DNA of 64,000 nucleotides from Photobacterium sp. CCB-ST2H9 (GTDB lineage: Bacteria > Pseudomonadota > Gammaproteobacteria > Enterobacterales > Vibrionaceae), in assembly GCF_023151555.2 (NCBI RefSeq), contig NZ_CP100425.1:1488001-1552000 (forward strand), read 5' to 3'. The stretch's first letter is position 1. Every line of letters begins with the position of its first letter. The notes below the pieces were generated by a model that did no database searches, was not told where the DNA came from, and saw nothing but the letters and a program-made list of their open reading frames with translations. The position numbers and the translations under genes were made by a program. This document shows, in pieces, positions 1 through 64,000 of this stretch.

Positions 1-32
1 TCGGTGAGCATCATTTGCAGAGGAGAATCACC

Positions 33-386
33 ATGAGTTATGTAGATGGCTTCGTTTGTGCTGTGCCGACAGATAAACGAGACGAATATCAGCAGCATGC
101 TGTAGCGGCCGCGCAGTTATTCAAAAAGTACGGTGCTGAGCGTGTAGTGGAAACCTGGGGAAATGATGTACCGGACGGAGAAGTGACTTCATTTCCGTTG
201 GCGGTTCAGTGTAAGCAGAATGAAACTGTGGTGTTTTCATGGATTCAGTGGCCGTCAAAAGCGGCACGGGATGAAGGTATGGCGAAGTTCATGAAAGACC
301 CATTCTGTGACCCGAAAGAAAATCCCATGCCTTTTGACGGGAAGCGCCTGATTTATGGTGGTTTTGAAACCATCGTCGATTGTTAG
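33..386 (+). CDS. DUF1428 family protein (YbaA-like)
   Basis: A 117-residue soluble protein opening MSYVDGFVCAVP and ending in a GGFETIVD tail, the pattern of the DUF1428 (YbaA) family of small alpha/beta-barrel proteins. Family members have no settled function. I chose the ATG at 33 because an AGGAG ribosome site lies seven bases before it; an in-frame ATG at 15 would add six residues but has no such site. There is no signal peptide or membrane segment. The window starts just upstream, so its promoter is not visible. Family call is from recognised sequence pattern; function unknown. Confidence 0.8.
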   Translation: MSYVDGFVCAVPTDKRDEYQQHAVAAAQLFKKYGAERVVETWGNDVPDGEVTSFPLAVQCKQNETVVFSWIQWPSKAARDEGMAKFMKDPFCDPKENPMPFDGKRLIYGGFETIVDC

Positions 387-425
387 TTTCAGCTGAACTT
401 TAAATAGGAAAGCAAGCAGATATCC

Positions 426-460
426 ATGAATGAGTTCAGACCTTTTCTGAACTCATTCAT
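426..460. repeat. Perfect 15-bp inverted repeat
   Basis: ATGAATGAGTTCAGA at 426-440 is the exact reverse complement of 446-460, with a five-base loop. It lies 40 bases after the DUF1428 stop. Neither side has a T tract, so it may be a transcript-end stem processed or stabilised rather than a classic intrinsic terminator. Confidence 0.7.
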
Positions 461-559
461 CGTCAGACTAGGCAAGTTGACGTTCTCTGGTAGAATTCTG
501 GTCCTGCAGCCAACTCTGAACACGGGGAAGGCATCTGAAACTAGCCTGGAAATGACTCA

Positions 560-778
560 ATGAGCCAACAGCAACCCAATAACCCTTTACATGGATTAAC
601 ACTTGAGAAGGTGCTAACCCGTTTGGTCGAACATTACGGTTGGGATGGGTTATATGACAAAATCAACATCAACTGTTTTTATAACGATCCTTCCATCAAG
701 TCATCGCTGAAGTTCCTGCGCAAAACCCAATGGGCAAGAGACAAGGTCGAGACCTTGTACATCAATACATTTCATTAA
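560..778 (+). CDS. VF530 family DNA-binding protein (DUF2132)
   Basis: A 72-residue protein that matches the VF530/DUF2132 family nearly end to end: NPLHGLTLE at the start, [14 protein letters not shown] in the middle and the signature [16 protein letters not shown] near the C-terminus. The family is small, common in gamma-proteobacteria, and is described as DNA-binding from structural work on the Vibrio fischeri member; the role is unknown. It stands alone between two intergenic stretches. No close Shine-Dalgarno is obvious (GGAAATGACTCA precedes the ATG), so translation may be weak. Confidence 0.9.
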
Positions 779-1049
779 GGAATTGAAATAGCATCATGCT
801 ATCGGCGATGAGTATTACGATTTGTCACGGTTGCTGATGTGCTTCTGATGGGAACTGGAATATTGCTCCGGACGTAGTTTCGGAGCAAATCTTGTTTTGA
901 CGATGAATGATGCCTTTTGTTGGTCCCATATTTTTGAGTTCCTGTTTTAGAAAGTGTTATTCAGGCATATTTTTCTGAAGTCGTTAAAGGTATGGTGACT
1001 AAGCCATGCGATATCAACAACGCGTCTGAAGTCAAAAGGAGTTTCAACG

Positions 1050-1412
1050 ATGTATACCGGAGAATGCCATTGCGGCAATGTACAATTAAAAATTAGTCAT
1101 TTAACGAAAACAGCGACACGCTGTAATTGCTCTGTTTGTCGTCGATATGCTGCATTATGGGGTTATTTTACAGAGTCAGAAGTTGAAATCACTGTTGGCA
1201 AATCTGGTCTTGAAAGTTATGAACACGGGGACCGCTACATTTCGTTCCACCGCTGTCAAAACTGTGGCTGCATGACGCATTACACATCAACACCGAAAGC
1301 TCAAAGTGATCGGGTCGCAGTGAATTATCATATGTTTCCAATGGCAGTGATATCGTCTGTGCATGTACGTCATTTTGATGGCGCAGATAGCTGGAAATTC
1401 CTGGATGAATAA
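1050..1412 (+). CDS. GFA/CENP-V domain zinc protein
   Basis: A 120-residue GFA (glutathione-dependent formaldehyde-activating)/CENP-V fold protein. Visible zinc ligands are GECHCGNV (residues 4-11), RCNCSVCRR (about 24-32) and the later HRCQNCGCMTHY pair near residue 67-78, which form the usual two zinc sites. Members of this family are often annotated as S-(hydroxymethyl)glutathione synthase, but most have unproven activity. GGAG lies upstream of the ATG in AAAAGGAGTTTCAACG. Monocistronic as far as can be seen. Confidence 0.85.
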   Translation: MYTGECHCGNVQLKISHLTKTATRCNCSVCRRYAALWGYFTESEVEITVGKSGLESYEHGDRYISFHRCQNCGCMTHYTSTPKAQSDRVAVNYHMFPMAVISSVHVRHFDGADSWKFLDE

Positions 1413-1929
1413 CTGAGAAGGGCTGATGAACCAACGGATGAATGCTTTTCTTGATGGTTGCGTACAGAAAACACTGTCATACTGTGTGTTCTTTTCTTCT
1501 GAATCATGTGAAAATAATTTGAAATGACAGTGCTTCCCCCGAGGTATTGATTCATCTCTGGGGGATGCATAAACATTGTAACAAAGTGTAATTATTGCTT
1601 GTGAATTTATATTGTTATCATTTTAACTACAGGTAATGTTGTCATTATATATTGTTCTTAAATCCGGGTTCGCTGTTATTAATGATGCTGTCATTTTTCA
1701 TGATTTTGTGAAATTATTAACTGAAAGTTAGATAATTACATATTGTTTTATTGTGAAAATTGGTTTGATTGAAATGAAATGTTTTAAATTGAGTGGATTC
1801 AAACTTGGTTTGTGGACGGTGAGTTCTTCTGTTCTATATTTAAACCTGCGAAAACAGTTGGCTTGAAAATGATTTCGCATCATTCATGGAATTGAATGGT
1901 TTTATTATTTTAAATAACAGGATAAAAGA
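1413..1929. other. Long A+T-rich intergenic region
   Basis: 517 bases with no convincing gene on either strand. It must hold the promoter of the downstream secreted protease. CTGTCAT words occur singly at about 1474 and 1685 but not as paired boxes. I see no strong hairpin terminator. Confidence 0.5.
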
Positions 1930-2934
1930 ATGAACAGGAAACTGATCGTACTTGCATTAGCAGGAATCTGTATTTCCGGTGCAAATGCAAATGCAAATGC
2001 AAATGCAAATGAACTTACTCACTTTGTTGAGATGGATGAAAAAGCAACCTTTATTGAGGGTGAGAATGTCGTCCAGGTACCCGCTGCAGAAGCATACTTC
2101 CAGCCGCGTGAATATTCGATCGCAGAGAAAGCTGCTGCCATGAGTGCAGTTGCGGTTTCAGCAGATGGTACCCAATACAAAGCAGAGATATCGGAAGAAA
2201 CTCTGGCACTTTTAGAAAGCGCAGTCAAAACGATGCAAGCACAAGGATTAGATGCCAGCATCTTTACGACAGAGCCGCATGAGCCGACGAAGCCTGTTCT
2301 GCCCGATGATACTTTCTCAACACTGAAAGTAATTGGGGCGGACAATCGGGTTCGGGTGACAAACACGACATCAGCACCCCACTCCTATAATGGCCGGATT
2401 GATGTTGGCTGTACGGGAACTTTAATCACCAAAAAACATGTTTTAACCGCAGGCCATTGTGTCTCGAATGGTTCAGGAACATGGTATAAATCGCTGAATT
2501 TCACTGCAGGTCAAAATGGCTCCTATAAGCCTTGGGGAACTGCAACCTGGAAAAATGCGGTCACAACGACGGCATGGCACAATAATGGCGATACAAACTA
2601 TGATTACGCCATCATTGTACTGAACAGTGAGCCTAACGGCGGTAATTCGGGCTGGGGAACCTATTCTGGCGGTACGCACAGCGTAACCGGTTATCCGGGT
2701 GATAAGCCTTTTGGCACGATGTGGACAGATTCCGGTTCAACCGATGCTATTTCTTCTCGTCGTGTTTGCTATACGCTTGATACGGCTGGTGGTCAGAGCG
2801 GTAGTGGCATTAAAGATAGCAACAATTATGTCAGGGGTGTGCATACGACAGGTTCTTCAACAAGAAACTGTGGTACTCAAATTACAAGCACCGTCTATAA
2901 CACGCTCAAAGATTGGATCGCGAAGAATCCTTAA
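1930..2934 (+). CDS. Secreted trypsin-like serine protease
   Basis: A 334-residue exported endopeptidase of the chymotrypsin fold. A signal peptide (about residues 1-26) is followed by a propeptide-like acidic stretch to about residue 135 and then the protease domain. The catalytic triad can be read as His in LTAGHC (about 176), Asp in NYDYAI (about 225) and Ser in GGQSGSG (about 289). The IDVGCTGTLITKKHVLTAGHC layout and GGQSGSGI serine motif resemble glutamyl-endopeptidase/V8-like and Vibrio trypsin-like proteases. Cysteines near 158/177 and 272/303 could form disulfides. The signal peptide contains an in-frame hexanucleotide repeat. It probably acts outside the cell on proteins; cleavage preference is not predictable here. 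Confidence 0.88.
   Translation: MNRKLIVLALAGICISGANANANANANELTHFVEMDEKATFIEGENVVQVPAAEAYFQPREYSIAEKAAAMSAVAVSADGTQYKAEISEETLALLESAVKTMQAQGLDASIFTTEPHEPTKPVLPDDTFSTLKVIGADNRVRVTNTTSAPHSYNGRIDVGCTGTLITKKHVLTAGHCVSNGSGTWYKSLNFTAGQNGSYKPWGTATWKNAVTTTAWHNNGDTNYDYAIIVLNSEPNGGNSGWGTYSGGTHSVTGYPGDKPFGTMWTDSGSTDAISSRRVCYTLDTAGGQSGSGIKDSNNYVRGVHTTGSSTRNCGTQITSTVYNTLKDWIAKNP
1981..2010 (+). repeat. (GCAAAT)5 hexanucleotide repeat in signal peptide
   Basis: Five perfect tandem copies of GCAAAT encode Ala-Asn repeated five times, right at the expected signal-peptidase region of the serine protease. Copy-number change would keep the frame but lengthen or shorten the C-region of the signal peptide. Confidence 0.95.
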
Positions 2935-2996
2935 TCAACCCATAAATCATAAAACGAGGGAGGCTAAACGATGTTGGGCCTCTTTCATGAGGAAAC

Positions 2997-3242
2997 ATGA
3001 TGAGATACGTTGCGATAATATTTCTGATGCTGCTGCAGGCATGTACGGCGACAGACTCGTGGAAGCGAGTCATGATTTTGGGAAGTGCAGAGGCGAATGA
3101 TCCTGTGTTGGCACAGGTGGAGGTGTTTGAGAAAAATGGCCTGGTGAAGGATGTGACTGTTCTGGAATCGTTCCCGGTGCAGATATGGCTGACGGCATCA
3201 CAGGAGACGATAGATAGTTTGCAGCAAATTCCCCGTAAGTAA
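2997..3242 (+). CDS. Small predicted lipoprotein
   Basis: An 81-residue protein with a short hydrophobic leader and a lipobox-like LLQAC at about residues 12-16, so it is probably lipidated at Cys16. The mature part is under 70 residues and has no recognised domain; it holds the phrase EVFEKNGLVKDVTVLESFPVQ. A GAGGAAAC ribosome site precedes two adjacent ATG codons (2997 and 3000). It lies 62 bases after the serine protease on the same strand and could be cotranscribed. Function unknown. Confidence 0.6.
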   Translation: MMRYVAIIFLMLLQACTATDSWKRVMILGSAEANDPVLAQVEVFEKNGLVKDVTVLESFPVQIWLTASQETIDSLQQIPRK

Positions 3243-3435
3243 AGAGTCGCCTGTTGACGGACTGGATGAATCTGAATTTTTGGATTGACGCGACCGATGT
3301 TGTAAAGCATCAGCCATATTGTTATCCGGTTATTTGCTGAAAAAATTACGATTCTGAGATGCTCAGCCGCATCAAGTGAAATGATATTTTTGCGGGGCTT
3401 CAGTGGTCCCATGGCTGGAAATGCGTTTGATATAA

Positions 3436-4137
3436 ATGGTCATGAAAAAAATAATTGCGTTACTGTGCTGTTTTTCTTTTGGTGCTTCTGCTGCAGAAAG
3501 TGTGTGTTTTGGAACAACGTCGAACGGTCATTTGGAAAATGGCAAGCAGTTACCGGCGGAAGGGCCAAACTTTGTTGGATATAGTGATATTGCCAGGTTG
3601 CTGGGGCGGACTTATGTTCATTCAGACGTTTACAGTATCATTCTGGATGCGTATTCAGGTCTGGAGAAAAAGGCTCCCGGCAAGGTCTTTAAATATGCTG
3701 AGACAGGTTTCAAATCTGGCGGGAAATTTTATCCGCACAAAACTCACCGAAATGGTCTGTCTGTTGACTTTATGACGCCGGTTGTCAATCAGAAAGGGCA
3801 GTCGGTACATTTGCCAACTCATCCGTTGAATAAATTCGGATATCATATTGAATTCGACCTTCAAGGGCATTATCAAACACTGACCATCGATTATGAGGCG
3901 ATGGGTGCCCATCTTATTGAGTTACATCAGGAAGCCATCAAAAGAGGATATGATCTTTGGCGGGTGATTTTCGATCCTGATCTGCAACCATACTTGTTTC
4001 AGACTAAGTATGGTGATTACTTGAAAAAGCATATTCAGTTTTCAAAACGACGTTCATGGGTCAGGCATGATGATCATTATCATGTTGATTTTGAAATACC
4101 ATGCGATGAAATACCTGCCAACAAAAATAAGGCATAA
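3436..4137 (+). CDS. MepA-like penicillin-insensitive murein endopeptidase
   Basis: A 233-residue periplasmic protein with a cleavable signal (about residues 1-20, ending ASAA). The core has the metal-site pattern of the MepA/peptidase M74-like group: HRNGLSVDFMTPV (His and Asp about 107-114) and WVRHDDHYHVDF near residue 210-220, where the HDDHYHVDF stretch supplies zinc histidines. Family members cleave D-Ala-meso-DAP crosslinks in peptidoglycan. It is shorter than E. coli MepA (274 aa) and diverged, so the exact bond cut is uncertain. Start may be ATG 3436 or the in-frame ATG at 3442. Confidence 0.75.
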   Translation: MVMKKIIALLCCFSFGASAAESVCFGTTSNGHLENGKQLPAEGPNFVGYSDIARLLGRTYVHSDVYSIILDAYSGLEKKAPGKVFKYAETGFKSGGKFYPHKTHRNGLSVDFMTPVVNQKGQSVHLPTHPLNKFGYHIEFDLQGHYQTLTIDYEAMGAHLIELHQEAIKRGYDLWRVIFDPDLQPYLFQTKYGDYLKKHIQFSKRRSWVRHDDHYHVDFEIPCDEIPANKNKA

Positions 4138-4612
4138 CCTTTGCGGAAAGCTGCTCATCACTATTCATGAAGCGTTCAACGAAACCTTTCGTATTTCCCT
4201 TTCTATGCGTTTTTTTCCGGAAAACGCCAATGTTTTTGCTGAGTATCAACAGCCCTGATGGGATCGATGGCGTCTCAATCAACTGAGCCATCAGAATCGC
4301 TCAGGCAGTGATGCCTTTTGTTCAAACGTTTTGCTTGTGCGGGCGTGTAATAATTGGCGATCACTGTGACGATCTCAAACCCACCTTTAGTGTATATTTT
4401 TATCAATAAGACAATACCTTAAGAATATTTGCACGAAGTGTGATTACGTGTCGGTTTTATGTTCGTTGTTGCATAATTTTGCGCATTTAGTTTGATATTG
4501 ATTCCTTTATTTGCCAAGTCATTTGATTTAACATTTTTTTAACCTTGTGTTTAGTCAACAATGTGTGCGTTAAATCGCTTCTTAATTGTTGGCTAAAAAC
4601 AAGGAGTCACAA
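4138..4612. other. Intergenic region upstream of the M28 peptidase
   Basis: About 475 bases without a supported gene. The first half has scattered short frames on both strands that look like noise; the second half is A+T-rich and should contain the promoter of the M28 peptidase. I cannot assign specific boxes. Confidence 0.4.
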
Positions 4613-6400
4613 ATGCAAGTATGCATGACAACAACAAAGACACTGCTCGCGACAGTGATTAGTGCAACGATGCTTACCGGTTGCTACTGGAAAGATCCAA
4701 CGAGCGCTGCAGCATATGTGAGCAGCGAGATTGAACGTGACGCTGTCGTTGAACATCTGGAAGAACTTGAAGCTCGTGCTTCGAAAACGACAGACGGCAA
4801 TTCAGTGACACGTGCAGCGGGAACCGATGGTTACCAGTACTCGGTGGATTACATTATCGATGTCATGAAAGAGCATGGCTATCGTGTTTCTACTCAGGAA
4901 TTTGATTTCCGTGCATGGGAAGAATTAAACGGCACGAAGCTGAATGTTAATGGTGTTGATTTGATCAGCACTCGTGAAGCCGGGGAAGGTGTAGAACCGG
5001 ATTATGCGGTGATGTCTTACTCCGGTAATTCGAATGGCGAGCTGACTGGACCTATTGTTTTTGTGACGCCAGATTTCAACTTTGGTTCACCTGATTACGA
5101 TGACACGGATGGCTGTGAAGCGACAGATTTTGCCGGTAAAGATGTGGTCGGAAAAGTGGCGGTGATTCAGCGCGGTGGCTGTTCTTTCAGCGATAAGGTT
5201 GTCAACGCCCAGAATGCTGGTGCGAAAGCAGTGATTGTCTTCAACCAGGGGAACAGCGAAGGCCGTAAGGCTGTCGTCAACGGCACTCTGGGTAGTGATA
5301 CAGCTGCCGCAATTCCTGCATATGGTGCGCGGTATGACCTGGGTAAGCAGTGGTTTGATTTAAGTGTTACGCAAGCGGTACCTGTTGCACTGTCCGTCAA
5401 TGTGAAGGATGAAATGGTTGTCACGCAAAACGTCATTGCTGAAACCAAGCGCGGAAATCCGAATCAGGTTGTGATGCTGGGAGCGCATTTGGACTCTGTT
5501 CCTGAAGGCCCGGGGATTAACGACAATGGTTCAGGTACTGCGGGTCTGCTGGAATATGCGGTGACGCTGGCTGAAACGAAAGCACCTGTGAAGAACAAGG
5601 TTCGTTTTGCCTGGTGGGCTGCAGAAGAAGCGGGTCTGGTTGGTTCTGAATACTACACAAACGAACTGTTCGCACCGATTTACGATCAGGCACAGAAAGA
5701 AATTCTGGAAGAGCTCGGACTGGAAGATCCGAGTCAGCTGACAGAAGAACAGATTGAGATGGTTGAAGCGCGTTACAGCAAACTGAATAAAGTGAAACTG
5801 TATCTGAACTTCGACATGATCGGTTCGCCAAACTATATCTATGGTGTGATGGATGGTGACTTGTCTGATACGAAAGACAGCCCGGATAATGCCTATACCG
5901 GTGATTTCAAACCGCCTTATGGTACATCGGATATCGAGTCTATTTTCAATCAGTTCTTCGGCGCCAAGTCTGAATCAACCATTCCGCAAGCACTTTCCAA
6001 ACGCTCTGACTATGCAGGTTTTGCGGATTGGGGGGTTGCGTTCGGTGGTCTGTTCACTGGCGCTGAGAAAGTGAAGACTGCAGAGGAAGTTGAGAAATTT
6101 GGTGGTGAGATCGACGTTGCTTATGACAAGTGCTATCACCAGGCTTGTGATGATCTGAATAACATTAGTCAGGAAGCTCTGTATACCAATACTCAGGCGC
6201 TGGCTTATGTCACGACTTATTACGCATTCAGTAAGCCGCTGTTCCCGCCAAAAGAAGAACCGGCTGCGAAATCAATGACGCGTATGCAAGGTGTCTCTGA
6301 GCCAGTACAGAAACTGCGTATTGGTGAGAAGCTGAAAGCGGCAGAAAGTCATTCTGACCACGGCCACTTCCACGGTGACTTTGATCAGGACCGTCAATAA
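4613..6400 (+). CDS. PA-domain M28 zinc aminopeptidase, predicted lipoprotein
   Basis: A 595-residue M28 metallopeptidase resembling yeast aminopeptidase Y and secreted bacterial homologues. A leader ends at MLTGC, a lipobox, so it is likely membrane-anchored outside the cytoplasm. A protease-associated (PA) domain spans about 120-260. The two-zinc site can be read as GAHLDS (His about 291), GINDNGSG (Asp), AEEAG (Glu, about 339), NFDMIG (Asp, about 402) and CYHQACD (His, about 508). The C-terminus is His/Asp-rich (HSDHGHFHGDFD). I start at ATG 4613 because AAGGAG lies six bases upstream; an upstream TTG at 4586 lacks this, and ATG 4625 is a possible alternative. Single gene with its own terminator. 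Confidence 0.88.
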   Translation: MQVCMTTTKTLLATVISATMLTGCYWKDPTSAAAYVSSEIERDAVVEHLEELEARASKTTDGNSVTRAAGTDGYQYSVDYIIDVMKEHGYRVSTQEFDFRAWEELNGTKLNVNGVDLISTREAGEGVEPDYAVMSYSGNSNGELTGPIVFVTPDFNFGSPDYDDTDGCEATDFAGKDVVGKVAVIQRGGCSFSDKVVNAQNAGAKAVIVFNQGNSEGRKAVVNGTLGSDTAAAIPAYGARYDLGKQWFDLSVTQAVPVALSVNVKDEMVVTQNVIAETKRGNPNQVVMLGAHLDSVPEGPGINDNGSGTAGLLEYAVTLAETKAPVKNKVRFAWWAAEEAGLVGSEYYTNELFAPIYDQAQKEILEELGLEDPSQLTEEQIEMVEARYSKLNKVKLYLNFDMIGSPNYIYGVMDGDLSDTKDSPDNAYTGDFKPPYGTSDIESIFNQFFGAKSESTIPQALSKRSDYAGFADWGVAFGGLFTGAEKVKTAEEVEKFGGEIDVAYDKCYHQACDDLNNISQEALYTNTQALAYVTTYYAFSKPLFPPKEEPAAKSMTRMQGVSEPVQKLRIGEKLKAAESHSDHGHFHGDFDQDRQ

Positions 6401-6427
6401 TCATTTGATGTTTGTTCATGATGTCAC

Positions 6428-6459
6428 AAAAGCCACGCAGATCGATGCGTGGCTTTTTT
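6428..6459 (+). terminator. Intrinsic terminator after M28 peptidase
   Basis: AAAAGCCACGCA (6428-6439) pairs with TGCGTGGCTTTT (6446-6457) around a six-base loop, followed by T residues, 28 bases after the stop codon. Confidence 0.9.
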
Positions 6460-6536
6460 CTTTTTTCAGTGAGGTGATTCAATTATGATTCATCTTAAAA
6501 GCAGGGATGAATTCTGGGTCATATCGGAAGTGAAGC

Positions 6537-6983
6537 GTGAATATCACAATTGATGAATTAGAAGCCGGTGATGTTATTGCTGTGACTGAATTATGGCGTA
6601 TGTCGATGCAGCGTGCGACAGGTATTCCGGCAATTCATTCTTTTGAGTCTCAGGCATATTTCCTGAAAGAAATTTTGGCAAAGACTCATGTTCTTTATGT
6701 TGCATGTATTGAAGAATCACGAATTCCCGTCGCGTTTATGGCTGCAAATGATCAGGAAATCAGTCAATTATATGTACATCCGGATAGCCAGTCTCTTGGT
6801 ATCGGGCGTCAACTGCTCAATCTTGCAAAGAAAAATGCCAAGGGTTCCTTAAAATTGCGGACATTCGAGGTGAACGTCAATGCCCGAAACTTTTATGAAA
6901 GACATGGTTTCGTTGCAATAGGCGGTGATAGTGAAAATGAAGAGGGCATGCCGGATATTTTGTATGAATGGAAAGTGAGATAG
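6537..6983 (+). CDS. GNAT family N-acetyltransferase
   Basis: A 148-residue GNAT. The acetyl-CoA binding motif A is seen as ISQLYVHPDSQSLGIGRQLL (about residues 78-97), with the Q/R-x-x-G-x-G/A pattern as SLGIGRQ, and the C-terminal NARNFYERHGFVAIG motif B. The substrate is not predictable. The start is GTG 6537 preceded by GGAAG. It is the first of several unrelated GNATs on this strand. Confidence 0.85.
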   Translation: MNITIDELEAGDVIAVTELWRMSMQRATGIPAIHSFESQAYFLKEILAKTHVLYVACIEESRIPVAFMAANDQEISQLYVHPDSQSLGIGRQLLNLAKKNAKGSLKLRTFEVNVNARNFYERHGFVAIGGDSENEEGMPDILYEWKVR

Positions 6984-7064
6984 TGAGATTCAGGCCATCT
7001 CATGACCGCTATTCCTGTCGTCATATCTGGTGAAATTGTGTCGAAAGTTTGAAAAGGACAGATT

Positions 7065-7580
7065 GTGTTTTCAACGCTCTTTCAGAAAGAAAAGCCCGCG
7101 GTTTACCTGGGTACACTCGCGGTCGCACCGAATGGGAACATCAATAAATTCGAGCGATGGTTGAACGTTACGGATTATCAGATGGAAGACGAGATGCAAG
7201 TAAAGCTGGAGGAGATCTTTTGTCTTCAGCGCGCTACATCCGATACACAATTTCAAAAAAACGATCTGATTCTGGATGTTGTCATTGTGAAATTACAGAA
7301 TGGGAATTTCATCGATATCTGGTCCGGGGAAGGACTTTTTTTCTCTGTGTTTTACAGACCCAAGATCAAACTGGTTTCCCGGTTATGTTATGCCCGGTCG
7401 AAACAAACGAAAGAAACATTCGAGGTTTCTCAAACCGTGCCATGGTCTGCTTTTGTTAAAAAGTTTTTCACCTTCCGCGGATTTTTTGGGATTCGGCCGT
7501 TATTCAGCGACCGGGAAATGGAAGTCTTGCTCATGCAAGGCTGTTTAGCGTTGCTGGATAAGATGCGGAAAAGGATTTAA
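7065..7580 (+). CDS. Uncharacterised protein, 171 aa
   Basis: I do not recognise this family. It is a soluble-looking mixed alpha/beta protein without signal peptide or clear membrane span. Notable segments are KPAVYLGTLAVAPNG near the start, an aromatic FFSVFYRP stretch mid-protein and a basic C-terminus (DKMRKRI). A GTG start at 7065 follows AAAAGGA. Codon use and a proper ribosome site argue for a real gene, but no motif allows a function. Confidence 0.55.
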   Translation: MFSTLFQKEKPAVYLGTLAVAPNGNINKFERWLNVTDYQMEDEMQVKLEEIFCLQRATSDTQFQKNDLILDVVIVKLQNGNFIDIWSGEGLFFSVFYRPKIKLVSRLCYARSKQTKETFEVSQTVPWSAFVKKFFTFRGFFGIRPLFSDREMEVLLMQGCLALLDKMRKRI

Positions 7581-7665
7581 AGCGCTCACTGTGAATGCTC
7601 ATGTACCGTACATCAAAAACAGCCGAAAACCTTGTATTCGCCGTGCATCTCAAAAGGAATGACAT

Positions 7666-7878
7666 TTGAAACAACCGATTGTGGGCTATCATCAGGATGA
7701 AGAGGGAGACTGGGTTGCGGAACTTGGCTGCGGCCATTTTCAGCATGTCAGACATCGTCCGCCGTTTATATGTCGGCCCTGGGTCACAACGGCAGCGCGC
7801 CGGAAGGAGAAGCTGGGATTCCTTTTGAATTGTAAGAAATGCGATCTGGGCGAACCGGCTGATATCAAACCCGTCTGA
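7666..7878 (+). CDS. DUF3565 family protein
   Basis: A 70-residue protein matching DUF3565 across its length: KQPIVGYHQDEEGDWVAEL, then CGHFQHVRHRPPF and a final NCKKCD. Four cysteine/histidine clusters (CGH, HVRH, CKKC) suggest a small zinc-binding fold. Function unknown. The start is a TTG at 7666 with AAAGGA seven bases upstream; no ATG or GTG fits the conserved N-terminus. Confidence 0.85.
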   Translation: MKQPIVGYHQDEEGDWVAELGCGHFQHVRHRPPFICRPWVTTAARRKEKLGFLLNCKKCDLGEPADIKPV

Positions 7879-7923
7879 CTTCAGACGAAGGACTATCGTT
7901 TTTTTTCAGAAAAGGAAGCACTG

Positions 7924-8529
7924 ATGAACAAACATCATAAGGGGCAGACTCACCCGAAAGTGGACGGCTATATCCAAAATACCAGCCAGTGGCAGGATGA
8001 AATTCTTCTGGTGAGAAAGATCGCCCTGGATTGCGAGTTGACGGAAACCCTGAAGTGGGGGAAGCCCTGTTATACCTGTCAGGGGAATAATATTGTTATC
8101 TTGCAGGGATTTAAGGCATCTTTTTGTGTGCTCTTTTTGAAAGGGGCATTACTGGATGATTCTGCTGAAATTCTGGAAGCGCCGGGTGAGAACACACAGT
8201 TAGCCCGGAGGGCGCGGTTTACTGGTCTGGATGAGGTCAAACGGCATACGGATACACTCAGCCGCTATATCAGTCAGGCCATTGCTATCGAAAAATCAGG
8301 GGTTCAGTTTGACTTTAAGACGACTGAGGCTTTTGAGGTGCCCGAGGAGTTTCAGACAAAACTCGAGGAAATGCCCGAGCTGAAGCAAGCGTTTGAGGCT
8401 TTGACGCCGGGTCGGCAGAGAGCTTATCTTTTACATTTTTCCGGCGCCAAACAATCCCGGACCCGTTCCTCCAGAGTTGAACAATGTATTCCTCAGATTT
8501 TGGATGGGAAGGGCCTGAATGACAGGTAA
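7924..8529 (+). CDS. YdeI/OmpD-associated family protein (DUF1801)
   Basis: A 201-residue cytoplasmic protein with an N-terminal DUF1801-like domain (ETLKWGKPCYTCQGNNI, about 38-54) and the C-terminal YdeI signature LTPGRQRAYLLHFSGAKQ followed by TRSSRVEQCIPQIL and GKG. In Gram-positives and E. coli relatives this family is linked to envelope or peptide stress, but no biochemical role is known. AAAGGAAG precedes the ATG. It overlaps the next gene by 11 bases. Confidence 0.85.
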   Translation: MNKHHKGQTHPKVDGYIQNTSQWQDEILLVRKIALDCELTETLKWGKPCYTCQGNNIVILQGFKASFCVLFLKGALLDDSAEILEAPGENTQLARRARFTGLDEVKRHTDTLSRYISQAIAIEKSGVQFDFKTTEAFEVPEEFQTKLEEMPELKQAFEALTPGRQRAYLLHFSGAKQSRTRSSRVEQCIPQILDGKGLNDR

Positions 8530-9058
8530 TCAGTCTTTTGGTGAATCTAGCTTGATGAATAAACAAGAAATAAAGGTCACGCTCAGAGATATTACAATCC
8601 GAGAGCGTCCAACACTCGAAAACCTTTTTCAGTATTATCTTTATGAACTGTCAGCTTTTTTGAAGTGGAACCCGAATGACGACGGTGTATATCCGTTTAA
8701 TGCGCTGAGCCTGCACAAGTATTGGGAAAGGGAAGACCATTCTCCATACTTTATTTTTCAAGGGGATGAACTAGCAGGTTTTGCGCTGGTGCGTTTATAC
8801 CCCGGTACTCAGTCTGCGTACGATGTTGAACAATTTTTTGTTCTCCGAAAGTTCAAAGGGCAAGGTGTCGGCAGGCAAGCATTGCAATGTATTGTCAACC
8901 GCCATCCCGGACAATGGCAAATTCGTGTGTTACTTGAAAACACACCCGCACTGACATTCTGGAAGTCTGCAGTGCACAGTATTGTCGGAGAGCGTTATAC
9001 ACTTTCAACAGAGACAGATGTGGACTTGCTTATGTATTTCATATTATTTCATGTCTAA
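8519..9058 (+). CDS. GNAT family N-acetyltransferase
   Basis: A 179-residue GNAT: conserved DITIRERPTLENLFQYYLYEL opening and motif A VEQFFVLRKFKGQGVGRQAL (about residues 102-121). Pattern is close to the YjeM/spermidine-like predicted acetyltransferases with an N-terminal LFQYYLYELS, but the substrate is unknown. The ATG at 8519 overlaps the YdeI-family stop and is preceded by GGGAAGGG; an alternative ATG at 8555 starts closer to the conserved part. Translational coupling with the upstream gene is likely. Confidence 0.82.
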   Translation: MTGNQSFGESSLMNKQEIKVTLRDITIRERPTLENLFQYYLYELSAFLKWNPNDDGVYPFNALSLHKYWEREDHSPYFIFQGDELAGFALVRLYPGTQSAYDVEQFFVLRKFKGQGVGRQALQCIVNRHPGQWQIRVLLENTPALTFWKSAVHSIVGERYTLSTETDVDLLMYFILFHV

Positions 9059-9121
9059 GCGTAACTTTCTGGTATTTATCGAAAGATGTCATTTTGAACA
9101 AAGGGAATATAAAGGTTAAGC

Positions 9122-9640
9122 ATGGAATTAGTTTTGCTCTCTTCTGATTTAGAAGCGGCATTTGCCGACTTCTATCACGACTTTGTGAATCACGATCCTG
9201 AAAATGCCGGTTTTTATCAGCAAGGGACAGAAAACTTCTCGGCTTATGTTCAGCAATTACGAGATGAGGAGAAAGGCATCAACCTGCCAAAAGGTTATGT
9301 CCCGTGCAGCCATTTCTGGCTGATTGAGAACGCAGTGATTCTGGGAGCAATCCGGGTGCGTCATCACATCGAGAATGATTTTCTGGCTCTGGAGGGCGGA
9401 CATATTGGTTTCGATGTTGCACCGTCTTATCGTGGCCGGGGTTATGGAAAAGAGATGTTGAAACTGGTGTTGCCCAAAGCCAGCGAATTGGGCATCCGGA
9501 ACGCACTGATCACTGCGGATGAAGATAATATTGCATCCCGGAAGGTGATCGAAAATAACGGGGGAATATTTGAAAATGTGGTGAAGGGAAAAGTGTTTCC
9601 CGAACCGATCGCCCGTTATTGGGTCACCTGTGACTGCTGA
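9122..9640 (+). CDS. GNAT family N-acetyltransferase
   Basis: A 172-residue GNAT with motif A GHIGFDVAPSYRGRGYGKEM (about residues 99-118; RGRGYG is the pyrophosphate loop) and a downstream ADEDNIASRKVIENNGG motif B. The opening 75 residues resemble predicted acetyltransferases that sometimes tailor small molecules or antibiotics. It is separate from the preceding GNAT by 63 bases and shares little sequence with it, so the two are not a recent tandem duplication. Confidence 0.85.
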   Translation: MELVLLSSDLEAAFADFYHDFVNHDPENAGFYQQGTENFSAYVQQLRDEEKGINLPKGYVPCSHFWLIENAVILGAIRVRHHIENDFLALEGGHIGFDVAPSYRGRGYGKEMLKLVLPKASELGIRNALITADEDNIASRKVIENNGGIFENVVKGKVFPEPIARYWVTCDC

Positions 9641-9851
9641 GTCGTTGCCTGCCATGAAAGCTTTCTGACGATACCTGGCTGGTTGTTCATTGGGTCTGAG
9701 AACAACAGCCGGATATTATTCTTCCGAGATGTGATCAACGTACCTTATTTTCCCTTGTCTGCCGGTTCCTTTCCCTGAAATCAGGGCTAGTTTTATCTGG
9801 AAATAGCTGCATCCGAACACTTCAACTGTTAAAGCGATAAGGAGAAATCGT

Positions 9852-10667
9852 ATGTCTTTTACAGTGATTAAAGGTGAATTTGTTCCGCAAGCTGGCAGAC
9901 CGGACGGGGATTCAATCCGTTTTCGGCCGGATGATCCGACTCCCTTGTTCCAACTCAAACGTCGGGGCAGACCACCCAGAATCAGTACCAGCACCGGGAC
10001 GATTCAGTTGCGGTTTGAGGGAATTGATACGATGGAATCAAAGGCGGCCACACCTTTTTCATCGAATGCGACAGTCAGCAATCTTGAATTATGTGGTGTG
10101 CCTGAAGGTGTCGGGACTGCACGAGGGTATATTTTAACCAATCAGATTGGCCCGAACGGACGCCCCATTGCGTTTGTGTATTTGGGGGATCCAGTTGAAC
10201 CCGACGGTTCTCAGGTGTATTTAAACGTTGATCGCATGAAAGAGAGTGTGAATTATCAACAGATTACCCGAGGCCATGCATATCCTTTATTTTACGATAC
10301 GCTGTTTGACGATTTGCGGATCGCGTTAGCACAGGCGGTCGTCGAAACCCGAGCGACTCGCCAGAATATCTGGGCTGATGATATGACCAATAAAGGGGCG
10401 GTTTACTCTGGTGAATCGTCGCTTTCAACGATGAAACCCATTTTCCCTAAACTCTGGCGACGGCTTGATAAATACAGCCGCGATCCGGATATTGCACACC
10501 CCAATCATTTGGCAGAATTTCGTGAGTATCTGGAGTCTCTGAGAGAAGAGCGCGTTTTTGTGGTATCTGAAGGTAAAATGACCGGTTTAGATAACGTGGT
10601 TGAAATCGAAGGGGACACCGTGAAATTAAAATATTTACCTGAAGATTTGATTGTGATGTCAGTTTGA
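9852..10667 (+). CDS. Staphylococcal-nuclease-like (SNase fold) protein
   Basis: A 271-residue protein whose first two thirds follow the thermonuclease OB-fold: GRPDGDSIRF (about 15-24), then IQLRFEGIDTMESK (about 50-64), which aligns the nuclease Arg, Asp and Glu active-site positions, and GTARGYILTN with a later active-site Arg. No signal peptide is visible, unlike secreted thermonucleases. The C-terminal 90 residues are not recognised. Family knowledge suggests a Ca2+-dependent phosphodiesterase; activity here is inference. AAGGAG precedes the ATG. Confidence 0.7.
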   Translation: MSFTVIKGEFVPQAGRPDGDSIRFRPDDPTPLFQLKRRGRPPRISTSTGTIQLRFEGIDTMESKAATPFSSNATVSNLELCGVPEGVGTARGYILTNQIGPNGRPIAFVYLGDPVEPDGSQVYLNVDRMKESVNYQQITRGHAYPLFYDTLFDDLRIALAQAVVETRATRQNIWADDMTNKGAVYSGESSLSTMKPIFPKLWRRLDKYSRDPDIAHPNHLAEFREYLESLREERVFVVSEGKMTGLDNVVEIEGDTVKLKYLPEDLIVMSV

Positions 10668-10697
10668 TGTGTAAAAGATGCAACCTACAACAATGAC

Positions 10698-10720
10698 ATG
10701 ACGAGCGTAAAGCTCGTCAT
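10698..10720. terminator. Convergent hairpin between nuclease and DapA-like genes
   Basis: ATGACGAGC (10698-10706) pairs perfectly with GCTCGTCAT (10712-10720) across a five-base loop, between two convergent genes. The + side continues CTTGTTTGG, so it is a modest bidirectional terminator. Confidence 0.65.
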
Positions 10721-10729
10721 CTTGTTTGG

Positions 10730-11611
10730 TTATCGGTTGAATTCCGCCAACAGGTTCCTTAAGACAAGTTGTTCTTCTGTTGTTGTGCCCTGAAGTGGTT
10801 TTCTTGGCATGCCGGCATTCATGCCTTGAATGACCAGTCCGGCTTTCACCACTTTCGGAATACCTGCGGTGACCATCAATCTTAAAAGCGGCAACTGCCG
10901 GTAGAAAAAGTCCTGTGCGGCTGCGAGCTCACCTGAAGAAACCAGCCGGAACAGAGTTTTGGGTCGTCTGCCCAGCAGATTAGGCGCAGCGGTACACCAT
11001 CCACTGGCTCCGGCACAGAGGGCTTCAAGCGCTAAAGGATTACTCCCGTTGTAAAAGGGTAACTCTCCAGAAGACAGTTCATAAAGCCGGTGCATTCTCT
11101 GAATATCGCCTGAACTTTCTTTCACCATGGAAACATTCGGAATCGTTCGGAACATCCTGACCAGTAGTTCAGGGGACATATCAATGCCACTGGTGGCCGG
11201 ATTGTTATAGACCATGATTGGGAGAGATGTCGCTGTGGCGATCGCCTGATAATAGTCAAAGATCTCTGTATCCGAGAGCTTCCAGTAGGAGACGGGAATG
11301 ACCATGATGGCATCTGCCCCCACGGATTCAGCAAACCGTGCTTTCAGGATGGCCTGGCTGGTGGTCAGCTCGCCAATACCAATCATCACCGGAACCCGTT
11401 GGTTCACCGTTTTCACTGTGTATTCAGCAACCTGCTTCCATTCATCCAGGCTGAGATAGGCGCTTTCGCCCGTGCTGCCCAGTGGCGCAATCGCATCGCA
11501 GTCTTGATCGATCAGGTTTTCCAGTGTTTGACCAAGCACATCAAATTGAATTTTTTCCCCGTCATGACTGAAGGGCGTAATTGGGTAAGCAATAATACCG
11601 GAAAGTTGCAT
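10730..11611 (-). CDS. DapA-like class I aldolase (DHDPS/NAL family)
   Basis: A 293-residue (beta/alpha)8 barrel lyase of the dihydrodipicolinate synthase/N-acetylneuraminate lyase family. The key residues are present: GSTGE (45-49), VYNNP with the catalytic Tyr135, and the Schiff-base Lys164 in MVKESSGD. The family cleaves or condenses pyruvate or related 2-keto acids with aldehydes. Because it is paired with a class II aldolase and a divergent MocR regulator, I infer a small catabolic operon rather than lysine synthesis. It follows the aldolase gene by 10 bases. Confidence 0.88.
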   Translation of the reverse strand: MQLSGIIAYPITPFSHDGEKIQFDVLGQTLENLIDQDCDAIAPLGSTGESAYLSLDEWKQVAEYTVKTVNQRVPVMIGIGELTTSQAILKARFAESVGADAIMVIPVSYWKLSDTEIFDYYQAIATATSLPIMVYNNPATSGIDMSPELLVRMFRTIPNVSMVKESSGDIQRMHRLYELSSGELPFYNGSNPLALEALCAGASGWCTAAPNLLGRRPKTLFRLVSSGELAAAQDFFYRQLPLLRLMVTAGIPKVVKAGLVIQGMNAGMPRKPLQGTTTEEQLVLRNLLAEFNR

Positions 11612-11621
11612 CGTATTTTCC

Positions 11622-12398
11622 TCAAAGACAATCAGGGTGATTTTTCAGTGCTTGTCGGACGTAGTAAGCAAAATTGACTTTATTTCGCTTATCCGTGGAG
11701 ACCCAGTCATGGGCTTCACGCGCCAGGGACTGTGGCAAGGGCTGAATTTGCCCGGCAGACATCGCGAGCAGCTGCAGCTGTGCAGCGCGCTCAATCAGAA
11801 TGGCCAGGTTGCAGGCTTCTTCAATGGTTTTACCGACAACCAGTTGTCCGTGGTGTGCCAGTAATACGGCGCGGTTTTTGCCCAGTGATTTGGAGATGAT
11901 GACGCCTTCTTCATTGCCGACAGGCACGCCCGGCCAGTTGCTGAGAAAAGCACAGTCTTCATACAAACCACAGGTATCCATCTGAGCAATGGTCAGGGGC
12001 ATCCGCAGCATCGATAGAGCCGCGACGTGTGTCGGATGTGTATGGATAATGCAGTTGACGTCCGGATGCTCTTTGTAAATCCAGGTATGAAATCGATTTG
12101 CCGGGTTGGCCATGCCTTCACCATCCAGCGGGATCAGGTCCTGATCAACCTCAAGCAGGTTCTCAGCTGTTATTTCATCAAATCCCAGTCCAAACCGCTG
12201 CGTAAGAAAAGTCTCGGAGGGTTCCCGGCGGCAGGTGATCTGTCCGGCCAGACCGGCGTCATGACCTTTATCAAACAGAATGCGGCATGTGAGTGCGAGC
12301 TTTTGCCGTTCAGTGAGGGCGGCATCTTCAATCAGGTCGGTCATACGTTCCTGTGCGGTTCGCATGAGTTCCTGCTTGGGAAGCGTAGCAGTTTTCAT
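11622..12398 (-). CDS. Class II aldolase/adducin family protein
   Basis: A 258-residue member of the class II (fuculose-phosphate-type) aldolase/adducin family. Metal-binding histidines are visible in IIHTHPTHVAAL (His119/121) and LLAHHGQLVVG (about 185). These enzymes retro-aldolise or decarboxylate phosphorylated or acidic sugars in the cytoplasm. The chosen ATG at 12398 has AAGGAG six bases upstream; a further upstream ATG at 12422 would add eight residues without a site. First gene of a two-gene operon with the DapA-like lyase, divergent from the MocR gene. Confidence 0.88.
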   Translation of the reverse strand: MKTATLPKQELMRTAQERMTDLIEDAALTERQKLALTCRILFDKGHDAGLAGQITCRREPSETFLTQRFGLGFDEITAENLLEVDQDLIPLDGEGMANPANRFHTWIYKEHPDVNCIIHTHPTHVAALSMLRMPLTIAQMDTCGLYEDCAFLSNWPGVPVGNEEGVIISKSLGKNRAVLLAHHGQLVVGKTIEEACNLAILIERAAQLQLLAMSAGQIQPLPQSLAREAHDWVSTDKRNKVNFAYYVRQALKNHPDCL

Positions 12399-12448
12399 TA
12401 TCGGCTCCTTTTGTTGCATCACGTCATTTGTCCCGGGATACTAACGGT

Positions 12449-12499
12449 CATCTGGACCAGAAATAACATCCAGATTTAAAATATGTAATGGTCCAGATG
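12449..12499. promoter_or_regulatory. Repeated TCCAGAT operator between aldolase and MocR genes
   Basis: Three copies of one word lie in the divergent promoter region: ATCTGGA at 12450-12456 (inverted), TCCAGAT at 12469-12475 and TCCAGAT at 12492-12498. The outer pair extends to CATCTGGACC/GGTCCAGATG, a perfect inverted repeat. The two direct copies are 23 bases apart, about two helical turns. This is the arrangement expected for a MocR-type dimer bridging direct repeats. The last copy lies 13 bases before the MocR start codon, suggesting autoregulation. Confidence 0.75.
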
Positions 12500-12512
12500 G
12501 AGGGGGGAATAC

Positions 12513-13970
12513 ATGCAAAGACCCTGGCAGATGAAATACTGGCTGGAAGAGAGCCAAGGACAGTCGTTCCACCGAAGGCTGACAAATCAGCTGGTGCGGG
12601 ACATTCAGGCAGGCAGATTACAACCCGATACCATGATGCCGGGATCACGGGCTCTGGCTGCGGAGCTGGGGGTAAACCGGAAAACCGTTCAGCTTGTTTA
12701 TGAAGAGCTGGAATCGCAAGGTTGGCTGGTGACAAAACCAAGGCGCGGCACATTTGTCGCCTGTGTATTACCAGAGCAGGATTTATCGGCAGAAAATCTG
12801 GCATTGGTGAACGGCGTAACGCAACCCCGGTTGCCATCAGCGCTGATGCGCTCGATGTCTGAGGTAGCCATGACAGCTGAATATGGAGTACCGGTTGCGA
12901 ACGACGGGATACCGGATGACCGGCTAATCCCTTATGAAGTGTTATCGCGGGCTTACCGGCGAGCAATTATTCATGCGAGCCGGCTGGCAAAGCTGGGGTA
13001 CGGTGATCCTCGCGGAACCACTGAGCTGCGCAGTGCCGTGCGGAACATGCTGACGATGGACAGATACATGAAGGTTTCAATGGCCCAGGTCTGCATTGTC
13101 CGTGGCAGCCAGATGGGCATTTATCTCTCCTCAAGGCTCTTGAATCCTGAAAATGGTGTCATGGTTTTTGAGGAGAGGTGCTACCCGCCGGCAATGGCTG
13201 CTTTTGAATCGAATGGATTTCAGATCGTCCGTTGCAAACTGGATAAACATGGTCTGGATACAACAGCGCTGAAGCGGATACTTGAGCACCATCAAGTCGC
13301 GGGTGTTTTTACCACGCCCCATCATCAGTATCCGACAACAGTGACGATGTCGATGGAGCGGCGGTTGATGCTGTTAAAATTGTCTAAAATTCATCACTTC
13401 GCTGTGATTGAAGATGACTATGACCATGAGTTTCATTTTGAATCCGGACCGATTCCTCCGCTTGCCAGCTTACCCGGTTCAGAGAATGTGATTCACATTG
13501 GTTCGATGTCAAAAGTGTTCGCCCCCGGCCTTCGGTTGGGCTATCTGGTCGCGGATGAAAGGTGGATTGACAGAGCCGCTCAGGAAGTGATGCTGATAGA
13601 CCGGCAGGGAAATACACTGACAGAATTGGCGGTCTCCGATCTGATGGAAGCGGGCGAGGTGAAAAAGCATATCCGGAAAGTCCGGAAATGTTATGAAAGC
13701 AGGCGGAACTTTGCAGCCCGGATGTTTCAGCAGGTGTTTGGCGATCAAGTCCGTTTTGATTTACCGGCGGGCGGAATGGCTTTATGGATAGATATTTCAA
13801 AACTGACTGCTGATCAATCGTTCAATATTTCAGAGCTGAAACAATATCAATTCGAACGATGTGATGCGGGTGAAAAAAGCGAACTGAGTCATATTCGTTT
13901 TGGCTTTGGTGCATTAAATGAAGATGAAATCCGGGAATCTGTCAATCAATTGGCTTCAGTGCTAAGGTGA
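12513..13970 (+). CDS. MocR family regulator (GntR HTH + aminotransferase domain)
   Basis: A 485-residue fusion of an N-terminal winged helix of the GntR class (LRR-like PGSRALAAELGVNRKTVQLVYEEL, split across about 43-66) and a C-terminal fold-type I aminotransferase domain. The PLP-binding Lys334 is in GSMSKVFAPG and the cofactor Asp in IEDDYDHEF (about 299-307). Known relatives (PdxR, GabR, TauR, EhuR) sense PLP or amino compounds. Divergent position and shared operator suggest it controls the class II aldolase/DapA-like operon; its inducer is unknown. Confidence 0.9.
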   Translation: MQRPWQMKYWLEESQGQSFHRRLTNQLVRDIQAGRLQPDTMMPGSRALAAELGVNRKTVQLVYEELESQGWLVTKPRRGTFVACVLPEQDLSAENLALVNGVTQPRLPSALMRSMSEVAMTAEYGVPVANDGIPDDRLIPYEVLSRAYRRAIIHASRLAKLGYGDPRGTTELRSAVRNMLTMDRYMKVSMAQVCIVRGSQMGIYLSSRLLNPENGVMVFEERCYPPAMAAFESNGFQIVRCKLDKHGLDTTALKRILEHHQVAGVFTTPHHQYPTTVTMSMERRLMLLKLSKIHHFAVIEDDYDHEFHFESGPIPPLASLPGSENVIHIGSMSKVFAPGLRLGYLVADERWIDRAAQEVMLIDRQGNTLTELAVSDLMEAGEVKKHIRKVRKCYESRRNFAARMFQQVFGDQVRFDLPAGGMALWIDISKLTADQSFNISELKQYQFERCDAGEKSELSHIRFGFGALNEDEIRESVNQLASVLR

Positions 13971-14039
13971 GACTGATTTTTAAAGGTGACGGCTCCGAGT
14001 GATCTCAAGTTGTGAATCAAAATTTTCAGGGAAAGAATC

Positions 14040-14357
14040 ATGATTTTTCGCAATCTGAAAGGCGCGGTTATACCGGGCCTGTTTCTGATGATATTGACTG
14101 GATGTGCGCATACGGCTGGGGCTGATGCTTTATTATCAAACTATCAGGGTCATTATATGTGGGTTGATGAACCGGGGAATCAAGCAAACCCGCTGGCAGT
14201 GAAAGCGGCAAAGCAGGTTTGCGGTTATGAAGCCTATACGAATAAAAAGTACAGCTATCAAAAGTATCAGATGTTTCTTTGTATGGAAAAGTTGGGCGTC
14301 TATCAGATGCTAGTCCCCAAACTGCCTGACTATGAATCACTTGCAGGAGATATGTGA
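14040..14357 (+). CDS. Small predicted lipoprotein
   Basis: A 105-residue protein with a hydrophobic leader ending in LTGC (Cys22), so probably lipidated. The mature part contains YQGHYMWVDEPG and a Cys/Tyr-rich VCGYEAYTNKKYSYQKYQMF stretch with Cys60 and Cys80 that may pair. I do not recognise a family. GGGAAAG precedes the ATG. The stop is directly followed by a degraded reading frame. Confidence 0.6.
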   Translation: MIFRNLKGAVIPGLFLMILTGCAHTAGADALLSNYQGHYMWVDEPGNQANPLAVKAAKQVCGYEAYTNKKYSYQKYQMFLCMEKLGVYQMLVPKLPDYESLAGDM

Positions 14358-14598
14358 ATGGAAACCAGTCGAGCGATTGTGACAGAGAGGCTCGTCTGAA
14401 CACCGGCTTCTGCGGATGATATTGCGAACGATGTACCGGAGTGGCTTCACCAATGGCCGTTATAGATATATTGGTTATTACAATGGTCAGGACAGTGAAC
14501 ACTATTTGCAGGAAAAAGTGAATGAACGCTGGAAGACGGTTTACGGGAATCAAGAGCATGAATATCTGACAATGTGGTGGGCGAAGGAATTTACCTAG
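14358..14598 (+). pseudogene. Possible degraded acetyltransferase-type gene
   Basis: An ATG at 14358 opens METSRAIVTERLV and meets TGA after 13 codons; the same frame then continues TPASADDIANDVPEWLHQWP before another stop. ET-R-TERLxLTP is the normal start of many GNAT genes, so the first stop looks like a nonsense change. A second frame runs on to 14598 (YRYIGYYNGQD, then EHEYLTMWW). I read this as remains of a gene, but cannot confirm the family for the second half. Confidence 0.35.
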
Positions 14599-14805
14599 CT
14601 GAGTAATCAGCAGTTTATTTTCAAAAAGCCTGCAGAATCCGACCCGAAGATGAGTGCTTATTATCTGGCTACTTTTAAATGGGTTGTTGGCGTCTGACGT
14701 TTCTCCGGTGATTCGTGTGTACGATTGAATGGAGCCGGATGAACAAGGGCAGACAATGAAATGTGTTTCAACATTAGTTCATGCCGTATAACACAAGGAA
14801 AAGGA

Positions 14806-15300
14806 ATGATTCGAATTGAGCAATATACCGACGACCGTCAAGAGGAAACCGGTGCACTCACAGTAAAACCGGACCAGGCTGAATTTAACATTGGCAGAAT
14901 GCCAGAAATCCTGGCGAATTTACGATCTCATGAGCACGCTTGTTTAATTACAGTGAATCGTCAGGTCGCTGGATTTTTTATTCTGGATACAGACTATGCC
15001 GAGACGTATCGTTTTTGTCCCGAAGGCGCATTGGGTGTGAGATCGTTACTGATCGATCAAACATTTCAGGGGCAAGGCATTGCCAGTCAGGGGATAAGCG
15101 CATTGCCAGCGTATGTCAGCATTCATTATCCGGACGTGCAGGCACTGTATTTAACCGTGAATTGCCGCAATATGCCTGCTTATCCGTGTTATTTGAAGGC
15201 AGGATTTCGTGATACAGGTGAGTTGTATCATGGCGGGCCTGCTGGTCCGCAACATATTTTCTGTCTGCATCTTTCTGGCGAGAATGAGATGGCCTGCTAG
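14806..15300 (+). CDS. GNAT family N-acetyltransferase
   Basis: A 164-residue GNAT. Motif A is seen as GALGVRSLLIDQTFQGQGIA (about residues 74-93), with QGQGIA as the CoA loop, and the NCRNMPAYPCYLKAGF motif B follows. Start chosen at ATG 14806, after AAGGAAAAGG; an in-frame ATG at 14761 would add 15 residues that do not look like GNAT sequence. The substrate is unknown. It lies downstream of the degraded frame and upstream of a VOC gene on the same strand. Confidence 0.82.
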   Translation: MIRIEQYTDDRQEETGALTVKPDQAEFNIGRMPEILANLRSHEHACLITVNRQVAGFFILDTDYAETYRFCPEGALGVRSLLIDQTFQGQGIASQGISALPAYVSIHYPDVQALYLTVNCRNMPAYPCYLKAGFRDTGELYHGGPAGPQHIFCLHLSGENEMAC

Positions 15301-15348
15301 CCTTAGTGGGTTCGTACCTATTTTGTTCATTCAAAAGGGAAATCTCAC

Positions 15349-15759
15349 ATGACCCGAAAGATTTTTATCAATTTGCCCGTCAGAAATCTGGATGCTTCAA
15401 CACGTTTCTATCAGGCGCTGGGTTTTTCTGTGAATTCGCAATTCACGGACAGCACGGCGGTTTGTATGGTGTGGAGCGAAGCAATACATGTCATGCTGCT
15501 GACACATGACAAGTGGCGCACATTTACCGACAGGCCAATTCCGCCGGCGAATGCCAGTGAAGTGATGCTGGCGTTATCCTGTGAGAATCGCCAGCAAGTA
15601 GATGCCATGAATGAGGCTGCCTCAAGACTTGGCGGAACGGCAGATATTCATCCGTTGAGAGAGCTTGGTTTTATGTATAACCGTAATCTGGCTGATCCGG
15701 ACGGGCATGTCTGGGAAGCGGTGTGGATGGACATGGCGGCCTTACCGTCAAAAGAGTGA
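15349..15759 (+). CDS. VOC family (glyoxalase-like) protein
   Basis: A 136-residue vicinal-oxygen-chelate fold protein. FINLPVRNLDASTRFYQALG at the N-terminus and NLADPDGHVWEAVWMD near the C-terminus are the characteristic beta-alpha-beta repeats and the PDGHxWE metal-site motif. It resembles the PhnB/bleomycin-resistance-like glyoxalase subgroup (YaeR/lactoylglutathione-lyase annotated). Function not predictable; antibiotic binding or dioxygenase roles are possible alternatives. AAAGGG precedes the ATG. Confidence 0.85.
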   Translation: MTRKIFINLPVRNLDASTRFYQALGFSVNSQFTDSTAVCMVWSEAIHVMLLTHDKWRTFTDRPIPPANASEVMLALSCENRQQVDAMNEAASRLGGTADIHPLRELGFMYNRNLADPDGHVWEAVWMDMAALPSKE

Positions 15760-15790
15760 AGAATTCATCTCAGCATAATGGAGTTTTGCG

Positions 15791-16471
15791 ATGGAAAATG
15801 TATTGATTACCGGCGCATCGCGCGGCATTGGTCTTGAACTGACAAAACAGTTTCTTGCACGGGGAGATAAAGTGATCGCCACATACCGTGGTCAGCCTGG
15901 CAAGGGGCTGGATGATCTGGCGATATCATCCAATTTATATTTGCATCCTTTAGAAGTCACCGATGAAAAAGCAGTGAATGCGTTTGCAGCGTCGATTGCT
16001 GATCATGTCGATATCTTAATCAACAATGCCGGTGTGATCGGACCGGAAGCACAAAGCCTGGAAACTTTGACGGAGAAAGGCTGGCTGGAGACGTTTGCCG
16101 TGAATACCATCGCACCGTTCATTGTCAGCCGGGCATTTCTGCCTAATCTGAGACGTTCGGATCGGCCCAGAATTGTGACTGTCTCCAGTATGATGGGCTC
16201 ACTCAATGGCGAAGGAACGGGTATGTATGCATACCGAAGTTCCAAAGCTGCCGTGAACAAAGTGATGCAAGTACTGGCAATTGACTTGCGTGATGATGGC
16301 ATCACGGTTTGTCCGATTCATCCGGGCTGGGTGAAAACCGATATGGGCGGCGAGGGAGCTGAAATCACTGTGCAGGAAAGTGTCTCGGGGATCGTGAAGC
16401 TGGTGGACAGACTGTCGCCAGAGATGAGTGGTCAATTTTATACCTGGGAAGGGAAAGTGCATGCCTGGTGA
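15791..16471 (+). CDS. SDR family oxidoreductase (CsgA-like)
   Basis: A 226-residue short-chain dehydrogenase/reductase. The Rossmann motif TGASRGIGLE (about 6-15), NNAG (about 78-81) and active-site YRSSKAAVN (about 138-146, catalytic Tyr and Lys) are present. The short length and lack of a long substrate loop resemble the CsgA/sniffer-type subgroup of C-factor-like SDRs. Cofactor is NAD(P)H by family; substrate unknown. It follows the VOC gene by 31 bases and may be cotranscribed with it and the MFS gene. Confidence 0.87.
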   Translation: MENVLITGASRGIGLELTKQFLARGDKVIATYRGQPGKGLDDLAISSNLYLHPLEVTDEKAVNAFAASIADHVDILINNAGVIGPEAQSLETLTEKGWLETFAVNTIAPFIVSRAFLPNLRRSDRPRIVTVSSMMGSLNGEGTGMYAYRSSKAAVNKVMQVLAIDLRDDGITVCPIHPGWVKTDMGGEGAEITVQESVSGIVKLVDRLSPEMSGQFYTWEGKVHAW

Positions 16472-16528
16472 GAGGAATCACTAAGCAAGTAATGAAGAAG
16501 GATTTGGGCTTCAACACATGGATGTGGA

Positions 16529-17782
16529 ATGAACAAACAAAAATTAATGATCCTTTTTGCCAGTCAGCAGAGTTTTCACTCGTTGATCGTCGGGATCATG
16601 CTCCCCGTTCTGGTACTGCTGTTTCAGTCCCGGGGGCTCAATCTTCAGGATGTCGGTCTCGTGATGGCGGTTTGGGTTGGCAGTACCGCCATGCTGGAAA
16701 TTCCATTAGGTGGTGTTGCTGACCGGTATGGCCGAAAATCTACATATTTGTGGTCACTGGTCGTGAACCTGGCAGGCGTGGTTGCACTCTATTTTGCTTC
16801 CGGACTCGGCCTGATTTTACTTGCGGCCTGTTTACTCGGGAGCGCACGTGCAATTTATTCCGGAACGTTAGACGCATGGTTTTACGATTCCTTTCAGCGG
16901 GCTGATGGACATCTGACCTATCATCAGGCGCTCTCAGTGGTGAATATTTGTGTGACGGTCGGGCTTGCGGCGGGTGCTTTTCTTGGCGGATGGTTACCGG
17001 ATGCGATTCAGTCTGAGCCTTTTGATTTTACCGGTCAGTTCAATATCAACTTGCTGGTTGTGGGTGGCGCGACGCTCTGTCTGTTCCTGTTTACGGTCTT
17101 GTTGATTCAGGAAGATGTCTGCAGAAGCTCTATGACAGGGTCAGATGCAAAGAAGCAACCTGGCTATAGGGGACAAATGAAAAAAGCGCTGCGCGCTTCG
17201 ATGACCCAAGATGTACTGAAGCCACTGATGCAGACAATGCTGATTTTTGGTGTGGTCCTCAGCAGTCTTGAGAACTTCTGGCAGCCTTTTTTAGCCTCAA
17301 TTATTCAAGGCAGCGACTATGGCACGTCTTTCTTCGGCGTTGTGTCGGCACTTTATTTTCTGATGGCGGCAGCAGCCTCTTTATTTTCCGTGAAGTTCTT
17401 GAGGGCTTTTGCCGGGTCGCACCGAATGTTATTGCTTGCCACCAGAATCATTGCCGGTGGGGTGCTGCTCGTACTGGCGATGACGAAAACACTTGAAGCG
17501 TTTGCTGTCAGCTATCTGGTCTTTTTCTTCTTTTTCACCATGGGGATTAACTCAGAGCGTGTTCTGCTCAATGAAAACACTGAGGATGAAAACCGCTCCA
17601 CCATGATTTCAATCAGCTCTTTTACCATGATGCTGGGCGGGATGGCGTCTTCCTTGCTGTTTGGGTATATCTCTGAAGTGTATGGTATCAGTATGAACTG
17701 GATGATTTGTGGTGGCCTGTTAATCCTGAGTTCTCTGTTGTATTTGCGTATTCCGTCAGAAGGTCCTGCCGTGGAAGCCTGA
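16529..17782 (+). CDS. MFS transporter
   Basis: A 417-residue integral membrane protein with about 12 hydrophobic segments. The MFS loop 2-3 motif appears as PLGGVADRYGRKSTYLWSL (about 60-78). A Lys/Arg-rich cytoplasmic loop around residues 195-230 separates the two halves. It belongs to the broad group of proton-driven effluxers; the substrate cannot be read. It stands in line after SDR and VOC genes, a combination often seen in small detoxification clusters, which is only suggestive. Confidence 0.85.
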   Translation: MNKQKLMILFASQQSFHSLIVGIMLPVLVLLFQSRGLNLQDVGLVMAVWVGSTAMLEIPLGGVADRYGRKSTYLWSLVVNLAGVVALYFASGLGLILLAACLLGSARAIYSGTLDAWFYDSFQRADGHLTYHQALSVVNICVTVGLAAGAFLGGWLPDAIQSEPFDFTGQFNINLLVVGGATLCLFLFTVLLIQEDVCRSSMTGSDAKKQPGYRGQMKKALRASMTQDVLKPLMQTMLIFGVVLSSLENFWQPFLASIIQGSDYGTSFFGVVSALYFLMAAAASLFSVKFLRAFAGSHRMLLLATRIIAGGVLLVLAMTKTLEAFAVSYLVFFFFFTMGINSERVLLNENTEDENRSTMISISSFTMMLGGMASSLLFGYISEVYGISMNWMICGGLLILSSLLYLRIPSEGPAVEA

Positions 17783-17853
17783 TTGATGTCTGCTTGCCAG
17801 AGTACGCTGTTGACAGGCATCATGAGTCAAAATTTTTTGAAGGATGGGTGTTC

Positions 17854-18186
17854 ATGGTTATCTGGCCAGCTGTACTGAAATATGACGGTGACCCGGAGCT
17901 GGTTTATCTGGCTGACCAAGCGGTATGGGAATCGGATGCCGATTTGCACTGCTTTGGATTCCAGGCGGGTGATGTGCTGATTGACTCAGACGGTCAGGTT
18001 TTTTGTCTGGAAAGTCAGGCCAGAGAAAGCATCTGGCATTTATCTGCAGAACGTCAAATGCCCCTGGCGGAAATGATTACGATGATTCAGTCTCATCAGT
18101 CCTGCCAGGGCGCATGCTGTGCCGCGAAGGTTTCCTTTCCCACTTTTTCTGAGGCCATTGCAGCCTTGGCTGACAGTGCGCAGTAG
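17854..18186 (+). CDS. DUF4144 family protein
   Basis: A 110-residue protein beginning MVIWPAVLKYDGDPELVYL, the hallmark of DUF4144, a small family mostly found in Vibrionaceae and relatives. Function unknown. I start at ATG 17854, preceded by GGATGG; the frame is open further upstream into the MFS gene but that part is only overlap. The rest is acidic, with a Cys pair near SCQGACCAAKV. Supports the Vibrionaceae assignment. Confidence 0.8.
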   Translation: MVIWPAVLKYDGDPELVYLADQAVWESDADLHCFGFQAGDVLIDSDGQVFCLESQARESIWHLSAERQMPLAEMITMIQSHQSCQGACCAAKVSFPTFSEAIAALADSAQ

Positions 18187-18238
18187 AAAATCGATTGAAT
18201 ATTTCCGCAGCTTTTTCTCAGCTTATATTCTTTGCTGA

Positions 18239-18835
18239 TTATTCCCAGCCAAAAACGGCATCGTATGTCTGACAATTTCCGACCAGAGACTCAGTGTTCT
18301 CGAGGTAAAGCTGCTGATCAGCGGAAACAGGGTAGGTGAGCCATTGGGAGCACTGGGCACTCTGGCCATTCCCGATTACCAGCTTACTGCCCGGTTTCAG
18401 TTCGCAACGTGTCATTTTGTCTAATGGCGACCACTGATAGCAAATCTCATAGCCTGCGCGATAATGGGCGACTTTGCCGTCTGGCTGACTGGTTGCCCAC
18501 CAGGCCCCATACTGACTGTTCGGGTTGGTGCTGTTCCAGGCGCGGTAAATCGTCAGTACTTCTCCGTCTTTGACTTTGTACACCTGCCCCTGACAGAGTT
18601 TGCCCTGGTTTGGCTCACCCAGTGAATTCGTCAGAAGCTGCGGGTCGTCGTCAGCTATCAATTTGCTGGCCCATGCCACGGGAGGTTCGGTTGAACCAAT
18701 ACAGTTTTCAGCAGCAAGGATTTCCTGGGTTGCATTGGCAACATTTGTCTGTCCGGATTCGTGCGTGGTCGTTGTACAGGCGGTGAGACTCAGGCTGCCC
18801 AATAGTGCCGCAGCCAAGGAGAGTGTTGATTTCAT
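18239..18835 (-). CDS. Predicted lipoprotein, unknown family
   Basis: A 198-residue exported lipoprotein: leader MKSTLSLAAALLGSLSLTAC with lipobox LTAC (Cys20). The mature protein has six further cysteines (CIGSTE, LCQGQV, ICYQW, RCELK, QCSQW, NCQTYD), which suggests a disulfide-rich extracytoplasmic domain. There is a repeated W-S/A theme (RAWNSTNPNSQYGAWWATS). No known domain recognised. It lies downstream of the bactofilin gene on the same strand but behind that gene's terminator, so it is probably transcribed separately. Confidence 0.65.
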   Translation of the reverse strand: MKSTLSLAAALLGSLSLTACTTTTHESGQTNVANATQEILAAENCIGSTEPPVAWASKLIADDDPQLLTNSLGEPNQGKLCQGQVYKVKDGEVLTIYRAWNSTNPNSQYGAWWATSQPDGKVAHYRAGYEICYQWSPLDKMTRCELKPGSKLVIGNGQSAQCSQWLTYPVSADQQLYLENTESLVGNCQTYDAVFGWE

Positions 18836-18981
18836 ACATGTTCCCTATGTTCGATGATGGATGCACCCATTATCGTATTCAACAGAGGGCTTTGCTTGCA
18901 GGCAGCAAAGCAAGCTGAAATTTTTAGAGACAGCTAACAGTTTGAACAGGCAGCGTTGAGCAGTAAGGGAAGATAAAGCGA

Positions 18982-19011
18982 AAAAAACCGGAACGAGATG
19001 TTCCGGTTTTT
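18982..19011 (-). terminator. Terminator after bactofilin gene
   Basis: AAACCGGAAC (18985-18994) and GTTCCGGTTT (18998 area to 19007) form a 10-bp stem; on the - strand the stem is followed by a T run. It sits right after the bactofilin stop codon. Confidence 0.88.
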
Positions 19012-19016
19012 GGGCA

Positions 19017-19613
19017 TTATTTTCTCGCGTTGGCTTGCTTTTTATTGTCGACTGCCGCTGCGGTAGGGGCGGGAGATGCCCCGGGTTTGCTGGCTGCAAC
19101 TGACGCAGTGCCTGCAGCAGCGCTTTTATCAGTACTGCCTGCAGCTTCTGCTGGTTTCAGCTGAGTCGGCGGTGTCAGTGGGGCCGCATCTTTCTGGCTT
19201 CCCTTGGAATCAGCACTGGCTTTCGCCGCTTCTTCTTTATTCAGTGTCACGACTTTTTCTTCATCAGCCGGGTGGGTCTGACCCAGGAAGCAGCCGCCAC
19301 GCTCGATGCAAATGTCGTTGGTATAGATGACACCTTTGGCTTTGCCTTTCTCCAGAATCTCAATGCTGGCCGCGTGGCAAGCACCTTCATGCAGACCGTT
19401 AATCACGACTTTGTTGGCGAAGATTTCACCGGATACCCGGCCGGTTGCACTGATTGACAGTGTCTGTTCCGTACGAATACGCCCTTCAATATAGCCATCC
19501 ACCTGGATATTACCGCTTAATTCGATATCCCCTTTGATGGAACAGCCTTGTGCAATGATAGTTGCAGTTGAGTGCTTACTTGTGTTTCCAGCACTTTTAC
19601 TAAAGAGTCCCAT
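19017..19613 (-). CDS. Bactofilin (polymer-forming cytoskeletal protein)
   Basis: A 198-residue bactofilin. The right-handed beta-helix core covers about residues 15-115, with the typical STATIIAQGCSIKGDIELSG opening and VDGYIEGRI, VVINGLHEGACHA and EILEKGKAKGVIYT rungs. Bactofilins polymerise without nucleotide and scaffold cell-wall enzymes at defined sites. The C-terminal 80 residues are an Ala/Pro/Lys-rich disordered tail. It overlaps the end of the M23 peptidase gene by 97 bases in another frame, so the two are translationally linked, matching the bactofilin-M23 pairings known in other bacteria. Confidence 0.92.
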   Translation of the reverse strand: MGLFSKSAGNTSKHSTATIIAQGCSIKGDIELSGNIQVDGYIEGRIRTEQTLSISATGRVSGEIFANKVVINGLHEGACHAASIEILEKGKAKGVIYTNDICIERGGCFLGQTHPADEEKVVTLNKEEAAKASADSKGSQKDAAPLTPPTQLKPAEAAGSTDKSAAAGTASVAASKPGASPAPTAAAVDNKKQANARK

Positions 19614-20467
19614 TGGATGCTCCTCTCATGGTTAAACAGATAGTCAAAGTTATCGGGTCCCCAGTTGATGAAAAATTTGGGGTTCAGTGCCCGACCCAGA
19701 AAACGTACCTCGTAATGGAGGTGGGGGCCGGTAGAAGTACCGCTATTGCCTGATAGGGCAATCAAATCGCCTTTTCGGACGAAATCCCCGGTTTTGACCT
19801 TGAATGTCTTTAAGTGCGCATACAAGGTCATAAAGCCATAGCCATGATCAACTTTCATCAGATTGCCATAGCCTTTTTTGCTCGGTCGGACCAGCTCAAC
19901 CACACCATCAGCCGGTGCATAAATGGGTGTGCCGGAATTCCCGCTCATATCAATCCCTAAATGACGGCGTTTATTCCCGAAAATCGGGTGGTTACGGGAA
20001 CCATAGCTGGATGAAATGCGACGATAATCCATCGGACTACCGTTCGGAATCACCTTCAGCATGGCAACTCGAACCGCGGAGTTCAGCGCCGCCGTATCCA
20101 GCCGGTCATTCAGTGGTTGTTCATCTTCAGTGTCAATGCCCAGGACGTTCTCCAGGTCATTGACGCGCCCTGTAATCTGCTCCAGCTCATAACGACGATC
20201 AGCCAGATTCTGCTCCAGCGACTGTCTGTCGCTTTCCAGGGTTGAAATTTCATCTTTCAGTTCCGTCGCATGACGACTTAACTGCGTTTTTTCCTGTTCT
20301 GTCTGATTGACGGTTGTCCATAAATACTGAATGGAAAAAGCCATCACGATGACAGTGACAATAAACAGCAGAAAAGTGGCAACCAGGTTGCGTCGCAGAT
20401 ACTTTCCTAACTGAAAATGGTATGAACCATTAATTGTTGATATCGAGATTGTGAGTTGATCTTTCAT
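19517..20467 (-). CDS. M23 family metallopeptidase with coiled coil
   Basis: A 316-residue membrane-anchored LytM-type endopeptidase. A cytoplasmic head (about 1-28), one membrane span (about 29-50), a periplasmic coiled coil (about 55-110, VNQTEQEKTQLSRHATELKD onward) and an M23 domain (about 150-270) are visible. Zinc ligands are HLGID and HLHYE with the intervening GYGFMTLYAHL. All four expected residues are present, so it is probably an active peptidoglycan crosslink peptidase. It overlaps the bactofilin gene by 97 bases; the pair resembles shape-determining CcmA/Csd modules. Confidence 0.9.
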   Translation of the reverse strand: MKDQLTISISTINGSYHFQLGKYLRRNLVATFLLFIVTVIVMAFSIQYLWTTVNQTEQEKTQLSRHATELKDEISTLESDRQSLEQNLADRRYELEQITGRVNDLENVLGIDTEDEQPLNDRLDTAALNSAVRVAMLKVIPNGSPMDYRRISSSYGSRNHPIFGNKRRHLGIDMSGNSGTPIYAPADGVVELVRPSKKGYGNLMKVDHGYGFMTLYAHLKTFKVKTGDFVRKGDLIALSGNSGTSTGPHLHYEVRFLGRALNPKFFINWGPDNFDYLFNHERSIQWDSLVKVLETQVSTQLQLSLHKAVPSKGISN

Positions 20468-20603
20468 TACGCTAAGCTCATTCGCTATCTCTAAGGCTTA
20501 GGCGACAAGCGGCTGGCAGAATTAACTTATATCAGGAAATGGTGATGTAAAATTGTGCTCTGTGGCATAAGTTTCCTGCTTCGCATCCTGCGGCGATGTC
20601 CCA

Positions 20604-20915
20604 TTAAGCAACCAGAAAGAAGAAATACAAAAAAAGAATAAAAGCCAGCAGTATGGCAGCAAGCGTCGGGTAAATGATGTAGTAGTCACCACCACGCCGG
20701 GCTCGCTTGAAACACAGGTAAACCAGCAGCCCGTTGTAGCCAAACAGTAACAGACTGATTGTTGTCCCTGCATTCAGAGTCATCTGATGCATCCTCAGCA
20801 GAAAATGGCTGAGCAGGAAGTAATCCAGGACGATCAGCCAGAGAAATAACTTTTGCAGTCCGTCTGGTCGGCGTACCCGGGGGTCAACAACAGAAGAAGA
20901 TGCAGCTTTTTTCAT
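20604..20915 (-). CDS. Small membrane protein downstream of lafU
   Basis: A 103-residue protein with a basic N-terminus (KKAASSSVVDPRVRRPDG) and three predicted membrane spans (about 22-40, 48-66, 80-102). No family recognised. It lies 58 bases after the motor-protein gene motB(lafU), across a strong stem-loop, on the same strand. It could be a late accessory of the lateral flagellar operon, but nothing in the sequence proves it. Confidence 0.55.
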   Translation of the reverse strand: MKKAASSSVVDPRVRRPDGLQKLFLWLIVLDYFLLSHFLLRMHQMTLNAGTTISLLLFGYNGLLVYLCFKRARRGGDYYIIYPTLAAILLAFILFLYFFFLVA

Positions 20916-20937
20916 TGGTTTCTTTCGCTAATGGTGA

Positions 20938-20970
20938 GCAGACGGCAAAGGGGATGCCTTTGCCGTCTGC
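20938..20970 (-). terminator. 14-bp inverted repeat after motB(lafU)
   Basis: GCAGACGGCAAAGG (20938-20951) is the exact complement of CCTTTGCCGTCTGC (20957-20970) with a five-base loop. It lies directly after the motB stop. There is no T tract on either strand, so it may attenuate or protect the mRNA rather than terminate fully. Confidence 0.65.
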
Positions 20971-20973
20971 AGG

Positions 20974-21942
20974 TTAAGACGCTTTGACGAAATCCTGTCG
21001 AATCACAGGCTGGTTAAATTCGGCTTCCTTGCGTGCTTGCTGAAGCACCGGGCCGTCTTCATGTTTCGCCGGGCCTCTGAACAGGGTTTCTACCATACGC
21101 GCAGCCGCAGCTGTCAGTACGAACAACTCAATGCGGCGGTTCTCGCTGGCACTTGGTGTTTCCGGATTCAGAGGCGCCTTATCAGCCATGCCTGCAACCT
21201 GCAGTACACGTTTTTCAGGTGCGCCACCTGCAATCAGGGTCTGGCGGGCCACATTGGCACGGGAAGCGGACAGTTCCCAGTTTGTTTTATCACTGATGGA
21301 ACGGCTGTAGCGGATGGCATCGGTATGACCACTGATAATCAATGGATTCTCAATCTTTTTGAAAATCGGGGCCAGCGCTAACAGTAAATCCTCAAAGAAT
21401 GGGGTGAGCTGACTGCTGCCGCGGTGGAACATGTTTTCGCGGAAGTCATCTTGCAGGACAATCCGAAGACCCTGCGGGGTGACATCCACATGCACATTTC
21501 CTTCTGCAGAAGCCTGTTTTGCCAGTTCTTCAACGACTTTCGCCAGCACTTTGAGCTGCTCCTGGCTGTCATAAGTGCCCTGAACCAGAGATTCTGTATA
21601 CTGGCCATCGCCGTTACCATCATAGAAAGAGGTGACCGTCACGGCTGCGTTATGAGAACTTAAATCAGAGGCTTCACCACCTAAGTCAATCGGGGACAGG
21701 CTGGTGGAGCTGTCAAACGGGTTGCCGACTCCCTGATCGAACAGGCTTGAGCTGTTGAGGTGCGCAACAATAGCTTTCCGTTCCGATTGGTCAACAATCG
21801 CCAGAATCCACAACACCAGAAACAGAGCCATCAGGGCGATCATAAAGTCAGCAAAAGCAACTTTCCATGCACCGCCATGTCCGACATCATGGTCGTTCTG
21901 GCGTCTGCGTTTGATGATGATCTGATTGTATCGTTGCATCAT
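20974..21942 (-). CDS. lafU: Lateral flagellar stator protein MotB (LafU)
   Basis: A 322-residue inner-membrane stator subunit. The single N-terminal span contains the ion-carrying Asp ([18 protein letters not shown], Asp about 32), and the periplasmic OmpA-like peptidoglycan-binding domain spans about 180-275 ([20 protein letters not shown], split; RRIELFVLT). Position after motA in the laf operon assigns it to the proton-driven lateral motor. ATGA overlap with motA, with AGGAGG just before, couples translation. Confidence 0.93.
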
Positions 21943-22796
21943 GCCTCCTGTTCAGACAGCCATTTTTCCATGTCGTTGAAGCTTGGCTTGATGTCTAACT
22001 GAATGTTCTTACGGCCGGCATCAATCGCCAGCAGGGTTGGTTTCTTCGCCACATAAGCGACCAGTGTTGCGCGAACACATTCAAACGCAGACATATCACG
22101 CTTCACGCGTTGAGACATGGCATTACTCGCTGGGTCTAATACACAGTAACAGCCGAAAATGCCCAGAAAAGTACCGACCAGCGCAGCAGCAATTTTTACA
22201 CCAATCAGACCGATACCTTTATCAAGGAACTGCATCGTGATGATGATCCCCATAACAGCGGCAAGAATACCAAAGCCAGGCAGCGCTTCGGCCGTCCGGT
22301 GAAGTGAGCGGGAAGGCAGCAGCAGATCGTCTTCAATCGCCATGATTTCCTGCTCCAGCATGGCATCCAGTTCATGTGGTGACATCTGACCCATCGCCAT
22401 CAGACGCAGGTTATCGGTAATGTAAGCCACTAAGTGGCTGTCTTCTTTGATCAGCGGATAACGTTCAAAGAGCTCACTGTTCTGCGGATCTTCAATATGG
22501 CTGTCGAGGGATTTGAAACCGCCGTTTCGGATAGTTTCCAGCAGCAGTTGCATCAGGCCCATCAGCTGCATGTAATACTCTTGCTCATTTTTACGCGGCT
22601 TGACGATATGGCGAAGCTGGATGCGCATTTCACGGATCACATGGGGCGGGTTGCCGACAATGATGGATCCCAGTGCTGCACCAACAATAATCAGAATTTC
22701 AGCAGGCTGCCAGATGGCAGAAATGTCGCCACCAGCCCATTTGAAACCGCCGAAAACACATAACAAAATGACGATTGCGCCGGTAAATTTTTGCAT
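21939..22796 (-). CDS. lafT: Lateral flagellar stator protein MotA (LafT)
   Basis: A 285-residue MotA. Four membrane spans are visible: about 5-20, 30-50, 168-190 and 200-222. The conserved [12 protein letters not shown] motif carries the Pro that interacts with MotB, and the cytoplasmic loop holds the charged residues that contact FliG. Its length and [14 protein letters not shown] opening fit proton-type MotA rather than the polar sodium-type PomA. Fifth from last of the fliD operon; 15 bases after fliA. Confidence 0.93.
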
Positions 22797-22811
22797 TTCA
22801 GTTTGCTCCTA

Positions 22812-23540
22812 TCAGCAAAGATATTGATTCAGTTGTTTCAGGGCCTGCTTATGAAGCTGGCACACGCGTGGCGGTGTCAGGTTGAGCACCAGTGCAATCT
22901 CATGCAGGTTCATATCATGTTGATAGAACAGAGTAAGCAGCAGCTGTTCACGAGCTTTCAGCTTACCCAGTGCCACACCCAGGGTGCGGCGGATATGCTC
23001 ATGACGGACAGATTCACCGCCGTCATTCGTCATTGAGAAATCGTTGCCACTTTCCAGAAGCTGATCCAGGCTTTGCATTTCGCTGGCCATGGAAGCATTC
23101 AGGCGTTGCAGATAGTCCGCCTGGTCGGTTCCCAGCGCTTCAATAATTTCAGCTTCCGTCGGCTGTCTGCCGAGCTTTTTCATTAAATCGCGGGTGACGT
23201 CATTCAGCTCATGCGCCTGTTGGCGGGTCTGGCGTGAACGCCAGTCAAGACGGCGAAGCTCATCCAGAATCGAGCCGCGGATACGGCAGACTGCGAAAGA
23301 CGGAAAATTCGGGTCTTCGACATTGCCGTAACGGCGACCGGCTTCCAGCAGTCCCATCAGACCGATTTGCTGCATATCTTCCAGACTGCAATGGGTGCTG
23401 ACATGACTGCGGAGTTGATTGACAACACGTTTTACTAATACAAGGTGATCACGGATCAGCTTATCTTCGTTGATGACCGGGCTGTTTCGCCCGGTTTCCT
23501 GTTCGCTGTCGTAATGTTCAGTCGGGTTGATATCAAGCAT
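22812..23540 (-). CDS. lafS: Lateral flagellar sigma-28 factor FliA (LafS)
   Basis: A 242-residue flagellar sigma factor (sigma28). Region 2 is seen in HLVLVKRVVNQL through FPSFAVCRIRGSILDELRR, and region 4 HTH near the C-terminus in LHEIALVLNLTPPRVCQLHK (about 211-230). It is expected to drive late lateral-flagellar genes such as lafA and the stators. It lies inside the fliD operon, which means late genes include their own sigma factor. Seven bases separate it from fliL. Confidence 0.93.
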   Translation of the reverse strand: MLDINPTEHYDSEQETGRNSPVINEDKLIRDHLVLVKRVVNQLRSHVSTHCSLEDMQQIGLMGLLEAGRRYGNVEDPNFPSFAVCRIRGSILDELRRLDWRSRQTRQQAHELNDVTRDLMKKLGRQPTEAEIIEALGTDQADYLQRLNASMASEMQSLDQLLESGNDFSMTNDGGESVRHEHIRRTLGVALGKLKAREQLLLTLFYQHDMNLHEIALVLNLTPPRVCQLHKQALKQLNQYLC

Positions 23541-23547
23541 AAGCGCC

Positions 23548-24021
23548 TCACTGAATGACGTATTTGGTCAGCAATACGTTGTCGATAGCGTGGGCATAAC
23601 GGGTTTTGCCAAATGCATCCAACAGGGTGCTTTTGACTTCTTCCTGCAGCTCATCAATCGTGCGCTGGTTCTGAAGCTCTTCGTAAGTTTTGTTACTGAA
23701 CAGTTTCAGCAGCGCATTTCGAACAACAGGCATGAAGTTATCAATGCCTTCAATCGCTTCCGGACGACGGGTTTCCAGTGCCAGTTCCATCATGATGAAA
23801 TGTGTCTGGCGTTCGCCTTTCACAGACAGCACCAGTTTTTCCAGCGGATGGAATACAGGGTCTAAATTATCCGGCTGGCTGAAGGGGAGGCTAATGCTGT
23901 TACCGCCTTGGCCCTGATGGCTCTTAACGTACCAGAGGGTACCGCCAACACTGGCTGCTGCGACCAGTACGCTGGTGATCAGCATGATGATAATGATCAG
24001 GACGAGATTACGCTGGGTCAT
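23548..24021 (-). CDS. fliL: Flagellar basal body protein FliL (lateral)
   Basis: A 157-residue FliL with an N-terminal signal anchor (about 5-28, LVLIIIIMLITSVLVAAASV) and a periplasmic stator-associated domain containing DPVFHPLEKLVLSVKGERQ. FliL surrounds stator units and supports swarming torque. I start at ATG 24021 because AGGAG is nine bases upstream; an ATG 36 bases earlier lies inside fliK's end and lacks one. Located between fliK and fliA. Confidence 0.9.
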   Translation of the reverse strand: MTQRNLVLIIIIMLITSVLVAAASVGGTLWYVKSHQGQGGNSISLPFSQPDNLDPVFHPLEKLVLSVKGERQTHFIMMELALETRRPEAIEGIDNFMPVVRNALLKLFSNKTYEELQNQRTIDELQEEVKSTLLDAFGKTRYAHAIDNVLLTKYVIQ

Positions 24022-24035
24022 GAAAATAGCTCCTA

Positions 24036-25136
24036 TCAGGCTCTGGTTGACAGCCAATGGCCTGAATCTGTTGTTGTATTTTGGTGGTCATCTGTGTGTT
24101 GATTGGCAAAGATGACAGGTTGTGAGTCTTCTTCTGAATGTTCCTGTTGTTGTCCCTGACGGCCGTCGCCGACGTTTACATCAACATGAACAAAATTTTG
24201 ATCCTGCAGTTCGGCACGCAGACGTTCAGAAACCTGAACCAGCGCATCCCGGACAGCAGCCTGATTCGCATGAATCTGAACACTGAGGCGATCCCCGTCC
24301 ATGCGAACGATTAAATCCAGTTTGCCCAGATCAGGCGGGTCCAGACGGATGCGGGCTTCCTGGAGATTCTGGCTGGCCTGTAACTGCACTCTGTCCTGCA
24401 AGACCTGCATCATTTGTTCGCCCCATTTGCTTTGCTGCCCCTGAGGCAGCTTGACACTGGCCCACTCAACCTGAGAGGTTGCGGAAGCAGAGGCTGGTGC
24501 GGAAGCCGATTGAGCGTGTGCCGGACCGGTGTTCTCTGCCGATAGGCCATTGATAAGTGTCTGTAAAGAAGAGGCACTGTTCGCCAGACGGTTTTCGCCG
24601 AGGCCGGATAGCGTGGTTTCCTGCTGCACACCAGACTGGGTTTGCTGCATCAGTACTGAAAGGCGGGCATTGTCTGCAGACGTTGCAGCAGTAGTCTGAC
24701 GCTCGCCATTGGCAGCGGCTGCACCGGATTGCATCAGCTGTGCGTCACGGACGGATGCGGCGTTAGCCTGCATGCCCGCTTTTCCGGCTGCGCCAATCGC
24801 CATCTGTTCTGCTGTTGAGGTGCCCGGAAGGGCTGCGCCTGTTCCCAGCTGTTTTTCAGCCTGAGCCAGCAGGTTTGCGATGATGTCCGCTGCGACTGCT
24901 GGCGTCAGAGTGTTGTCATCCTGTTCAGTCTGTGCACTTGTTGCTGCGATATCATTTGGCTCATCCGCCGATCGGGCGCGCTCAGTTCCCGCATTGCCCC
25001 GCGGCGTTTTGCTCTGCAGCGAGTCGGTGAAACTGGAGGCTTTATCATCCTGAGACGGTTTCACAATACCGCTGCCGATGTCCCCGGTTTCACTGTTGCT
25101 GTTAGCCAGTTTGGAATTTGAGACGATAGTATTCAT
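24036..25136 (-). CDS. fliK: Flagellar hook-length control protein FliK (lateral)
   Basis: A 366-residue FliK. The long N-terminal region (1-230) is Ser/Ala/Gln/Thr-rich and low complexity, as expected for the ruler part. The conserved C-terminal domain carries ARIRLDPPDLGKLDLIVRMD and VSERLRAELQDQNFVHVDVNV (each read across about 258-320), which interacts with FlhB to switch export specificity. It shares one base with fliT's end and sits in the fliD operon. Confidence 0.9.
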   Translation of the reverse strand: MNTIVSNSKLANSNSETGDIGSGIVKPSQDDKASSFTDSLQSKTPRGNAGTERARSADEPNDIAATSAQTEQDDNTLTPAVAADIIANLLAQAEKQLGTGAALPGTSTAEQMAIGAAGKAGMQANAASVRDAQLMQSGAAAANGERQTTAATSADNARLSVLMQQTQSGVQQETTLSGLGENRLANSASSLQTLINGLSAENTGPAHAQSASAPASASATSQVEWASVKLPQGQQSKWGEQMMQVLQDRVQLQASQNLQEARIRLDPPDLGKLDLIVRMDGDRLSVQIHANQAAVRDALVQVSERLRAELQDQNFVHVDVNVGDGRQGQQQEHSEEDSQPVIFANQHTDDHQNTTTDSGHWLSTRA

Positions 25137-25441
25137 TAAAGCTCCATGTTCATGGCCATCTGATATGCCAAAAGTCCTTCTTTTCCTTCACTGACGGCAT
25201 TCATTTCTTGCTGTAGTTTGTCTTTGTTTTCTCTGACGGCGCTGATTGCAGCAAGATGGCTGCTTTTCAGGTGACTTAAAGCCTGAATCTGCTCATCGCT
25301 GAATGTTTCTTTCTGTAAACTCAGCAGTACCTTTTGCAGCGTCTGGTCCAGCTGCTGCAAACGGTTCCAGTCTTGCTCTGCAACTGCCCGGTCAATATTC
25401 TGCTTCAGGTTCAGGAGTTGAGTGACTGTGATGTTAGGCAT
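25136..25441 (-). CDS. fliT: FliT-like flagellar chaperone (LafD type)
   Basis: A 101-residue all-helical protein between fliS and fliK. Heptad-rich helices (NLKQNIDRAVAEQDWNRLQQ onward) fit FliT/LafD-type export chaperones that bind the FliD cap protein, but FliT sequences diverge strongly and the call rests mainly on position and size. It overlaps fliS by 8 bases and abuts fliK. Confidence 0.75.
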   Translation of the reverse strand: MPNITVTQLLNLKQNIDRAVAEQDWNRLQQLDQTLQKVLLSLQKETFSDEQIQALSHLKSSHLAAISAVRENKDKLQQEMNAVSEGKEGLLAYQMAMNMEL

Positions 25442-25823
25442 GCTGTCCGAATCCTTCCCAGCCTTCCCGAACGTTTGTCATGACTTTTTCAACTGAATCG
25501 AGATGTTCAGCTTTGTTCTGAGAGCTCGCTTTGAAGAGCTCGCCAATGCAAAACTCGTAAAGGTCATGCAGGTTGGCAGCAAGTTCGCCACCTGCTTCGA
25601 TATCCAGTGCGCTGTCCAGGCCAATCAGGATGTTCATGCACTTACTGATCCCTTTACTTTTGGCTTCCAAACGTTTGGATTCGATGTGACCTTTGACCCG
25701 GATGAGTTCATCCAACAGACCATCGATCAGCATCAGTACTAGCTGATGTGGGTTTGCCGATGCGGCCTGGGCATCCAGATCAACGCTCTGATAAGAATCA
25801 AAGCCCGAGTTTTGCATTAGCAT
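25434..25823 (-). CDS. fliS: Flagellin export chaperone FliS (lateral)
   Basis: A 129-residue FliS with the classic opening (GFDSYQSVDLDAQAASANPH) and LVLMLIDGLLDELIRVKGHI, a four-helix bundle that holds the flagellin C-terminus before export. AGGAG lies six bases before the first ATG. It follows fliD by 11 bases in the lateral late operon. Confidence 0.92.
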   Translation of the reverse strand: MLMQNSGFDSYQSVDLDAQAASANPHQLVLMLIDGLLDELIRVKGHIESKRLEAKSKGISKCMNILIGLDSALDIEAGGELAANLHDLYEFCIGELFKASSQNKAEHLDSVEKVMTNVREGWEGFGQHA

Positions 25824-25834
25824 GAGTCGCTCCT

Positions 25835-27175
25835 TTAAATCGAGAATAATCCGCTCGTTTGGTTCATTTGTGTCATCAGCTGGTTCATCTGGGTGAATTG
25901 CGCAAGATAACGGTCATAAGACATCTGATATTTACGCTCCAGGCCCGACAGTTTGTCGTCGATCCGGCTGATGTTTTGCTGAAGGCTGTCTTTACGGCTC
26001 TTGAATACGCCGTCTGAGAAGGACAAGTAAGGTTTCACTGTCGCTTCAAGTGAATCGAACAGTTGATCTGTACCGTTGAACATCTCGCCCAGCGCTGCAG
26101 GGTTACTGGCTTGTGCCGCTTCGAACTTCTCGTTATCGACGGTCAGCTTGCCGTGGCGGTCGATGCTGACACCCACGGAGTACAGGCTCTGGCCGTTGTA
26201 GTTCTGACGGAAAAGAGAACTGATCTGGCTTTCCAGTGAGCGCAGGGTACCGTCACCAGCCAGAACGCCGCGTTTTTCATCTTCTGAACCGACTTTGGTG
26301 TATTTGTCGATTTCAGACATCAGGGCGTTATAGCTTTCAACCAGCTTGTTCAGCTGTTCTTTGGTTGATTCTTTATCAGCACCCACAGACATGCCAACCG
26401 GCTGGTCGCCGCTTTGCTGTGCTTTGGTGACAGTCAGGTCGACCCCGTCAATCACGCCTTCAAAAGTGTTTGAAGCGTTTGTCAGTTTCAGGCCCGTGTT
26501 CTGAGCACCCAGCCAGATGATCGCATCCTGAGGAGTGCTGATGTCGGTCGCGGTAGCGAATGCATTTTCAAAGTTTGCATCACCGGTACCCGTTGCGCTG
26601 ACAGAGATAGTGTTGGCTGAGCCAGTTTCTTTACCGGACAGCATAAAGTGCGTTTCGCCATTTGCGCGGACCAGTGTGGCGTTCACACCCGGGTTGTTTT
26701 CATCATTATTGATGGCATTAACCAGTTCCTGAACGGTTGCTGTGCCGTCGCTGTCGGTATCAACAGTGGCCAGATCCAGGTTCAGGGTTTTGCCATCCAT
26801 CGTAATCATCATGGTGCCCGTTGCCGGAACTGGTGATGATGACGTTGTGCCTGCGCCCAGATCAACACTCATCTGATGCGCGGTCGCAACCTGCTCAACG
26901 AAGACCTGATATTCACCCGCCAGTGCATTACCGTTCACGCTTGCACTCAGGTTTCCTTCCTGAGAGAAGGTCGCGCTGTTTTTAACAACACTGTCATTCA
27001 GGCCATTCATGTCTTCCACAGCAGTACGGAACGCACGCAGGGCTGACTCGATTTTGCCGTAGGCAGTAATCTGGCTCTGATACTTATCAGACTGAGTCTG
27101 ATAACGATTCTGGAATGGCTGTACCTCATAAGTGGCAAGCTGTTGCGCCATACTGATCGGATCAATGGAACTCAT
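25835..27175 (-). CDS. fliD: Flagellar filament cap protein FliD (LafB, lateral)
   Basis: A 446-residue HAP2/FliD. N-terminal coiled coil (PISMAQQLATYEVQPFQNRY), central variable domains with VEQVATAHQMSV and INNDENNPGVNATLVRANGE, and C-terminal helices (SFSDGVFKSRKDSLQQNISR to the end) are all present. It caps the lateral filament and guides flagellin folding outside the cell. First gene of the operon behind the sigma54 promoter at 27205-27220; AAGGAG precedes the ATG. Confidence 0.93.
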   Translation of the reverse strand: MSSIDPISMAQQLATYEVQPFQNRYQTQSDKYQSQITAYGKIESALRAFRTAVEDMNGLNDSVVKNSATFSQEGNLSASVNGNALAGEYQVFVEQVATAHQMSVDLGAGTTSSSPVPATGTMMITMDGKTLNLDLATVDTDSDGTATVQELVNAINNDENNPGVNATLVRANGETHFMLSGKETGSANTISVSATGTGDANFENAFATATDISTPQDAIIWLGAQNTGLKLTNASNTFEGVIDGVDLTVTKAQQSGDQPVGMSVGADKESTKEQLNKLVESYNALMSEIDKYTKVGSEDEKRGVLAGDGTLRSLESQISSLFRQNYNGQSLYSVGVSIDRHGKLTVDNEKFEAAQASNPAALGEMFNGTDQLFDSLEATVKPYLSFSDGVFKSRKDSLQQNISRIDDKLSGLERKYQMSYDRYLAQFTQMNQLMTQMNQTSGLFSI

Positions 27176-27204
27176 GGAAAAACTCCTTTATTTATTGCTA
27201 CTAA

Positions 27205-27220
27205 AGCAAATAGTGTGCCA
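27205..27220 (-). promoter_or_regulatory. Sigma54 promoter of the fliD operon
   Basis: On the - strand the sequence reads TGGCACACTATTTGCT, a full match to the -24/-12 consensus (TGGCAC, then a purine, four bases, TTGCW). It lies about 30 bases before the fliD start. The encoded LafK is the likely enhancer-binding activator. Confidence 0.9.
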
Positions 27221-27501
27221 TTAAGTTAATTTGTTGAGTTTAAAGGGATTTATCTGTTCAGGCTCCGATTGGCGGAAACGGTGTTTCCGATCAGGTTTCC
27301 GCTTGACCTTCCGGCTCTCCAGCTTCGTTTCCAGTGCGGAAAACCAGACCGTATCAGCTGGAATCGATATATATTCCCTTAGGATTTATTGCACAGCGGT
27401 TTGTATCGACTATGTAACATCCCAACGAATTAGGGCGGCATATTGGCAGAGGGCATTAAGGTAATTTGGGGAATGACGGGCTGAAGCGCATGTTTCAAAA
27501 G
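27221..27501. other. Intergenic region between fliD and aminopeptidase gene
   Basis: Upstream of the sigma54 promoter, this stretch contains CGGAAAC-GGT-GTTTCCG (27280-27296), a 7-bp inverted repeat with a further TTTCCGC nearby. Its place about 80 bases upstream of the -24 element suits an enhancer site for LafK, but this is inference. No gene is seen. Confidence 0.45.
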
Positions 27502-27531
27502 AAAAACCGGAAACCTTTCAGTTCCCGGTTT
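27502..27531 (-). terminator. Terminator after leucyl aminopeptidase
   Basis: On the - strand AAACCGGGAAC pairs with the later GTTTCCGGTTT through an 11-bp stem with one wobble pair, then a T run. It lies about 55 bases after the aminopeptidase stop codon and separates it from the fliD promoter. Confidence 0.85.
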
Positions 27532-27583
27532 GTTGCAGAAAAGTAACTGGCCGGCATTGAGCAAGCCAGCCAGTTGCGGCGGA

Positions 27584-29391
<1,808 letters not shown>

Positions 29392-29417
29392 AAAAAGCCC
29401 CGAAACCGGGGCTTTTT
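29392..29417 (-). terminator. Terminator after lafA
   Basis: AAAAAGCCCC (29392-29401) pairs with GGGGCTTTTT (29408-29417), loop of six; it gives a T tract on the - strand about 45 bases after the flagellin stop. The symmetry lets it work on both strands. Confidence 0.92.
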
Positions 29418-29462
29418 AAATTGGAGTGACTTAGGTCGATGTTTCTGAGTCTAATCCGGGGA

Positions 29463-30344
29463 TTAGCGCAGCAGAGACATTGCCATGCCAGACAGCTGGT
29501 TAGTTTGAGACAGTACGTTCGTACCGGCTTGCATCAGCATCTGGTTCTTAGTCATGTTTGAAGTTTCTACAGCGAAGTCGGTATCAGTGATACGGCCTTT
29601 CGCAGCAGTGGTGTTCTCAACCATGTTACCCAGGTTAGTGATGGTGTGCTCCAGACGGTTCATGTTCGCACCCAGTGCTGCACGAGCGCCACCGATGGTG
29701 TCCAGAGATGCAGTAATCGCGTCCATTGCTGCACGAGCATTGGTTTGGTTCGTTGCTACTGTTGCACCAGTGTCACCGAAAGTCGTCAGAGATGCGATAG
29801 TACCACCTGCTTGCAGAGCAGTTACCGCTGCACCAACTTTAGTATCGATAGAAGTTGCGAAGCTCAGCTGCTCAGCAGAAGAACCACCGATTTGCAGAAC
29901 GATACCGCCGCCTTTCACACCAGCTGCGTCGAATACAGTCTCACCAGCATACTTAGTGTTTGCCATTACGTTGCCCAGCTCGCTGGTCAGTTCAGTGAAT
30001 TCTGCGTACAGAGCTTCCTGGTCGTTTACTGAGTTTGTACCGTTCGCAGCCTGAGTTGCCAGGTCGTTCATGCGGTACAGGATGTTTGCAGTTTCGTCCA
30101 GTGCACCTTCAACAGTTTGCATCATAGAGATGCCGTCTTGTGAGTTGCGCATTGCAACTGACATGCCACGAGTTTGTGCTTGCAGGCGGCTAGAGATTTG
30201 CAGACCAGCTGCATCGTCAGCAGCAGAGTTGATGCGGTAGCCAGTCGCCAGACGCTCCATGGCTTTGTTCAGCATGTTACCTGTGCCGTTCAGGGTGTTT
30301 TGCGTTACCAGAGATGCGTAGTTGGTGTGCATTGATAGAGCCAT
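29463..30344 (-). CDS. lafA: Lateral flagellin LafA
   Basis: A 293-residue flagellin. Conserved D0/D1 ends are present: N-terminal [15 protein letters not shown] through [20 protein letters not shown], and C-terminal [20 protein letters not shown] then [10 protein letters not shown]. The middle domain is small (about 160-210), typical of lateral rather than polar Vibrio flagellins. It is exported by the type III flagellar apparatus and polymerises into the unsheathed swarming filament. AAGGAG precedes the start. Transcription by sigma28 (LafS) is expected from knowledge, though I find no clean sigma28 box. Confidence 0.95.
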
Positions 30345-30757
30345 GAAAGTTCTCCTTAGTTATACATCTTCATGTTGGTTTTTTCTGACGCCACACAATT
30401 TCGTATGTTGTTCCGTATGGCTGTCATTCCTACTCGCTAATATGAGGCGGAAAAGGCTCTGAAAAGATTAATCATCGAAGTGAAAAAAAATGATATTTTC
30501 ACATTGGTCGGATGTCTTCACTGGCGTTTTTTCTGAGATAAGTCATTTAGAAACAATCACTTGATTGATTTCTAAAGTTCTAAAGTATCAGGTGAAAAAA
30601 ATAATAAAATGACCTGAATCAGGGAAAATTGTCTCTAGAGTGAATCTGAATTTTTTGGATTGATGAGTTATTGACCGACATTTTTATCCGATCAGACAGG
30701 CAGTTTCGTTCTGTAAAACCGCGGATTTATAAAAAATTATGTTTTGGCGAGATAAAT
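30345..30757. promoter_or_regulatory. Regulatory region upstream of lafA with inverted repeats
   Basis: This 413-base A+T-rich stretch upstream of flagellin holds TTAGAAA...TTTCTAA at 30547-30575 (13 versus 14 bases with a one-base bulge, CAATCA/TGATTG inside) and GTGAAAA...TTTTCAC at 30480-30502. Both may be regulator sites; I could not find a good sigma28 match, so the actual lafA promoter is not assigned. Confidence 0.45.
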
Positions 30758-30790
30758 AAAAAACGCCAGCTGGTGTGGCTGGCGTTTTTT
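30758..30790. terminator. Terminator after the EAL-like gene
   Basis: AAAAAACGCCAGC (30758-30770) pairs perfectly with GCTGGCGTTTTTT (30778-30790). It gives a T tract in both directions and lies 18 bases after the stop codon of the EAL-like gene on the - strand. Confidence 0.92.
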
Positions 30791-30807
30791 TATTTAATTT
30801 GAATTGA

Positions 30808-31614
30808 TTATTTTACAAGTTTTAGTTTCCGGGGGGCAGAAAAGGAAGTCGGAATATCACTGATATAACCAAAATAATATCCGGCACCTAATCGTCTGAA
30901 CCGGATCAGGTCATGTTGAGTGGCAACACGACCAGCTACAAAATCGATGTCGTTTTGCCGGAGAAAGCGGATGACGGGTAACAGACCCTGCTTGAAACTG
31001 GTGTCTTCATTCATCTGGGCCACTTTAATGGCCGCCGGTGACGTTTTTTCCAGCAAAGGCAAATAGGGGGTAGGTAACCGCAGATCAACCCAGACGGCTG
31101 TGCTGGCATCATGCAGCCAGCTGAGTAACTCATTGAGCCGCGTTTGGTTTAAATCGGGCTGAAACAACTGAATACAGGGAACGATATCGCGCATGGCTGA
31201 GCCATGGTAATCATACAGCGCGGCAAGAAACTGATGACCCGGCTCCCAGTTCAGCAGTGTTTCCGCCTGCAGTGGCACAACCAACGGGTTAATCAGGCTG
31301 GGGAGAATGGTTTCCTGCTGAAATTTGATATGTCTGATCGCCAGAAGCAGGCCAAACAGGTCCAGGGCGTAGCGCATCTCATCAGACAAATCGAAACGGT
31401 AGACGCTTTGCTCATTGTTACTGCCGAAACGCAGGGTGAGGTGCTGAAAAGTCACTTCATTGGATTCGGTATGTCGGATGGGCTGGCAGGCATGGCGAAT
31501 ATCATTATGCTGCATCGCCTCTAACAGAATGAAATCATCCGGAGTCCGGGCTGCCTGAATCAGCAGCCCTCTTGTATGTTCGCCTAAGGCGGTGTCGGTA
31601 AACAGCTTAGCCAA
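30808..31614 (-). CDS. Degenerate EAL-domain protein of the laf cluster
   Basis: A 268-residue cytoplasmic protein with the layout of an EAL fold (HACQPIRHTESNEVTFQHLT near residue 37-56, VWVDLRLPTP, AAIKVAQMN, FVAGRVATQHDLIRFRRLGA and GYYFGYIS) but without the catalytic residues: the EAL position reads FQHLTLRF and the VAEGVE glutamates are VAGRVAT. Such degenerate EAL proteins usually bind partners rather than hydrolyse c-di-GMP. It overlaps the flhA end by 8 bases, so it is the last gene of the fliM-flhA operon and is probably a regulator of lateral motility. Confidence 0.65.
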   Translation of the reverse strand: MAKLFTDTALGEHTRGLLIQAARTPDDFILLEAMQHNDIRHACQPIRHTESNEVTFQHLTLRFGSNNEQSVYRFDLSDEMRYALDLFGLLLAIRHIKFQQETILPSLINPLVVPLQAETLLNWEPGHQFLAALYDYHGSAMRDIVPCIQLFQPDLNQTRLNELLSWLHDASTAVWVDLRLPTPYLPLLEKTSPAAIKVAQMNEDTSFKQGLLPVIRFLRQNDIDFVAGRVATQHDLIRFRRLGAGYYFGYISDIPTSFSAPRKLKLVK

Positions 31615-33700
31615 GGTTTCCTACCACGTTGATTTGCTTATGCTCTGGAATCTCATTATATGACAAGACAGCCAGACCTTGCGCAAATGTACGCGCATAA
31701 CGTGACAGAAGTGGACGAAGTTGCGGCATAACAAGCAAAACAGGCGGCATATTCTGTTGCTTCAGCTGCTGTTTCACCAGTGGCAGATTCTGCTGGAATT
31801 GCTGGAGAATATTTGGCTCCACCGGGAAACTGTCCAGAACGACCTGGCCATTTGCCTGTGCTTGCTGCAGGGATTGCAGCAGGATTTGTTCAAGATCATC
31901 AGCCAGTGTATAGACGTTCAGATCTTTCCGGTCACCATTAATCAGGTTCACCAGCGTCCGGCGCAGGCTGCAACGAACATCGGCAGCCAGCAGAATCGGG
32001 TCTTTGGTGTTTTCAACGCTGTCCAGCATGGTATTCGCAATGGTGCGGATGTCTTTCACCGGCACCTGATCCTGCAGTAAGTGGCGGAATACTTTTAATT
32101 GCTGTGCCGGAGTAATGGCATTGCCCAGAGCTTCAGCCAGTTTCGGCGCTTGCGATGCCAGACGCTGCATCATGTTTTCTACATCATCATGCGTAAACAG
32201 ATCAGCGAGATTGTTCTTCATGATTTTGCTCAGGTGAGTTGCGATCACGGTTGCATCGTCAATCACCTGATATCCCATGTTCAGGGCTTTAGCCTTGTCG
32301 CTTGGTTCAATCCAGACGGCCGGCAGCTGGTAAGCCGGATCGGTACCCAGAATACCGTCAATCTCACCGTAGGTTTCACCAACGGCAATCGCCATCAGAC
32401 GATCCGGCTCGATTTCACCCTGTTCAATAATTTCACCGTGGACTGCAATGGTGTACTGATTCGGACGAAGGCTGAGATTATCCTGAATACTGACTTCAGG
32501 CAGCAGGTAACCCACCTGTTCTGACAGGGTTTTCCGGATCCCACGGATGCGCTGGGTCAGTGGTGCGCCCTGATCTTTATTGACCAGATGGACCAGACGG
32601 AAGCCCAACTGCAGTGACAGACTGTGAATGTGCGGGATGTCTTCCCAGCCAAGTGCCTGCTCACTTTCACGGCGCATCGCATGGCTTAACTGCTCGACCT
32701 GATCGAGTTGCTCATCATGCTGAGGCGATTTGGCCTGACGCCATCCGGCATAGCCGAGGACAGCGGCGAATGCGTAAAACGCCAGATGCGGCATGCCTGG
32801 TACGCTGCCGACAATTGCCATAATGGCTGCAGCGATAAAGAGGGTTGCAGGCGTAGCCAACAGCTGGTTGCGCATGGCATCTGCCATGTCATCATCACTG
32901 TCATTGATGCGGGTAACGATGATGGCTGCAGAGGTTGCCAGCAACAGAGATGGGATCTGAGCAACCAGACCGTCACCGATGGTCAGCAGGGCAAAAGTTT
33001 TAAACGCTTCGGCTGCGGTCATGTCGTATTCGAACACGCCGATGCTGACACCACCAATAATATTGATGAACAGAATCAGCAGGCCGGCAATCGCATCACC
33101 CCGGACGAATTTGGATGCACCGTCCATTGAGCCGTAGAAGTCGGCTTCGTTGGCGACTTCTTTCCGGCGCAGCTTGGCGCGTTCCTGATCGATCAGACCG
33201 GCGTTGAGATCGGCATCGATGGCCATCTGCTTACCGGGCAGGGCGTCCAGTGTAAAGCGAGCGGCCACTTCGGAAATTCGTTCGCCACCTTTGGTAATCA
33301 CGACAAAGTTAATGATCATCAGGATGACGAACACAACCATACCGACGACATAGTTACCGCCGATCACGACTTCACCGAAGGCCTGAATGACCTTACCGGC
33401 AGCATCGCCGCCCTGATGACCTTCCAGCAGGACGACGCGGGTCGACGCAACGTTCAGTGTCAGGCGGAGCAGGGTGGCAACCAGGAGAATGGTCGGAAAT
33501 ACGGAGAAATCCAGCGGTCGTTTTGCCGTGGTGCTGACCAGCAGCACCATGATTGCCAGCACAATGTTGAACGTAAACATGGCGTCCAGCAGCATGGGCG
33601 GCAAAGGCAACATGACCATCGCCAGTATCATGAGCAGCGCAGCAGGAATGCTGATATAGCTGCGCTTAAAATGGTTCAGTTGAGGTAGCCGGTTTAGCAT
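31607..33700 (-). CDS. flhA: Flagellar export gate protein FlhA (lateral)
   Basis: A 697-residue FlhA: about eight membrane spans in residues 20-310 with the FHIPEP-family signature VITKGGERISEVAARFTLDA, split over about 145-165, and a large cytosolic chaperone-docking domain. It is the proton-coupled gate of flagellar type III export. It lies 21 bases after flhB and overlaps the EAL-like gene. This is the lateral copy judging from its neighbours. Confidence 0.94.
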   Translation of the reverse strand: MLNRLPQLNHFKRSYISIPAALLMILAMVMLPLPPMLLDAMFTFNIVLAIMVLLVSTTAKRPLDFSVFPTILLVATLLRLTLNVASTRVVLLEGHQGGDAAGKVIQAFGEVVIGGNYVVGMVVFVILMIINFVVITKGGERISEVAARFTLDALPGKQMAIDADLNAGLIDQERAKLRRKEVANEADFYGSMDGASKFVRGDAIAGLLILFINIIGGVSIGVFEYDMTAAEAFKTFALLTIGDGLVAQIPSLLLATSAAIIVTRINDSDDDMADAMRNQLLATPATLFIAAAIMAIVGSVPGMPHLAFYAFAAVLGYAGWRQAKSPQHDEQLDQVEQLSHAMRRESEQALGWEDIPHIHSLSLQLGFRLVHLVNKDQGAPLTQRIRGIRKTLSEQVGYLLPEVSIQDNLSLRPNQYTIAVHGEIIEQGEIEPDRLMAIAVGETYGEIDGILGTDPAYQLPAVWIEPSDKAKALNMGYQVIDDATVIATHLSKIMKNNLADLFTHDDVENMMQRLASQAPKLAEALGNAITPAQQLKVFRHLLQDQVPVKDIRTIANTMLDSVENTKDPILLAADVRCSLRRTLVNLINGDRKDLNVYTLADDLEQILLQSLQQAQANGQVVLDSFPVEPNILQQFQQNLPLVKQQLKQQNMPPVLLVMPQLRPLLSRYARTFAQGLAVLSYNEIPEHKQINVVGNLG

Positions 33701-33721
33701 GGGTTTGATCTCTCTCCTGCC

Positions 33722-34849
33722 TTAATACTGTAAGTGGCGTGGGATAACAAAAGTCGGTAATGGCTGTGGCTGCCCGCCTTTGCCGGTACGGAAGGCTTTC
33801 AGCTGCATGACATAAGTCAGAATATGTGCCACGGCGATATACAACTGGCTCGGCACGGCCTGTTCCAGCTGCGTGGTATGGTAAATGGCCCGTGTTAACG
33901 GAGGCGAGTTCAGCACTTCGACATTGTTTTCACGGGCGATGCGCTGAATATGCTGGGCCATTTCATCAACCCCCTTCGCGACAACAAAGGGCGCGTCATA
34001 CATTGCCGGATCGTATTTGATAGCAACGGCGTAGTGCGTCGGGTTGGTGATGACGACATCGGCCTGCGGCACCGTCTTCTCCACTTTTCGCCGGGCGAAC
34101 TGCTGCTGAATCTGACGAATCCGTTGTTTTACCTCCGGGCGGCCTTCGCTGTTTTTAAATTCTTCTTTGATCTCCTGCTTGGTCATTTTCAGTTGCTTCA
34201 TGTGCTCCCAGCGTTGATAGGGAACATCCAGCAGACCGAAGACAAGCAGGGCAACACCCATGATAAGAACGCCGTCGAACAGGATTTGCATAATGGCGAC
34301 CACGCCCTGACGCAGCGGCTGGTTTTGCATGGCCAGCAGCTCAGCCAGATGAGCATCCAGATACAGATAAAGCAGCATCAGCAGCACAGTGACTTTCAGC
34401 GACGATTTCAGCAGCTCAACCAGCGAGCGGGTTGAAAACATACGCTTGATACCTGACAGCGGACTGATTTTTGAAAGCTTAGGCATCACGCCTGCCGGAT
34501 AAAACAGCCAGCCGCCCAGGAGCAGGCTGCCGCCTATCGCGGCCAGTAGAATCACCATGAACAGCGGCAGCAGCAACTCGATCACAATGGCCAGACTCTG
34601 GCCCACGTGTTCAATTCCCTGCCAGGGCGACTGCAGATCATCACGGGTCAGCTGCATATTGAAACGGAAGACGCCGCTCATGGCGTCCCAGATGGTGCTG
34701 ATCTGAATTGAAAAGAAATAGACCACAACCAGGAAAATCACCGCAGCAGTCAGATCTTTCGCACGGGGAATTTGCCCCTGCTCCCGTGCTTTGCGGATTT
34801 TCTGGGGCGTGGCCTTTTCTGTTTTGTCCTGAGTACTCTGATCACTCAT
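33722..34849 (-). CDS. flhB: Flagellar export switch protein FlhB (lateral)
   Basis: A 375-residue FlhB with N-terminal EKATPQKIRKAREQGQIPRA, four membrane spans (about 30-215) and the cytosolic autocleavage site NPTH in VITNPTHYAVAIKYD (about residue 268). Cleavage switches export from rod/hook to filament substrates with FliK. ATGA overlap with fliR. Confidence 0.94.
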   Translation of the reverse strand: MSDQSTQDKTEKATPQKIRKAREQGQIPRAKDLTAAVIFLVVVYFFSIQISTIWDAMSGVFRFNMQLTRDDLQSPWQGIEHVGQSLAIVIELLLPLFMVILLAAIGGSLLLGGWLFYPAGVMPKLSKISPLSGIKRMFSTRSLVELLKSSLKVTVLLMLLYLYLDAHLAELLAMQNQPLRQGVVAIMQILFDGVLIMGVALLVFGLLDVPYQRWEHMKQLKMTKQEIKEEFKNSEGRPEVKQRIRQIQQQFARRKVEKTVPQADVVITNPTHYAVAIKYDPAMYDAPFVVAKGVDEMAQHIQRIARENNVEVLNSPPLTRAIYHTTQLEQAVPSQLYIAVAHILTYVMQLKAFRTGKGGQPQPLPTFVIPRHLQY

Positions 34850-35625
34850 ATGCCGTTTCCTGCGACGTAGCTGGTCAGTGCCTGCAAAGTGGTATGAACA
34901 AATTGGGTGTATCGTGTCGGGACGCCGCTGATTGCAATCAGCATGCTGAACAGACCCAGTAACATCGTCATCGGGAAGCCCAGCGCGTAAACGTTCAGGC
35001 TCGGTGCGGCACGGTTCATCACACCAAAGCTGATGTTTGCCAGCAGCATCGAAATAATGGCCGGTAATGCCAGTGCCAGCGCGGAAGCAAACATCCAGCT
35101 GGCCATGGAAATGACCTGTTGAAGTGTGGCTTCACTAATCCCGGAGCCGACCGGCCAGACATGGAAACTCTGAACCAGAATATCAATCACCACTAAATGA
35201 CCGTCCAGGGCCAGAAACAGCAGGGTGCTGAACATCAGGAACATCCGGCCCAGCAGCGCAACAGACATGCCGTTTACCGGATCATTCATGATGGCCATAC
35301 TCAGGCCCATCTGCATGGAAACAATCTGGCCCAGCATGGTCATGGTGGTGAAGAGCAGATGCAGGATAAAGCCGAAAAAGACCCCCCAGATCGCTTGTTC
35401 AAACGCCAGTACCAGTGCTTTGAGTGACAGGGGATCGACTGCAGGCATCGCCGGCATGAGAGGCGCAATCAGGATACTGATGGACAGGGCAAACAGCAGA
35501 CGCACCCAAAGCGGAATGGCGCCATCGCCGAAGAAAGGCATGGCAACAAATGCGGCCCCCAGACGGAAAAATGGCCACCAGACTTGCCCGAGCCAGGCTG
35601 TGATTTGCGCGAAAGTGACATCCAT
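34846..35625 (-). CDS. fliR: Flagellar export protein FliR (lateral)
   Basis: A 259-residue polytopic membrane protein with about six spans; FFRLGAAFVAMPFFG and GQIVSMQMGLSMAIMNDPVN match FliR. It forms the export gate core with FliP and FliQ. It abuts fliQ (one shared base) and overlaps flhB by four bases. Confidence 0.93.
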   Translation of the reverse strand: MDVTFAQITAWLGQVWWPFFRLGAAFVAMPFFGDGAIPLWVRLLFALSISILIAPLMPAMPAVDPLSLKALVLAFEQAIWGVFFGFILHLLFTTMTMLGQIVSMQMGLSMAIMNDPVNGMSVALLGRMFLMFSTLLFLALDGHLVVIDILVQSFHVWPVGSGISEATLQQVISMASWMFASALALALPAIISMLLANISFGVMNRAAPSLNVYALGFPMTMLLGLFSMLIAISGVPTRYTQFVHTTLQALTSYVAGNGI

Positions 35626-35894
35626 CAGCCAATCATTCCCGGAATGTTGTGAAACAACTGCGTAAACAGGTCAATCAGTTTTCTGAGCATCCAGTGACCG
35701 GCAAAAATGACCATCAGCAGAGTGACCAGCAAGCGGGGCAGAAAGCTGAGGGTCTGTTCATTGATTTGGGTCGCGGCCTGAAAGACCGCAATGACCAGAC
35801 CAACCAGCAGGCCGGGCACGACCAGCACCATCACAATGGTGATGATCATCCAGACAGCATTTGAAAACAGGGTGACGACGAGTTCCGGTGTCAT
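35625..35894 (-). CDS. fliQ: Flagellar export protein FliQ (lateral)
   Basis: An 89-residue protein with two membrane spans (about 14-38 and 53-74) and the family phrases VVPGLLVGLVIAVFQAATQI and NEQTLSFLPRLL. Core export gate subunit. Lies ten bases after fliP. Confidence 0.93.
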   Translation of the reverse strand: MTPELVVTLFSNAVWMIITIVMVLVVPGLLVGLVIAVFQAATQINEQTLSFLPRLLVTLLMVIFAGHWMLRKLIDLFTQLFHNIPGMIG

Positions 35895-35904
35895 GGTTTT
35901 TCTC

Positions 35905-36681
35905 CTAGCCGAAACTTGCCGACAGTGTGCCGACTGTCATGGTCCAGCCATCGGCCAGAACAAATACGACCAGTTTAAAAGGCAGCGAAATAATCAGTGG
36001 TGAAAGCATCATCATCCCCATGGCCATCAGCACACTGGCCACAACCAGGTCGATGATGAGAAACGGAATGAACAGCATAAAACCAATCTGAAAGGCTGTT
36101 TTCAGCTCGCTGATCACAAAGGCCGGCAGCACCACGGCAAAGGACAGATCTTCTGCTTTCTGATCCAGAGGCTCGTTTGCAATATGCAGCATCTGCTCAA
36201 GAGACGTTTGCTGGGTTTGTCTGAGCATGAAATCCTTGACGGGTTTTTCTGCCACAGAGAAAGCTTCCATCAGCGTGATCTGACCTGCGTCATAGGGCTT
36301 GAAGGCGTGTTCATACACATCAGTCCATACCGGACGCATAATGAGTAGCGTCAGCGCCAGCGCAATCCCCACCAGTACCCGGTTTGGCGGACTCTGCTGC
36401 AGGCCGAGGGCCTGACGCAGAATGGCCAGTACAATAATGATGCGAGTAAAGCTGGTTGCCATCAGCAGAAATGCAGGCAGTAAACTCAGTGCCGTCATCA
36501 GGAGCAGCACTTGAAGCTTGACACTGTATTCCTGATTAGAGGTGCCGTCTGAAACTGTCATCAGCGTCAGGCCACCCGTATCAGAAGCGAATGCCGGGTG
36601 TGAAGAAAGCGTCAATATCAGAAAACCGGCTAAGGATAGCCCGCCGGCGCGGGCTAAAACACGACAGAGACTGCGGAGCAT
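35905..36681 (-). CDS. fliP: Flagellar export protein FliP (lateral)
   Basis: A 258-residue FliP with a signal peptide (about 1-32, ending AFA) and four membrane spans. Signature stretches are FLLMATSFTRIIIVLAILRQ and FIPFLIIDLVVASVLMAMGM. Forms the core of the export gate with FliQ and FliR. Starts two bases after fliN. Confidence 0.94.
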   Translation of the reverse strand: MLRSLCRVLARAGGLSLAGFLILTLSSHPAFASDTGGLTLMTVSDGTSNQEYSVKLQVLLLMTALSLLPAFLLMATSFTRIIIVLAILRQALGLQQSPPNRVLVGIALALTLLIMRPVWTDVYEHAFKPYDAGQITLMEAFSVAEKPVKDFMLRQTQQTSLEQMLHIANEPLDQKAEDLSFAVVLPAFVISELKTAFQIGFMLFIPFLIIDLVVASVLMAMGMMMLSPLIISLPFKLVVFVLADGWTMTVGTLSASFG

Positions 36682-36683
36682 TA

Positions 36684-37094
36684 TCAGGATTCCACGGAGT
36701 TAAGCGGTGAGTCCACGATATCAATCAGACGCAGGCCGTATTTGTCATTGACCACAACGACTTCAGCGTGGCCCATCAGAGAACCGTTCACTTTGACGTC
36801 CAGTGGTTCACCATTGAGCTTGTCCAGTTCAATCACGCTGCCTTCACCGGCTTTCATCAGTTCGCCGAGAGAGACTTCGGTGCTGGAAACTTCCAGTGTG
36901 ACCGTGACAGGAATTTTCTTGAAGAAATTAATATCTCTGGACGGTACTTCATCGTAAGGGATGAAAGGGGAGGCAGTACCGGATTCCTGACTGGCTTCAA
37001 CGTCATCATCCAGCTGATCCAGATCCAGATCATCAAAGTTCAGATCGTCTTCGCTGAATGCGTTTACGTCAGTCATCTCATTCAAATCGGTCAT
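36684..37094 (-). CDS. fliN: Flagellar motor switch protein FliN (lateral)
   Basis: A 136-residue FliN: an acidic N-terminal tail (DDLNFDDLDLDQLDDDVEAS) and a SPOA domain (about 58-130) with PVTVTLEVSSTEVSLGEL and NGSLMGHAEVVVVNDKYGLR. Part of the C-ring. AGGA lies seven bases upstream of the ATG; 18 bases after fliM. Confidence 0.93.
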   Translation of the reverse strand: MTDLNEMTDVNAFSEDDLNFDDLDLDQLDDDVEASQESGTASPFIPYDEVPSRDINFFKKIPVTVTLEVSSTEVSLGELMKAGEGSVIELDKLNGEPLDVKVNGSLMGHAEVVVVNDKYGLRLIDIVDSPLNSVES

Positions 37095-37112
37095 TTTGGG
37101 GTCCTGTGTAGT

Positions 37113-37928
37113 TTATTTATCATTTAGAATCAGAACGAGTTGGCCATCTTTGTCGGCCACGCATCCGTTAAATAAATGCTCCTGGCCAATACGAACCGGA
37201 ACATTAGTGAGCAGATCGATATTCAATACGTCATCAGGACGCAGTTTGAGTACATCGTCTAAAGGCATTTTTTTCTGGCAAAGGGTGGCGTGAAGAGTCA
37301 CCGGCGTGCTTTCCAGTACTTTGCGGAAACCTTCGTCTAACTGGTCATTGGTATGAATGGCCATGTCATCCATCAGAGACTGCAACATGGTTTCATCCAG
37401 GTAGAGGGTAAAGTCAGCGGATTTTTTACGGTAACTGACTGTGAAGGTGGCCAGCAGCCCAATGCCATGACGCATCGCATCATCTGTCATTGTCCATTGC
37501 CCGCTCTCTGCAATCAGTGCACACAGACGTTCCAGCAGTCGCTGCTGTAAACGCAGGTCACTGGCAGTCAGTTTGTTTGAAGCATCGCTGATATGACTGC
37601 GGTCGATATCGGCGTTATAGAACTTGTCCGACAGCGCCAGAAGCATACTGATATCCAACTGAGCCTGAACCATGCCGCCAGTCTGATGGCGGATGACAGA
37701 AGCGTGCTCATCAAGATCGGCTGGTTGTCTGCTGGCCAGCTGAATATCCGATAGTCTGAAGCTCAGGTTTTTGTCTTTCACCCAGCGTTGTAGATCCTGA
37801 GTGATTGACGAATCTGCCTGCGAGAAAGTTTTTTGTAATTCTTCCCGAATGACATGAATAGGGCGCCCTAAATGTTCAACATTCAGTTTGGGGAAATGTT
37901 GAGCACTGTTTAACTCAATTTTTTTCAT
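37113..37928 (-). CDS. fliM: Flagellar motor switch protein FliM (lateral, short)
   Basis: A 271-residue C-ring protein, shorter than polar FliM (about 330-360). The middle CheC-like part and the C-terminal SPOA domain (about 195-265, PVTLHATLCQKKMPLDDVLK) are present. The N-terminal LSQDEIDALL-type CheY-binding peptide of polar FliM is absent; the protein begins MKKIELNSAQHFPKLNVEHL. First gene of the fliM-flhA operon, divergent from motY across 511 bases. Lateral assignment rests on context and on this short form. Confidence 0.88.
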   Translation of the reverse strand: MKKIELNSAQHFPKLNVEHLGRPIHVIREELQKTFSQADSSITQDLQRWVKDKNLSFRLSDIQLASRQPADLDEHASVIRHQTGGMVQAQLDISMLLALSDKFYNADIDRSHISDASNKLTASDLRLQQRLLERLCALIAESGQWTMTDDAMRHGIGLLATFTVSYRKKSADFTLYLDETMLQSLMDDMAIHTNDQLDEGFRKVLESTPVTLHATLCQKKMPLDDVLKLRPDDVLNIDLLTNVPVRIGQEHLFNGCVADKDGQLVLILNDK

Positions 37929-38237
37929 ATGGCATATCCGTCAGAACTCATATGCAACAAATTAAGGTTGCGATTGTTATTTACTTCGAATTGGCTTTAA
38001 CCACTATTAGTTCCGCTAAGTCTAGCCTGAGCTAATTCTTGTGTTTTAGTTATTGATTTTAAATTTGTGATGTTAGTCCACATGTTGATTATAACTTCAT
38101 ATACAGGGTTTTCTTATATATGAATTGATGAGACTTTTATGCCCGCTTTAAAAAGACGCACTATTTTATTCATTTGATATTGCTCTCAAGTTGCTGTTTT
38201 TGAAGCTATATCAAGTTAAATCAAACAGTGGGAGCAA
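37929..38237. other. Divergent intergenic region, fliM side
   Basis: A+T-rich and without a gene. No sequence with the GG-N10-GC spacing of a sigma54 promoter is found in either direction between fliM and motY, so these early laf operons are probably started by sigma70 with an activator. Confidence 0.5.
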
Positions 38238-38281
38238 TGTCATGTCTGTGTCAATTTAGTGTCATTGGTGCGTCAAATATA
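38238..38281 (+). promoter_or_regulatory. Four 11-bp direct repeats resembling a Pho box array
   Basis: TGTCA occurs at 38238, 38249 and 38260 and CGTCA at 38271, each exactly 11 bases apart and followed by T or A. This is the period and core word of tandem PhoB boxes (CTGTCAT plus four A+T-rich bases). TATAAA at 38278-38283 could be the -10 element. It lies about 160 bases before motY and 310 bases from fliM. Binding by PhoB or another OmpR-family regulator is inference. Confidence 0.65.
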
Positions 38282-38439
38282 AATTGAATCGAGATCACCT
38301 TAATCGAATTAAAGTGATTTTGAGCAAGGAAAAGATATATAGAAATAAAAAAGCAATTTGGTTGTTTAATAATTTTGGCTAAGTTGGTTCCTCGGACATA
38401 ATTGAATTTTGGTATCACCAAAAATCTGAGAAGGGTAAA

Positions 38440-39330
38440 ATGTTAATTTCATTCAACAAGAAATACACATTCTTATTAATTGCTCTTGCGGCGGGTTCTG
38501 TTGAAGCAAAAGTTGTTTCTACGCCAATGGATCTTGTCGAATGGAAATACCGGGGCGGTACGTTTCACTGCTCATTAAATCAGCAGGTGCAAAACTTCGG
38601 TGAAGTCAGTTTCGTGGCAGACGCGGGCGAAAATCTGATTCTTAAAGTGAAACCGATGCGTCCTCTCGCTCAGTTCGACCGCGCAGGTTTATACCTTCAG
38701 GATGGCCCTTGGGTTGAAACACCTAAGCAGACTTCCCTGAGCCCGGGTAAGCAGGTGGATCCGACGGAAGTGAGATTTACCGGTACCGGTGCCGTTGACA
38801 CATTGCTGGATGGCATGACCGCGGGGCAGTGGGCAAGAATCGCTTTAACTTACCAGAACACCAATTCGCCGGTCGATCTGATGCTGTCCAGCGTCAATAT
38901 GTCAGATGCATTAGCTGAATTCAGTGCCTGCCGTTCCCGCTTACCTGCAATGTCGTACCGTCAGGCAAGAGATATGGTGTTCCAGTACGAGATGGGACAA
39001 CGCACCGTATCCCCGGAACAAAAGGAAACCCTGACTAAGCTGGCCGAATACATTCGCCTGGATAAATCTGTCAGTAAAGTGCTGATTGACGGGCACAGCG
39101 ACATTGTGGGTTCAAACCTTGGCAATATTCAGGTTTCGAAAGTACGTGCGGATGATATCGCGAGTTTTCTTCGTGAAGCCGGTGTCAAAAATAATCTGAT
39201 TCAGATCAGGGCACATGGCGCGCGTTATCCGATTGCGAACAACAAGACAGCACAGGGCCAGGCGTTGAACCGCAGGGTAACGGTGAGGGTTTTGCGTGCT
39301 GATAACAATGATAAAAGCAGGGTTCAGTAA
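38440..39330 (+). CDS. motY: Lateral flagellar motor protein MotY
   Basis: A 296-residue periplasmic T-ring protein. Signal peptide (about 1-23, ending VEA), an N-terminal basal-body-binding domain (about 24-170, with PMDLVEWKYRGGTFHCSLNQ) and a C-terminal OmpA-like domain (IDGHSDIVGSNLGNIQVSKV, about 213-232) that binds peptidoglycan. It anchors MotA/MotB units around the lateral motor. First gene of the motY-lafK-fliEFGHIJ operon; AGAAGGG precedes the ATG. The gene order is that of V. parahaemolyticus. Confidence 0.92.
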   Translation: MLISFNKKYTFLLIALAAGSVEAKVVSTPMDLVEWKYRGGTFHCSLNQQVQNFGEVSFVADAGENLILKVKPMRPLAQFDRAGLYLQDGPWVETPKQTSLSPGKQVDPTEVRFTGTGAVDTLLDGMTAGQWARIALTYQNTNSPVDLMLSSVNMSDALAEFSACRSRLPAMSYRQARDMVFQYEMGQRTVSPEQKETLTKLAEYIRLDKSVSKVLIDGHSDIVGSNLGNIQVSKVRADDIASFLREAGVKNNLIQIRAHGARYPIANNKTAQGQALNRRVTVRVLRADNNDKSRVQ

Positions 39331-40694
39331 TGTTAACGAAAACGATTCAGCTCATTGAACCGGACAGGCAGCAGGCTCAGCAAGTTATACAGGTGCTGGA
39401 GCAGGCTGGTTATCAGGTAGATTATCTGACTTCCGGCAAAGCCGGTTTGCAATCTCACCGTGCTGCTATCACTCTGGTCAGCTCCGCTTTACCAGATATG
39501 GCATTGACCGAGTGGGTTCGCTTCAGCCAGACCGTTGCTGATCCTCAGCAGCGCCGGATTGCCATCGCAATTGTTGATCAGCATGAAGGCTTGCTGGCTG
39601 CTGAAGCCATGAAAGCCGGTGCGACAGATTATCTTCTGAAACCTTTTGAACCTGCACAATTGCTGAGTCTGATCGCCCGCGTTGAAGCTTTACAGAAACC
39701 CATGTCAGACATTGTGGCGGAGTCCTGGCGCAGTAAACAGATTCTGCAACTGGCTCACCGCGCAGCCTGCACCCATGCCAGTGTTCTGATTACCGGAGAA
39801 TCCGGTACAGGGAAAGAAGTGCTGGCTCGTTACGTTCATCAGCAGTCACCGCGCAGCAAAATGCCTTTTGTTGCGGTGAACTGTGCAGCCATTCCTGAAT
39901 CTATGCTTGAAGCGGTGTTGTTCGGTCATGTGAAAGGCGCATTTACCGGTGCGACCGGCAGTCAGAGCGGTAAGTTTGAAGAAGCAAACGGCGGCACCAT
40001 TCTGCTGGATGAAATTGCAGAAATGTCTCCTGCGCTTCAGGCCAAACTCCTGCGGGTACTGCAGGAACGTGAAGTTGAACGGGTCGGCAGCCATAAGACA
40101 ATCAAGCTGGATATCCGGGTGATTGCTGCAACCAATAAAGACCTGCGTCTGGCCGTTCAGGATGGCACTTTCCGTGAAGACCTTTACTACCGTCTGGATG
40201 TATTGCCGCTCCACTGGCCGCCGCTGCGTGAACGTCCTGAAGATATTCTTCCTTTAGCAAATTTCTTTATCAGTAAATATCAGCAGGGCAGTGCCTGTCA
40301 GATGTCATCAGATGCGCAGCAAATGATGTTGCAGTACCACTGGCCCGGCAATATTCGTGAACTGGAAAACATTATTCAGCGTGCACTGGTAATGCGGCAC
40401 GGTGATTTCATCACAGCTCAGGATCTGATGCTGCCTGTCGACACCAGCAAGGTTCAGGCTATTAAACCTGAATACATGCCGGTTGCGCCAGTCGCGATGG
40501 GGACTGAGCAAGGGCATATTGGTGCAAAAAAACAGGCTGAATTTCAGTATGTGCTCGATGTACTGAAACAGCATGAAGGCAACAGAACCATGACAGCAAA
40601 AGCACTGGGTGTAACGACCCGGGCACTGCGATACAAATTAGCGGCAATGCGTGAGCAAGGCATTGATATTTCACAAATTGGCTCAGCAGCATAA
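39330..40694 (+). CDS. lafK: Sigma54-dependent activator LafK
   Basis: A 454-residue enhancer-binding protein: N-terminal receiver-like domain (1-125), AAA+ domain (about 140-365) with GESGTGKE and GAFTGA, the sigma54-contact loop, and a C-terminal Fis-type HTH (about 412-440, TMTAKALGVTTRALRYKLAA). The phosphorylatable Asp of the receiver is replaced (VSSALPD), as in FlrA/FleQ/LafK relatives, so it is unlikely to be a phospho-switch. It should activate the fliD-operon promoter at 27205-27220. It shares one base with motY. Confidence 0.92.
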   Translation: MLTKTIQLIEPDRQQAQQVIQVLEQAGYQVDYLTSGKAGLQSHRAAITLVSSALPDMALTEWVRFSQTVADPQQRRIAIAIVDQHEGLLAAEAMKAGATDYLLKPFEPAQLLSLIARVEALQKPMSDIVAESWRSKQILQLAHRAACTHASVLITGESGTGKEVLARYVHQQSPRSKMPFVAVNCAAIPESMLEAVLFGHVKGAFTGATGSQSGKFEEANGGTILLDEIAEMSPALQAKLLRVLQEREVERVGSHKTIKLDIRVIAATNKDLRLAVQDGTFREDLYYRLDVLPLHWPPLRERPEDILPLANFFISKYQQGSACQMSSDAQQMMLQYHWPGNIRELENIIQRALVMRHGDFITAQDLMLPVDTSKVQAIKPEYMPVAPVAMGTEQGHIGAKKQAEFQYVLDVLKQHEGNRTMTAKALGVTTRALRYKLAAMREQGIDISQIGSAA

Positions 40695-40710
40695 CGATTA
40701 GGAGACACAC

Positions 40711-41061
40711 ATGCTTGCGACGAATATGACGCAGACAACAACAGCCCAGCAACTCATGCTGGAAAAAATGCAGCTCATGCAAGCTCAGGCCGGGCAGGAT
40801 GTGACTGTGAAAGCCAACCCTTTAGACCAGCAAGTCAAGCCGCTTTCTTTTTCTTCAGCGATGACTGAAGTGCTTGACCTGGTGAATGGTCATCAGGCGG
40901 TTGCCAGCGCAAAAATGACTGCGGTTGAAACCGGCAAAAGTGATGATCTGGTTGGTGCGATGATTGCCAGTCAGAAGGCCAGTCTGTCTTTCTCTGCGCT
41001 GATGCAGGTGAGAAACAAGGTGGTCGGTGCGTTTGAAGATGTAATGAAGATGCCGGTGTAA
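40711..41061 (+). CDS. fliE: Flagellar hook-basal body protein FliE (lateral)
   Basis: A 116-residue FliE joining the MS ring to the rod. The C-terminal QKASLSFSALMQVRNKVVGA and FEDVMKMPV are the family signature. TAGGAG lies before the ATG; 16 bases after lafK. Confidence 0.92.
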   Translation: MLATNMTQTTTAQQLMLEKMQLMQAQAGQDVTVKANPLDQQVKPLSFSSAMTEVLDLVNGHQAVASAKMTAVETGKSDDLVGAMIASQKASLSFSALMQVRNKVVGAFEDVMKMPV

Positions 41062-41064
41062 GTT

Positions 41065-42774
41065 ATGACCATGATTACTCAAGCAACGGCAGCTGAACTG
41101 ACCGCATCTGACCGTTCTGAAAACTCTTTGCTGAACCGGGCGAAACAAGCCTGGTACAGCAGTCAGCGAAATCTGGTGCTGTCTGCGGCTCTGGCCGCAG
41201 TTGTTGCAGCCATTATTGTGGTTGCTTTGTGGACCTCAACACAAAGCTATCGTCCGCTCTACAGTCAGCAAGAGCGTTTTGATACCAGCGAAATTATTTC
41301 AGTGCTTGAAGCTGAAGGCATTCCATACCGTTTACAGGAAACAAACGGTCAGGTGCTGGTTGAAGACGGAAAAGTTGCTGAAGTGCGGATGCTGCTGGCA
41401 GCGAAAGGTGTCAAAGCCAAACTGCCAACCGGACTGGAGTCACTGCAGACAGATTCTTCTCTGGGAACCAGCCAGTTTATGGAAACGGCACGTTACCGTC
41501 ACGGACTGGAAGGTGAGCTGGCTCGTACCATCATTTCTATGAATGCCGTGAACAACGCCCGCGTTCATCTGGCGATTCCGCGTCAGACTCTGTTCGTTCG
41601 TCAGAACGGTGAAAAGCCAACGGCTTCCGTCATGGTTGAACTGAAATCCGGTGAGGATCTCAAGCCGGAGCAGGTGGAAGCCATCGTGAATCTGGTGTCT
41701 GGCAGTGTGACGGGGATGGCCGCCGATCAGGTTTCAGTGGTTGATCAGTTCGGTCGTCTGCTGAGTGCAGACATTGGTTCTGAGACCAATGGTCGCATGA
41801 ACACCAAGTATCTGGAATATCAGAAAAACCTGGAGAAACAAATTATCCAGCGTGCTTCTGACATGCTGACCCCATTGCTGGGTCCGAGCAACTTCCGGAT
41901 TCAGGTCGCTGCGGATCTGGATTTCAACCGTATTGAAGAAACCCGTGAAATGGTTGATAACAATCCGGTTGTACGCTCTGAACACAGTATCGAAAATAAC
42001 TCGGTCGATAAAATTGCGCTGGGTGTACCAGGCTCTCTGAGCAATCAGCCGCCAACGGTTGAAGACGATAAAAAAACAGACTCGCCGAAAAATACCAGTG
42101 AGCGCTCTGAAGTGAATCGTCAGTATGCCCTTGGCAGCAGCGTGCGTCATACCCAGTTCCAGCAGGGACAAATCAAAAAACTGAATGTTTCTGTGCTGCT
42201 GAACGATAAAGTGGCTCCAGATCAAAAGGCCTGGAATGATGCCCAGAAGGCTGAAATCAGCCAGATGATTTCTGAAGCCGTGGGTCTGAATAATGTCCGT
42301 GGTGACAGCCTGAGCCTGATGAGCTTTAACTTTAAGCCGCTGAGTATCGACCCGGTTGCGCCAATGCCTTGGTGGCAGGATACCGCGCTGCAACAACCGC
42401 TGCGTTACATCATCGGCGGTCTGCTGGGACTGGCAATGATCTTCTTTGTCCTGCGTCCGTTAATCCGTCATCTGACGGGTGTGGATAAAGCACGCCGTGA
42501 AATGGAAATTGCCAGCCTGCCGGATGACATCCTGAGTAAAGAACTGGATGAGAAGGCACAGGAAAATGAGCTGAACCGTCGTCTGTCTGACCGAGGGTTG
42601 AGCCACACCACCAATGGTCTGGACGCTGATGCTGAAATGATGTTGCCGCCTTCTGGTTCGCCTCTGCACATCCAGCTGAAGCACCTGACACTGATTGCCA
42701 GCGAAGAGCCACAGCGTGTTGCTGAAGTCCTCAAACAATGGGTGAATGGAAATGAGCAAAACCGAGACAACTAA
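41065..42774 (+). CDS. fliF: Flagellar MS-ring protein FliF (lateral)
   Basis: A 569-residue MS-ring protein with membrane spans near residues 38-58 and 448-468, a large periplasmic ring region carrying the YscJ/FliF fold (TSLGTSQFMETARYRHGLEG) and a C-terminal cytoplasmic tail that binds FliG. Starts three bases after fliE. Confidence 0.94.
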   Translation: MTMITQATAAELTASDRSENSLLNRAKQAWYSSQRNLVLSAALAAVVAAIIVVALWTSTQSYRPLYSQQERFDTSEIISVLEAEGIPYRLQETNGQVLVEDGKVAEVRMLLAAKGVKAKLPTGLESLQTDSSLGTSQFMETARYRHGLEGELARTIISMNAVNNARVHLAIPRQTLFVRQNGEKPTASVMVELKSGEDLKPEQVEAIVNLVSGSVTGMAADQVSVVDQFGRLLSADIGSETNGRMNTKYLEYQKNLEKQIIQRASDMLTPLLGPSNFRIQVAADLDFNRIEETREMVDNNPVVRSEHSIENNSVDKIALGVPGSLSNQPPTVEDDKKTDSPKNTSERSEVNRQYALGSSVRHTQFQQGQIKKLNVSVLLNDKVAPDQKAWNDAQKAEISQMISEAVGLNNVRGDSLSLMSFNFKPLSIDPVAPMPWWQDTALQQPLRYIIGGLLGLAMIFFVLRPLIRHLTGVDKARREMEIASLPDDILSKELDEKAQENELNRRLSDRGLSHTTNGLDADAEMMLPPSGSPLHIQLKHLTLIASEEPQRVAEVLKQWVNGNEQNRDN

Positions 42775-43780
42775 TCCGGCAGACATGCAAACCCTGAGCA
42801 GTGTGGATAAAACAGCACTGGTTCTGCTGGGTATGGGAGAGGACGCAGCCGCGCAGGTGCTGCGTTACTTCTCCCGCGAAGAAGTACAACGCGTCACCCG
42901 TTCAATGGCCAAACTGACCGGGATTAAAAGTGAAAATGCCAAAGTTGTAATTCAGCGCTTTTTTGATGATTTTCGTGCCCACAGTGGTATCCGGGGTGCT
43001 TCGAAAGATTATCTGTCGAATACCCTGTCGAAAGCGTTGGGGAATGATCTGGCAAAAGGTGTACTGAACAGTATTTATGGCGATGAACTGCGGAACAATA
43101 TGCAGCGTCTGCAGTGGGTCGACACTGACGTCATTGCGAAGTTCATCAGTCAGGAACACCCGCAGATGCAGGCCATTTTCCTGGCTTATCTGCCGCCGGA
43201 AACATCGTCTGAAGTACTGGCGAAACTGCCGTCGGAGCAGCATGATGAGCTGATTTACCGGGTGGCACGCCTGAATGAGATTGATCATGAAATCGCGCAG
43301 GATCTGCATCAGCTGATCGACCGTTGTATCCAGCAGGTGTCTGGCGGACATGGTGCGTCGGTGATGGGTGCCAAGCAGGCTGCCGACATTATCAACCGCT
43401 TTGAAGGTGATCGTGCTCAGTTGATGGAAATGCTGAAGCTGCACGACGAGAAAGTGGTCAGCGAGATCGAAGAGAACATGTTCGACTTCGTGATTCTTGC
43501 CCGTCAGCGCGAAGCAACCATGGACCGTCTGGTTCAGGAAATTTCTATCGATATGTGGGCAACCGCACTCAAAGGTGCAGATCTCAAACTGCAGATGGCG
43601 ATCAAACAGTCGATGCCACAACGGATGGCAAACTCGCTGGACGACGAAATGGCCATGCGTGGTGCCATGCCGCTCTCCCGTGTTGAGAAGGCTCGTCAGG
43701 AGATCATGCAGATCGTCCGTGAACTGGCTGATGCCGGTGAAATCGAACTGAGTCTGTACCAGGAACAAACAGTGGAGTAA
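42746..43780 (+). CDS. fliG: Flagellar motor switch protein FliG (lateral)
   Basis: A 344-residue rotor protein. The middle EHPQMQAIFLAYLPPE motif and the C-terminal torque helix (FDFVILARQREATMDRLVQE then IDMWATALKGAD) are intact, including the conserved charged residues facing MotA. It overlaps the fliF end by up to 29 bases; the start could be ATG 42746 or ATG 42752 (MSKTET). No strong ribosome site, consistent with translational coupling to fliF. Confidence 0.93.
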   Translation: MEMSKTETTNPADMQTLSSVDKTALVLLGMGEDAAAQVLRYFSREEVQRVTRSMAKLTGIKSENAKVVIQRFFDDFRAHSGIRGASKDYLSNTLSKALGNDLAKGVLNSIYGDELRNNMQRLQWVDTDVIAKFISQEHPQMQAIFLAYLPPETSSEVLAKLPSEQHDELIYRVARLNEIDHEIAQDLHQLIDRCIQQVSGGHGASVMGAKQAADIINRFEGDRAQLMEMLKLHDEKVVSEIEENMFDFVILARQREATMDRLVQEISIDMWATALKGADLKLQMAIKQSMPQRMANSLDDEMAMRGAMPLSRVEKARQEIMQIVRELADAGEIELSLYQEQTVE

Positions 43781-43783
43781 GCG

Positions 43784-44605
43784 ATGCGTTCAGTTAAAGT
43801 GATGCGCCTGAATCCGGGTGAATACCGCTCTCATCGTTTTCCTCCGATGGTCAAGCCAATGATTCAGGGCACCGATGATGAATCTCAGGACCTGAATCAT
43901 CTGGCTGAAGAGCCTCAGTTTAATGCCCAGGAGCATCAGGCTGCGTTGCAGAAACGTCTGGAAGATGGTTTCCAGCAGGGGTTGCAGCAGGGTCATGAAG
44001 AAGGTCTTCGTCAGGGCGTGGAGCAGGGCCGCCAGCAGGGTTTCAATCTGGGGCAGCAGGATGGCTTTCAGCAAGGTTATGCCAAAGGTGAAAGCCAGGG
44101 CCGTGAAAAGTATGAATCTGTGATGGCCCCGCTGCATGCGCTGCAGGCGCATATTCAGCAATGGCAGGACGAGCGTGAGCACGCACAACGTGAGCAGATT
44201 TGTTCTCTGGTTCAGAAAGTCGCTCAGCAGGTCATTCGTGCCGAGCTGACACTGATGCCGCAGCAGATCCTGGCGCTGGTCGATGAGACGCTCGACAGCA
44301 TGCCCGGAAACGCGGACAAGGTGATTGTGCACCTGAACCCGCAGGATCTGGAGCGGATCAACAACCTGAATCCGAAGCTGCATCCGAGCTGGAAACTGGT
44401 AGCGGATAAAGAAATGCCGATCGGCGGTGTGCAACTGGTGACTGACCAGGCTGAAGCAGACGCCAGCAGCGATGCACGGCTGGAAGCCTGTATGGAAACC
44501 CTCCGTGAACATCTTCTGGAATCCACAAATGGTTCGCAATTAGTGACCGATGTGAAGTCAGAAGAGGTATCTGCCACAGAGCGTGTGGAGGAAGTCAGTG
44601 AGTGA
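43784..44605 (+). CDS. fliH: Flagellar assembly protein FliH (lateral)
   Basis: A 273-residue export-ATPase regulator. Its middle carries the FliH glycine-repeat helices GxxxG-type run (GFQQGLQQGHEEGLRQGVEQ and following GRQQGFNLGQQDGFQQGYAK), and the C-terminal domain resembles the V-ATPase E stalk. It binds FliI and docks it at the C-ring. Three bases after fliG. Confidence 0.92.
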   Translation: MRSVKVMRLNPGEYRSHRFPPMVKPMIQGTDDESQDLNHLAEEPQFNAQEHQAALQKRLEDGFQQGLQQGHEEGLRQGVEQGRQQGFNLGQQDGFQQGYAKGESQGREKYESVMAPLHALQAHIQQWQDEREHAQREQICSLVQKVAQQVIRAELTLMPQQILALVDETLDSMPGNADKVIVHLNPQDLERINNLNPKLHPSWKLVADKEMPIGGVQLVTDQAEADASSDARLEACMETLREHLLESTNGSQLVTDVKSEEVSATERVEEVSE

Positions 44606-45941
44606 CAGCGCATTTCATGAACGTATGAATGATGCGATTGCGTCGATGTCATCCATACCGATTGCCCGGGTGACCGGGCGGTTGGTGAAAGTCAACGGTC
44701 TGATGCTTCAGGCCGTTGGCTGCAAATTCAGACTGGAACAACGCTGCCTGGTCGAAACCGATGACGGAGAAGCAATCGAAGCTCAGGTCGTTGGTTTTGA
44801 CCGGGATGTCGCATATCTGATGCCGGTACGCCAGCTGGGCGGTTTATATGCCGGCGCCAAAGTCATTCCGCTTGATGGCGACAGTACAGTTGCATTGGGC
44901 GAGCATTGGCTCGGCAGGGTCGTGAATGGCCTTGGCGAGCCTTTTGACGATCTGGGCCCACTGAAAGGGGGCGAGAAAGTTTCTCTCAATCCTCAGCCGA
45001 TTAACCCGATGAAGCGCCGGATGGTCGATACCCCCTTAGATGTGGGTATTCGCGCCATGAACGGCCTGCTGACGCTGGGTAAAGGTCAGCGCATCGGTCT
45101 GATGGCCGGCAGTGGTGTGGGTAAGAGTGTGTTGATGGGCATGATCACCAAAAACACCAAAGCTGACATTGTCGTGGTCGGGCTGATTGGTGAACGGGGT
45201 CGTGAGGTTCGCGAGTTTATTGAGCGGAACCTGGGTGAAGAAGGGATGAGGCGTGCGGTGGTGATTGCTGCACCTGCGGATGAATCTCCTCTGATGCGCC
45301 TGCGCGCGACCAAGCTTTGCCATCGTGTTGCCGAATATTTCCGGGATAAAGGGAAAGACGTCCTGTTGTTGATGGATTCACTGACCCGTTATGCCATGGC
45401 GCAGCGTGAAATTGCTTTGTCTCTGGGCGAACCACCGGCTTCCCGGGGTTATCCGCCTTCAGTGTTTGGTCAGTTACCGCAATTACTGGAACGTGCCGGT
45501 AACGGTGAACACCCGGACGGCAGTCTGACGGCTATTTATACCGTTCTGGCGGACGGGGATGATCAGCAGGATCCTGTGGTCGACTCTGCCCGGGCTATTC
45601 TGGATGGCCATGTGGTGTTGTCGCGTTCACTGGCAGAGCAGGGGCACTATCCGGCGATTGATATTAATGCATCGATCAGCCGTTGTATGAGCAGTTGTAC
45701 CGAAACTTCGCATGTTACGGTGGCAAACCGTTTTCGACAGCTGAATGCGAATTATCTTCAGGTGAAAGAGCTGCTGCCGCTGGGGGGTTATCAGCCAGGG
45801 CAGGATCCAGAGCTGGATCTGTCGGTGCGGATGTTCCCGTTACTGAAAGACTTTTTGGTTCAACAGGTGGACGAAGTGACGGATTACCAGCAGTCGTTGG
45901 TTCGTCTGGCCGAATTATTTACCCAGACACAGCAAGGCTGA
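44598..45941 (+). CDS. fliI: Flagellum-specific ATPase FliI (lateral)
   Basis: A 447-residue F1-beta-like ATPase. Walker A GSGVGKS at about residue 171-177, Walker B VLLLMDSLTR at about 256-265 and the conserved GERGREV are visible. It energises loading of export substrates with FliH and FliJ. I start at GTG 44598, which has GGAGG six bases upstream and an overlap with the fliH stop; the frame is open further upstream from another GTG but without a site. Confidence 0.94.
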   Translation: MSDSAFHERMNDAIASMSSIPIARVTGRLVKVNGLMLQAVGCKFRLEQRCLVETDDGEAIEAQVVGFDRDVAYLMPVRQLGGLYAGAKVIPLDGDSTVALGEHWLGRVVNGLGEPFDDLGPLKGGEKVSLNPQPINPMKRRMVDTPLDVGIRAMNGLLTLGKGQRIGLMAGSGVGKSVLMGMITKNTKADIVVVGLIGERGREVREFIERNLGEEGMRRAVVIAAPADESPLMRLRATKLCHRVAEYFRDKGKDVLLLMDSLTRYAMAQREIALSLGEPPASRGYPPSVFGQLPQLLERAGNGEHPDGSLTAIYTVLADGDDQQDPVVDSARAILDGHVVLSRSLAEQGHYPAIDINASISRCMSSCTETSHVTVANRFRQLNANYLQVKELLPLGGYQPGQDPELDLSVRMFPLLKDFLVQQVDEVTDYQQSLVRLAELFTQTQQG

Positions 45942-45954
45942 CAAGGAGCGGGCA

Positions 45955-46389
45955 ATGAAAGGAAAACTGAAAGCTGTCAGCCAGCTTCAGCAAATTGCTG
46001 AGCAGCAGCGAGACCGTCAGGGCCAGGATTTAGCCCGTCAGCAAGAGCAGGTTGGTTTCTTTGCTCAACAGCTGGAAGCACTGGCTGACTTAAAATCCGG
46101 CAGTCTTCCGGAAGGAGTCGGCGGGGTCAACCCGATTGCATTGCAAAACACCACGCAGGTCAATGCAATGCTCAATCGCCTGATCGCTCATCAGCAGCAC
46201 GAAATGGCGCTGATGCATGCAGAAAGTCAGCGGACCAAAAAAGCGCTGGAGCAAAGCCAGATCAAAGTGAAAGGTCTGGAAACCGTCATGGAACGCTGGA
46301 AAGCTAAACAACGGTATGAGCAGGCCAGAAAAGAGCAAAAGTTTATTGAAGATTTGATCAACGCCAGATACAAACGTCCATCCATTTAA
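45955..46389 (+). CDS. fliJ: Flagellar export protein FliJ (lateral)
   Basis: A 144-residue coiled-coil protein, the general chaperone/central stalk of the export ATPase. Start follows AAGGAG. Heptads run through most of the length and the end is basic (EDLINARYKRPSI). Last gene of the motY-fliJ operon, followed by a terminator. Confidence 0.9.
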   Translation: MKGKLKAVSQLQQIAEQQRDRQGQDLARQQEQVGFFAQQLEALADLKSGSLPEGVGGVNPIALQNTTQVNAMLNRLIAHQQHEMALMHAESQRTKKALEQSQIKVKGLETVMERWKAKQRYEQARKEQKFIEDLINARYKRPSI

Positions 46390-46418
46390 AAAGCGCCCTC
46401 GGGCGCTTTTATTTTTTT
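46389..46418. terminator. Terminator after fliJ
   Basis: AAAAGCGCCC (46389-46398) pairs with GGGCGCTTTT (46401-46410) followed by T-rich sequence. It ends the motY-fliJ operon and can also serve the convergent RhtB gene. Confidence 0.9.
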
Positions 46419-46432
46419 GAAGTGAAAAAACC

Positions 46433-47065
46433 TCAGGCCGCTTCTTTATAGAATGCTAACCCCGACGCCATCGCGACCAACACGGAAGCACAGGTTTTGT
46501 TGAGCGATTTCAGGCGGCTGACCGATAAATACTTTGCCGCCTGGAAACCTGCAGTTGCGTAAACCAGCATCACAGCGACATCAATCACGATGGTAGCAAT
46601 TGCGAAAAGAACGTATTGCATCAAAACCGGCGCGGTTAAATCCAGAAACTGAGGCAGAAAAGCGCCGAAGAACAGGAGCCCCTTCGGATTAGACAGGGCC
46701 GCGAACAGGCTGCGCCGGAACGCTGCTGCAGGGCTGTGTACTTGTGCGCTTTTGAGTTTGTCAGCCGTCAACGCGCTGGCTGAAGGTGTACTGCGCCACA
46801 ACTGGTATGCCAGCCACAGCAGGTAAGCAACGCCGCAATATTTGACGGTCAGAAAGAGGGTTTCAGAAGCCGCCATTAATGCCCCCAGTCCCAGTCCGGC
46901 AGCACTGATCAGAATCGCGTCAGACAGAGCAGCCCCTAGAATGCCATAAAGTACAATTTTCTTGTTTTTACTCACACCGTTCGACAGAGACAACAGCATG
47001 GTCGGTCCCGGAATGACGGTCACGGTAAATGAAGCGATGCAATATAGAAGTAATGTACTGACCAT
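46433..47065 (-). CDS. LysE/RhtB family amino-acid exporter
   Basis: A 210-residue inner-membrane exporter of the LysE/RhtB family, with about six hydrophobic segments and the family opening TVTVIPGPTMLLSLSNGVSK (about 9-28). Members pump out amino acids such as homoserine, threonine, lysine or toxic analogues, driven by the proton gradient. I start at ATG 47065 (MVSTLL); an ATG at 47107 would add 14 hydrophilic residues. It is divergent from the cupin-trpB operon and shares its promoter region and palindrome, so a link to that pathway's product is likely but inferred. Confidence 0.85.
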   Translation of the reverse strand: MVSTLLLYCIASFTVTVIPGPTMLLSLSNGVSKNKKIVLYGILGAALSDAILISAAGLGLGALMAASETLFLTVKYCGVAYLLWLAYQLWRSTPSASALTADKLKSAQVHSPAAAFRRSLFAALSNPKGLLFFGAFLPQFLDLTAPVLMQYVLFAIATIVIDVAVMLVYATAGFQAAKYLSVSRLKSLNKTCASVLVAMASGLAFYKEAA

Positions 47066-47173
47066 GGTGGAAGAATACTCCAAGTGAATTTGAATCATTT
47101 GATGCAATGCCAGGCATCATATTGAGTCAAGAGTTAACAAACCTAACGCACAGCGCATAGTTGCATAAAATTC

Positions 47174-47203
47174 TTGACACGGCAACGATGATATCCCTAC
47201 TAT
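47174..47203 (+). promoter_or_regulatory. Sigma70 promoter of the aromatic-amino-acid operon
   Basis: TTGACA at 47174-47179 (full -35 match), an 18-base spacer and TACTAT at 47198-47203. It points into the cupin-trpB operon; the palindromic operator begins 12 bases downstream and would cover the start point. Confidence 0.75.
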
Positions 47204-47214
47204 GAGCGCAAATC

Positions 47215-47240
47215 AAACTAGTGAACTAGTTCGCTAGTTT
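47215..47240. promoter_or_regulatory. 26-bp palindromic operator
   Basis: The half-site AAACTAG(T)GAACT is followed by its reverse complement AGTTC(G)CTAGTTT; only the bracketed pair fails to match. The centre is AACTAGTT. Its position over the expected transcription start implies repression by a dimeric regulator (TetR, MarR or similar size class). No regulator gene for it is in the window. Confidence 0.85.
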
Positions 47241-47378
47241 TAATTCGATGAGTCTCACAACATTGATTCTGTTTTCACATCTGCTGGCAGACGTCAGCGT
47301 ATTCCGCGGAACGTGAAACACGAGTTGTGTTCGTCATCACATTGACTCTGTATTGAATGGAATTTGAGAGGAGAAAAG

Positions 47379-47711
47379 ATGAAGACCTATGACGAGGTTG
47401 TATTTCAAGCGGCAAATCAAGATTGGGAAAAATGGTCAAAGCCGGGCGCTGATGGCCGGGTGAAAATTTTCAATTCAAACGGAAAGCGCTTAAGAATGCT
47501 TGAATTGCCAGCTGGGTTTGATGAGCACCATCTTTGTGAGATCGGTCATCAGGGATATGTTCTGACCGGAAGCTTTACTATTTTTGTTGAGGGTACCGAA
47601 AATAAATGTCACCCAGGTGATTTTTTCTCAATCCCGGATGGTGTGCCTCACCGTTCGAAAGGGGATGAGAATGAAGTGACGACAGTTTTCGTTGTTGATG
47701 ATATTCAATAG
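47379..47711 (+). CDS. Cupin-domain protein
   Basis: A 110-residue single-domain cupin. Motif 1 is DEHHLCEIGHQGYVLTGSFT (about 49-68), motif 2 HPGDFFSIPDGVPHRS (about 77-92), so a metal site from two His, Glu and a later His is probable. Single-domain cupins may be isomerases, dioxygenases or stabilising helpers in aromatic pathways; no specific reaction can be called. AGGAG lies five bases before ATG 47379, which I prefer over the ATG at 47364. First gene of the operon; nine bases from the TrpB-like gene. Confidence 0.85.
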   Translation: MKTYDEVVFQAANQDWEKWSKPGADGRVKIFNSNGKRLRMLELPAGFDEHHLCEIGHQGYVLTGSFTIFVEGTENKCHPGDFFSIPDGVPHRSKGDENEVTTVFVVDDIQ

Positions 47712-47720
47712 GAGCGACAG

Positions 47721-48926
47721 ATGAAAAACCCTGCTTTTGCCAATTTAATCCCAGATCAAAATGGAATGTTTGGCGTCTACGGCGGTGAAGCCGAAAATTC
47801 AGAATTAAAGTCAGCGATGAATGAGGTCAGAGAAGCATTCTATCACATCATTCAAGATGACTTATTCAATGAAGAAATGACACGGTTACGTAAAACCTAT
47901 ATCGGACGACCAAGTCCCATTTACTTTGCAAAGAACCTTTCTGAGAGAATTGGCGGAGCAAAGATATACCTGAAACGTGAAGATTTAAATCACACGGGTG
48001 CCCATAAAATTAACCACTGTATTGGTGAAGTTCTGCTTGCAAAGAAAATGGGCAAGAAAAAAATATTAGCTGAAACGGGTGCAGGACAGCATGGTGTTGC
48101 TCTTGCGACTGTTTGTGCTTTGATGGGCATGGCATGTGAAATCCATATGGGGCAGGTCGATATTGAAAAAGAACGCCCTAATGTGAATAAAATGAAATTG
48201 CTGGGATGCAAAATTGTTCCTGTAACTTCGGGTAAGGCGACTTTAAAAGAAGCAGTCGATAGTGCATTTTCGGCATATCTGGATGATATGCAGAATAACT
48301 TTTTTGCAATCGGCTCCGTTGTTGGTCCTGCGCCTTACCCGGAGATGGTGCAATATTTTCAATCTGTCATTGGAAGAGAGGCATCTGCCCAGTTTCTGGA
48401 GATGACAAATGAACAACCGACAATCGTTGCGGCTTGTGTCGGTGGCGGCTCAAATGCATTAGGCTTATTCAGCGGTTTTCTGTCAGATGAAAACGTGAAG
48501 TTAGTGGGAGTTGAAGCTGCGGGTAAAGGATTAGATTCAGGAGAACATGCCGCGACCCTAACAGCAGGTAAATTCGGAACAATGCACGGATTTAAATGTT
48601 TATACCTGCAAGAAGAGGATGGTACTCCGATGGATGCCCATTCCATCGCTTCAGGATTAGATTATCCCGGTGTCGGTCCACAACATTGTTATTTAAGAGA
48701 TGCTCAGCGGGTTGAGTATCATTCAATTACAGATGATGAATGTATTGAAGCCTTTTTAACTTTGTCCAAATATGAAGGAATCATCCCCGCATTAGAAAGT
48801 TCTCATGCGATTGCATGGGCTGCAAAAGAAGCTAAAAATTTATCATCTAAAGAATCCATCCTGGTTAATCTTTCAGGAAGAGGTGATAAAGATATCGATT
48901 TTGTGCTTCATAAAGTTGGGTTGTGA
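47721..48926 (+). CDS. Tryptophan synthase beta-like enzyme (TrpB homologue)
   Basis: A 401-residue PLP enzyme of the TrpB1 type. The catalytic set is intact: Lys96 in GAHKIN, Glu118 in AETGAGQHG, the phosphate loop GGGSN (241-245), Asp314 in GLDYPGVGP and Ser385 in LSGRGDK. It should replace the hydroxyl of serine with a nucleophile. Two oddities: no trpA lies nearby, and the N-terminal FGG-Y-VPE segment, which helps form the TrpA interface, reads [12 protein letters not shown]. The usual KINN is KINH. I infer that it accepts a nucleophile other than TrpA-channelled indole. It abuts the UbiD-like gene (one base). Confidence 0.88.
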
Positions 48927-48927
48927 A

Positions 48928-50304
48928 ATGAGTTTCGATCTGCGGGCTGTGCTGAATCAATTGGAAGGTTCAGGTGTCAGCATCAAGACGGTTGGTGATT
49001 TCATGTCACCAACTTATGAGATACCTGGCCATTATATGAATAACGCAGCAACCGTACCTGGTTCAGGAAAAACAGGTCATGAGCAAGCTTACATATACGC
49101 CAATAACGGCACTCAATTTCCGGTGTTAATGGGGTTATTTGGGAATAGAGAAATCAATCGAAAGATTCTGTCCGAAAGTTGTTTCAGAGATGACAGTTTA
49201 CACTGTAAGGATTTAAGTCCGGTATGGGTTGATAAGCCTGTCTGTCAGGAAAGTCATTTTCAATTAGATTTGCTCTCATTACCTGCTCTTAAAGTAACAC
49301 CACAGGATGCAGGCGCATTTTTTACATCAGGTGTCGTTTGTGCAAGGCACCATAAAACCGGTGCCTATACCAGTTCTATTCATCGATTGAAAGTTGTAGA
49401 TAAAAGTCATGTGACTTTAGCCCTACGGCCTGGAAGTGGGCTTTTCAGCTGTTACCAAGAAGCTTTGAAACAAAATAAAACTCTGCCAATCTCGATTTGT
49501 ATTGGTATACCCCCTGTATACTATTTGCTCACTTCATTATCGACAGCCAGATTCTCATCAGGTATCTGCAAACTGAAAGAGATGAGTAAAGTAGTTGGCC
49601 AGGCCGTTCGAATTGCGAAAAACGTTACAAATTCAGCTTATTGTTACGCAGACAGTGAGATTGTCATTGAAGGGGAAATGACAACGACAACTTGTAATGA
49701 AAGCAATAGAAAAGCAGAGGCATACTCAATGCCGGAGTTTCTTGGCTACATGGGGGAGGCAAAAGAAAATCTTCCGCTCGTTAAAATCACAGGCATCTTC
49801 CACAGAGAAAATCCGATCTATCAAACATTTTTAGGTCCGGGAAAAGAACAGTCAGAGCTGCTTGCGATTCCGACTGAGATCTCTTTGAAAGAAGTTGTCA
49901 GGAAAGAATTCGATCAATTTTTTGATTTAATGGATGTGTATTGTCCCAGTTATGGTGGCGGGCAGCTGTCAGTCATCTTAAGTATCCGGAGAAAGTCACA
50001 TTTCATTCCATTTTCAGAATTAAGAGATTTTATTTACGAGCACCATCCGCTTTGTAAGCATGTATATGTTGTTGATGACGACATCGATCACTTGTCAAGT
50101 GAGGATTTTTTATGGGCAATGACAACCAGGTTTCAGGTGTCGCAAGATACTTACTTGAGAAAAGTGCCGGGCTTTATCATGGACCCGTCTCAATACACCG
50201 GTTATATGAATTCAAAAGATCCAGAAAGTGATTTGACATTATATGACTTAACCAAGCCATTGAAAATATCAAACAGGTTTGTTCGGTATCAGCAAATATT
50301 ATAA
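48928..50304 (+). CDS. UbiD-family decarboxylase
   Basis: A 458-residue UbiD-family protein (prenylated-FMN-dependent (de)carboxylase). Family features: NNGTQFPVLMGLFGNRE (about 60-74), TGAYTSSIHRLKVVDKSHVT (about 145-162, the prFMN/metal region), SEIVIEGEM (about 243-251) and VKITGIFHRENPIYQTFL. The loop normally reading PEGPFGE is shortened to PEFLGYMGE, so the catalytic acid needs modelling. No UbiX flavin prenyltransferase is in the window; a chromosomal one could serve. I start at ATG 48928 directly after the trpB stop; longer frames run into trpB. Likely role: removing a carboxyl from a chorismate-derived aromatic intermediate. Confidence 0.82.
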   Translation: MSFDLRAVLNQLEGSGVSIKTVGDFMSPTYEIPGHYMNNAATVPGSGKTGHEQAYIYANNGTQFPVLMGLFGNREINRKILSESCFRDDSLHCKDLSPVWVDKPVCQESHFQLDLLSLPALKVTPQDAGAFFTSGVVCARHHKTGAYTSSIHRLKVVDKSHVTLALRPGSGLFSCYQEALKQNKTLPISICIGIPPVYYLLTSLSTARFSSGICKLKEMSKVVGQAVRIAKNVTNSAYCYADSEIVIEGEMTTTTCNESNRKAEAYSMPEFLGYMGEAKENLPLVKITGIFHRENPIYQTFLGPGKEQSELLAIPTEISLKEVVRKEFDQFFDLMDVYCPSYGGGQLSVILSIRRKSHFIPFSELRDFIYEHHPLCKHVYVVDDDIDHLSSEDFLWAMTTRFQVSQDTYLRKVPGFIMDPSQYTGYMNSKDPESDLTLYDLTKPLKISNRFVRYQQIL

Positions 50305-50313
50305 AGGTGAATC

Positions 50314-50616
50314 ATGGAAATTAATCAGTTAGAAATTCTTCGTGAAGAAATCAATCAGATAGATGTTCAGCTTGTAGAACTACTGGTAAAAAGAGCGAAT
50401 GTTGCATTACAGATAGCAGATCAAAAGCGGAATAGTGTTGATGTCGTAGAAGCAAAAGGACGAGTAGAGATCGTTTTAAGTAAAGTGAGAGAATTAGCGT
50501 TGAATTTTCACGGGGATGATAAGTTTATTGAATCTGTTTATAAGGTAATCATTCATGAGTTAACACAAATGCAGCTGATCAAAAAGGGACTTATCAATCA
50601 TGACATCAATGGTTAA
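50314..50616 (+). CDS. AroQ-fold chorismate mutase/pyruvate-lyase-like protein
   Basis: A 100-residue all-helical AroQ-class protein. Active-site Arg10, Arg27, Lys38 and Arg50 align with E. coli chorismate mutase, but the Glu after the third Arg is Val51. An Arg-Val there, with FIESVYKVIIHELTQMQLIK following, matches isochorismate-pyruvate lyase (PchB) better than a true mutase. It may rearrange or eliminate pyruvate from chorismate, isochorismate or an amino-deoxy form. It is too short to be a bifunctional P- or T-protein. It overlaps the B3/B4 gene by 17 bases. Confidence 0.8.
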   Translation: MEINQLEILREEINQIDVQLVELLVKRANVALQIADQKRNSVDVVEAKGRVEIVLSKVRELALNFHGDDKFIESVYKVIIHELTQMQLIKKGLINHDING

Positions 50617-51307
50617 TTACTCAAAAGATATCGTTGACCTTTTACCTGAACTGCATGTTTGCTGTCTTCGAATTGAGAATCTTCATGATCGTGTTGATGT
50701 GACAGATTCTGTGAATGAAAATATTGTCTTTGCAAAGCAAACAATCGATAAGTTGCAGACAGAAAGCGCAATTGACTCTATCAGTCACTGGCGTCGAGCT
50801 TACAGAAAAGCAGGGATAGAGCCGACAAAATTTCGAATGGCAGCTGAATCATTACTGAGACGGCTCAGAAAGCAAGGTAATTTACCAGAAACATTACACC
50901 CGTTAGTTTTAATTTGTAATGCATTGTCAGTTAAGCATTGTTTACCTATTGCTGTGCTGGATACAGATGAAATCAACGGAAATTTATGGGTTTCCTATAC
51001 AAAGGGAGGTGAGCGTTATTTAGATTTTAATGGGAACGAAATTTTAATGCCCTCGAATGAAGTTTCATTTATCGATGAGAAAAATAATGCGCATGCCAGA
51101 AAGTGGTCTCATAAGCAAAGTGGTTTATCTGTCGTTAGAAACAGCACCCAAAATGCAATTATTATTATAGAGGCTTTATCTCCACTCCAAAATAATGAGA
51201 GTTTGCCAGTCATTGAAGAGTTGAAAAGTTTGATTGACAAGTATTGGCCTGGTTCAATCGCTGAGTGTAGTATCAGACATTCAAATATGCTTATCTCGAA
51301 TTATTAA
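50600..51307 (+). CDS. B3/B4 tRNA-editing-domain protein
   Basis: A 235-residue stand-alone homologue of the B3/B4 editing domain of the phenylalanyl-tRNA synthetase beta subunit (HWRRAYRKAGIEPTKFRMAA, LVLICNALSVKHCLPIAVLD and RYLDFNGNEILMPSNEVSFI are the family landmarks). In PheRS this domain hydrolyses tRNA(Phe) carrying wrong aromatic amino acids. Placed inside an aromatic amino-acid operon, it may clear mischarged tRNA formed by the product. That is inference; some B3/B4 proteins have unknown roles. ATG 50600 or 50609 could be the start. Confidence 0.85.
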   Translation: MTSMVNYSKDIVDLLPELHVCCLRIENLHDRVDVTDSVNENIVFAKQTIDKLQTESAIDSISHWRRAYRKAGIEPTKFRMAAESLLRRLRKQGNLPETLHPLVLICNALSVKHCLPIAVLDTDEINGNLWVSYTKGGERYLDFNGNEILMPSNEVSFIDEKNNAHARKWSHKQSGLSVVRNSTQNAIIIIEALSPLQNNESLPVIEELKSLIDKYWPGSIAECSIRHSNMLISNY

Positions 51308-51421
51308 AATTTATCTTAACCAATTCTTTATTGGCTGATGTCTATTTAGGTATTCAAAAAGTTTTACTTATTGGCCCACATAATTTCTCAAATTGTTGAG
51401 TTTTTTCATGTTGAGGTCAAA

Positions 51422-52075
51422 ATGAAAGCTGTAATCATATCAGGTTCAGAAAGAAGAAATGGTGTTACCGCTTATGTTTCTGAACTTATTCAGGATAAGT
51501 TGTATGAGAAAAATGTCCATGTAAATGTTATATATCTGTGCGATAAGAAAATATCTGCTTGTGATGGCTGTGGTGGTGACAATGGTTGCAACTATAGACA
51601 GTCTCCCTGTGAAAAATATGATGACATGCCACATATTATTAAAATGATGTGCGAGTCAGATATTATTATTTACACATGTCCAGTTCATGCTTTCGGGATT
51701 AGTCACTTAATGCAGATTTTTCTTGAAAGAGCTGGTGTCGGATATCTGAGGTTTGATCGGCCTCTCGTGAATAAAATTGGTGGCTGCGTCATTGTTGGGA
51801 GGAAATATAGTTTAGGCAGTGCACATGATCAAATCATAAATAACATGCTATTAAATCGAATGATTATTCCTGGTGCTGGATTTCCAGTGCTTATCCATGG
51901 CTGTGAAAAAACGAAGGGAATTACAGACATTGAGGAGAGTGTTGCTTTGGAGCAAATGGTTGACAGATTAGTTGAAATCCGAAGTTCTGTGAATGTGAAT
52001 GCATTAAATTTTAATCATCCAAATGAAAGAAAGCTCAAAGAAATCATGGAGAAAGATAGTGAAAGGGTTAATTGA
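51422..52075 (+). CDS. Flavodoxin-fold NAD(P)H:FMN reductase with Cys cluster
   Basis: A 217-residue flavodoxin-like protein: FMN phosphate loop SGSERRNGVT (7-16), TCPVHAFGISHLMQIFLERA (split around 82-102) and GAGFPVL. Cys47, Cys50, Cys56 and Cys63 sit in ACDGCGGDNGC then PCEKYDDM, close to the cluster motif of iron-sulfur flavoproteins but with wider spacing. It could supply electrons or reduced flavin, possibly to the UbiD-family enzyme. Start ATG 51422; a 114-base gap precedes it and it overlaps the TrpE-like gene by 17 bases. Confidence 0.82.
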   Translation: MKAVIISGSERRNGVTAYVSELIQDKLYEKNVHVNVIYLCDKKISACDGCGGDNGCNYRQSPCEKYDDMPHIIKMMCESDIIIYTCPVHAFGISHLMQIFLERAGVGYLRFDRPLVNKIGGCVIVGRKYSLGSAHDQIINNMLLNRMIIPGAGFPVLIHGCEKTKGITDIEESVALEQMVDRLVEIRSSVNVNALNFNHPNERKLKEIMEKDSERVN

Positions 52076-53558
52076 AGTTATCAGCCATACTGAAAAAGTC
52101 ATCTCAGACAATGACTCGATCTGTATTTATAACCAGTTGCGAAAGAAATATCATGAAGATGAGTTGTTTCTGCTCGAGTCAATGACTGGTCCAGAAAAAG
52201 ATTGCAAAAATACAATCATTGCGTTTGAACCTATTTTTAACTTGAAACTCAATGATAATGTCCTGTCTTTATCTGGGAATGAAGATATTCTTGGTTTGAT
52301 GAGAGTGAGTGATAAATTATCATCTTTTGAGTTCCTAGATGAGTACTCCATTCAGATTCAGACGTTTAACGATCTGATTTCACTCTTAAGAAGTATTGAG
52401 TCATTATTTCATGTCGTTGATGAAGGGGTGAGTACAAGTACAAACTTCGGATTCTGGGGTTACTTTGGATACGATACTATTTTTCTCATAGAGGATATCG
52501 AGAGAAAAATATCAAGAGATAAAAATTTATCTACGATTAATCTGACTATATTTTCAGGCGTCATCAATCTTGATATAAAGAGTCACACCATACATTTAAC
52601 CCGAAATCAGAGCAATTATTTTCAAAGTTTCGATCTTTCATTAGTGAAAAATCTCATTAAAACGCCATTTCATTATGAGTTTAACCACAATTTTTCCAGT
52701 CATAGTATTTCATCTCCCACTGTCGATAAAGAGATGTATACGACCTGGTTTGATAAAGCCAAAAGTCATATCGATATTGGTGATATATATCAAATCCAAT
52801 TGGGGCATGAAATAAATATAACGTCAGAAATAATACCATTTGATGTTTACTTACGATTGCGTCAATTTAACCCATCACCCTATATGTATTATTTTAAAAC
52901 ATCTGATGGATTTCATGTGATTGGAGCAAGTCCGGAAATGTTTGTGACTTTAACCAATGACCGTGAAATTGTGATGAGACCAATTGCGGGTACAATCAGA
53001 AACTCGTCTGATCCAGATGAGAAAAAGTCAAATATTCATAAGCTGCTCTCGGATGAAAAAGAAAATGCAGAGCATTTGATGCTGGTTGATCTCTGTCGAA
53101 ATGATATCTCCAGAATTTGTGAACCTGTTTCACTATTTGTTGATGAATTGATGATTACAGAAGAATACTCACACGTGATTCATATTGTTTCTAATGTTAT
53201 TGGGAAGATTTCAGCACAATTTGATAAATACGATGCTTTAGCCGCTACGTTTCCTGCAGGCACGATGACGGGAACACCAAAAATAAAGGCAACGGAAATT
53301 ATTGAAGACACGGAGAGGACCTCAAGAGGCATTTATGCAGGGTGTGTGGGGTATTTAGGGTTTAATGACACAATTTTGTCTGCACTTTGTATTCGGACGG
53401 CAGTTTACAGAAATGGTGTCTATACGATTCGTGCTTCCGGAGGGATCGTTGAAGATTCCCTGAGCCATGGCGAGTGGTCTGAAACAATCAGCAAACTCAG
53501 TTCGACTTATTTTGCAATCACCAACAAGGATTTAATCAGTGAAGATTTTATTAATTGA
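52059..53558 (+). CDS. Anthranilate synthase component I-like (TrpE family)
   Basis: A 499-residue chorismate-utilising enzyme. N-terminal LLESMTGPEK, then a C-terminal core with NPSPYMYY, RPIAGT (308-313), ENAEHLMLVDLCRND (about 335-349), GTMTGTPK (about 408) and GGIVEDSLSHGEWSET. Ala in PIAGT, rather than Lys as in PabB, indicates amination at C2 (anthranilate or 2-amino-2-deoxyisochorismate type) rather than para-aminobenzoate. The LLES motif hints at a retained effector site. I start at GTG 52059 with GGAG seven bases upstream. Coupled to TrpG by a 20-base overlap. Confidence 0.86.
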   Translation: MKGLIEVISHTEKVISDNDSICIYNQLRKKYHEDELFLLESMTGPEKDCKNTIIAFEPIFNLKLNDNVLSLSGNEDILGLMRVSDKLSSFEFLDEYSIQIQTFNDLISLLRSIESLFHVVDEGVSTSTNFGFWGYFGYDTIFLIEDIERKISRDKNLSTINLTIFSGVINLDIKSHTIHLTRNQSNYFQSFDLSLVKNLIKTPFHYEFNHNFSSHSISSPTVDKEMYTTWFDKAKSHIDIGDIYQIQLGHEINITSEIIPFDVYLRLRQFNPSPYMYYFKTSDGFHVIGASPEMFVTLTNDREIVMRPIAGTIRNSSDPDEKKSNIHKLLSDEKENAEHLMLVDLCRNDISRICEPVSLFVDELMITEEYSHVIHIVSNVIGKISAQFDKYDALAATFPAGTMTGTPKIKATEIIEDTERTSRGIYAGCVGYLGFNDTILSALCIRTAVYRNGVYTIRASGGIVEDSLSHGEWSETISKLSSTYFAITNKDLISEDFIN

Positions 53559-54120
53559 TGCGTATGACAGCTTTGTTTATATCGTCAAAAATTATATTGA
53601 AGTGATTGGCTTTCAAACTGATGTCGTTCGGTGTGATAAAGTCAATCTTGAATCGTTGAATGACTATCATGCTATTATTCTGGGGCCTGGGCCCGGACAC
53701 CCATGTGAGAGTGGTTACCTGGATATCATCAGGCGGGTTGAAGGAAAAATTCCGATTTTTGGTATTTGCCTTGGAATGCAATCGATTGCGGAGTTTTATG
53801 GTGTTTCAGTGAAACCGGCTGTAAACCGTGTGCATGGAAAGGTGAGTTTGATTGAACATGATCAAATGGGCTGCTTCCAGCAATTGAAGTCACCCTTAAA
53901 AGTCACCCGATATCATTCACTGATTGCATCAAGAGACGATATTAAATCGGATTCGGAATTAGTCATTACCTCTGAATCTATTGATGACAACTACATCATG
54001 GGTATTCGACATAAAGCGTTTGTGATCGAAGGGGTTCAGTTTCATCCTGAAAGCATATCGACTGAACGGGGTGCAGACATATTAATCAACTTCTTTAAGC
54101 ATGCAGGACTATACAATTAA
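53539..54120 (+). CDS. Anthranilate/aminodeoxychorismate synthase glutaminase (TrpG/PabA)
   Basis: A 193-residue class I glutamine amidotransferase. The catalytic triad is present: Cys77 in GICLGMQ, His169 and Glu171 in VQFHPES; DAYDSFVYI and ILGPGPGHP are also typical. It delivers ammonia from glutamine to the TrpE-like partner. GTG start at 53539 overlaps that gene's end by 20 bases, so the two are made together. Last gene of the operon; the terminator lies 277 bases on. Confidence 0.88.
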   Translation: MKILLIDAYDSFVYIVKNYIEVIGFQTDVVRCDKVNLESLNDYHAIILGPGPGHPCESGYLDIIRRVEGKIPIFGICLGMQSIAEFYGVSVKPAVNRVHGKVSLIEHDQMGCFQQLKSPLKVTRYHSLIASRDDIKSDSELVITSESIDDNYIMGIRHKAFVIEGVQFHPESISTERGADILINFFKHAGLYN

Positions 54121-54396
54121 TATGTGTATGATTTGTACCTTTTCATGTATTTGCTGAATGCATTTATCAGACTTGTTTCCTATTAAATTCTAATATGCAA
54201 TTGGTATGTTTACGGGGCAGACAATACTGAATATTTTTATACATAGATTTAATATCAGTAAAAATACGGACGCTTTAATTTATTGCTACCTGAGTACCGT
54301 GAAGGTTGTTGTTAAGCCAATCACACAGTCTTCCCAAGCGGTACGCAATAGCGCATATCCTGTTCCCATTAGGAACATTTTCACCACTATTTGTTT
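54121..54396. other. Untranslated region after trpG
   Basis: 276 A+T-rich bases before the operon terminator. TGTTCC-cattA-GGAACA at 54361-54377 is a small inverted repeat. No gene supported. The long leaderless tail could contain a small RNA or be ordinary 3' UTR. Confidence 0.4.
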
Positions 54397-54428
54397 ACCC
54401 GGTATCTTTTTGGTATCGGGTTTTTTTT
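54397..54428 (+). terminator. Intrinsic terminator of the aromatic operon
   Basis: ACCCGGTATC pairs with GGTATCGGGT (10 bp with two wobble pairs) around a TTTTT loop, followed by eight T residues. Confidence 0.92.
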
Positions 54429-54443
54429 ATGTACTGAACATGA

Positions 54444-54470
54444 AAAAGCACAGCGGAAAGCTGTGCTTTT
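54444..54470. terminator. Bidirectional terminator before the OFA transporter end
   Basis: AAAAGCACAGC (54444-54454) pairs with GCTGTGCTTTT (54460-54470), five-base loop, T tract on both strands. It lies 23 bases past the MFS stop codon on the - strand. Confidence 0.92.
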
Positions 54471-54492
54471 ATTCTTGACTGACGTGCTGAAA

Positions 54493-55722
54493 TCAGGCGT
54501 TTGCCAGCTTGTTCTGAAGTGCCTGAATATTGACGGGCTTGGTCATGAAGGCAAGCAAAACGGCGACTCCCAGCATTACGGAACACAGCGTATACGCCAA
54601 TGTGTATGTACCGGTCATATCAACTGCGACAGCAGCAACGACAGGGCCGATGAAGCCACTGATTCCCCAGGCTGTATACAGGACACCGTAGTTGGCACCA
54701 TAATTTTTCAGGCCGTAGAAGTCAGCAGTAATCGACGGGAAAACGGCCAGCAGTGTGCCATAGCCGACACCTGCAACTGCGGCACCGACCATCAGGCTGA
54801 ATTCATTGTCGAAAGTTGCAAACATCACCATGTTGATGGCTTGCATGACGAAGGCTATCAGCAGGGTTTTCACGCCGCCGATCTTATCGGAGAGCATTCC
54901 TGCGACGACCCGGCCACCCGAGTTAAAGACAGCCAGAATCACCACAAGGAAAGCGGCGTCAGATAAATCAGCCTGTGTGGCTGCGATTGAAGTAATGTTC
55001 CCTATGATCATCAGACCGGCAGCTGAAGCGAACGCGTACATGATCCACAGCGAATAAAACTGCGGGGTCTGGATCATCATACGCCAGCTGACATCAACAC
55101 TCGGTGTTTGCGCAGCTTTTGCGGTCGTTGCAGTGGGCGCGGCTGGCACATAGTCTTCCGGCGGGTTTGTGATAGTGCATGCCAGCGGAACAGCGACCAC
55201 CAGAACTGCGATGCCAAGAATCAGAAAACTTTGATTGATCCCGAAGTCAGCAATCAGAGATGCAGTCAGAGGGGCAAGATAAACCGCCGCCAGACCGAAA
55301 CCAGCGGCAATCAAACCATTCACCATTCCTTTTTTAGACGGGTGAAACCATTTCATCGCCGATGGGCTCAGACAGGCATATCCAAAGCCAATGCCGCTGC
55401 CTGTCAGTACGCCGAAAGTAAGGACCAAAAGCAGCGGGCTGGTTGCAAAGCTGGAAATGATCATCCCCAGCCCAACCATCGTCGTTCCTAACAGCAGGAC
55501 TTTACGCGGACCGATTTTATCCTGAAGAATACCGGCCAGTAACAGAGACAGTGAAAAGGTAATGATAGCGACCGTGTAGGGCAGGGATGCATCAGCATTA
55601 GACCACCCCAGATCAACAACCAGCGCTTTCTTGAAGACGCTCCAGGCATACAGAATGCCCATGCACAAGTTTATACAAAAGCCAGCCAGCAAGATTTGCT
55701 TAGCACGATCGAATGTTTTCAT
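54493..55722 (-). CDS. OFA-type MFS transporter (oxalate/formate antiporter family)
   Basis: A 409-residue MFS protein with 12 hydrophobic segments. FCINLCMGILYAWSVFKKAL at the N-terminus and GFGYACLSPSAMKWFHPSKKGMVNG (spans about 105-130, reported in two parts) are hallmarks of the OFA (oxalate:formate antiporter) family; E. coli YhjX is a relative. Substrates in the family are small carboxylates such as oxalate, formate or pyruvate. I start at ATG 55722 (MKTFDRAK), with GAGAGG close upstream. It is convergent with the aromatic operon and looks like native chromosome. Confidence 0.85.
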   Translation of the reverse strand: MKTFDRAKQILLAGFCINLCMGILYAWSVFKKALVVDLGWSNADASLPYTVAIITFSLSLLLAGILQDKIGPRKVLLLGTTMVGLGMIISSFATSPLLLVLTFGVLTGSGIGFGYACLSPSAMKWFHPSKKGMVNGLIAAGFGLAAVYLAPLTASLIADFGINQSFLILGIAVLVVAVPLACTITNPPEDYVPAAPTATTAKAAQTPSVDVSWRMMIQTPQFYSLWIMYAFASAAGLMIIGNITSIAATQADLSDAAFLVVILAVFNSGGRVVAGMLSDKIGGVKTLLIAFVMQAINMVMFATFDNEFSLMVGAAVAGVGYGTLLAVFPSITADFYGLKNYGANYGVLYTAWGISGFIGPVVAAVAVDMTGTYTLAYTLCSVMLGVAVLLAFMTKPVNIQALQNKLANA

Positions 55723-55903
55723 ACGCCTCTCTAACACCGTAGCGGTCTTGATTTGTTTTTTAAACTTTTCTTAATCTGAATCAAAAAAAGATGCACTTCT
55801 TATGGAGGGCGCGGATTCTATCAATAAATTTTTAAGAAATATCGTGAGGAAAAACTTTGTTACAAATGGATGGTGAAGAGGGAGTCGAGAGCTTGCGGGC
55901 AGT

Positions 55904-55944
55904 GATTGGCTCCATCCTCAGAACTGTGGGAGGGGGAGCCAATC
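55904..55944. repeat. 10-bp inverted repeat after ydcH
   Basis: GATTGGCTCC (55904-55913) and GGAGCCAATC (55935-55944) flank a 21-base loop just downstream of the ydcH stop codon on the - strand. Probable transcript-end hairpin. Confidence 0.6.
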
Positions 55945-55961
55945 ATCATGGCTTTTTACCA

Positions 55962-56207
55962 TCAGTTCATCAGGATACTGTGTATTTTGTCTTTGAGCTG
56001 CAATCGTTCCATTTTCAGTTGGGTGAAGTGTAGGTCTTCGGTTGGAATGTTGTTACATTCTAATCCCCGTATTTTGTGATCTAATTCATGGTACCTGTCT
56101 GTCATCGCCTTGAAGTTTTCGTCTTGTGACTTCAACTCTTTGATTTTGTCGTGCATTTCGGGGAACTCAATGAAGAGTGCGTGATTTTCACCTAACATAT
56201 CTGTCAC
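55962..56207 (-). CDS. ydcH: YdcH family (DUF465) protein
   Basis: An 81-residue highly charged helical protein with the DUF465 landmarks FPEMHDKIKELKSQDENFKA and DLHFTQLKMERLQLKDKI. The family forms a helical hairpin; function unknown. GGAGTGACAG precedes the ATG. Single gene. Confidence 0.88.
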   Translation of the reverse strand: MTDMLGENHALFIEFPEMHDKIKELKSQDENFKAMTDRYHELDHKIRGLECNNIPTEDLHFTQLKMERLQLKDKIHSILMN

Positions 56208-56587
56208 TCCATAGGTTTACGTGAATGAAAGCCCTGCTTTTTTCTCCTGTTGTTCTATCACGCTGTACGGATTTTATTGTATGGAGAGTGGTACTGCATT
56301 CTGCACTTCCGGCAGTTTAAAGCGTGGCATCAGATGTCTTCCGGTGAAAAGTGCATTTCCGAATTGCGGGCAATGCATTCTGAGCCCGAATTGGCGTGTC
56401 CTGCAGCCAGGTAAAAATGCTTTCATTCCGGACAAATATGAACCACAAAGGTCAACTGACCCTTGTTTAAGCATAGTCGAATGTTGTGATTTTCAAGCAG
56501 GGGGACAGCGAAAATGCTACGAGCAGCATAAAATTATGTGTGACGTTGTCACGGTGCGGGTGGTGCAAAGTACTCAGATGGACTGTT
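56208..56587. other. Region without a supported gene between ydcH and a hypothetical gene
   Basis: 380 bases holding open frames on both strands, but none with family resemblance, codon pattern or ribosome site that I trust. It should include the ydcH promoter. Confidence 0.4.
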
Positions 56588-56938
56588 TTACGATGCCCGA
56601 TACTTTTTGCTGCGTAATGATTTTTTGAGGCTCTGAATGTAAGCGATTCGATCAGGATTTGCCGGGGCAGCCGCAGTTTGTAACTGGACTTTTGCCTGGG
56701 CTTCTTCTTCTGTCATGTAGCGGCCATTCATTCTGATGTGCTGCGCTTTGGTTTCATGTTCAGCACGTAAAGCTGCGTCTTCCTGTGCTTTTGCCATGGC
56801 ATCACGCGCAAGACTCTGGCTGGTTTTGTCTTCCTGGCGTTGTTGCAGCCAGTGGGGCTGTTGTTTTTGTTTTGCGGGTTGGCTTGCCTGCTGCTGACGC
56901 TGCTTGAGGACGTTATCCAGGTAATCACTAAAGTCCAT
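56588..56938 (-). CDS. Hypothetical Gln/Lys-rich protein
   Basis: A 116-residue hydrophilic protein of unknown family. The first half is Gln-rich with low complexity (LKQRQQQASQPAKQKQQPHW); the middle is an Ala/Glu helix (RDAMAKAQEDAALRAEHETK); the end is basic (LKKSLRSKKYRAS). No signal or membrane span. AGGAAACCAAG precedes the ATG. It lies 41 bases after the GGDEF/EAL gene on the same strand and could be cotranscribed. Confidence 0.6.
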   Translation of the reverse strand: MDFSDYLDNVLKQRQQQASQPAKQKQQPHWLQQRQEDKTSQSLARDAMAKAQEDAALRAEHETKAQHIRMNGRYMTEEEAQAKVQLQTAAAPANPDRIAYIQSLKKSLRSKKYRAS

Positions 56939-56979
56939 CTTGGTTTCCTCACATAGATTGACGGGACATTGTTACAGTG

Positions 56980-59469
56980 TCATCGCATTGACTGGCGTTT
57001 GATATCAATCTCTGAATGTAAAAAAGCAGATTCGAAATCAGAGATAGACAGGGGCTTACAATACAGGAATCCCTGAAATTCCTCTACACCAATGCTGCTC
57101 AGAAAATCAGCCTGGGCCTGGTTTTCGACGCCCTCGGCCACCACCCGAATATTCAGATTATGGGCCAGTTCAACGATGGCATTGGTGATGGTGACCGATT
57201 CTTTGTTGACCGGCAGGTCACGGACAAATTCCTGATCGACTTTCAGAATCTGAATCGGGAAACGGCTCAGATAGGCCAGAGAAGAGTAGCCGGTGCCGAA
57301 GTCGTCAATGGCAATCCTGACCCCCAGTGCATTGAGCTGGCGTAACCGGTTCAGTGCCAGCTTCACATCAGACATGACAACGCTTTCCGTAATTTCAAGC
57401 TCGAGGAAGCTTGGGTCGCAATGGCTGCTTTGGATGGCTTGCTGAACCGTATTGACGATATCAGAGTTAAGCAGCTGCCGGGCCGAGATATTGATGGCAA
57501 AGTGAAGTTTGTGTCCCTGAAGCTGCCATTGGCGCAGCTGCTGGCAGGCTTTTCGAATCATCCGCTCACCGATATCAATGATGAGGCCGGTTGTCTCAAG
57601 AATTGGGACAAATTCTGAAGGCGACTGGAGGACACCGTCATCGTCATACCATCGTAACAGTGCTTCCACGCCACAGAGTTTTCGCGTACGGGCTTCAAAA
57701 CGACCCTGATAGAAAAATTGATAGCGGTCTGACCCAAAACTCTGTCTGAGCTGAGCTTCCATTTCCAGGCGTTTAACGCTGTTGACCCCCATTTGCCGGT
57801 TGTAGACCCGGTATTGTTGCTGCTGACCATTGTCTTTCGCTTTGTATAAGGCGATATCGGCCTGGCGGAGCAGTGCTTCGCTGGTGGATTCTTCTTCTCC
57901 GCAGTAAGTAATCCCGATACTGGCACTGACCACAACTTCTTTGTTATCCAGAGCGATTGGATGACTCAGATGACGAAGAATGCGTTCAGCCAGATCTTCG
58001 AGGACGGGCAGCCGGTTGTCCGAAACCACTAAAATTGCGAACTCATCATTGCCGAGCCGGGCCAGAATGTCATTTTCACGCAGGATTTGCTGTAATCGCT
58101 TGCTGACCGCAATGAGCACCTGATCGCCGGTATCATGTCCGAGAGAATCATTGATTTGTTTGAATCTGTCTAAATTCAGCGTCATTAAACCCAGCTCAGG
58201 ACGCGGGGATTGCTTCAGAAAAAGCTCGATCTGCTGTTGCAGCATCAGCCGGTTTGGCAATTGGGTCAGCATATCAAAATGAGCGAGGCGCTTGAGTTTG
58301 CTTTCAAAAAGCACTCTCTCCGTGATGTCTTTGCCGGTCGTAATATAGTGGCTGATTTTTCCCCGGCTGTTTCGAATCGGAGAAATCCGTTTCTCCATAT
58401 ACATCAGACTGTTATCTTTTTTACGGTGCGAAATGATGCGATTGACGGTGTGACCGCGTCTCAGCTGGTGTTGCAGTTTTTCCAGTTCGGCAGGATTTTG
58501 CAGCGTCGCCAGAATCAGATGTGCGGCATCACTGCCAATCAGATCATTGGCATTCATGTCGTTAAATTCTTCAAAGCTGTGATTAACGTACTCGATAATA
58601 CCCCGGTCATTGGTAATGATGATGGAGTCATCACTCTGTTCTAAAGCACGGGACAAACTTTTGAGTTTCTCTTCTCTTTCGACCCAGTTGGTGACATCCC
58701 GGATGTTGAGTAAAACTTCATTGCCATCATTGTAAGCGGTTTCCGTCGCAATGATTTCCAGATGCTGAGGCGGTTCAACTTTGTTGGTGATGAGTATGCT
58801 CATCGGCTGACTTTCCCCCTGGCTCATCGAGGTATGCACCTGTTCAAGCAATTCCGACAGTTCATCTCTGGCTTGGTCATAAACGACTAAATCAGCAATA
58901 AGACGTGTCTGGGCTTCTTCCGCCGTGGTATTGAGAATCTGACAAGCGGACTGATTCAGTCCGATAATGGTGTTGTCCTGCCTGAGAACGACCATACCGT
59001 CCGGGGCATGTTTCAGCACGTGACTATATTTTTTCACCATATCGTGCAATTCAGACTTTAATCGCTGCTCATGTCTGAGCAATTTATGCAGATGCCAGGC
59101 CAGAACCAGACACCCGATCAGTAAGCCAAATGTCACCAGTGAAAACAGCGTGAACTTTTCCAGCTTATCGAGGGTGTACAGGTTGTTAAAGATAAAGTGA
59201 TTAATACTGAGGTGGCTGAGTAGCGAGTGTAAATAATTTGCGCTTTCCCAGCGTTCGGCAATGTGCTGAAACTCGGTTGTTGAGAGGCCTGGTGCATTTG
59301 CCGGGAGGGGAGCGTCGGTGTTGGTTTGCTGAGATGCTGGTGGTGTCGCTGTGGTGTTCTCTGTATCACCCCAAAAGGAAAGGTCAGAAGTCATCAGGAG
59401 GCTGACAATCAGGAATACGGGCAGCAATACAGTCAGCAATTTCCACGAACGGATCAGGTTTCTCTTCAT
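56980..59469 (-). CDS. PAS-PAS-GGDEF-EAL membrane protein
   Basis: An 829-residue inner-membrane c-di-GMP protein: span about 11-30, periplasmic loop, second span about 105-127, two PAS domains (about 145-255 and 275-385), a GGDEF domain (about 395-555) and EAL (about 570-820). The GGDEF site reads LGNDEFA, with Asn for the second Gly, so cyclase activity is doubtful. The EAL side keeps EALLRW, NIS, LELEITES, DDFGTGYSS, LKVDQ and VAEGVE, so phosphodiesterase activity is probable. It is close to E. coli-type multidomain phosphodiesterases but not assignable to one. Confidence 0.88.
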   Translation of the reverse strand: MKRNLIRSWKLLTVLLPVFLIVSLLMTSDLSFWGDTENTTATPPASQQTNTDAPLPANAPGLSTTEFQHIAERWESANYLHSLLSHLSINHFIFNNLYTLDKLEKFTLFSLVTFGLLIGCLVLAWHLHKLLRHEQRLKSELHDMVKKYSHVLKHAPDGMVVLRQDNTIIGLNQSACQILNTTAEEAQTRLIADLVVYDQARDELSELLEQVHTSMSQGESQPMSILITNKVEPPQHLEIIATETAYNDGNEVLLNIRDVTNWVEREEKLKSLSRALEQSDDSIIITNDRGIIEYVNHSFEEFNDMNANDLIGSDAAHLILATLQNPAELEKLQHQLRRGHTVNRIISHRKKDNSLMYMEKRISPIRNSRGKISHYITTGKDITERVLFESKLKRLAHFDMLTQLPNRLMLQQQIELFLKQSPRPELGLMTLNLDRFKQINDSLGHDTGDQVLIAVSKRLQQILRENDILARLGNDEFAILVVSDNRLPVLEDLAERILRHLSHPIALDNKEVVVSASIGITYCGEEESTSEALLRQADIALYKAKDNGQQQQYRVYNRQMGVNSVKRLEMEAQLRQSFGSDRYQFFYQGRFEARTRKLCGVEALLRWYDDDGVLQSPSEFVPILETTGLIIDIGERMIRKACQQLRQWQLQGHKLHFAINISARQLLNSDIVNTVQQAIQSSHCDPSFLELEITESVVMSDVKLALNRLRQLNALGVRIAIDDFGTGYSSLAYLSRFPIQILKVDQEFVRDLPVNKESVTITNAIVELAHNLNIRVVAEGVENQAQADFLSSIGVEEFQGFLYCKPLSISDFESAFLHSEIDIKRQSMR

Positions 59470-59607
59470 AAATCATCCATGACTGAGCGACTCCCCAGAT
59501 ATTCAGTATAGTGACGAGTTTCTGGGCATGCATAGCCAACTGTTCATTCATATTAGGAATTTCTTGATATTACGGATGACAATAGACGATTTTTCGCAAT
59601 AGGAAAA

Positions 59608-59641
59608 AAATACAGGCAATTCTCAGGAATTGCCTGTATTT
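59608..59641 (-). terminator. Terminator of punC
   Basis: AAATACAGGCAATTC (59608-59622) pairs exactly with GAATTGCCTGTATTT (59627-59641), four-base loop, T run on the - strand, 46 bases after the punC stop. Confidence 0.92.
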
Positions 59642-59686
59642 CAGCGGCGCAATCTGAGTCTGATGAGTTCAGACCAGATGACAAAG

Positions 59687-60913
59687 TCAGTTTGCTGATG
59701 AAGCGGCGACGGCAGGCTCTGAATGTTTGCTTTTCACAACCAGTGCGAAACCAGCCAGGACAAAGAGACAGGTTCCGGCAATACCGTAAGCTACGATCTC
59801 TAATCCTTGGTCTGCAAAAGCGGCAACCAGCGAGCTGGCTGCAAAACAGCCCAGTGTTTGCAGGAAGTTGAGTAAACCGGCAGCCGTTGCGCTGCAATGT
59901 TTGAAATCTTCCAGCGCTTTGCTGATCACAATCGGGTAAATCGCACCGTTTGCAACGGCAATAAAACAGAACGGGATGAGGATCGGCCAGATATTATCCG
60001 GCTGCGTCTGGATAGTGACGACCAGAATGACCAGCGCACTGCAAATGAAAAGCTTGAGCAGCCATGGCAGAAGTTTTCTGCCCTCTGTCCGTTCCAATAA
60101 TGCACGGCAGCCATAACCACCCACCAGAAATGCGATGGTTTGAGGGATATAGCTCAGGCCAATGTCTTCACTTGAATAACCCATCGCTGACATGACAAAA
60201 GGTGAGCCGGTCAGATAGGCAAAAAATGCGGCGGAACACGCGGCAAAGATCATCATATTACCGATGAATTTTTTTGACTTGAGCAACTGCCGGTAATTCA
60301 CGGCCATTTCAGTCAGCATATTTTGGGAGTCGTCTTCCTGATTTTTTTGCTGAGCAGCACTTTCCGGCTGACAGGCTGTCATCACAGCCAGCACAGCCCC
60401 AAGGGCAATCAGGCTCAGGAAAATTGTCCGCCAGCCGAAATGGGACTGAATCGCTGCGCCAACCAATGGTGCCAGGGCTGGTGAGAGCGCGACCAGCGGC
60501 ATAATGGTGGCGAAAACTTTCTCAGCGACTTTTCCCTGATAACGGTCAATTACAATGGCCTGCCACAAAACGGTTGCACTACAGGCACCTAAAGCCTGAA
60601 GAAAACGGAAGGTGAGCAGAACTTCTACACTCGGTGCCATGGCACAGCCAAGCGTTGCCAGACTGAACAACAGCATGGCGCCCAGCAGGACTTTTTTTCT
60701 GCCCAGCCGATCGGACAGGGGTCCGTAAATCAGCTGTCCGATCGCCATACCCAGCAGGAAGATACTCAAAGTCATGCCGATCAGGCCTGAAGATGTGTTC
60801 AAGTCATTTTGCATTGCGGTAAAAGCAGGCAGGTACATATCTGTTGCCAGAAAGCCCAGCATGCTGAGAAATGCAAACCACACAAGCGTCATTGTTGTTG
60901 GTTTTGTCGTCAT
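59687..60913 (-). CDS. punC: PunC (YdhC) purine nucleoside MFS transporter
   Basis: A 408-residue Bcr/CflA-type MFS protein with strong similarity to E. coli YdhC/PunC along its length: GFLATDMYLPAFTAMQNDL, PLSDRLGRKKVLLGAMLLF, CSAAFFAYLTGSPFVMSAMG, LSYIPQTIAFLVGGYGCRAL and IPFCFIAVANGAIYPIV. E. coli PunC imports purine nucleosides. Start taken at ATG 60913 (MTTKPTTM) by comparison; an ATG 33 bases upstream is possible. It is divergent from punR, as in E. coli. Terminator at 59608-59641. Confidence 0.88.
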   Translation of the reverse strand: MTTKPTTMTLVWFAFLSMLGFLATDMYLPAFTAMQNDLNTSSGLIGMTLSIFLLGMAIGQLIYGPLSDRLGRKKVLLGAMLLFSLATLGCAMAPSVEVLLTFRFLQALGACSATVLWQAIVIDRYQGKVAEKVFATIMPLVALSPALAPLVGAAIQSHFGWRTIFLSLIALGAVLAVMTACQPESAAQQKNQEDDSQNMLTEMAVNYRQLLKSKKFIGNMMIFAACSAAFFAYLTGSPFVMSAMGYSSEDIGLSYIPQTIAFLVGGYGCRALLERTEGRKLLPWLLKLFICSALVILVVTIQTQPDNIWPILIPFCFIAVANGAIYPIVISKALEDFKHCSATAAGLLNFLQTLGCFAASSLVAAFADQGLEIVAYGIAGTCLFVLAGFALVVKSKHSEPAVAASSAN

Positions 60914-61044
60914 TGTTGGATAACCAGTAAATAATTCAAGTTTCATATTGTAATCGTGGTGATTTATGCTGTGAAACGCTAAAATTTCAATGCTGGTTTC
61001 AAAAAATTTGATGTGAGTTATTTTTCATCAAAATTGGGGTTTTT
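60914..61044. promoter_or_regulatory. punC/punR divergent promoter region
   Basis: 131 bases between the two divergent starts. A T-N11-A LysR-type motif is plausible (TTGAAATTTTAGCG-like words in inverted form), and both promoters must lie here. No exact boxes assigned. Confidence 0.5.
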
Positions 61045-61947
61045 ATGTTCTCTTTTAATGATTTACAGGTGATTGACGTCGTCGCTCGTCGGGGAAGTTT
61101 TTCTTCAGCTGCCGAAGAATTACACAAGGTGCCCAGTGCAATCAGCTATACCGTTCGGTCGATCGAAGAAAAACTCGCGGTGGAGCTTTTTGAACGACAG
61201 CACCGTCAGGTGACGCTGACGCGGGCAGGGGAGTATTTTGTTGAAGAAGCGCGTCAGCTGCTGAAGCAAATGGATCAGATCAAGCTTCAGACCCAGCGCG
61301 TGGCCAATGGCTGGGCGAAAAATGTATCTGTCGCCCTGGATACAGTGGTCAGGCAAAGCCGTGTGAGTACCATGGTTCGGGATTTTTATCAGGCATTTCC
61401 GGATGTAGAGCTGCATCTGACTATGGAAGTTTATAACGGTGTTTGGGATGCGCTGGCTGATGGTCGGGCTGATCTGGTGATTGGTGCAACCGCAGCAATA
61501 CCGGTCAGTGGGGATTTTGATTACCGGGATATGGGCAGTCTGAACTGGTTGTTTGTGATGTCGCCGGGTCATCCGCTTTCAAATCACGACCTTACTCTGG
61601 AAGAAACGTCGTTGGCCAGGTACCCCGCGATCTGCCTGGAAGATACTTCCCGGGCATTGCCAAAGCGAACCACCTGGCTGATGAACAATCAGCGGCGGAT
61701 TATGGTGCCGGACTGGTCCAGCGCTTTTCAGTGCCTGGAAGCTGGCTTAGGCATCGGGGTGGTGCCAGAACATATGGCCACGCCAAAACTAAACAGCGGC
61801 AGATTAATCACCCGCGCGCTGGCAACGCCGACACCGGTCAGTCCCTGTTGCCTGGCCTGGAATAAAGCGAGTTTAAATCCGGCGCTGAGCTGGTTATTAG
61901 ATTATTTGGGAGATAGTGAGCAACTTCACAGAGAATGGATGCGGTAA
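61045..61947 (+). CDS. punR: PunR (YdhB) LysR-type regulator
   Basis: A 300-residue LysR-family activator. N-terminal HTH (FSSAAEELHKVPSAISYTVR, about 19-38) and effector domain VYNGVWDALADGRADLVIGA, with strong similarity to E. coli YdhB/PunR to the end (LSWLLDYLGDSEQLHREWMR). It should activate punC in response to adenosine-type purines. Divergent pair as in E. coli. The C-terminal region is full length. Confidence 0.9.
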   Translation: MFSFNDLQVIDVVARRGSFSSAAEELHKVPSAISYTVRSIEEKLAVELFERQHRQVTLTRAGEYFVEEARQLLKQMDQIKLQTQRVANGWAKNVSVALDTVVRQSRVSTMVRDFYQAFPDVELHLTMEVYNGVWDALADGRADLVIGATAAIPVSGDFDYRDMGSLNWLFVMSPGHPLSNHDLTLEETSLARYPAICLEDTSRALPKRTTWLMNNQRRIMVPDWSSAFQCLEAGLGIGVVPEHMATPKLNSGRLITRALATPTPVSPCCLAWNKASLNPALSWLLDYLGDSEQLHREWMR

Positions 61948-62125
61948 TACTTAATGCTGACAGCGTATTGTTCGCTTACAAGGGGGAGAAACGAGCGGGC
62001 AGTCTCAAAGTCGTTTGAAATGCGTGCAGTGGTATGAAAATCAACATAAACACTGTGCGAAGTCATAATTCTTTCATTCAGAATCTTTAGGATGCCTGTC
62101 GTCAAATTCAATACAACGTAATCCA

Positions 62126-62419
62126 ATGATGATGAATCAGAATAATCAGTTGTCTCAGACTCAACAGACTAAGCAAGGCAATCATGGCATGTTGGCTAGT
62201 GCTATCGACTATATCTATAACGCGTTCCCTAATCTGAGCTATCGCCCCAGACCGGATGATGTCAAATTGCTGGCTGCGTTTTTACAAAGTCAGCATCCGG
62301 ATACCCCTGCTTTTTTAGGGGAATTGATGAGCAGCAGTTACAACGCAATTGAAATTGAAATTAATAAGTTCCACAGCCGGCTGGATAAACAGAATCAACA
62401 GTTGCCGGTATTCAGTTAA
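62126..62419 (+). CDS. Hypothetical protein, 97 aa
   Basis: A 97-residue protein with a Gln/Asn-rich start (MMMNQNNQLSQTQQTKQGNH) and a folded-looking rest (DYIYNAFPNLSYRPRPDDVK). Unknown family. Three ATG codons in a row (62126, 62129, 62132) make the exact start unsure, and no strong ribosome site is visible. It ends just before a strong terminator, which supports a real gene. Confidence 0.55.
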   Translation: MMMNQNNQLSQTQQTKQGNHGMLASAIDYIYNAFPNLSYRPRPDDVKLLAAFLQSQHPDTPAFLGELMSSSYNAIEIEINKFHSRLDKQNQQLPVFS

Positions 62420-62428
62420 CTGAACCCT

Positions 62429-62457
62429 CAGCTGCTCAATTGAGCAGCTGTTTTTTT
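62429..62457. terminator. Perfect palindrome terminator
   Basis: CAGCTGCTCA-AT-TGAGCAGCTG at 62429-62450 is a perfect palindrome followed by seven T residues on the + strand. It ends the hypothetical gene and may also stop ynjF transcription. Confidence 0.92.
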
Positions 62458-62479
62458 AAGGTCAATTTGACGTGTTGTG

Positions 62480-63097
62480 TCAGTAATCTGTTGTTTTCAG
62501 GGTTTGGTAACCGGCCCATATTCTGGTCGCAGTCGTGATCCAGCATAAGGATCCGAATATCCAGGCGATGAGGGCAAAGTGCTCCGGGAACAGACAGAAA
62601 AGTACAAAACAGGCAATCGTTTCAGTCCCTTCCGTCAGTCCTCCCAGATAAAACAGTGACTTGTGCTGATATACCGGGTTATCGATCTGCCGTTTCCCTG
62701 CCATGATGGCAAAAGCAAGAAAGCTGGAGCCTGTTCCGACAAAGGCAAATATCAGAAATGCACCGGCAACGGCGTTTTGATCCGGCTGAGCCAGCACAAA
62801 TCCGAAAGGCACCAGCGAATAAAATAGAAAATCCAGCGTGATATCGAGAAATCCCCCGCAGTCTGTGATGCCTCTTCGGCGGGCGAGTGCACCATCCAGG
62901 CCGTCAAATATCCGGTTGAATACAATAAATAACAATGCCAGCAGATAGTGGTTATAGATCAGTGCGGGCAAAGTCAGCAGGCCAATGATGAAACCGGTGA
63001 CGGTCATTTGGTTGGCACTGAAAGGGGATTTTTCCAGAAGCCGTCCAAGGCCATTGACAGGGGCCTTGAGCAACTGAATGGCATAACGGTCAAGCAT
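62480..63097 (-). CDS. ynjF: YnjF-like CDP-alcohol phosphatidyltransferase
   Basis: A 205-residue integral membrane enzyme with about six spans. The family signature D-xx-DG-xx-AR-x8-G-x3-D-x3-D is present in FDGLDGALARRRGITDCGGF then LDITLD. It transfers a phosphatidyl group from CDP-diacylglycerol to an alcohol, head group unknown. I start at ATG 63097 with GGGGGAG upstream; a longer frame to 63166 has none. It overlaps ynjD by eight bases, the E. coli ynj arrangement. Confidence 0.85.
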   Translation of the reverse strand: MLDRYAIQLLKAPVNGLGRLLEKSPFSANQMTVTGFIIGLLTLPALIYNHYLLALLFIVFNRIFDGLDGALARRRGITDCGGFLDITLDFLFYSLVPFGFVLAQPDQNAVAGAFLIFAFVGTGSSFLAFAIMAGKRQIDNPVYQHKSLFYLGGLTEGTETIACFVLFCLFPEHFALIAWIFGSLCWITTATRIWAGYQTLKTTDY

Positions 63098-63743
63098 CGC
63101 TGGTCTCCCCCGGTGGTTCAGGCCACAACAGGAGTTGTCCGCCAGGCGGGACATCGTCCTGATCATGGGTGACCATTAAGGCCGGAATATTCTGCTGTCG
63201 GATCTGGCTGAAAACAAAGTCCCGGAACTGTATCCGAAGGTCTTTGTCGAGCTTGCTGAACGGTTCATCCAGCAAAATTGCATCCGGTTCTGCCAGCAGG
63301 CTGCGCATGAGACTGATCCGAGCACGCTGTCCGCCGGAGATCTGACCGGGACTCTGGCAGGCCAGATCCGTCAGGCCTAATGCTGCCAGTGTTTCGTAAG
63401 CGCGTTTTTTGCGTTCACTTTTCTTCACTGACGATGGTAAACCAAAGGCCAGATTTTGCCAGACGTTCAGATGAGGAAAGAGCAGGTCGTCCTGAAACAG
63501 CAGGCCAATCCGCCTTTTGTCCGGTTCGAGAGTATCAATCGGGTGATCATTCAGACTGATCTGGCCCTGATAGTGACAGTCAGGTGCAGTGTGACCGGCA
63601 ATCACACCCAGCAGCGTCGATTTACCGCAGCCGCTGGGGCCCATGATGGTGAGTATTTCCCCGCGTGCTGCCGAGAAGCTCAGCGATGTCAGTAATCTCT
63701 GGTCCCCGTTATTTATAGTGAGGTTTTTCACGGATAAGCACAT
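63090..63743 (-). CDS. ynjD: YnjD-like ABC transporter ATP-binding protein
   Basis: A 217-residue ABC ATPase. Walker A GPSGCGKST (about 35-43), signature SGGQRAR (about 134-140), Walker B ILLDEPFS (about 156-163) and switch His VTHD are all intact. Strong resemblance to E. coli YnjD in length and order. Works with the membrane permease YnjC; substrate not established. Overlaps the permease end by about 35 bases. Confidence 0.88.
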   Translation of the reverse strand: MCLSVKNLTINNGDQRLLTSLSFSAARGEILTIMGPSGCGKSTLLGVIAGHTAPDCHYQGQISLNDHPIDTLEPDKRRIGLLFQDDLLFPHLNVWQNLAFGLPSSVKKSERKKRAYETLAALGLTDLACQSPGQISGGQRARISLMRSLLAEPDAILLDEPFSKLDKDLRIQFRDFVFSQIRQQNIPALMVTHDQDDVPPGGQLLLWPEPPGETSDA

Positions 63744-64000
63744 GTGGCTCGGAATTCCTTGTTGTTTTTTCAGCGGTCATTTTCGTTTGATAATAGCGGC
63801 TTGCCAGCATTGCGATGATAAAGAGCAGGAAAGGTACCAGTCCCTGCAGCAGGCCATATATGGCGCTGACCCGTCTGTCCTGACCACTGGCCAGGGCAAC
63901 GGCTTCTGTGGTCAGCGAACTCACCCGTCCAGCACCCAGGCTGAGGGTTGGCAGGTACTGTGCCAGACTCACGCTGCAGCCGACGGCGATTGCCAGACAC
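63709..64000 (-). CDS. ynjC: YnjC-like ABC transporter permease (C-terminal part)
   Basis: The last 96 residues of a permease, cut by the right edge of the window. The phrase SLAQYLPTLSLGAGRVSSLT then TEAVALASG, followed by a final span (LLQGLVPFLLFIIAMLASRY), fit the C-terminus of E. coli YnjC, an unusually large permease of two fused halves. The start is outside the window, so the reported ATG/GTG inside is not the real one. Confidence 0.75.
   Translation of the reverse strand, partial: CLAIAVGCSVSLAQYLPTLSLGAGRVSSLTTEAVALASGQDRRVSAIYGLLQGLVPFLLFIIAMLASRYYQTKMTAEKTTRNSEPHVLIREKPHYK

What the first reader, a model, noticed from the sequence alone, without database searches (positions are those of the whole stretch)
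46433..54428. Putative operon for a new chorismate- and serine-derived aromatic amino acid
Eight consecutive, mostly overlapping genes encode a cupin, a TrpB-like enzyme, a UbiD-family decarboxylase, an AroQ/PchB-type enzyme, a B3/B4 editing protein, a flavodoxin-fold reductase, a TrpE-like protein and TrpG, with a divergent LysE/RhtB exporter. TrpE/TrpG would aminate chorismate, the PchB-like and UbiD-like enzymes would reshape and decarboxylate it, and TrpB would join the result to serine. I know of no described pathway with this set. Each step is inference from families.
Basis: partly seen in the sequence, partly recalled or inferred. Interest (0 to 1): 0.88.

Follow-up and report, generated by a model that had tools for sequence, protein, structure and literature searches.

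The report
Orphan serine-joined aromatic amino acid operon
A horizontally acquired eight-gene operon seems to build an unknown amino acid from chorismate and serine by an undescribed route, apparently switched by the tryptophan repressor and paired with a tRNA-proofreading enzyme that would keep the product out of the cell's own proteins.

Summary
Eight + strand genes (cupin, TrpB, UbiD, AroQ/PchB-like, B3/4, FMN_red, TrpE-like, TrpG) lie at 47379-54120, with a promoter, a terminator and a divergent LysE. (1) The TrpE-like protein groups with SgcD, the ADIC synthase of C-1027 (support 96/99), and the "reductase" is a homologue of SgcG, the ADIC dehydrogenase. The route thus starts on the ADIC/OPA branch, but the AMP-ligase of known OPA cassettes is missing. 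(2) All nine families recur together in Mixta theicola and Herbaspirillum sp. ASV7; in Herbaspirillum a TrpB2 replaces TrpB1, which argues that joining to serine matters. (3) The promoter carries tandem TrpR-type operators, the best match in the 5.17 Mb genome after that of the resident trp operon; Mixta has one good and one weak site, Herbaspirillum none. (4) A relative shows the empty site: the eight genes are an insertion, LysE is resident. (5) The genome has a complete trp operon, so this is not simply tryptophan synthesis. The middle chemistry and the product are unproven. My committed guess is a 2-aminophenol-type nucleophile joined to serine. Six literature searches showed no published equivalent.

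The parts
46433..47107 (-). LysE/RhtB-family amino acid exporter, divergent; resident gene next to the inserted operon
   Evidence: PF01810 104 bits; 51% GC, GC3 0.57, like the flanks; 89% identical copy at the empty site of relative G019; LysE-family genes also adjoin the Mixta and Herbaspirillum clusters, the Mixta copy split over two frames
47066..47378 (+). Inserted leader region
   Evidence: DNA alignment with L086 (G019) stops at 47065 and resumes at 54248
47174..47203 (+). Sigma-70-type promoter TTGACA-N18-TACTAT
   Evidence: 10 of 12 matches
47215..47240 (+). Tandem overlapping TrpR operator-like palindromes, just downstream of the -10 box
   Evidence: the only site with 1 mismatch in the 5.17 Mb genome, the one place with 0 being upstream of the resident trp operon
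47379..47711 (+). Small cupin, role unknown; of the eight + strand families the best conserved across all three clusters
   Evidence: PF07883 32 bits; 72% and 61% identical in Mixta and Herbaspirillum; E49, C53, H57, Q58, H91 invariant in 3 of 3
47721..48926 (+). TrpB1-type PLP enzyme without a TrpA in the operon; predicted to join the nucleophile to serine
   Evidence: TIGR00263 539 bits; PLP-lysine (K96) and catalytic-Glu (E118) motifs kept (roles recalled); 73% to Mixta, 49% to resident TrpB; GPAP in place of GPHP
48928..50304 (+). prFMN-dependent UbiD-family decarboxylase, substrate probably not a catechol
   Evidence: PF01977 135 bits; closest solved structures are AroY-type; AroY E289 kept, R188/H327/K363/H436 all changed
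50314..50616 (+). AroQ-fold chorismate mutase/PchB-like enzyme
   Evidence: PF01817 57 bits; PchB R14, R31, K42, Q90 kept, E. coli CM E52 replaced by Val as in PchB
50600..51307 (+). Free-standing B3/4 editing-domain protein, predicted deacylase of tRNA mischarged with the product
   Evidence: PF03483 59 bits; similar to CtdA canavanyl-tRNA deacylase, 3.9e-6; 46% and 39% in the two other clusters
51422..52075 (+). SgcG-type FMN/[Fe-S] ADIC dehydrogenase
   Evidence: 37% over 211 aa to SgcG of the C-1027 producer; C47, C50, C56, C63 invariant in 10 of 10 aligned
52059..53558 (+). SgcD-type ADIC synthase (TrpE-like)
   Evidence: 38.7% over 481 aa, 331 bits to SgcD against 184 bits to resident TrpE; clade 96/99
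53539..54120 (+). TrpG-like glutamine amidotransferase partner
   Evidence: PF00117 163 bits; 63% to Mixta copy, 40% to the SgcD partner, 38% to resident TrpG
54397..54421 (+). Intrinsic-terminator-like hairpin after the operon (lies in resident DNA, just beyond the insertion)

Best explanation
A laterally acquired operon, apparently under TrpR control, makes an unknown non-proteinogenic aromatic L-amino acid. Proposed route: (1) TrpE-like + TrpG convert chorismate and glutamine to ADIC, not anthranilate (inferred from the SgcD clade). (2) The SgcG-like flavoprotein dehydrogenates ADIC to 3-O-enolpyruvoylanthranilate, OPA (inferred from SgcG homology). (3) The PchB-like protein and/or the cupin remove the enolpyruvyl group, giving 3-hydroxyanthranilate (guess, no precedent known to me). 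(4) UbiD removes the ring carboxylate, giving 2-aminophenol (reaction class inferred, substrate guessed). (5) The TrpB joins this nucleophile to serine, giving an amino-hydroxyphenylalanine or an N-linked isomer (reaction class inferred, substrate guessed). (6) The B3/4 protein hydrolyses tRNA mischarged with the product, and the neighbouring resident LysE may export it (inferred). The confidence of 0.6 is for the core: an ADIC-branch nucleophile, decarboxylated, joined to serine by TrpB, with trans-editing self-protection. For 2-aminophenol as the exact nucleophile I give about 0.3.
For: ADIC synthase: the three cluster TrpEs and four SgcD-type proteins form a clade (96/99) without six resident paralogues; QxQ(L/I)GH motif in 7 of 7 against 0 of 6. 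SgcG homology to the C-1027 protein; SgcD/SgcG chemistry from passages of PMC10098953. All nine families in 2 of 3 related loci; Herbaspirillum has a TrpB2 (TIGR01415, 632 against cut-off 519 bits) in place of TrpB1. The resident trp operon is complete, with a DAHP synthase gene in front, so a spare TrpB is not needed for Trp. UbiX for prFMN is present in 3 of 3 genomes. B3/4 resembles CtdA, a proven deacylase for a non-proteinogenic amino acid. TrpR-type operators here and in Mixta.
Against: No metabolite, transcript or enzyme activity was measured. Step 3 has no precedent: AroQ-fold enzymes catalyse pericyclic reactions of dihydroaromatic ethers (recalled), and OPA is aromatic; the kept PchB residues suggest action on ADIC itself, which would compete with the SgcG-like step. 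The cupin has no assigned role. The cluster TrpB is 66% identical to TrpBs of Amphritea that carry the ordinary name, so it might still use indole. No TrpR-type site at the Herbaspirillum cluster. The tree carries long-branch and composition warnings.
Confidence: 0.6

Rival explanations
1. Mutase route: the PchB-like enzyme rearranges ADIC by a [3,3] shift, the SgcG-like enzyme aromatises the product to 4-amino-3-carboxyphenylpyruvate, UbiD removes the carboxylate and a host aminotransferase gives 4-aminophenylalanine; TrpB has a side role.
For: Uses TrpE/G, CM, FMN_red and UbiD in one chemically sensible line. The AroQ protein keeps PchB R14, R31, K42, Q90 (importance recalled) and has lost E. 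coli CM E52, recalled as a ligand of the C4-OH that ADIC lacks. A PheRS-derived editing domain fits a Phe analogue.
Against: Leaves TrpB without a job, although it is kept in 3 of 3 clusters and replaced by TrpB2 in one. No aminotransferase in the operon. 4-Aminophenylalanine has a shorter known route (recalled).
Confidence: 0.2
2. Aniline route: the PchB-like enzyme splits ADIC to anthranilate and pyruvate, UbiD gives aniline, TrpB adds serine (4- or 2-aminophenylalanine or N-phenyl-diaminopropionate).
For: PchB does this reaction on isochorismate (recalled); its residues are kept; SgcD lacks its own lyase activity.
Against: Makes the SgcG-like dehydrogenase and the cupin useless, yet both are kept in 3 of 3 clusters. 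The genome's own trp operon already makes anthranilate.
Confidence: 0.1
3. A spare or product-resistant set of tryptophan/aromatic enzymes, in the trp regulon, that only supports tryptophan supply.
For: TrpR-type operators; TrpB close to ordinary TrpBs.
Against: TrpD, TrpC/F and TrpA are not among the operon's genes and the resident trp operon is complete; the TrpE is of SgcD type; UbiD, SgcG-like, cupin and B3/4 have no place in tryptophan synthesis.
Confidence: 0.06
4. A benzoxazolinate-like (OPA-derived) product, with TrpB and UbiD as tailoring enzymes.
For: SgcD and SgcG homologues together, as in the sgc cassette.
Against: No relative of the acyl-AMP ligase that closes the ring in the 64 kb window or in the 21 kb loci L003 and L004, while the same search finds it in control L021 at 75%; the whole genomes were not searched for it.
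Confidence: 0.04

Closest known systems
C-1027 (lidamycin) benzoxazolinate cassette SgcD-SgcG-AMP ligase, and the xsb/pbz cassettes
   Same: ADIC synthase with TrpG partner and SgcG-type ADIC dehydrogenase
   Different: No acyl-AMP ligase in the window or sister loci; instead cupin, PchB-like, UbiD, TrpB and B3/4
Canonical tryptophan operon trpEGDCFBA
   Same: TrpE-, TrpG- and TrpB-type proteins; TrpR-type operator
   Different: No TrpD, TrpC/F, TrpA; TrpE is SgcD-type; the true trp operon is elsewhere in the genome
AroY protocatechuate decarboxylase (UbiD family)
   Same: Family and catalytic-acid Glu289
   Different: All four catechol-contact residues R188, H327, K363, H436 are different
PchB isochorismate-pyruvate lyase / AroQ chorismate mutase
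   Same: Family; R14, R31, K42, Q90 of PchB kept
   Different: Below every NCBIfam cut-off shown; substrate unknown
CtdA canavanyl-tRNA(Arg) deacylase
   Same: Free-standing B3/4 domain of similar length; encoded beside genes for the antimetabolite it deals with
   Different: Low similarity (3.9e-6); here linked to presumed synthesis rather than degradation; substrate unknown

Membership tests
SgcD-type ADIC synthase | Groups with SgcD apart from TrpE and PabB | tested here: met
   Tree of 13 proteins, 96/99, with long-branch and composition warnings; 331 against 184 bits
SgcD-type ADIC synthase | Releases ADIC, no pyruvate-lyase activity | not testable with these tools
   Enzyme assay needed
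SgcG-type ADIC dehydrogenase | FMN_red domain with the four cysteines of SgcG, homologous over nearly full length | tested here: met
   PF03358 62.5 bits; C47, C50, C56, C63 invariant in 10 of 10; 37% over 211 aa
SgcG-type ADIC dehydrogenase | FMN and Fe-S bound, ADIC to OPA | not testable with these tools
   Enzyme assay needed
Benzoxazolinate cassette | Acyl-AMP ligase nearby | tested here: not met
   No tblastn hit in window, L003, L004; control L021 75%
Tryptophan operon | TrpD, TrpC/F and TrpA present | tested here: not met
   Not among the operon's genes; complete operon elsewhere
TrpB (tryptophan synthase beta) | Sequence above the curated cut-off with PLP Lys and catalytic Glu | tested here: met
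   539 against 392 bits; motifs kept
TrpB (tryptophan synthase beta) | Uses indole | not testable with these tools
   Assay needed
AroY-type catechol UbiD | R188, H327, K363, H436 catechol contacts | tested here: not met
   Ser, Gln, Gln, Phe at the aligned positions (residues named in PMC5656893 passages)
UbiD family | Rift domain and catalytic-acid Glu | tested here: met
   E270 = AroY E289, invariant in 20 of 20 aligned
Chorismate mutase AroQ | C4-OH ligand Glu (E. coli E52, recalled) | tested here: not met
   Val in 3 of 3 cluster proteins, as in PchB
PchB | R14, R31, K42, Q90 (recalled) | tested here: met
   All four kept in 3 of 3
PchB | Isochorismate-pyruvate lyase activity | not testable with these tools
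   Assay needed; score below the NCBIfam isochorismate lyase cut-off, 33 against 126 bits
B3/4 trans-editing protein | Free-standing B3_4 domain | tested here: met
   59 bits against cut-off 29
B3/4 trans-editing protein | Deacylates tRNA | not testable with these tools
   Assay needed
TrpR regulon | TrpR-type operator at the promoter and trpR in the genome | tested here: met
TrpR regulon | Repression by Trp-TrpR | not testable with these tools
   Reporter or binding assay needed

The most novel reading that the evidence does not exclude
A new class of stand-alone pathway: the ADIC/OPA branch of chorismate metabolism supplies an aminophenol-type nucleophile that a dedicated TrpB joins to serine, giving an unknown Trp/Tyr/Phe-like antimetabolite. 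Its production is released by tryptophan starvation through TrpR, and its maker is protected by a dedicated tRNA-editing enzyme encoded in the same operon.
Probability: 0.35. Interest if true: 0.88.

Novelty: new variant of a known kind. Interest (0 to 1): 0.74.

Why it matters
If true, it is a new chorismate-derived route to a free amino acid and would show a natural TrpB working on something other than indole, a reaction that enzyme engineers have pursued (an engineered tyrosine synthase made from TrpB is among the solved relatives). It ties biosynthesis, self-protection by tRNA proofreading and tryptophan sensing into one laterally moved operon. It gives a free-standing B3/4 protein a likely role in a producer, and it offers a compact, testable unit of eight genes with homologues in unrelated bacteria.

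Tried and rejected
Considered and rejected: (a) anthranilate or PABA as first product. The TrpE-like protein sits with SgcD, and it has PIAGT where 3 of the 6 resident paralogues have P(I/M)KGT, the PabB type by recall. (b) A new route to indole: a Claisen shift of ADIC puts the pyruvyl group para to the amine, so no indole ring can close (chemical reasoning, no call). (c) A Claisen shift of OPA: an aryl enol ether has no allyl part (chemical reasoning). (d) A chance cluster.

The loci of Dyella, Ochrobactrum, Serratia and Cysteiniphilum, which have an FMN_red 53-67% identical to this one, could not be reached.

Results against my reading: LysE turned out resident; the TrpB signature is not special to clusters; no TrpR-type site at Herbaspirillum; the second Mixta site has 3 mismatches and is near chance level; one resident Herbaspirillum paralogue has QVQIGQ, a near miss of the SgcD motif; the reversed control pattern has more hits (85 and 94) than the pattern itself (10 and 9), so two-mismatch hits mean nothing; the TrpR pattern was chosen after I had seen the site.
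Full report
OBSERVATION. Pfam gives LysE, Cupin_2, PALP, UbiD, CM_2, B3_4, FMN_red, Chorismate_bind and GATase, all above the curated cut-offs. Starts need small corrections: UbiD at 48928, FMN_red at 51422, TrpE-like at GTG 52059. Junctions among the eight + strand genes are +9, +1, +9, -17, +114, -17 and -20 nt. A TTGACA-18-TACTAT promoter (47174-47203) and a terminator hairpin (54397-54421) frame them. This reads as one operon; transcription was not measured.

INSERTION. The eight genes have 34-44% GC and GC3 of 0.30-0.40. LysE, the MFS gene, fliI and fliG have 51-55% GC and GC3 of 0.57-0.58; fliJ next to LysE has 50% and 0.53. A search of 40 genomes (the window's own and 39 relatives) with LysE found one close copy, 89% in genome G019; the other 19 genomes with a match are at 31-38% for the places listed. 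G019 aligns to the window over 62997-54248 and 47065-46389, with about 160 bp between the two and none of the eight genes. The inserted block is therefore about 47066-54247, and LysE belongs to the resident side. Loss in G019 instead of gain here cannot be excluded; G019 is 81% complete, but this locus is contiguous there. The GC of the clusters is below their surroundings in Mixta (0.343 against 0.499) and Herbaspirillum (0.469 against 0.64) too.

THE SET IS CONSERVED. A pattern scan of one genome each for 84,980 species with a UbiD alignment confirmed 3 loci. Two of the 3, Mixta theicola (L003) and Herbaspirillum sp. ASV7 (L004), carry all nine families within about 8 kb, in different orders; the third (L005, UbiD 30%) has none of the other eight on its 12.9 kb record. 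In Mixta TrpB is 73%, the cupin 74%, TrpE 60%, TrpG 63%, FMN_red 64%, UbiD 50%, CM 52% and B3/4 49% identical to the window's. In Herbaspirillum the TrpB1 is replaced by a TrpB2-class enzyme (TIGR01415 632 bits, cut-off 519; 137 bits for trpB, cut-off 392). Two distant TrpB types in the same place argue that coupling to serine is what the pathway needs. In the protein database, identical longest-contig lengths in the hit lists link UbiD with FMN_red on 5 contigs, UbiD with TrpB on 7, and all three on 3 (9,282, 41,592 and 780,416 bases). That equal length means the same contig is my inference. The lists were the best 120 of 1845, 129 and 7998 hits, and I copied the lengths by hand. The family is rare: UbiD at the chosen limits was found in 1 of 60 genomes (own and 59 relatives), 5 of 398 in the phylum, 1 of 399 in the Herbaspirillum order and 5 of 329 in the window's family. 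In some searches only the window's own genome is a close match and the other 4 genomes in each are weak (1e-93 to 1e-103); at most four candidates per genome were scored.

TRPE AND FMN_RED ARE SGCD AND SGCG. FMN_red hits include two that a source named 2-amino-4-deoxychorismate dehydrogenase (P0228, P0234), and sgcG of the C-1027 producer Streptomyces globisporus. Identity to that SgcG is 37% over 211 aa, and the Herbaspirillum protein has 46% over 181 aa. Four cysteines are invariant in all 10 proteins aligned. The TrpE-like protein scores 331 bits against SgcD and 184 against the resident TrpE. In a tree of 13 proteins the three cluster TrpEs and four SgcD-type proteins form a group with 96/99 support, apart from six resident paralogues of three genomes. 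The program warned of long branches (the Herbaspirillum cluster TrpE among them) and of unlike letter make-up of the window and Mixta rows; the order inside the group is open. The motif QxQ(L/I)GH is in 7 of 7 of the group and 0 of 6 others, one of which is a near miss. From passages of PMC10098953: SgcD makes ADIC without cleaving pyruvate, SgcG (FMN, [Fe-S]) converts it to OPA, and an acyl-AMP ligase closes benzoxazolinate. No relative of that ligase is in the window, L003 or L004, while the same search finds it in control L021. So the operon leaves the known branch at ADIC or OPA.

THE PCHB-LIKE PROTEIN. A profile of the three cluster proteins matches E. coli chorismate mutase (44 bits) and PchB (36 bits). 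PchB's R14, R31, K42 and Q90 (importance recalled) are all present in 3 of 3. E. coli CM E52, which I recall as a ligand of the C4-hydroxyl of chorismate, is Val in 3 of 3, as in PchB. This fits a substrate without C4-OH, such as ADIC.

UBID. The closest solved relatives are AroY-type 3,4-dihydroxybenzoate decarboxylases (5.1e-45). PMC5656893 (passages) names R188, H327, K363 and H436 as the putative catechol-binding motif and E289 as catalytic acid. The aligned residues here are Ser, Gln, Gln, Phe and Glu. I infer an active enzyme that does not act on a catechol. UbiX, which makes its cofactor, is in 3 of 3 genomes.

TRPB. It keeps the PLP-lysine and catalytic-glutamate motifs. It is 49% identical to the resident TrpB but 66-67% to TrpBs of Amphritea. 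The 9 best hits (P0242-P0250) have Ala, Ser or Val in place of His in GPHP, as do 35 of the 120 listed. I read this as loss of TrpA coupling or a changed pocket, but it is not special to clusters.

B3/4 AND LYSE. Three solved sequences match the B3/4 protein: a designed repeat protein (6e-9, no single stretch significant), CtdA (3.9e-6) and another B3/4 protein (7.8e-6). [quoted passage not shown] A stand-alone editing protein inside a biosynthetic operon is best explained as self-protection, which implies that the product is an amino acid mistaken by a tRNA synthetase. LysE-family genes adjoin all three clusters; the Mixta copy is split over two frames.

TRPR CONTROL. The promoter carries tandem overlapping sites at 47215-47240 (3 matches, all here, against 0.15 expected; 1 of 100 shuffles reached 3). 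In the whole 5.17 Mb genome the pattern GNACTAGTNNNCTAGTNC has one place with no mismatch, in the promoter region of the resident trp operon, and one cluster with one mismatch, this operon; hits with two mismatches are background, since the reversed control has more. The recalled consensus is thus borne out by the genome's own trp operon: that site lies about 180 nt before a DAHP synthase gene followed by trpE, G, D, C/F, B and A. TrpR itself is present (91 bits, cut-off 27). Mixta has a site with 1 mismatch upstream of its FMN_red-TrpE-TrpG unit (L003 7262-7279) and a weaker one with 3 mismatches before its cupin (8336-8353). Herbaspirillum has none within 2 mismatches and instead a MocR-like regulator gene beside the cluster (214 bits, below that family's cut-off of 320). 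The site lies inside the inserted DNA, so it seems to travel with the operon.

NOT TRYPTOPHAN SYNTHESIS. The genome has a full trp operon by Pfam: DAHP synthase, Chorismate_bind, GATase, anthranilate phosphoribosyltransferase-type (Glycos_transf_3), IGPS+PRAI, PALP and Trp_syntA genes in order. Its TrpE, TrpG and TrpB are 36, 38 and 49% identical to the operon's.

MECHANISM. Shown by sequence: gene families, SgcD/SgcG kinship, the conserved set, operator-like site, insertion. Inferred: ADIC, OPA, decarboxylation, coupling to serine, editing. Guessed: removal of the enolpyruvyl group and 2-aminophenol as the nucleophile. Two features pull apart: TrpB says that the three-carbon side chain comes from serine, while the PchB-like enzyme could supply its own side chain by a [3,3] shift. 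I prefer the serine side because TrpB is kept in 3 of 3 clusters and even replaced by another type. The mutase route is the main rival.

NOVELTY. Ten PMC full-text searches were answered; six bear on novelty. Three of these returned nothing, and the titles and starts of abstracts listed by the others show no pathway with this gene set. PMC10098953 does not contain the words chorismate mutase, tryptophan synthase or decarboxylase. Subscription papers and preprints were not searched. I call it a new variant of the ADIC/OPA branch.

Noticed in passing
window 31607-46389: A flagellar gene block in two orientations: FHIPEP and FliP on the minus strand; MotY_N, a sigma-54 activator, FliF and further flagellar genes up to FliJ on the plus strand; it resembles a lateral flagellar system (the last by recall).
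   Followed up: partly
L086 10019-11383 (G019): The relative's empty site has an extra gene of 454 aa between LysE and fliJ that is absent from the window, so the spot seems to be variable.
   Followed up: no
L003 2352-3245 and 12774-13888: The Mixta cluster is flanked by a phage-integrase gene piece on one side and transposase/integrase-core genes on the other, suggesting a mobile island.
   Followed up: partly
L003 7597-8213: The LysE gene of the Mixta cluster is split over two reading frames.
   Followed up: partly
P0246: One TrpB of the cluster type has Ala where the other rows printed have the catalytic Glu of AETGAGQHG.
   Followed up: no
   Followed up: no
L004 5888-7336: A MocR-like regulator gene lies divergent to the Herbaspirillum cluster, where no TrpR-type site was found.
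   Followed up: no
L007-L010 and L015-L019: A weaker UbiD subfamily (1e-93 to 1e-103) in other genomes of the order and family; the small stretches fetched were not examined for neighbours.
   Followed up: no
G000:C1:2284859-2285926 (L041 859-1926): The resident trp operon seems to begin with a DAHP synthase gene under the TrpR-type operator.
   Followed up: partly
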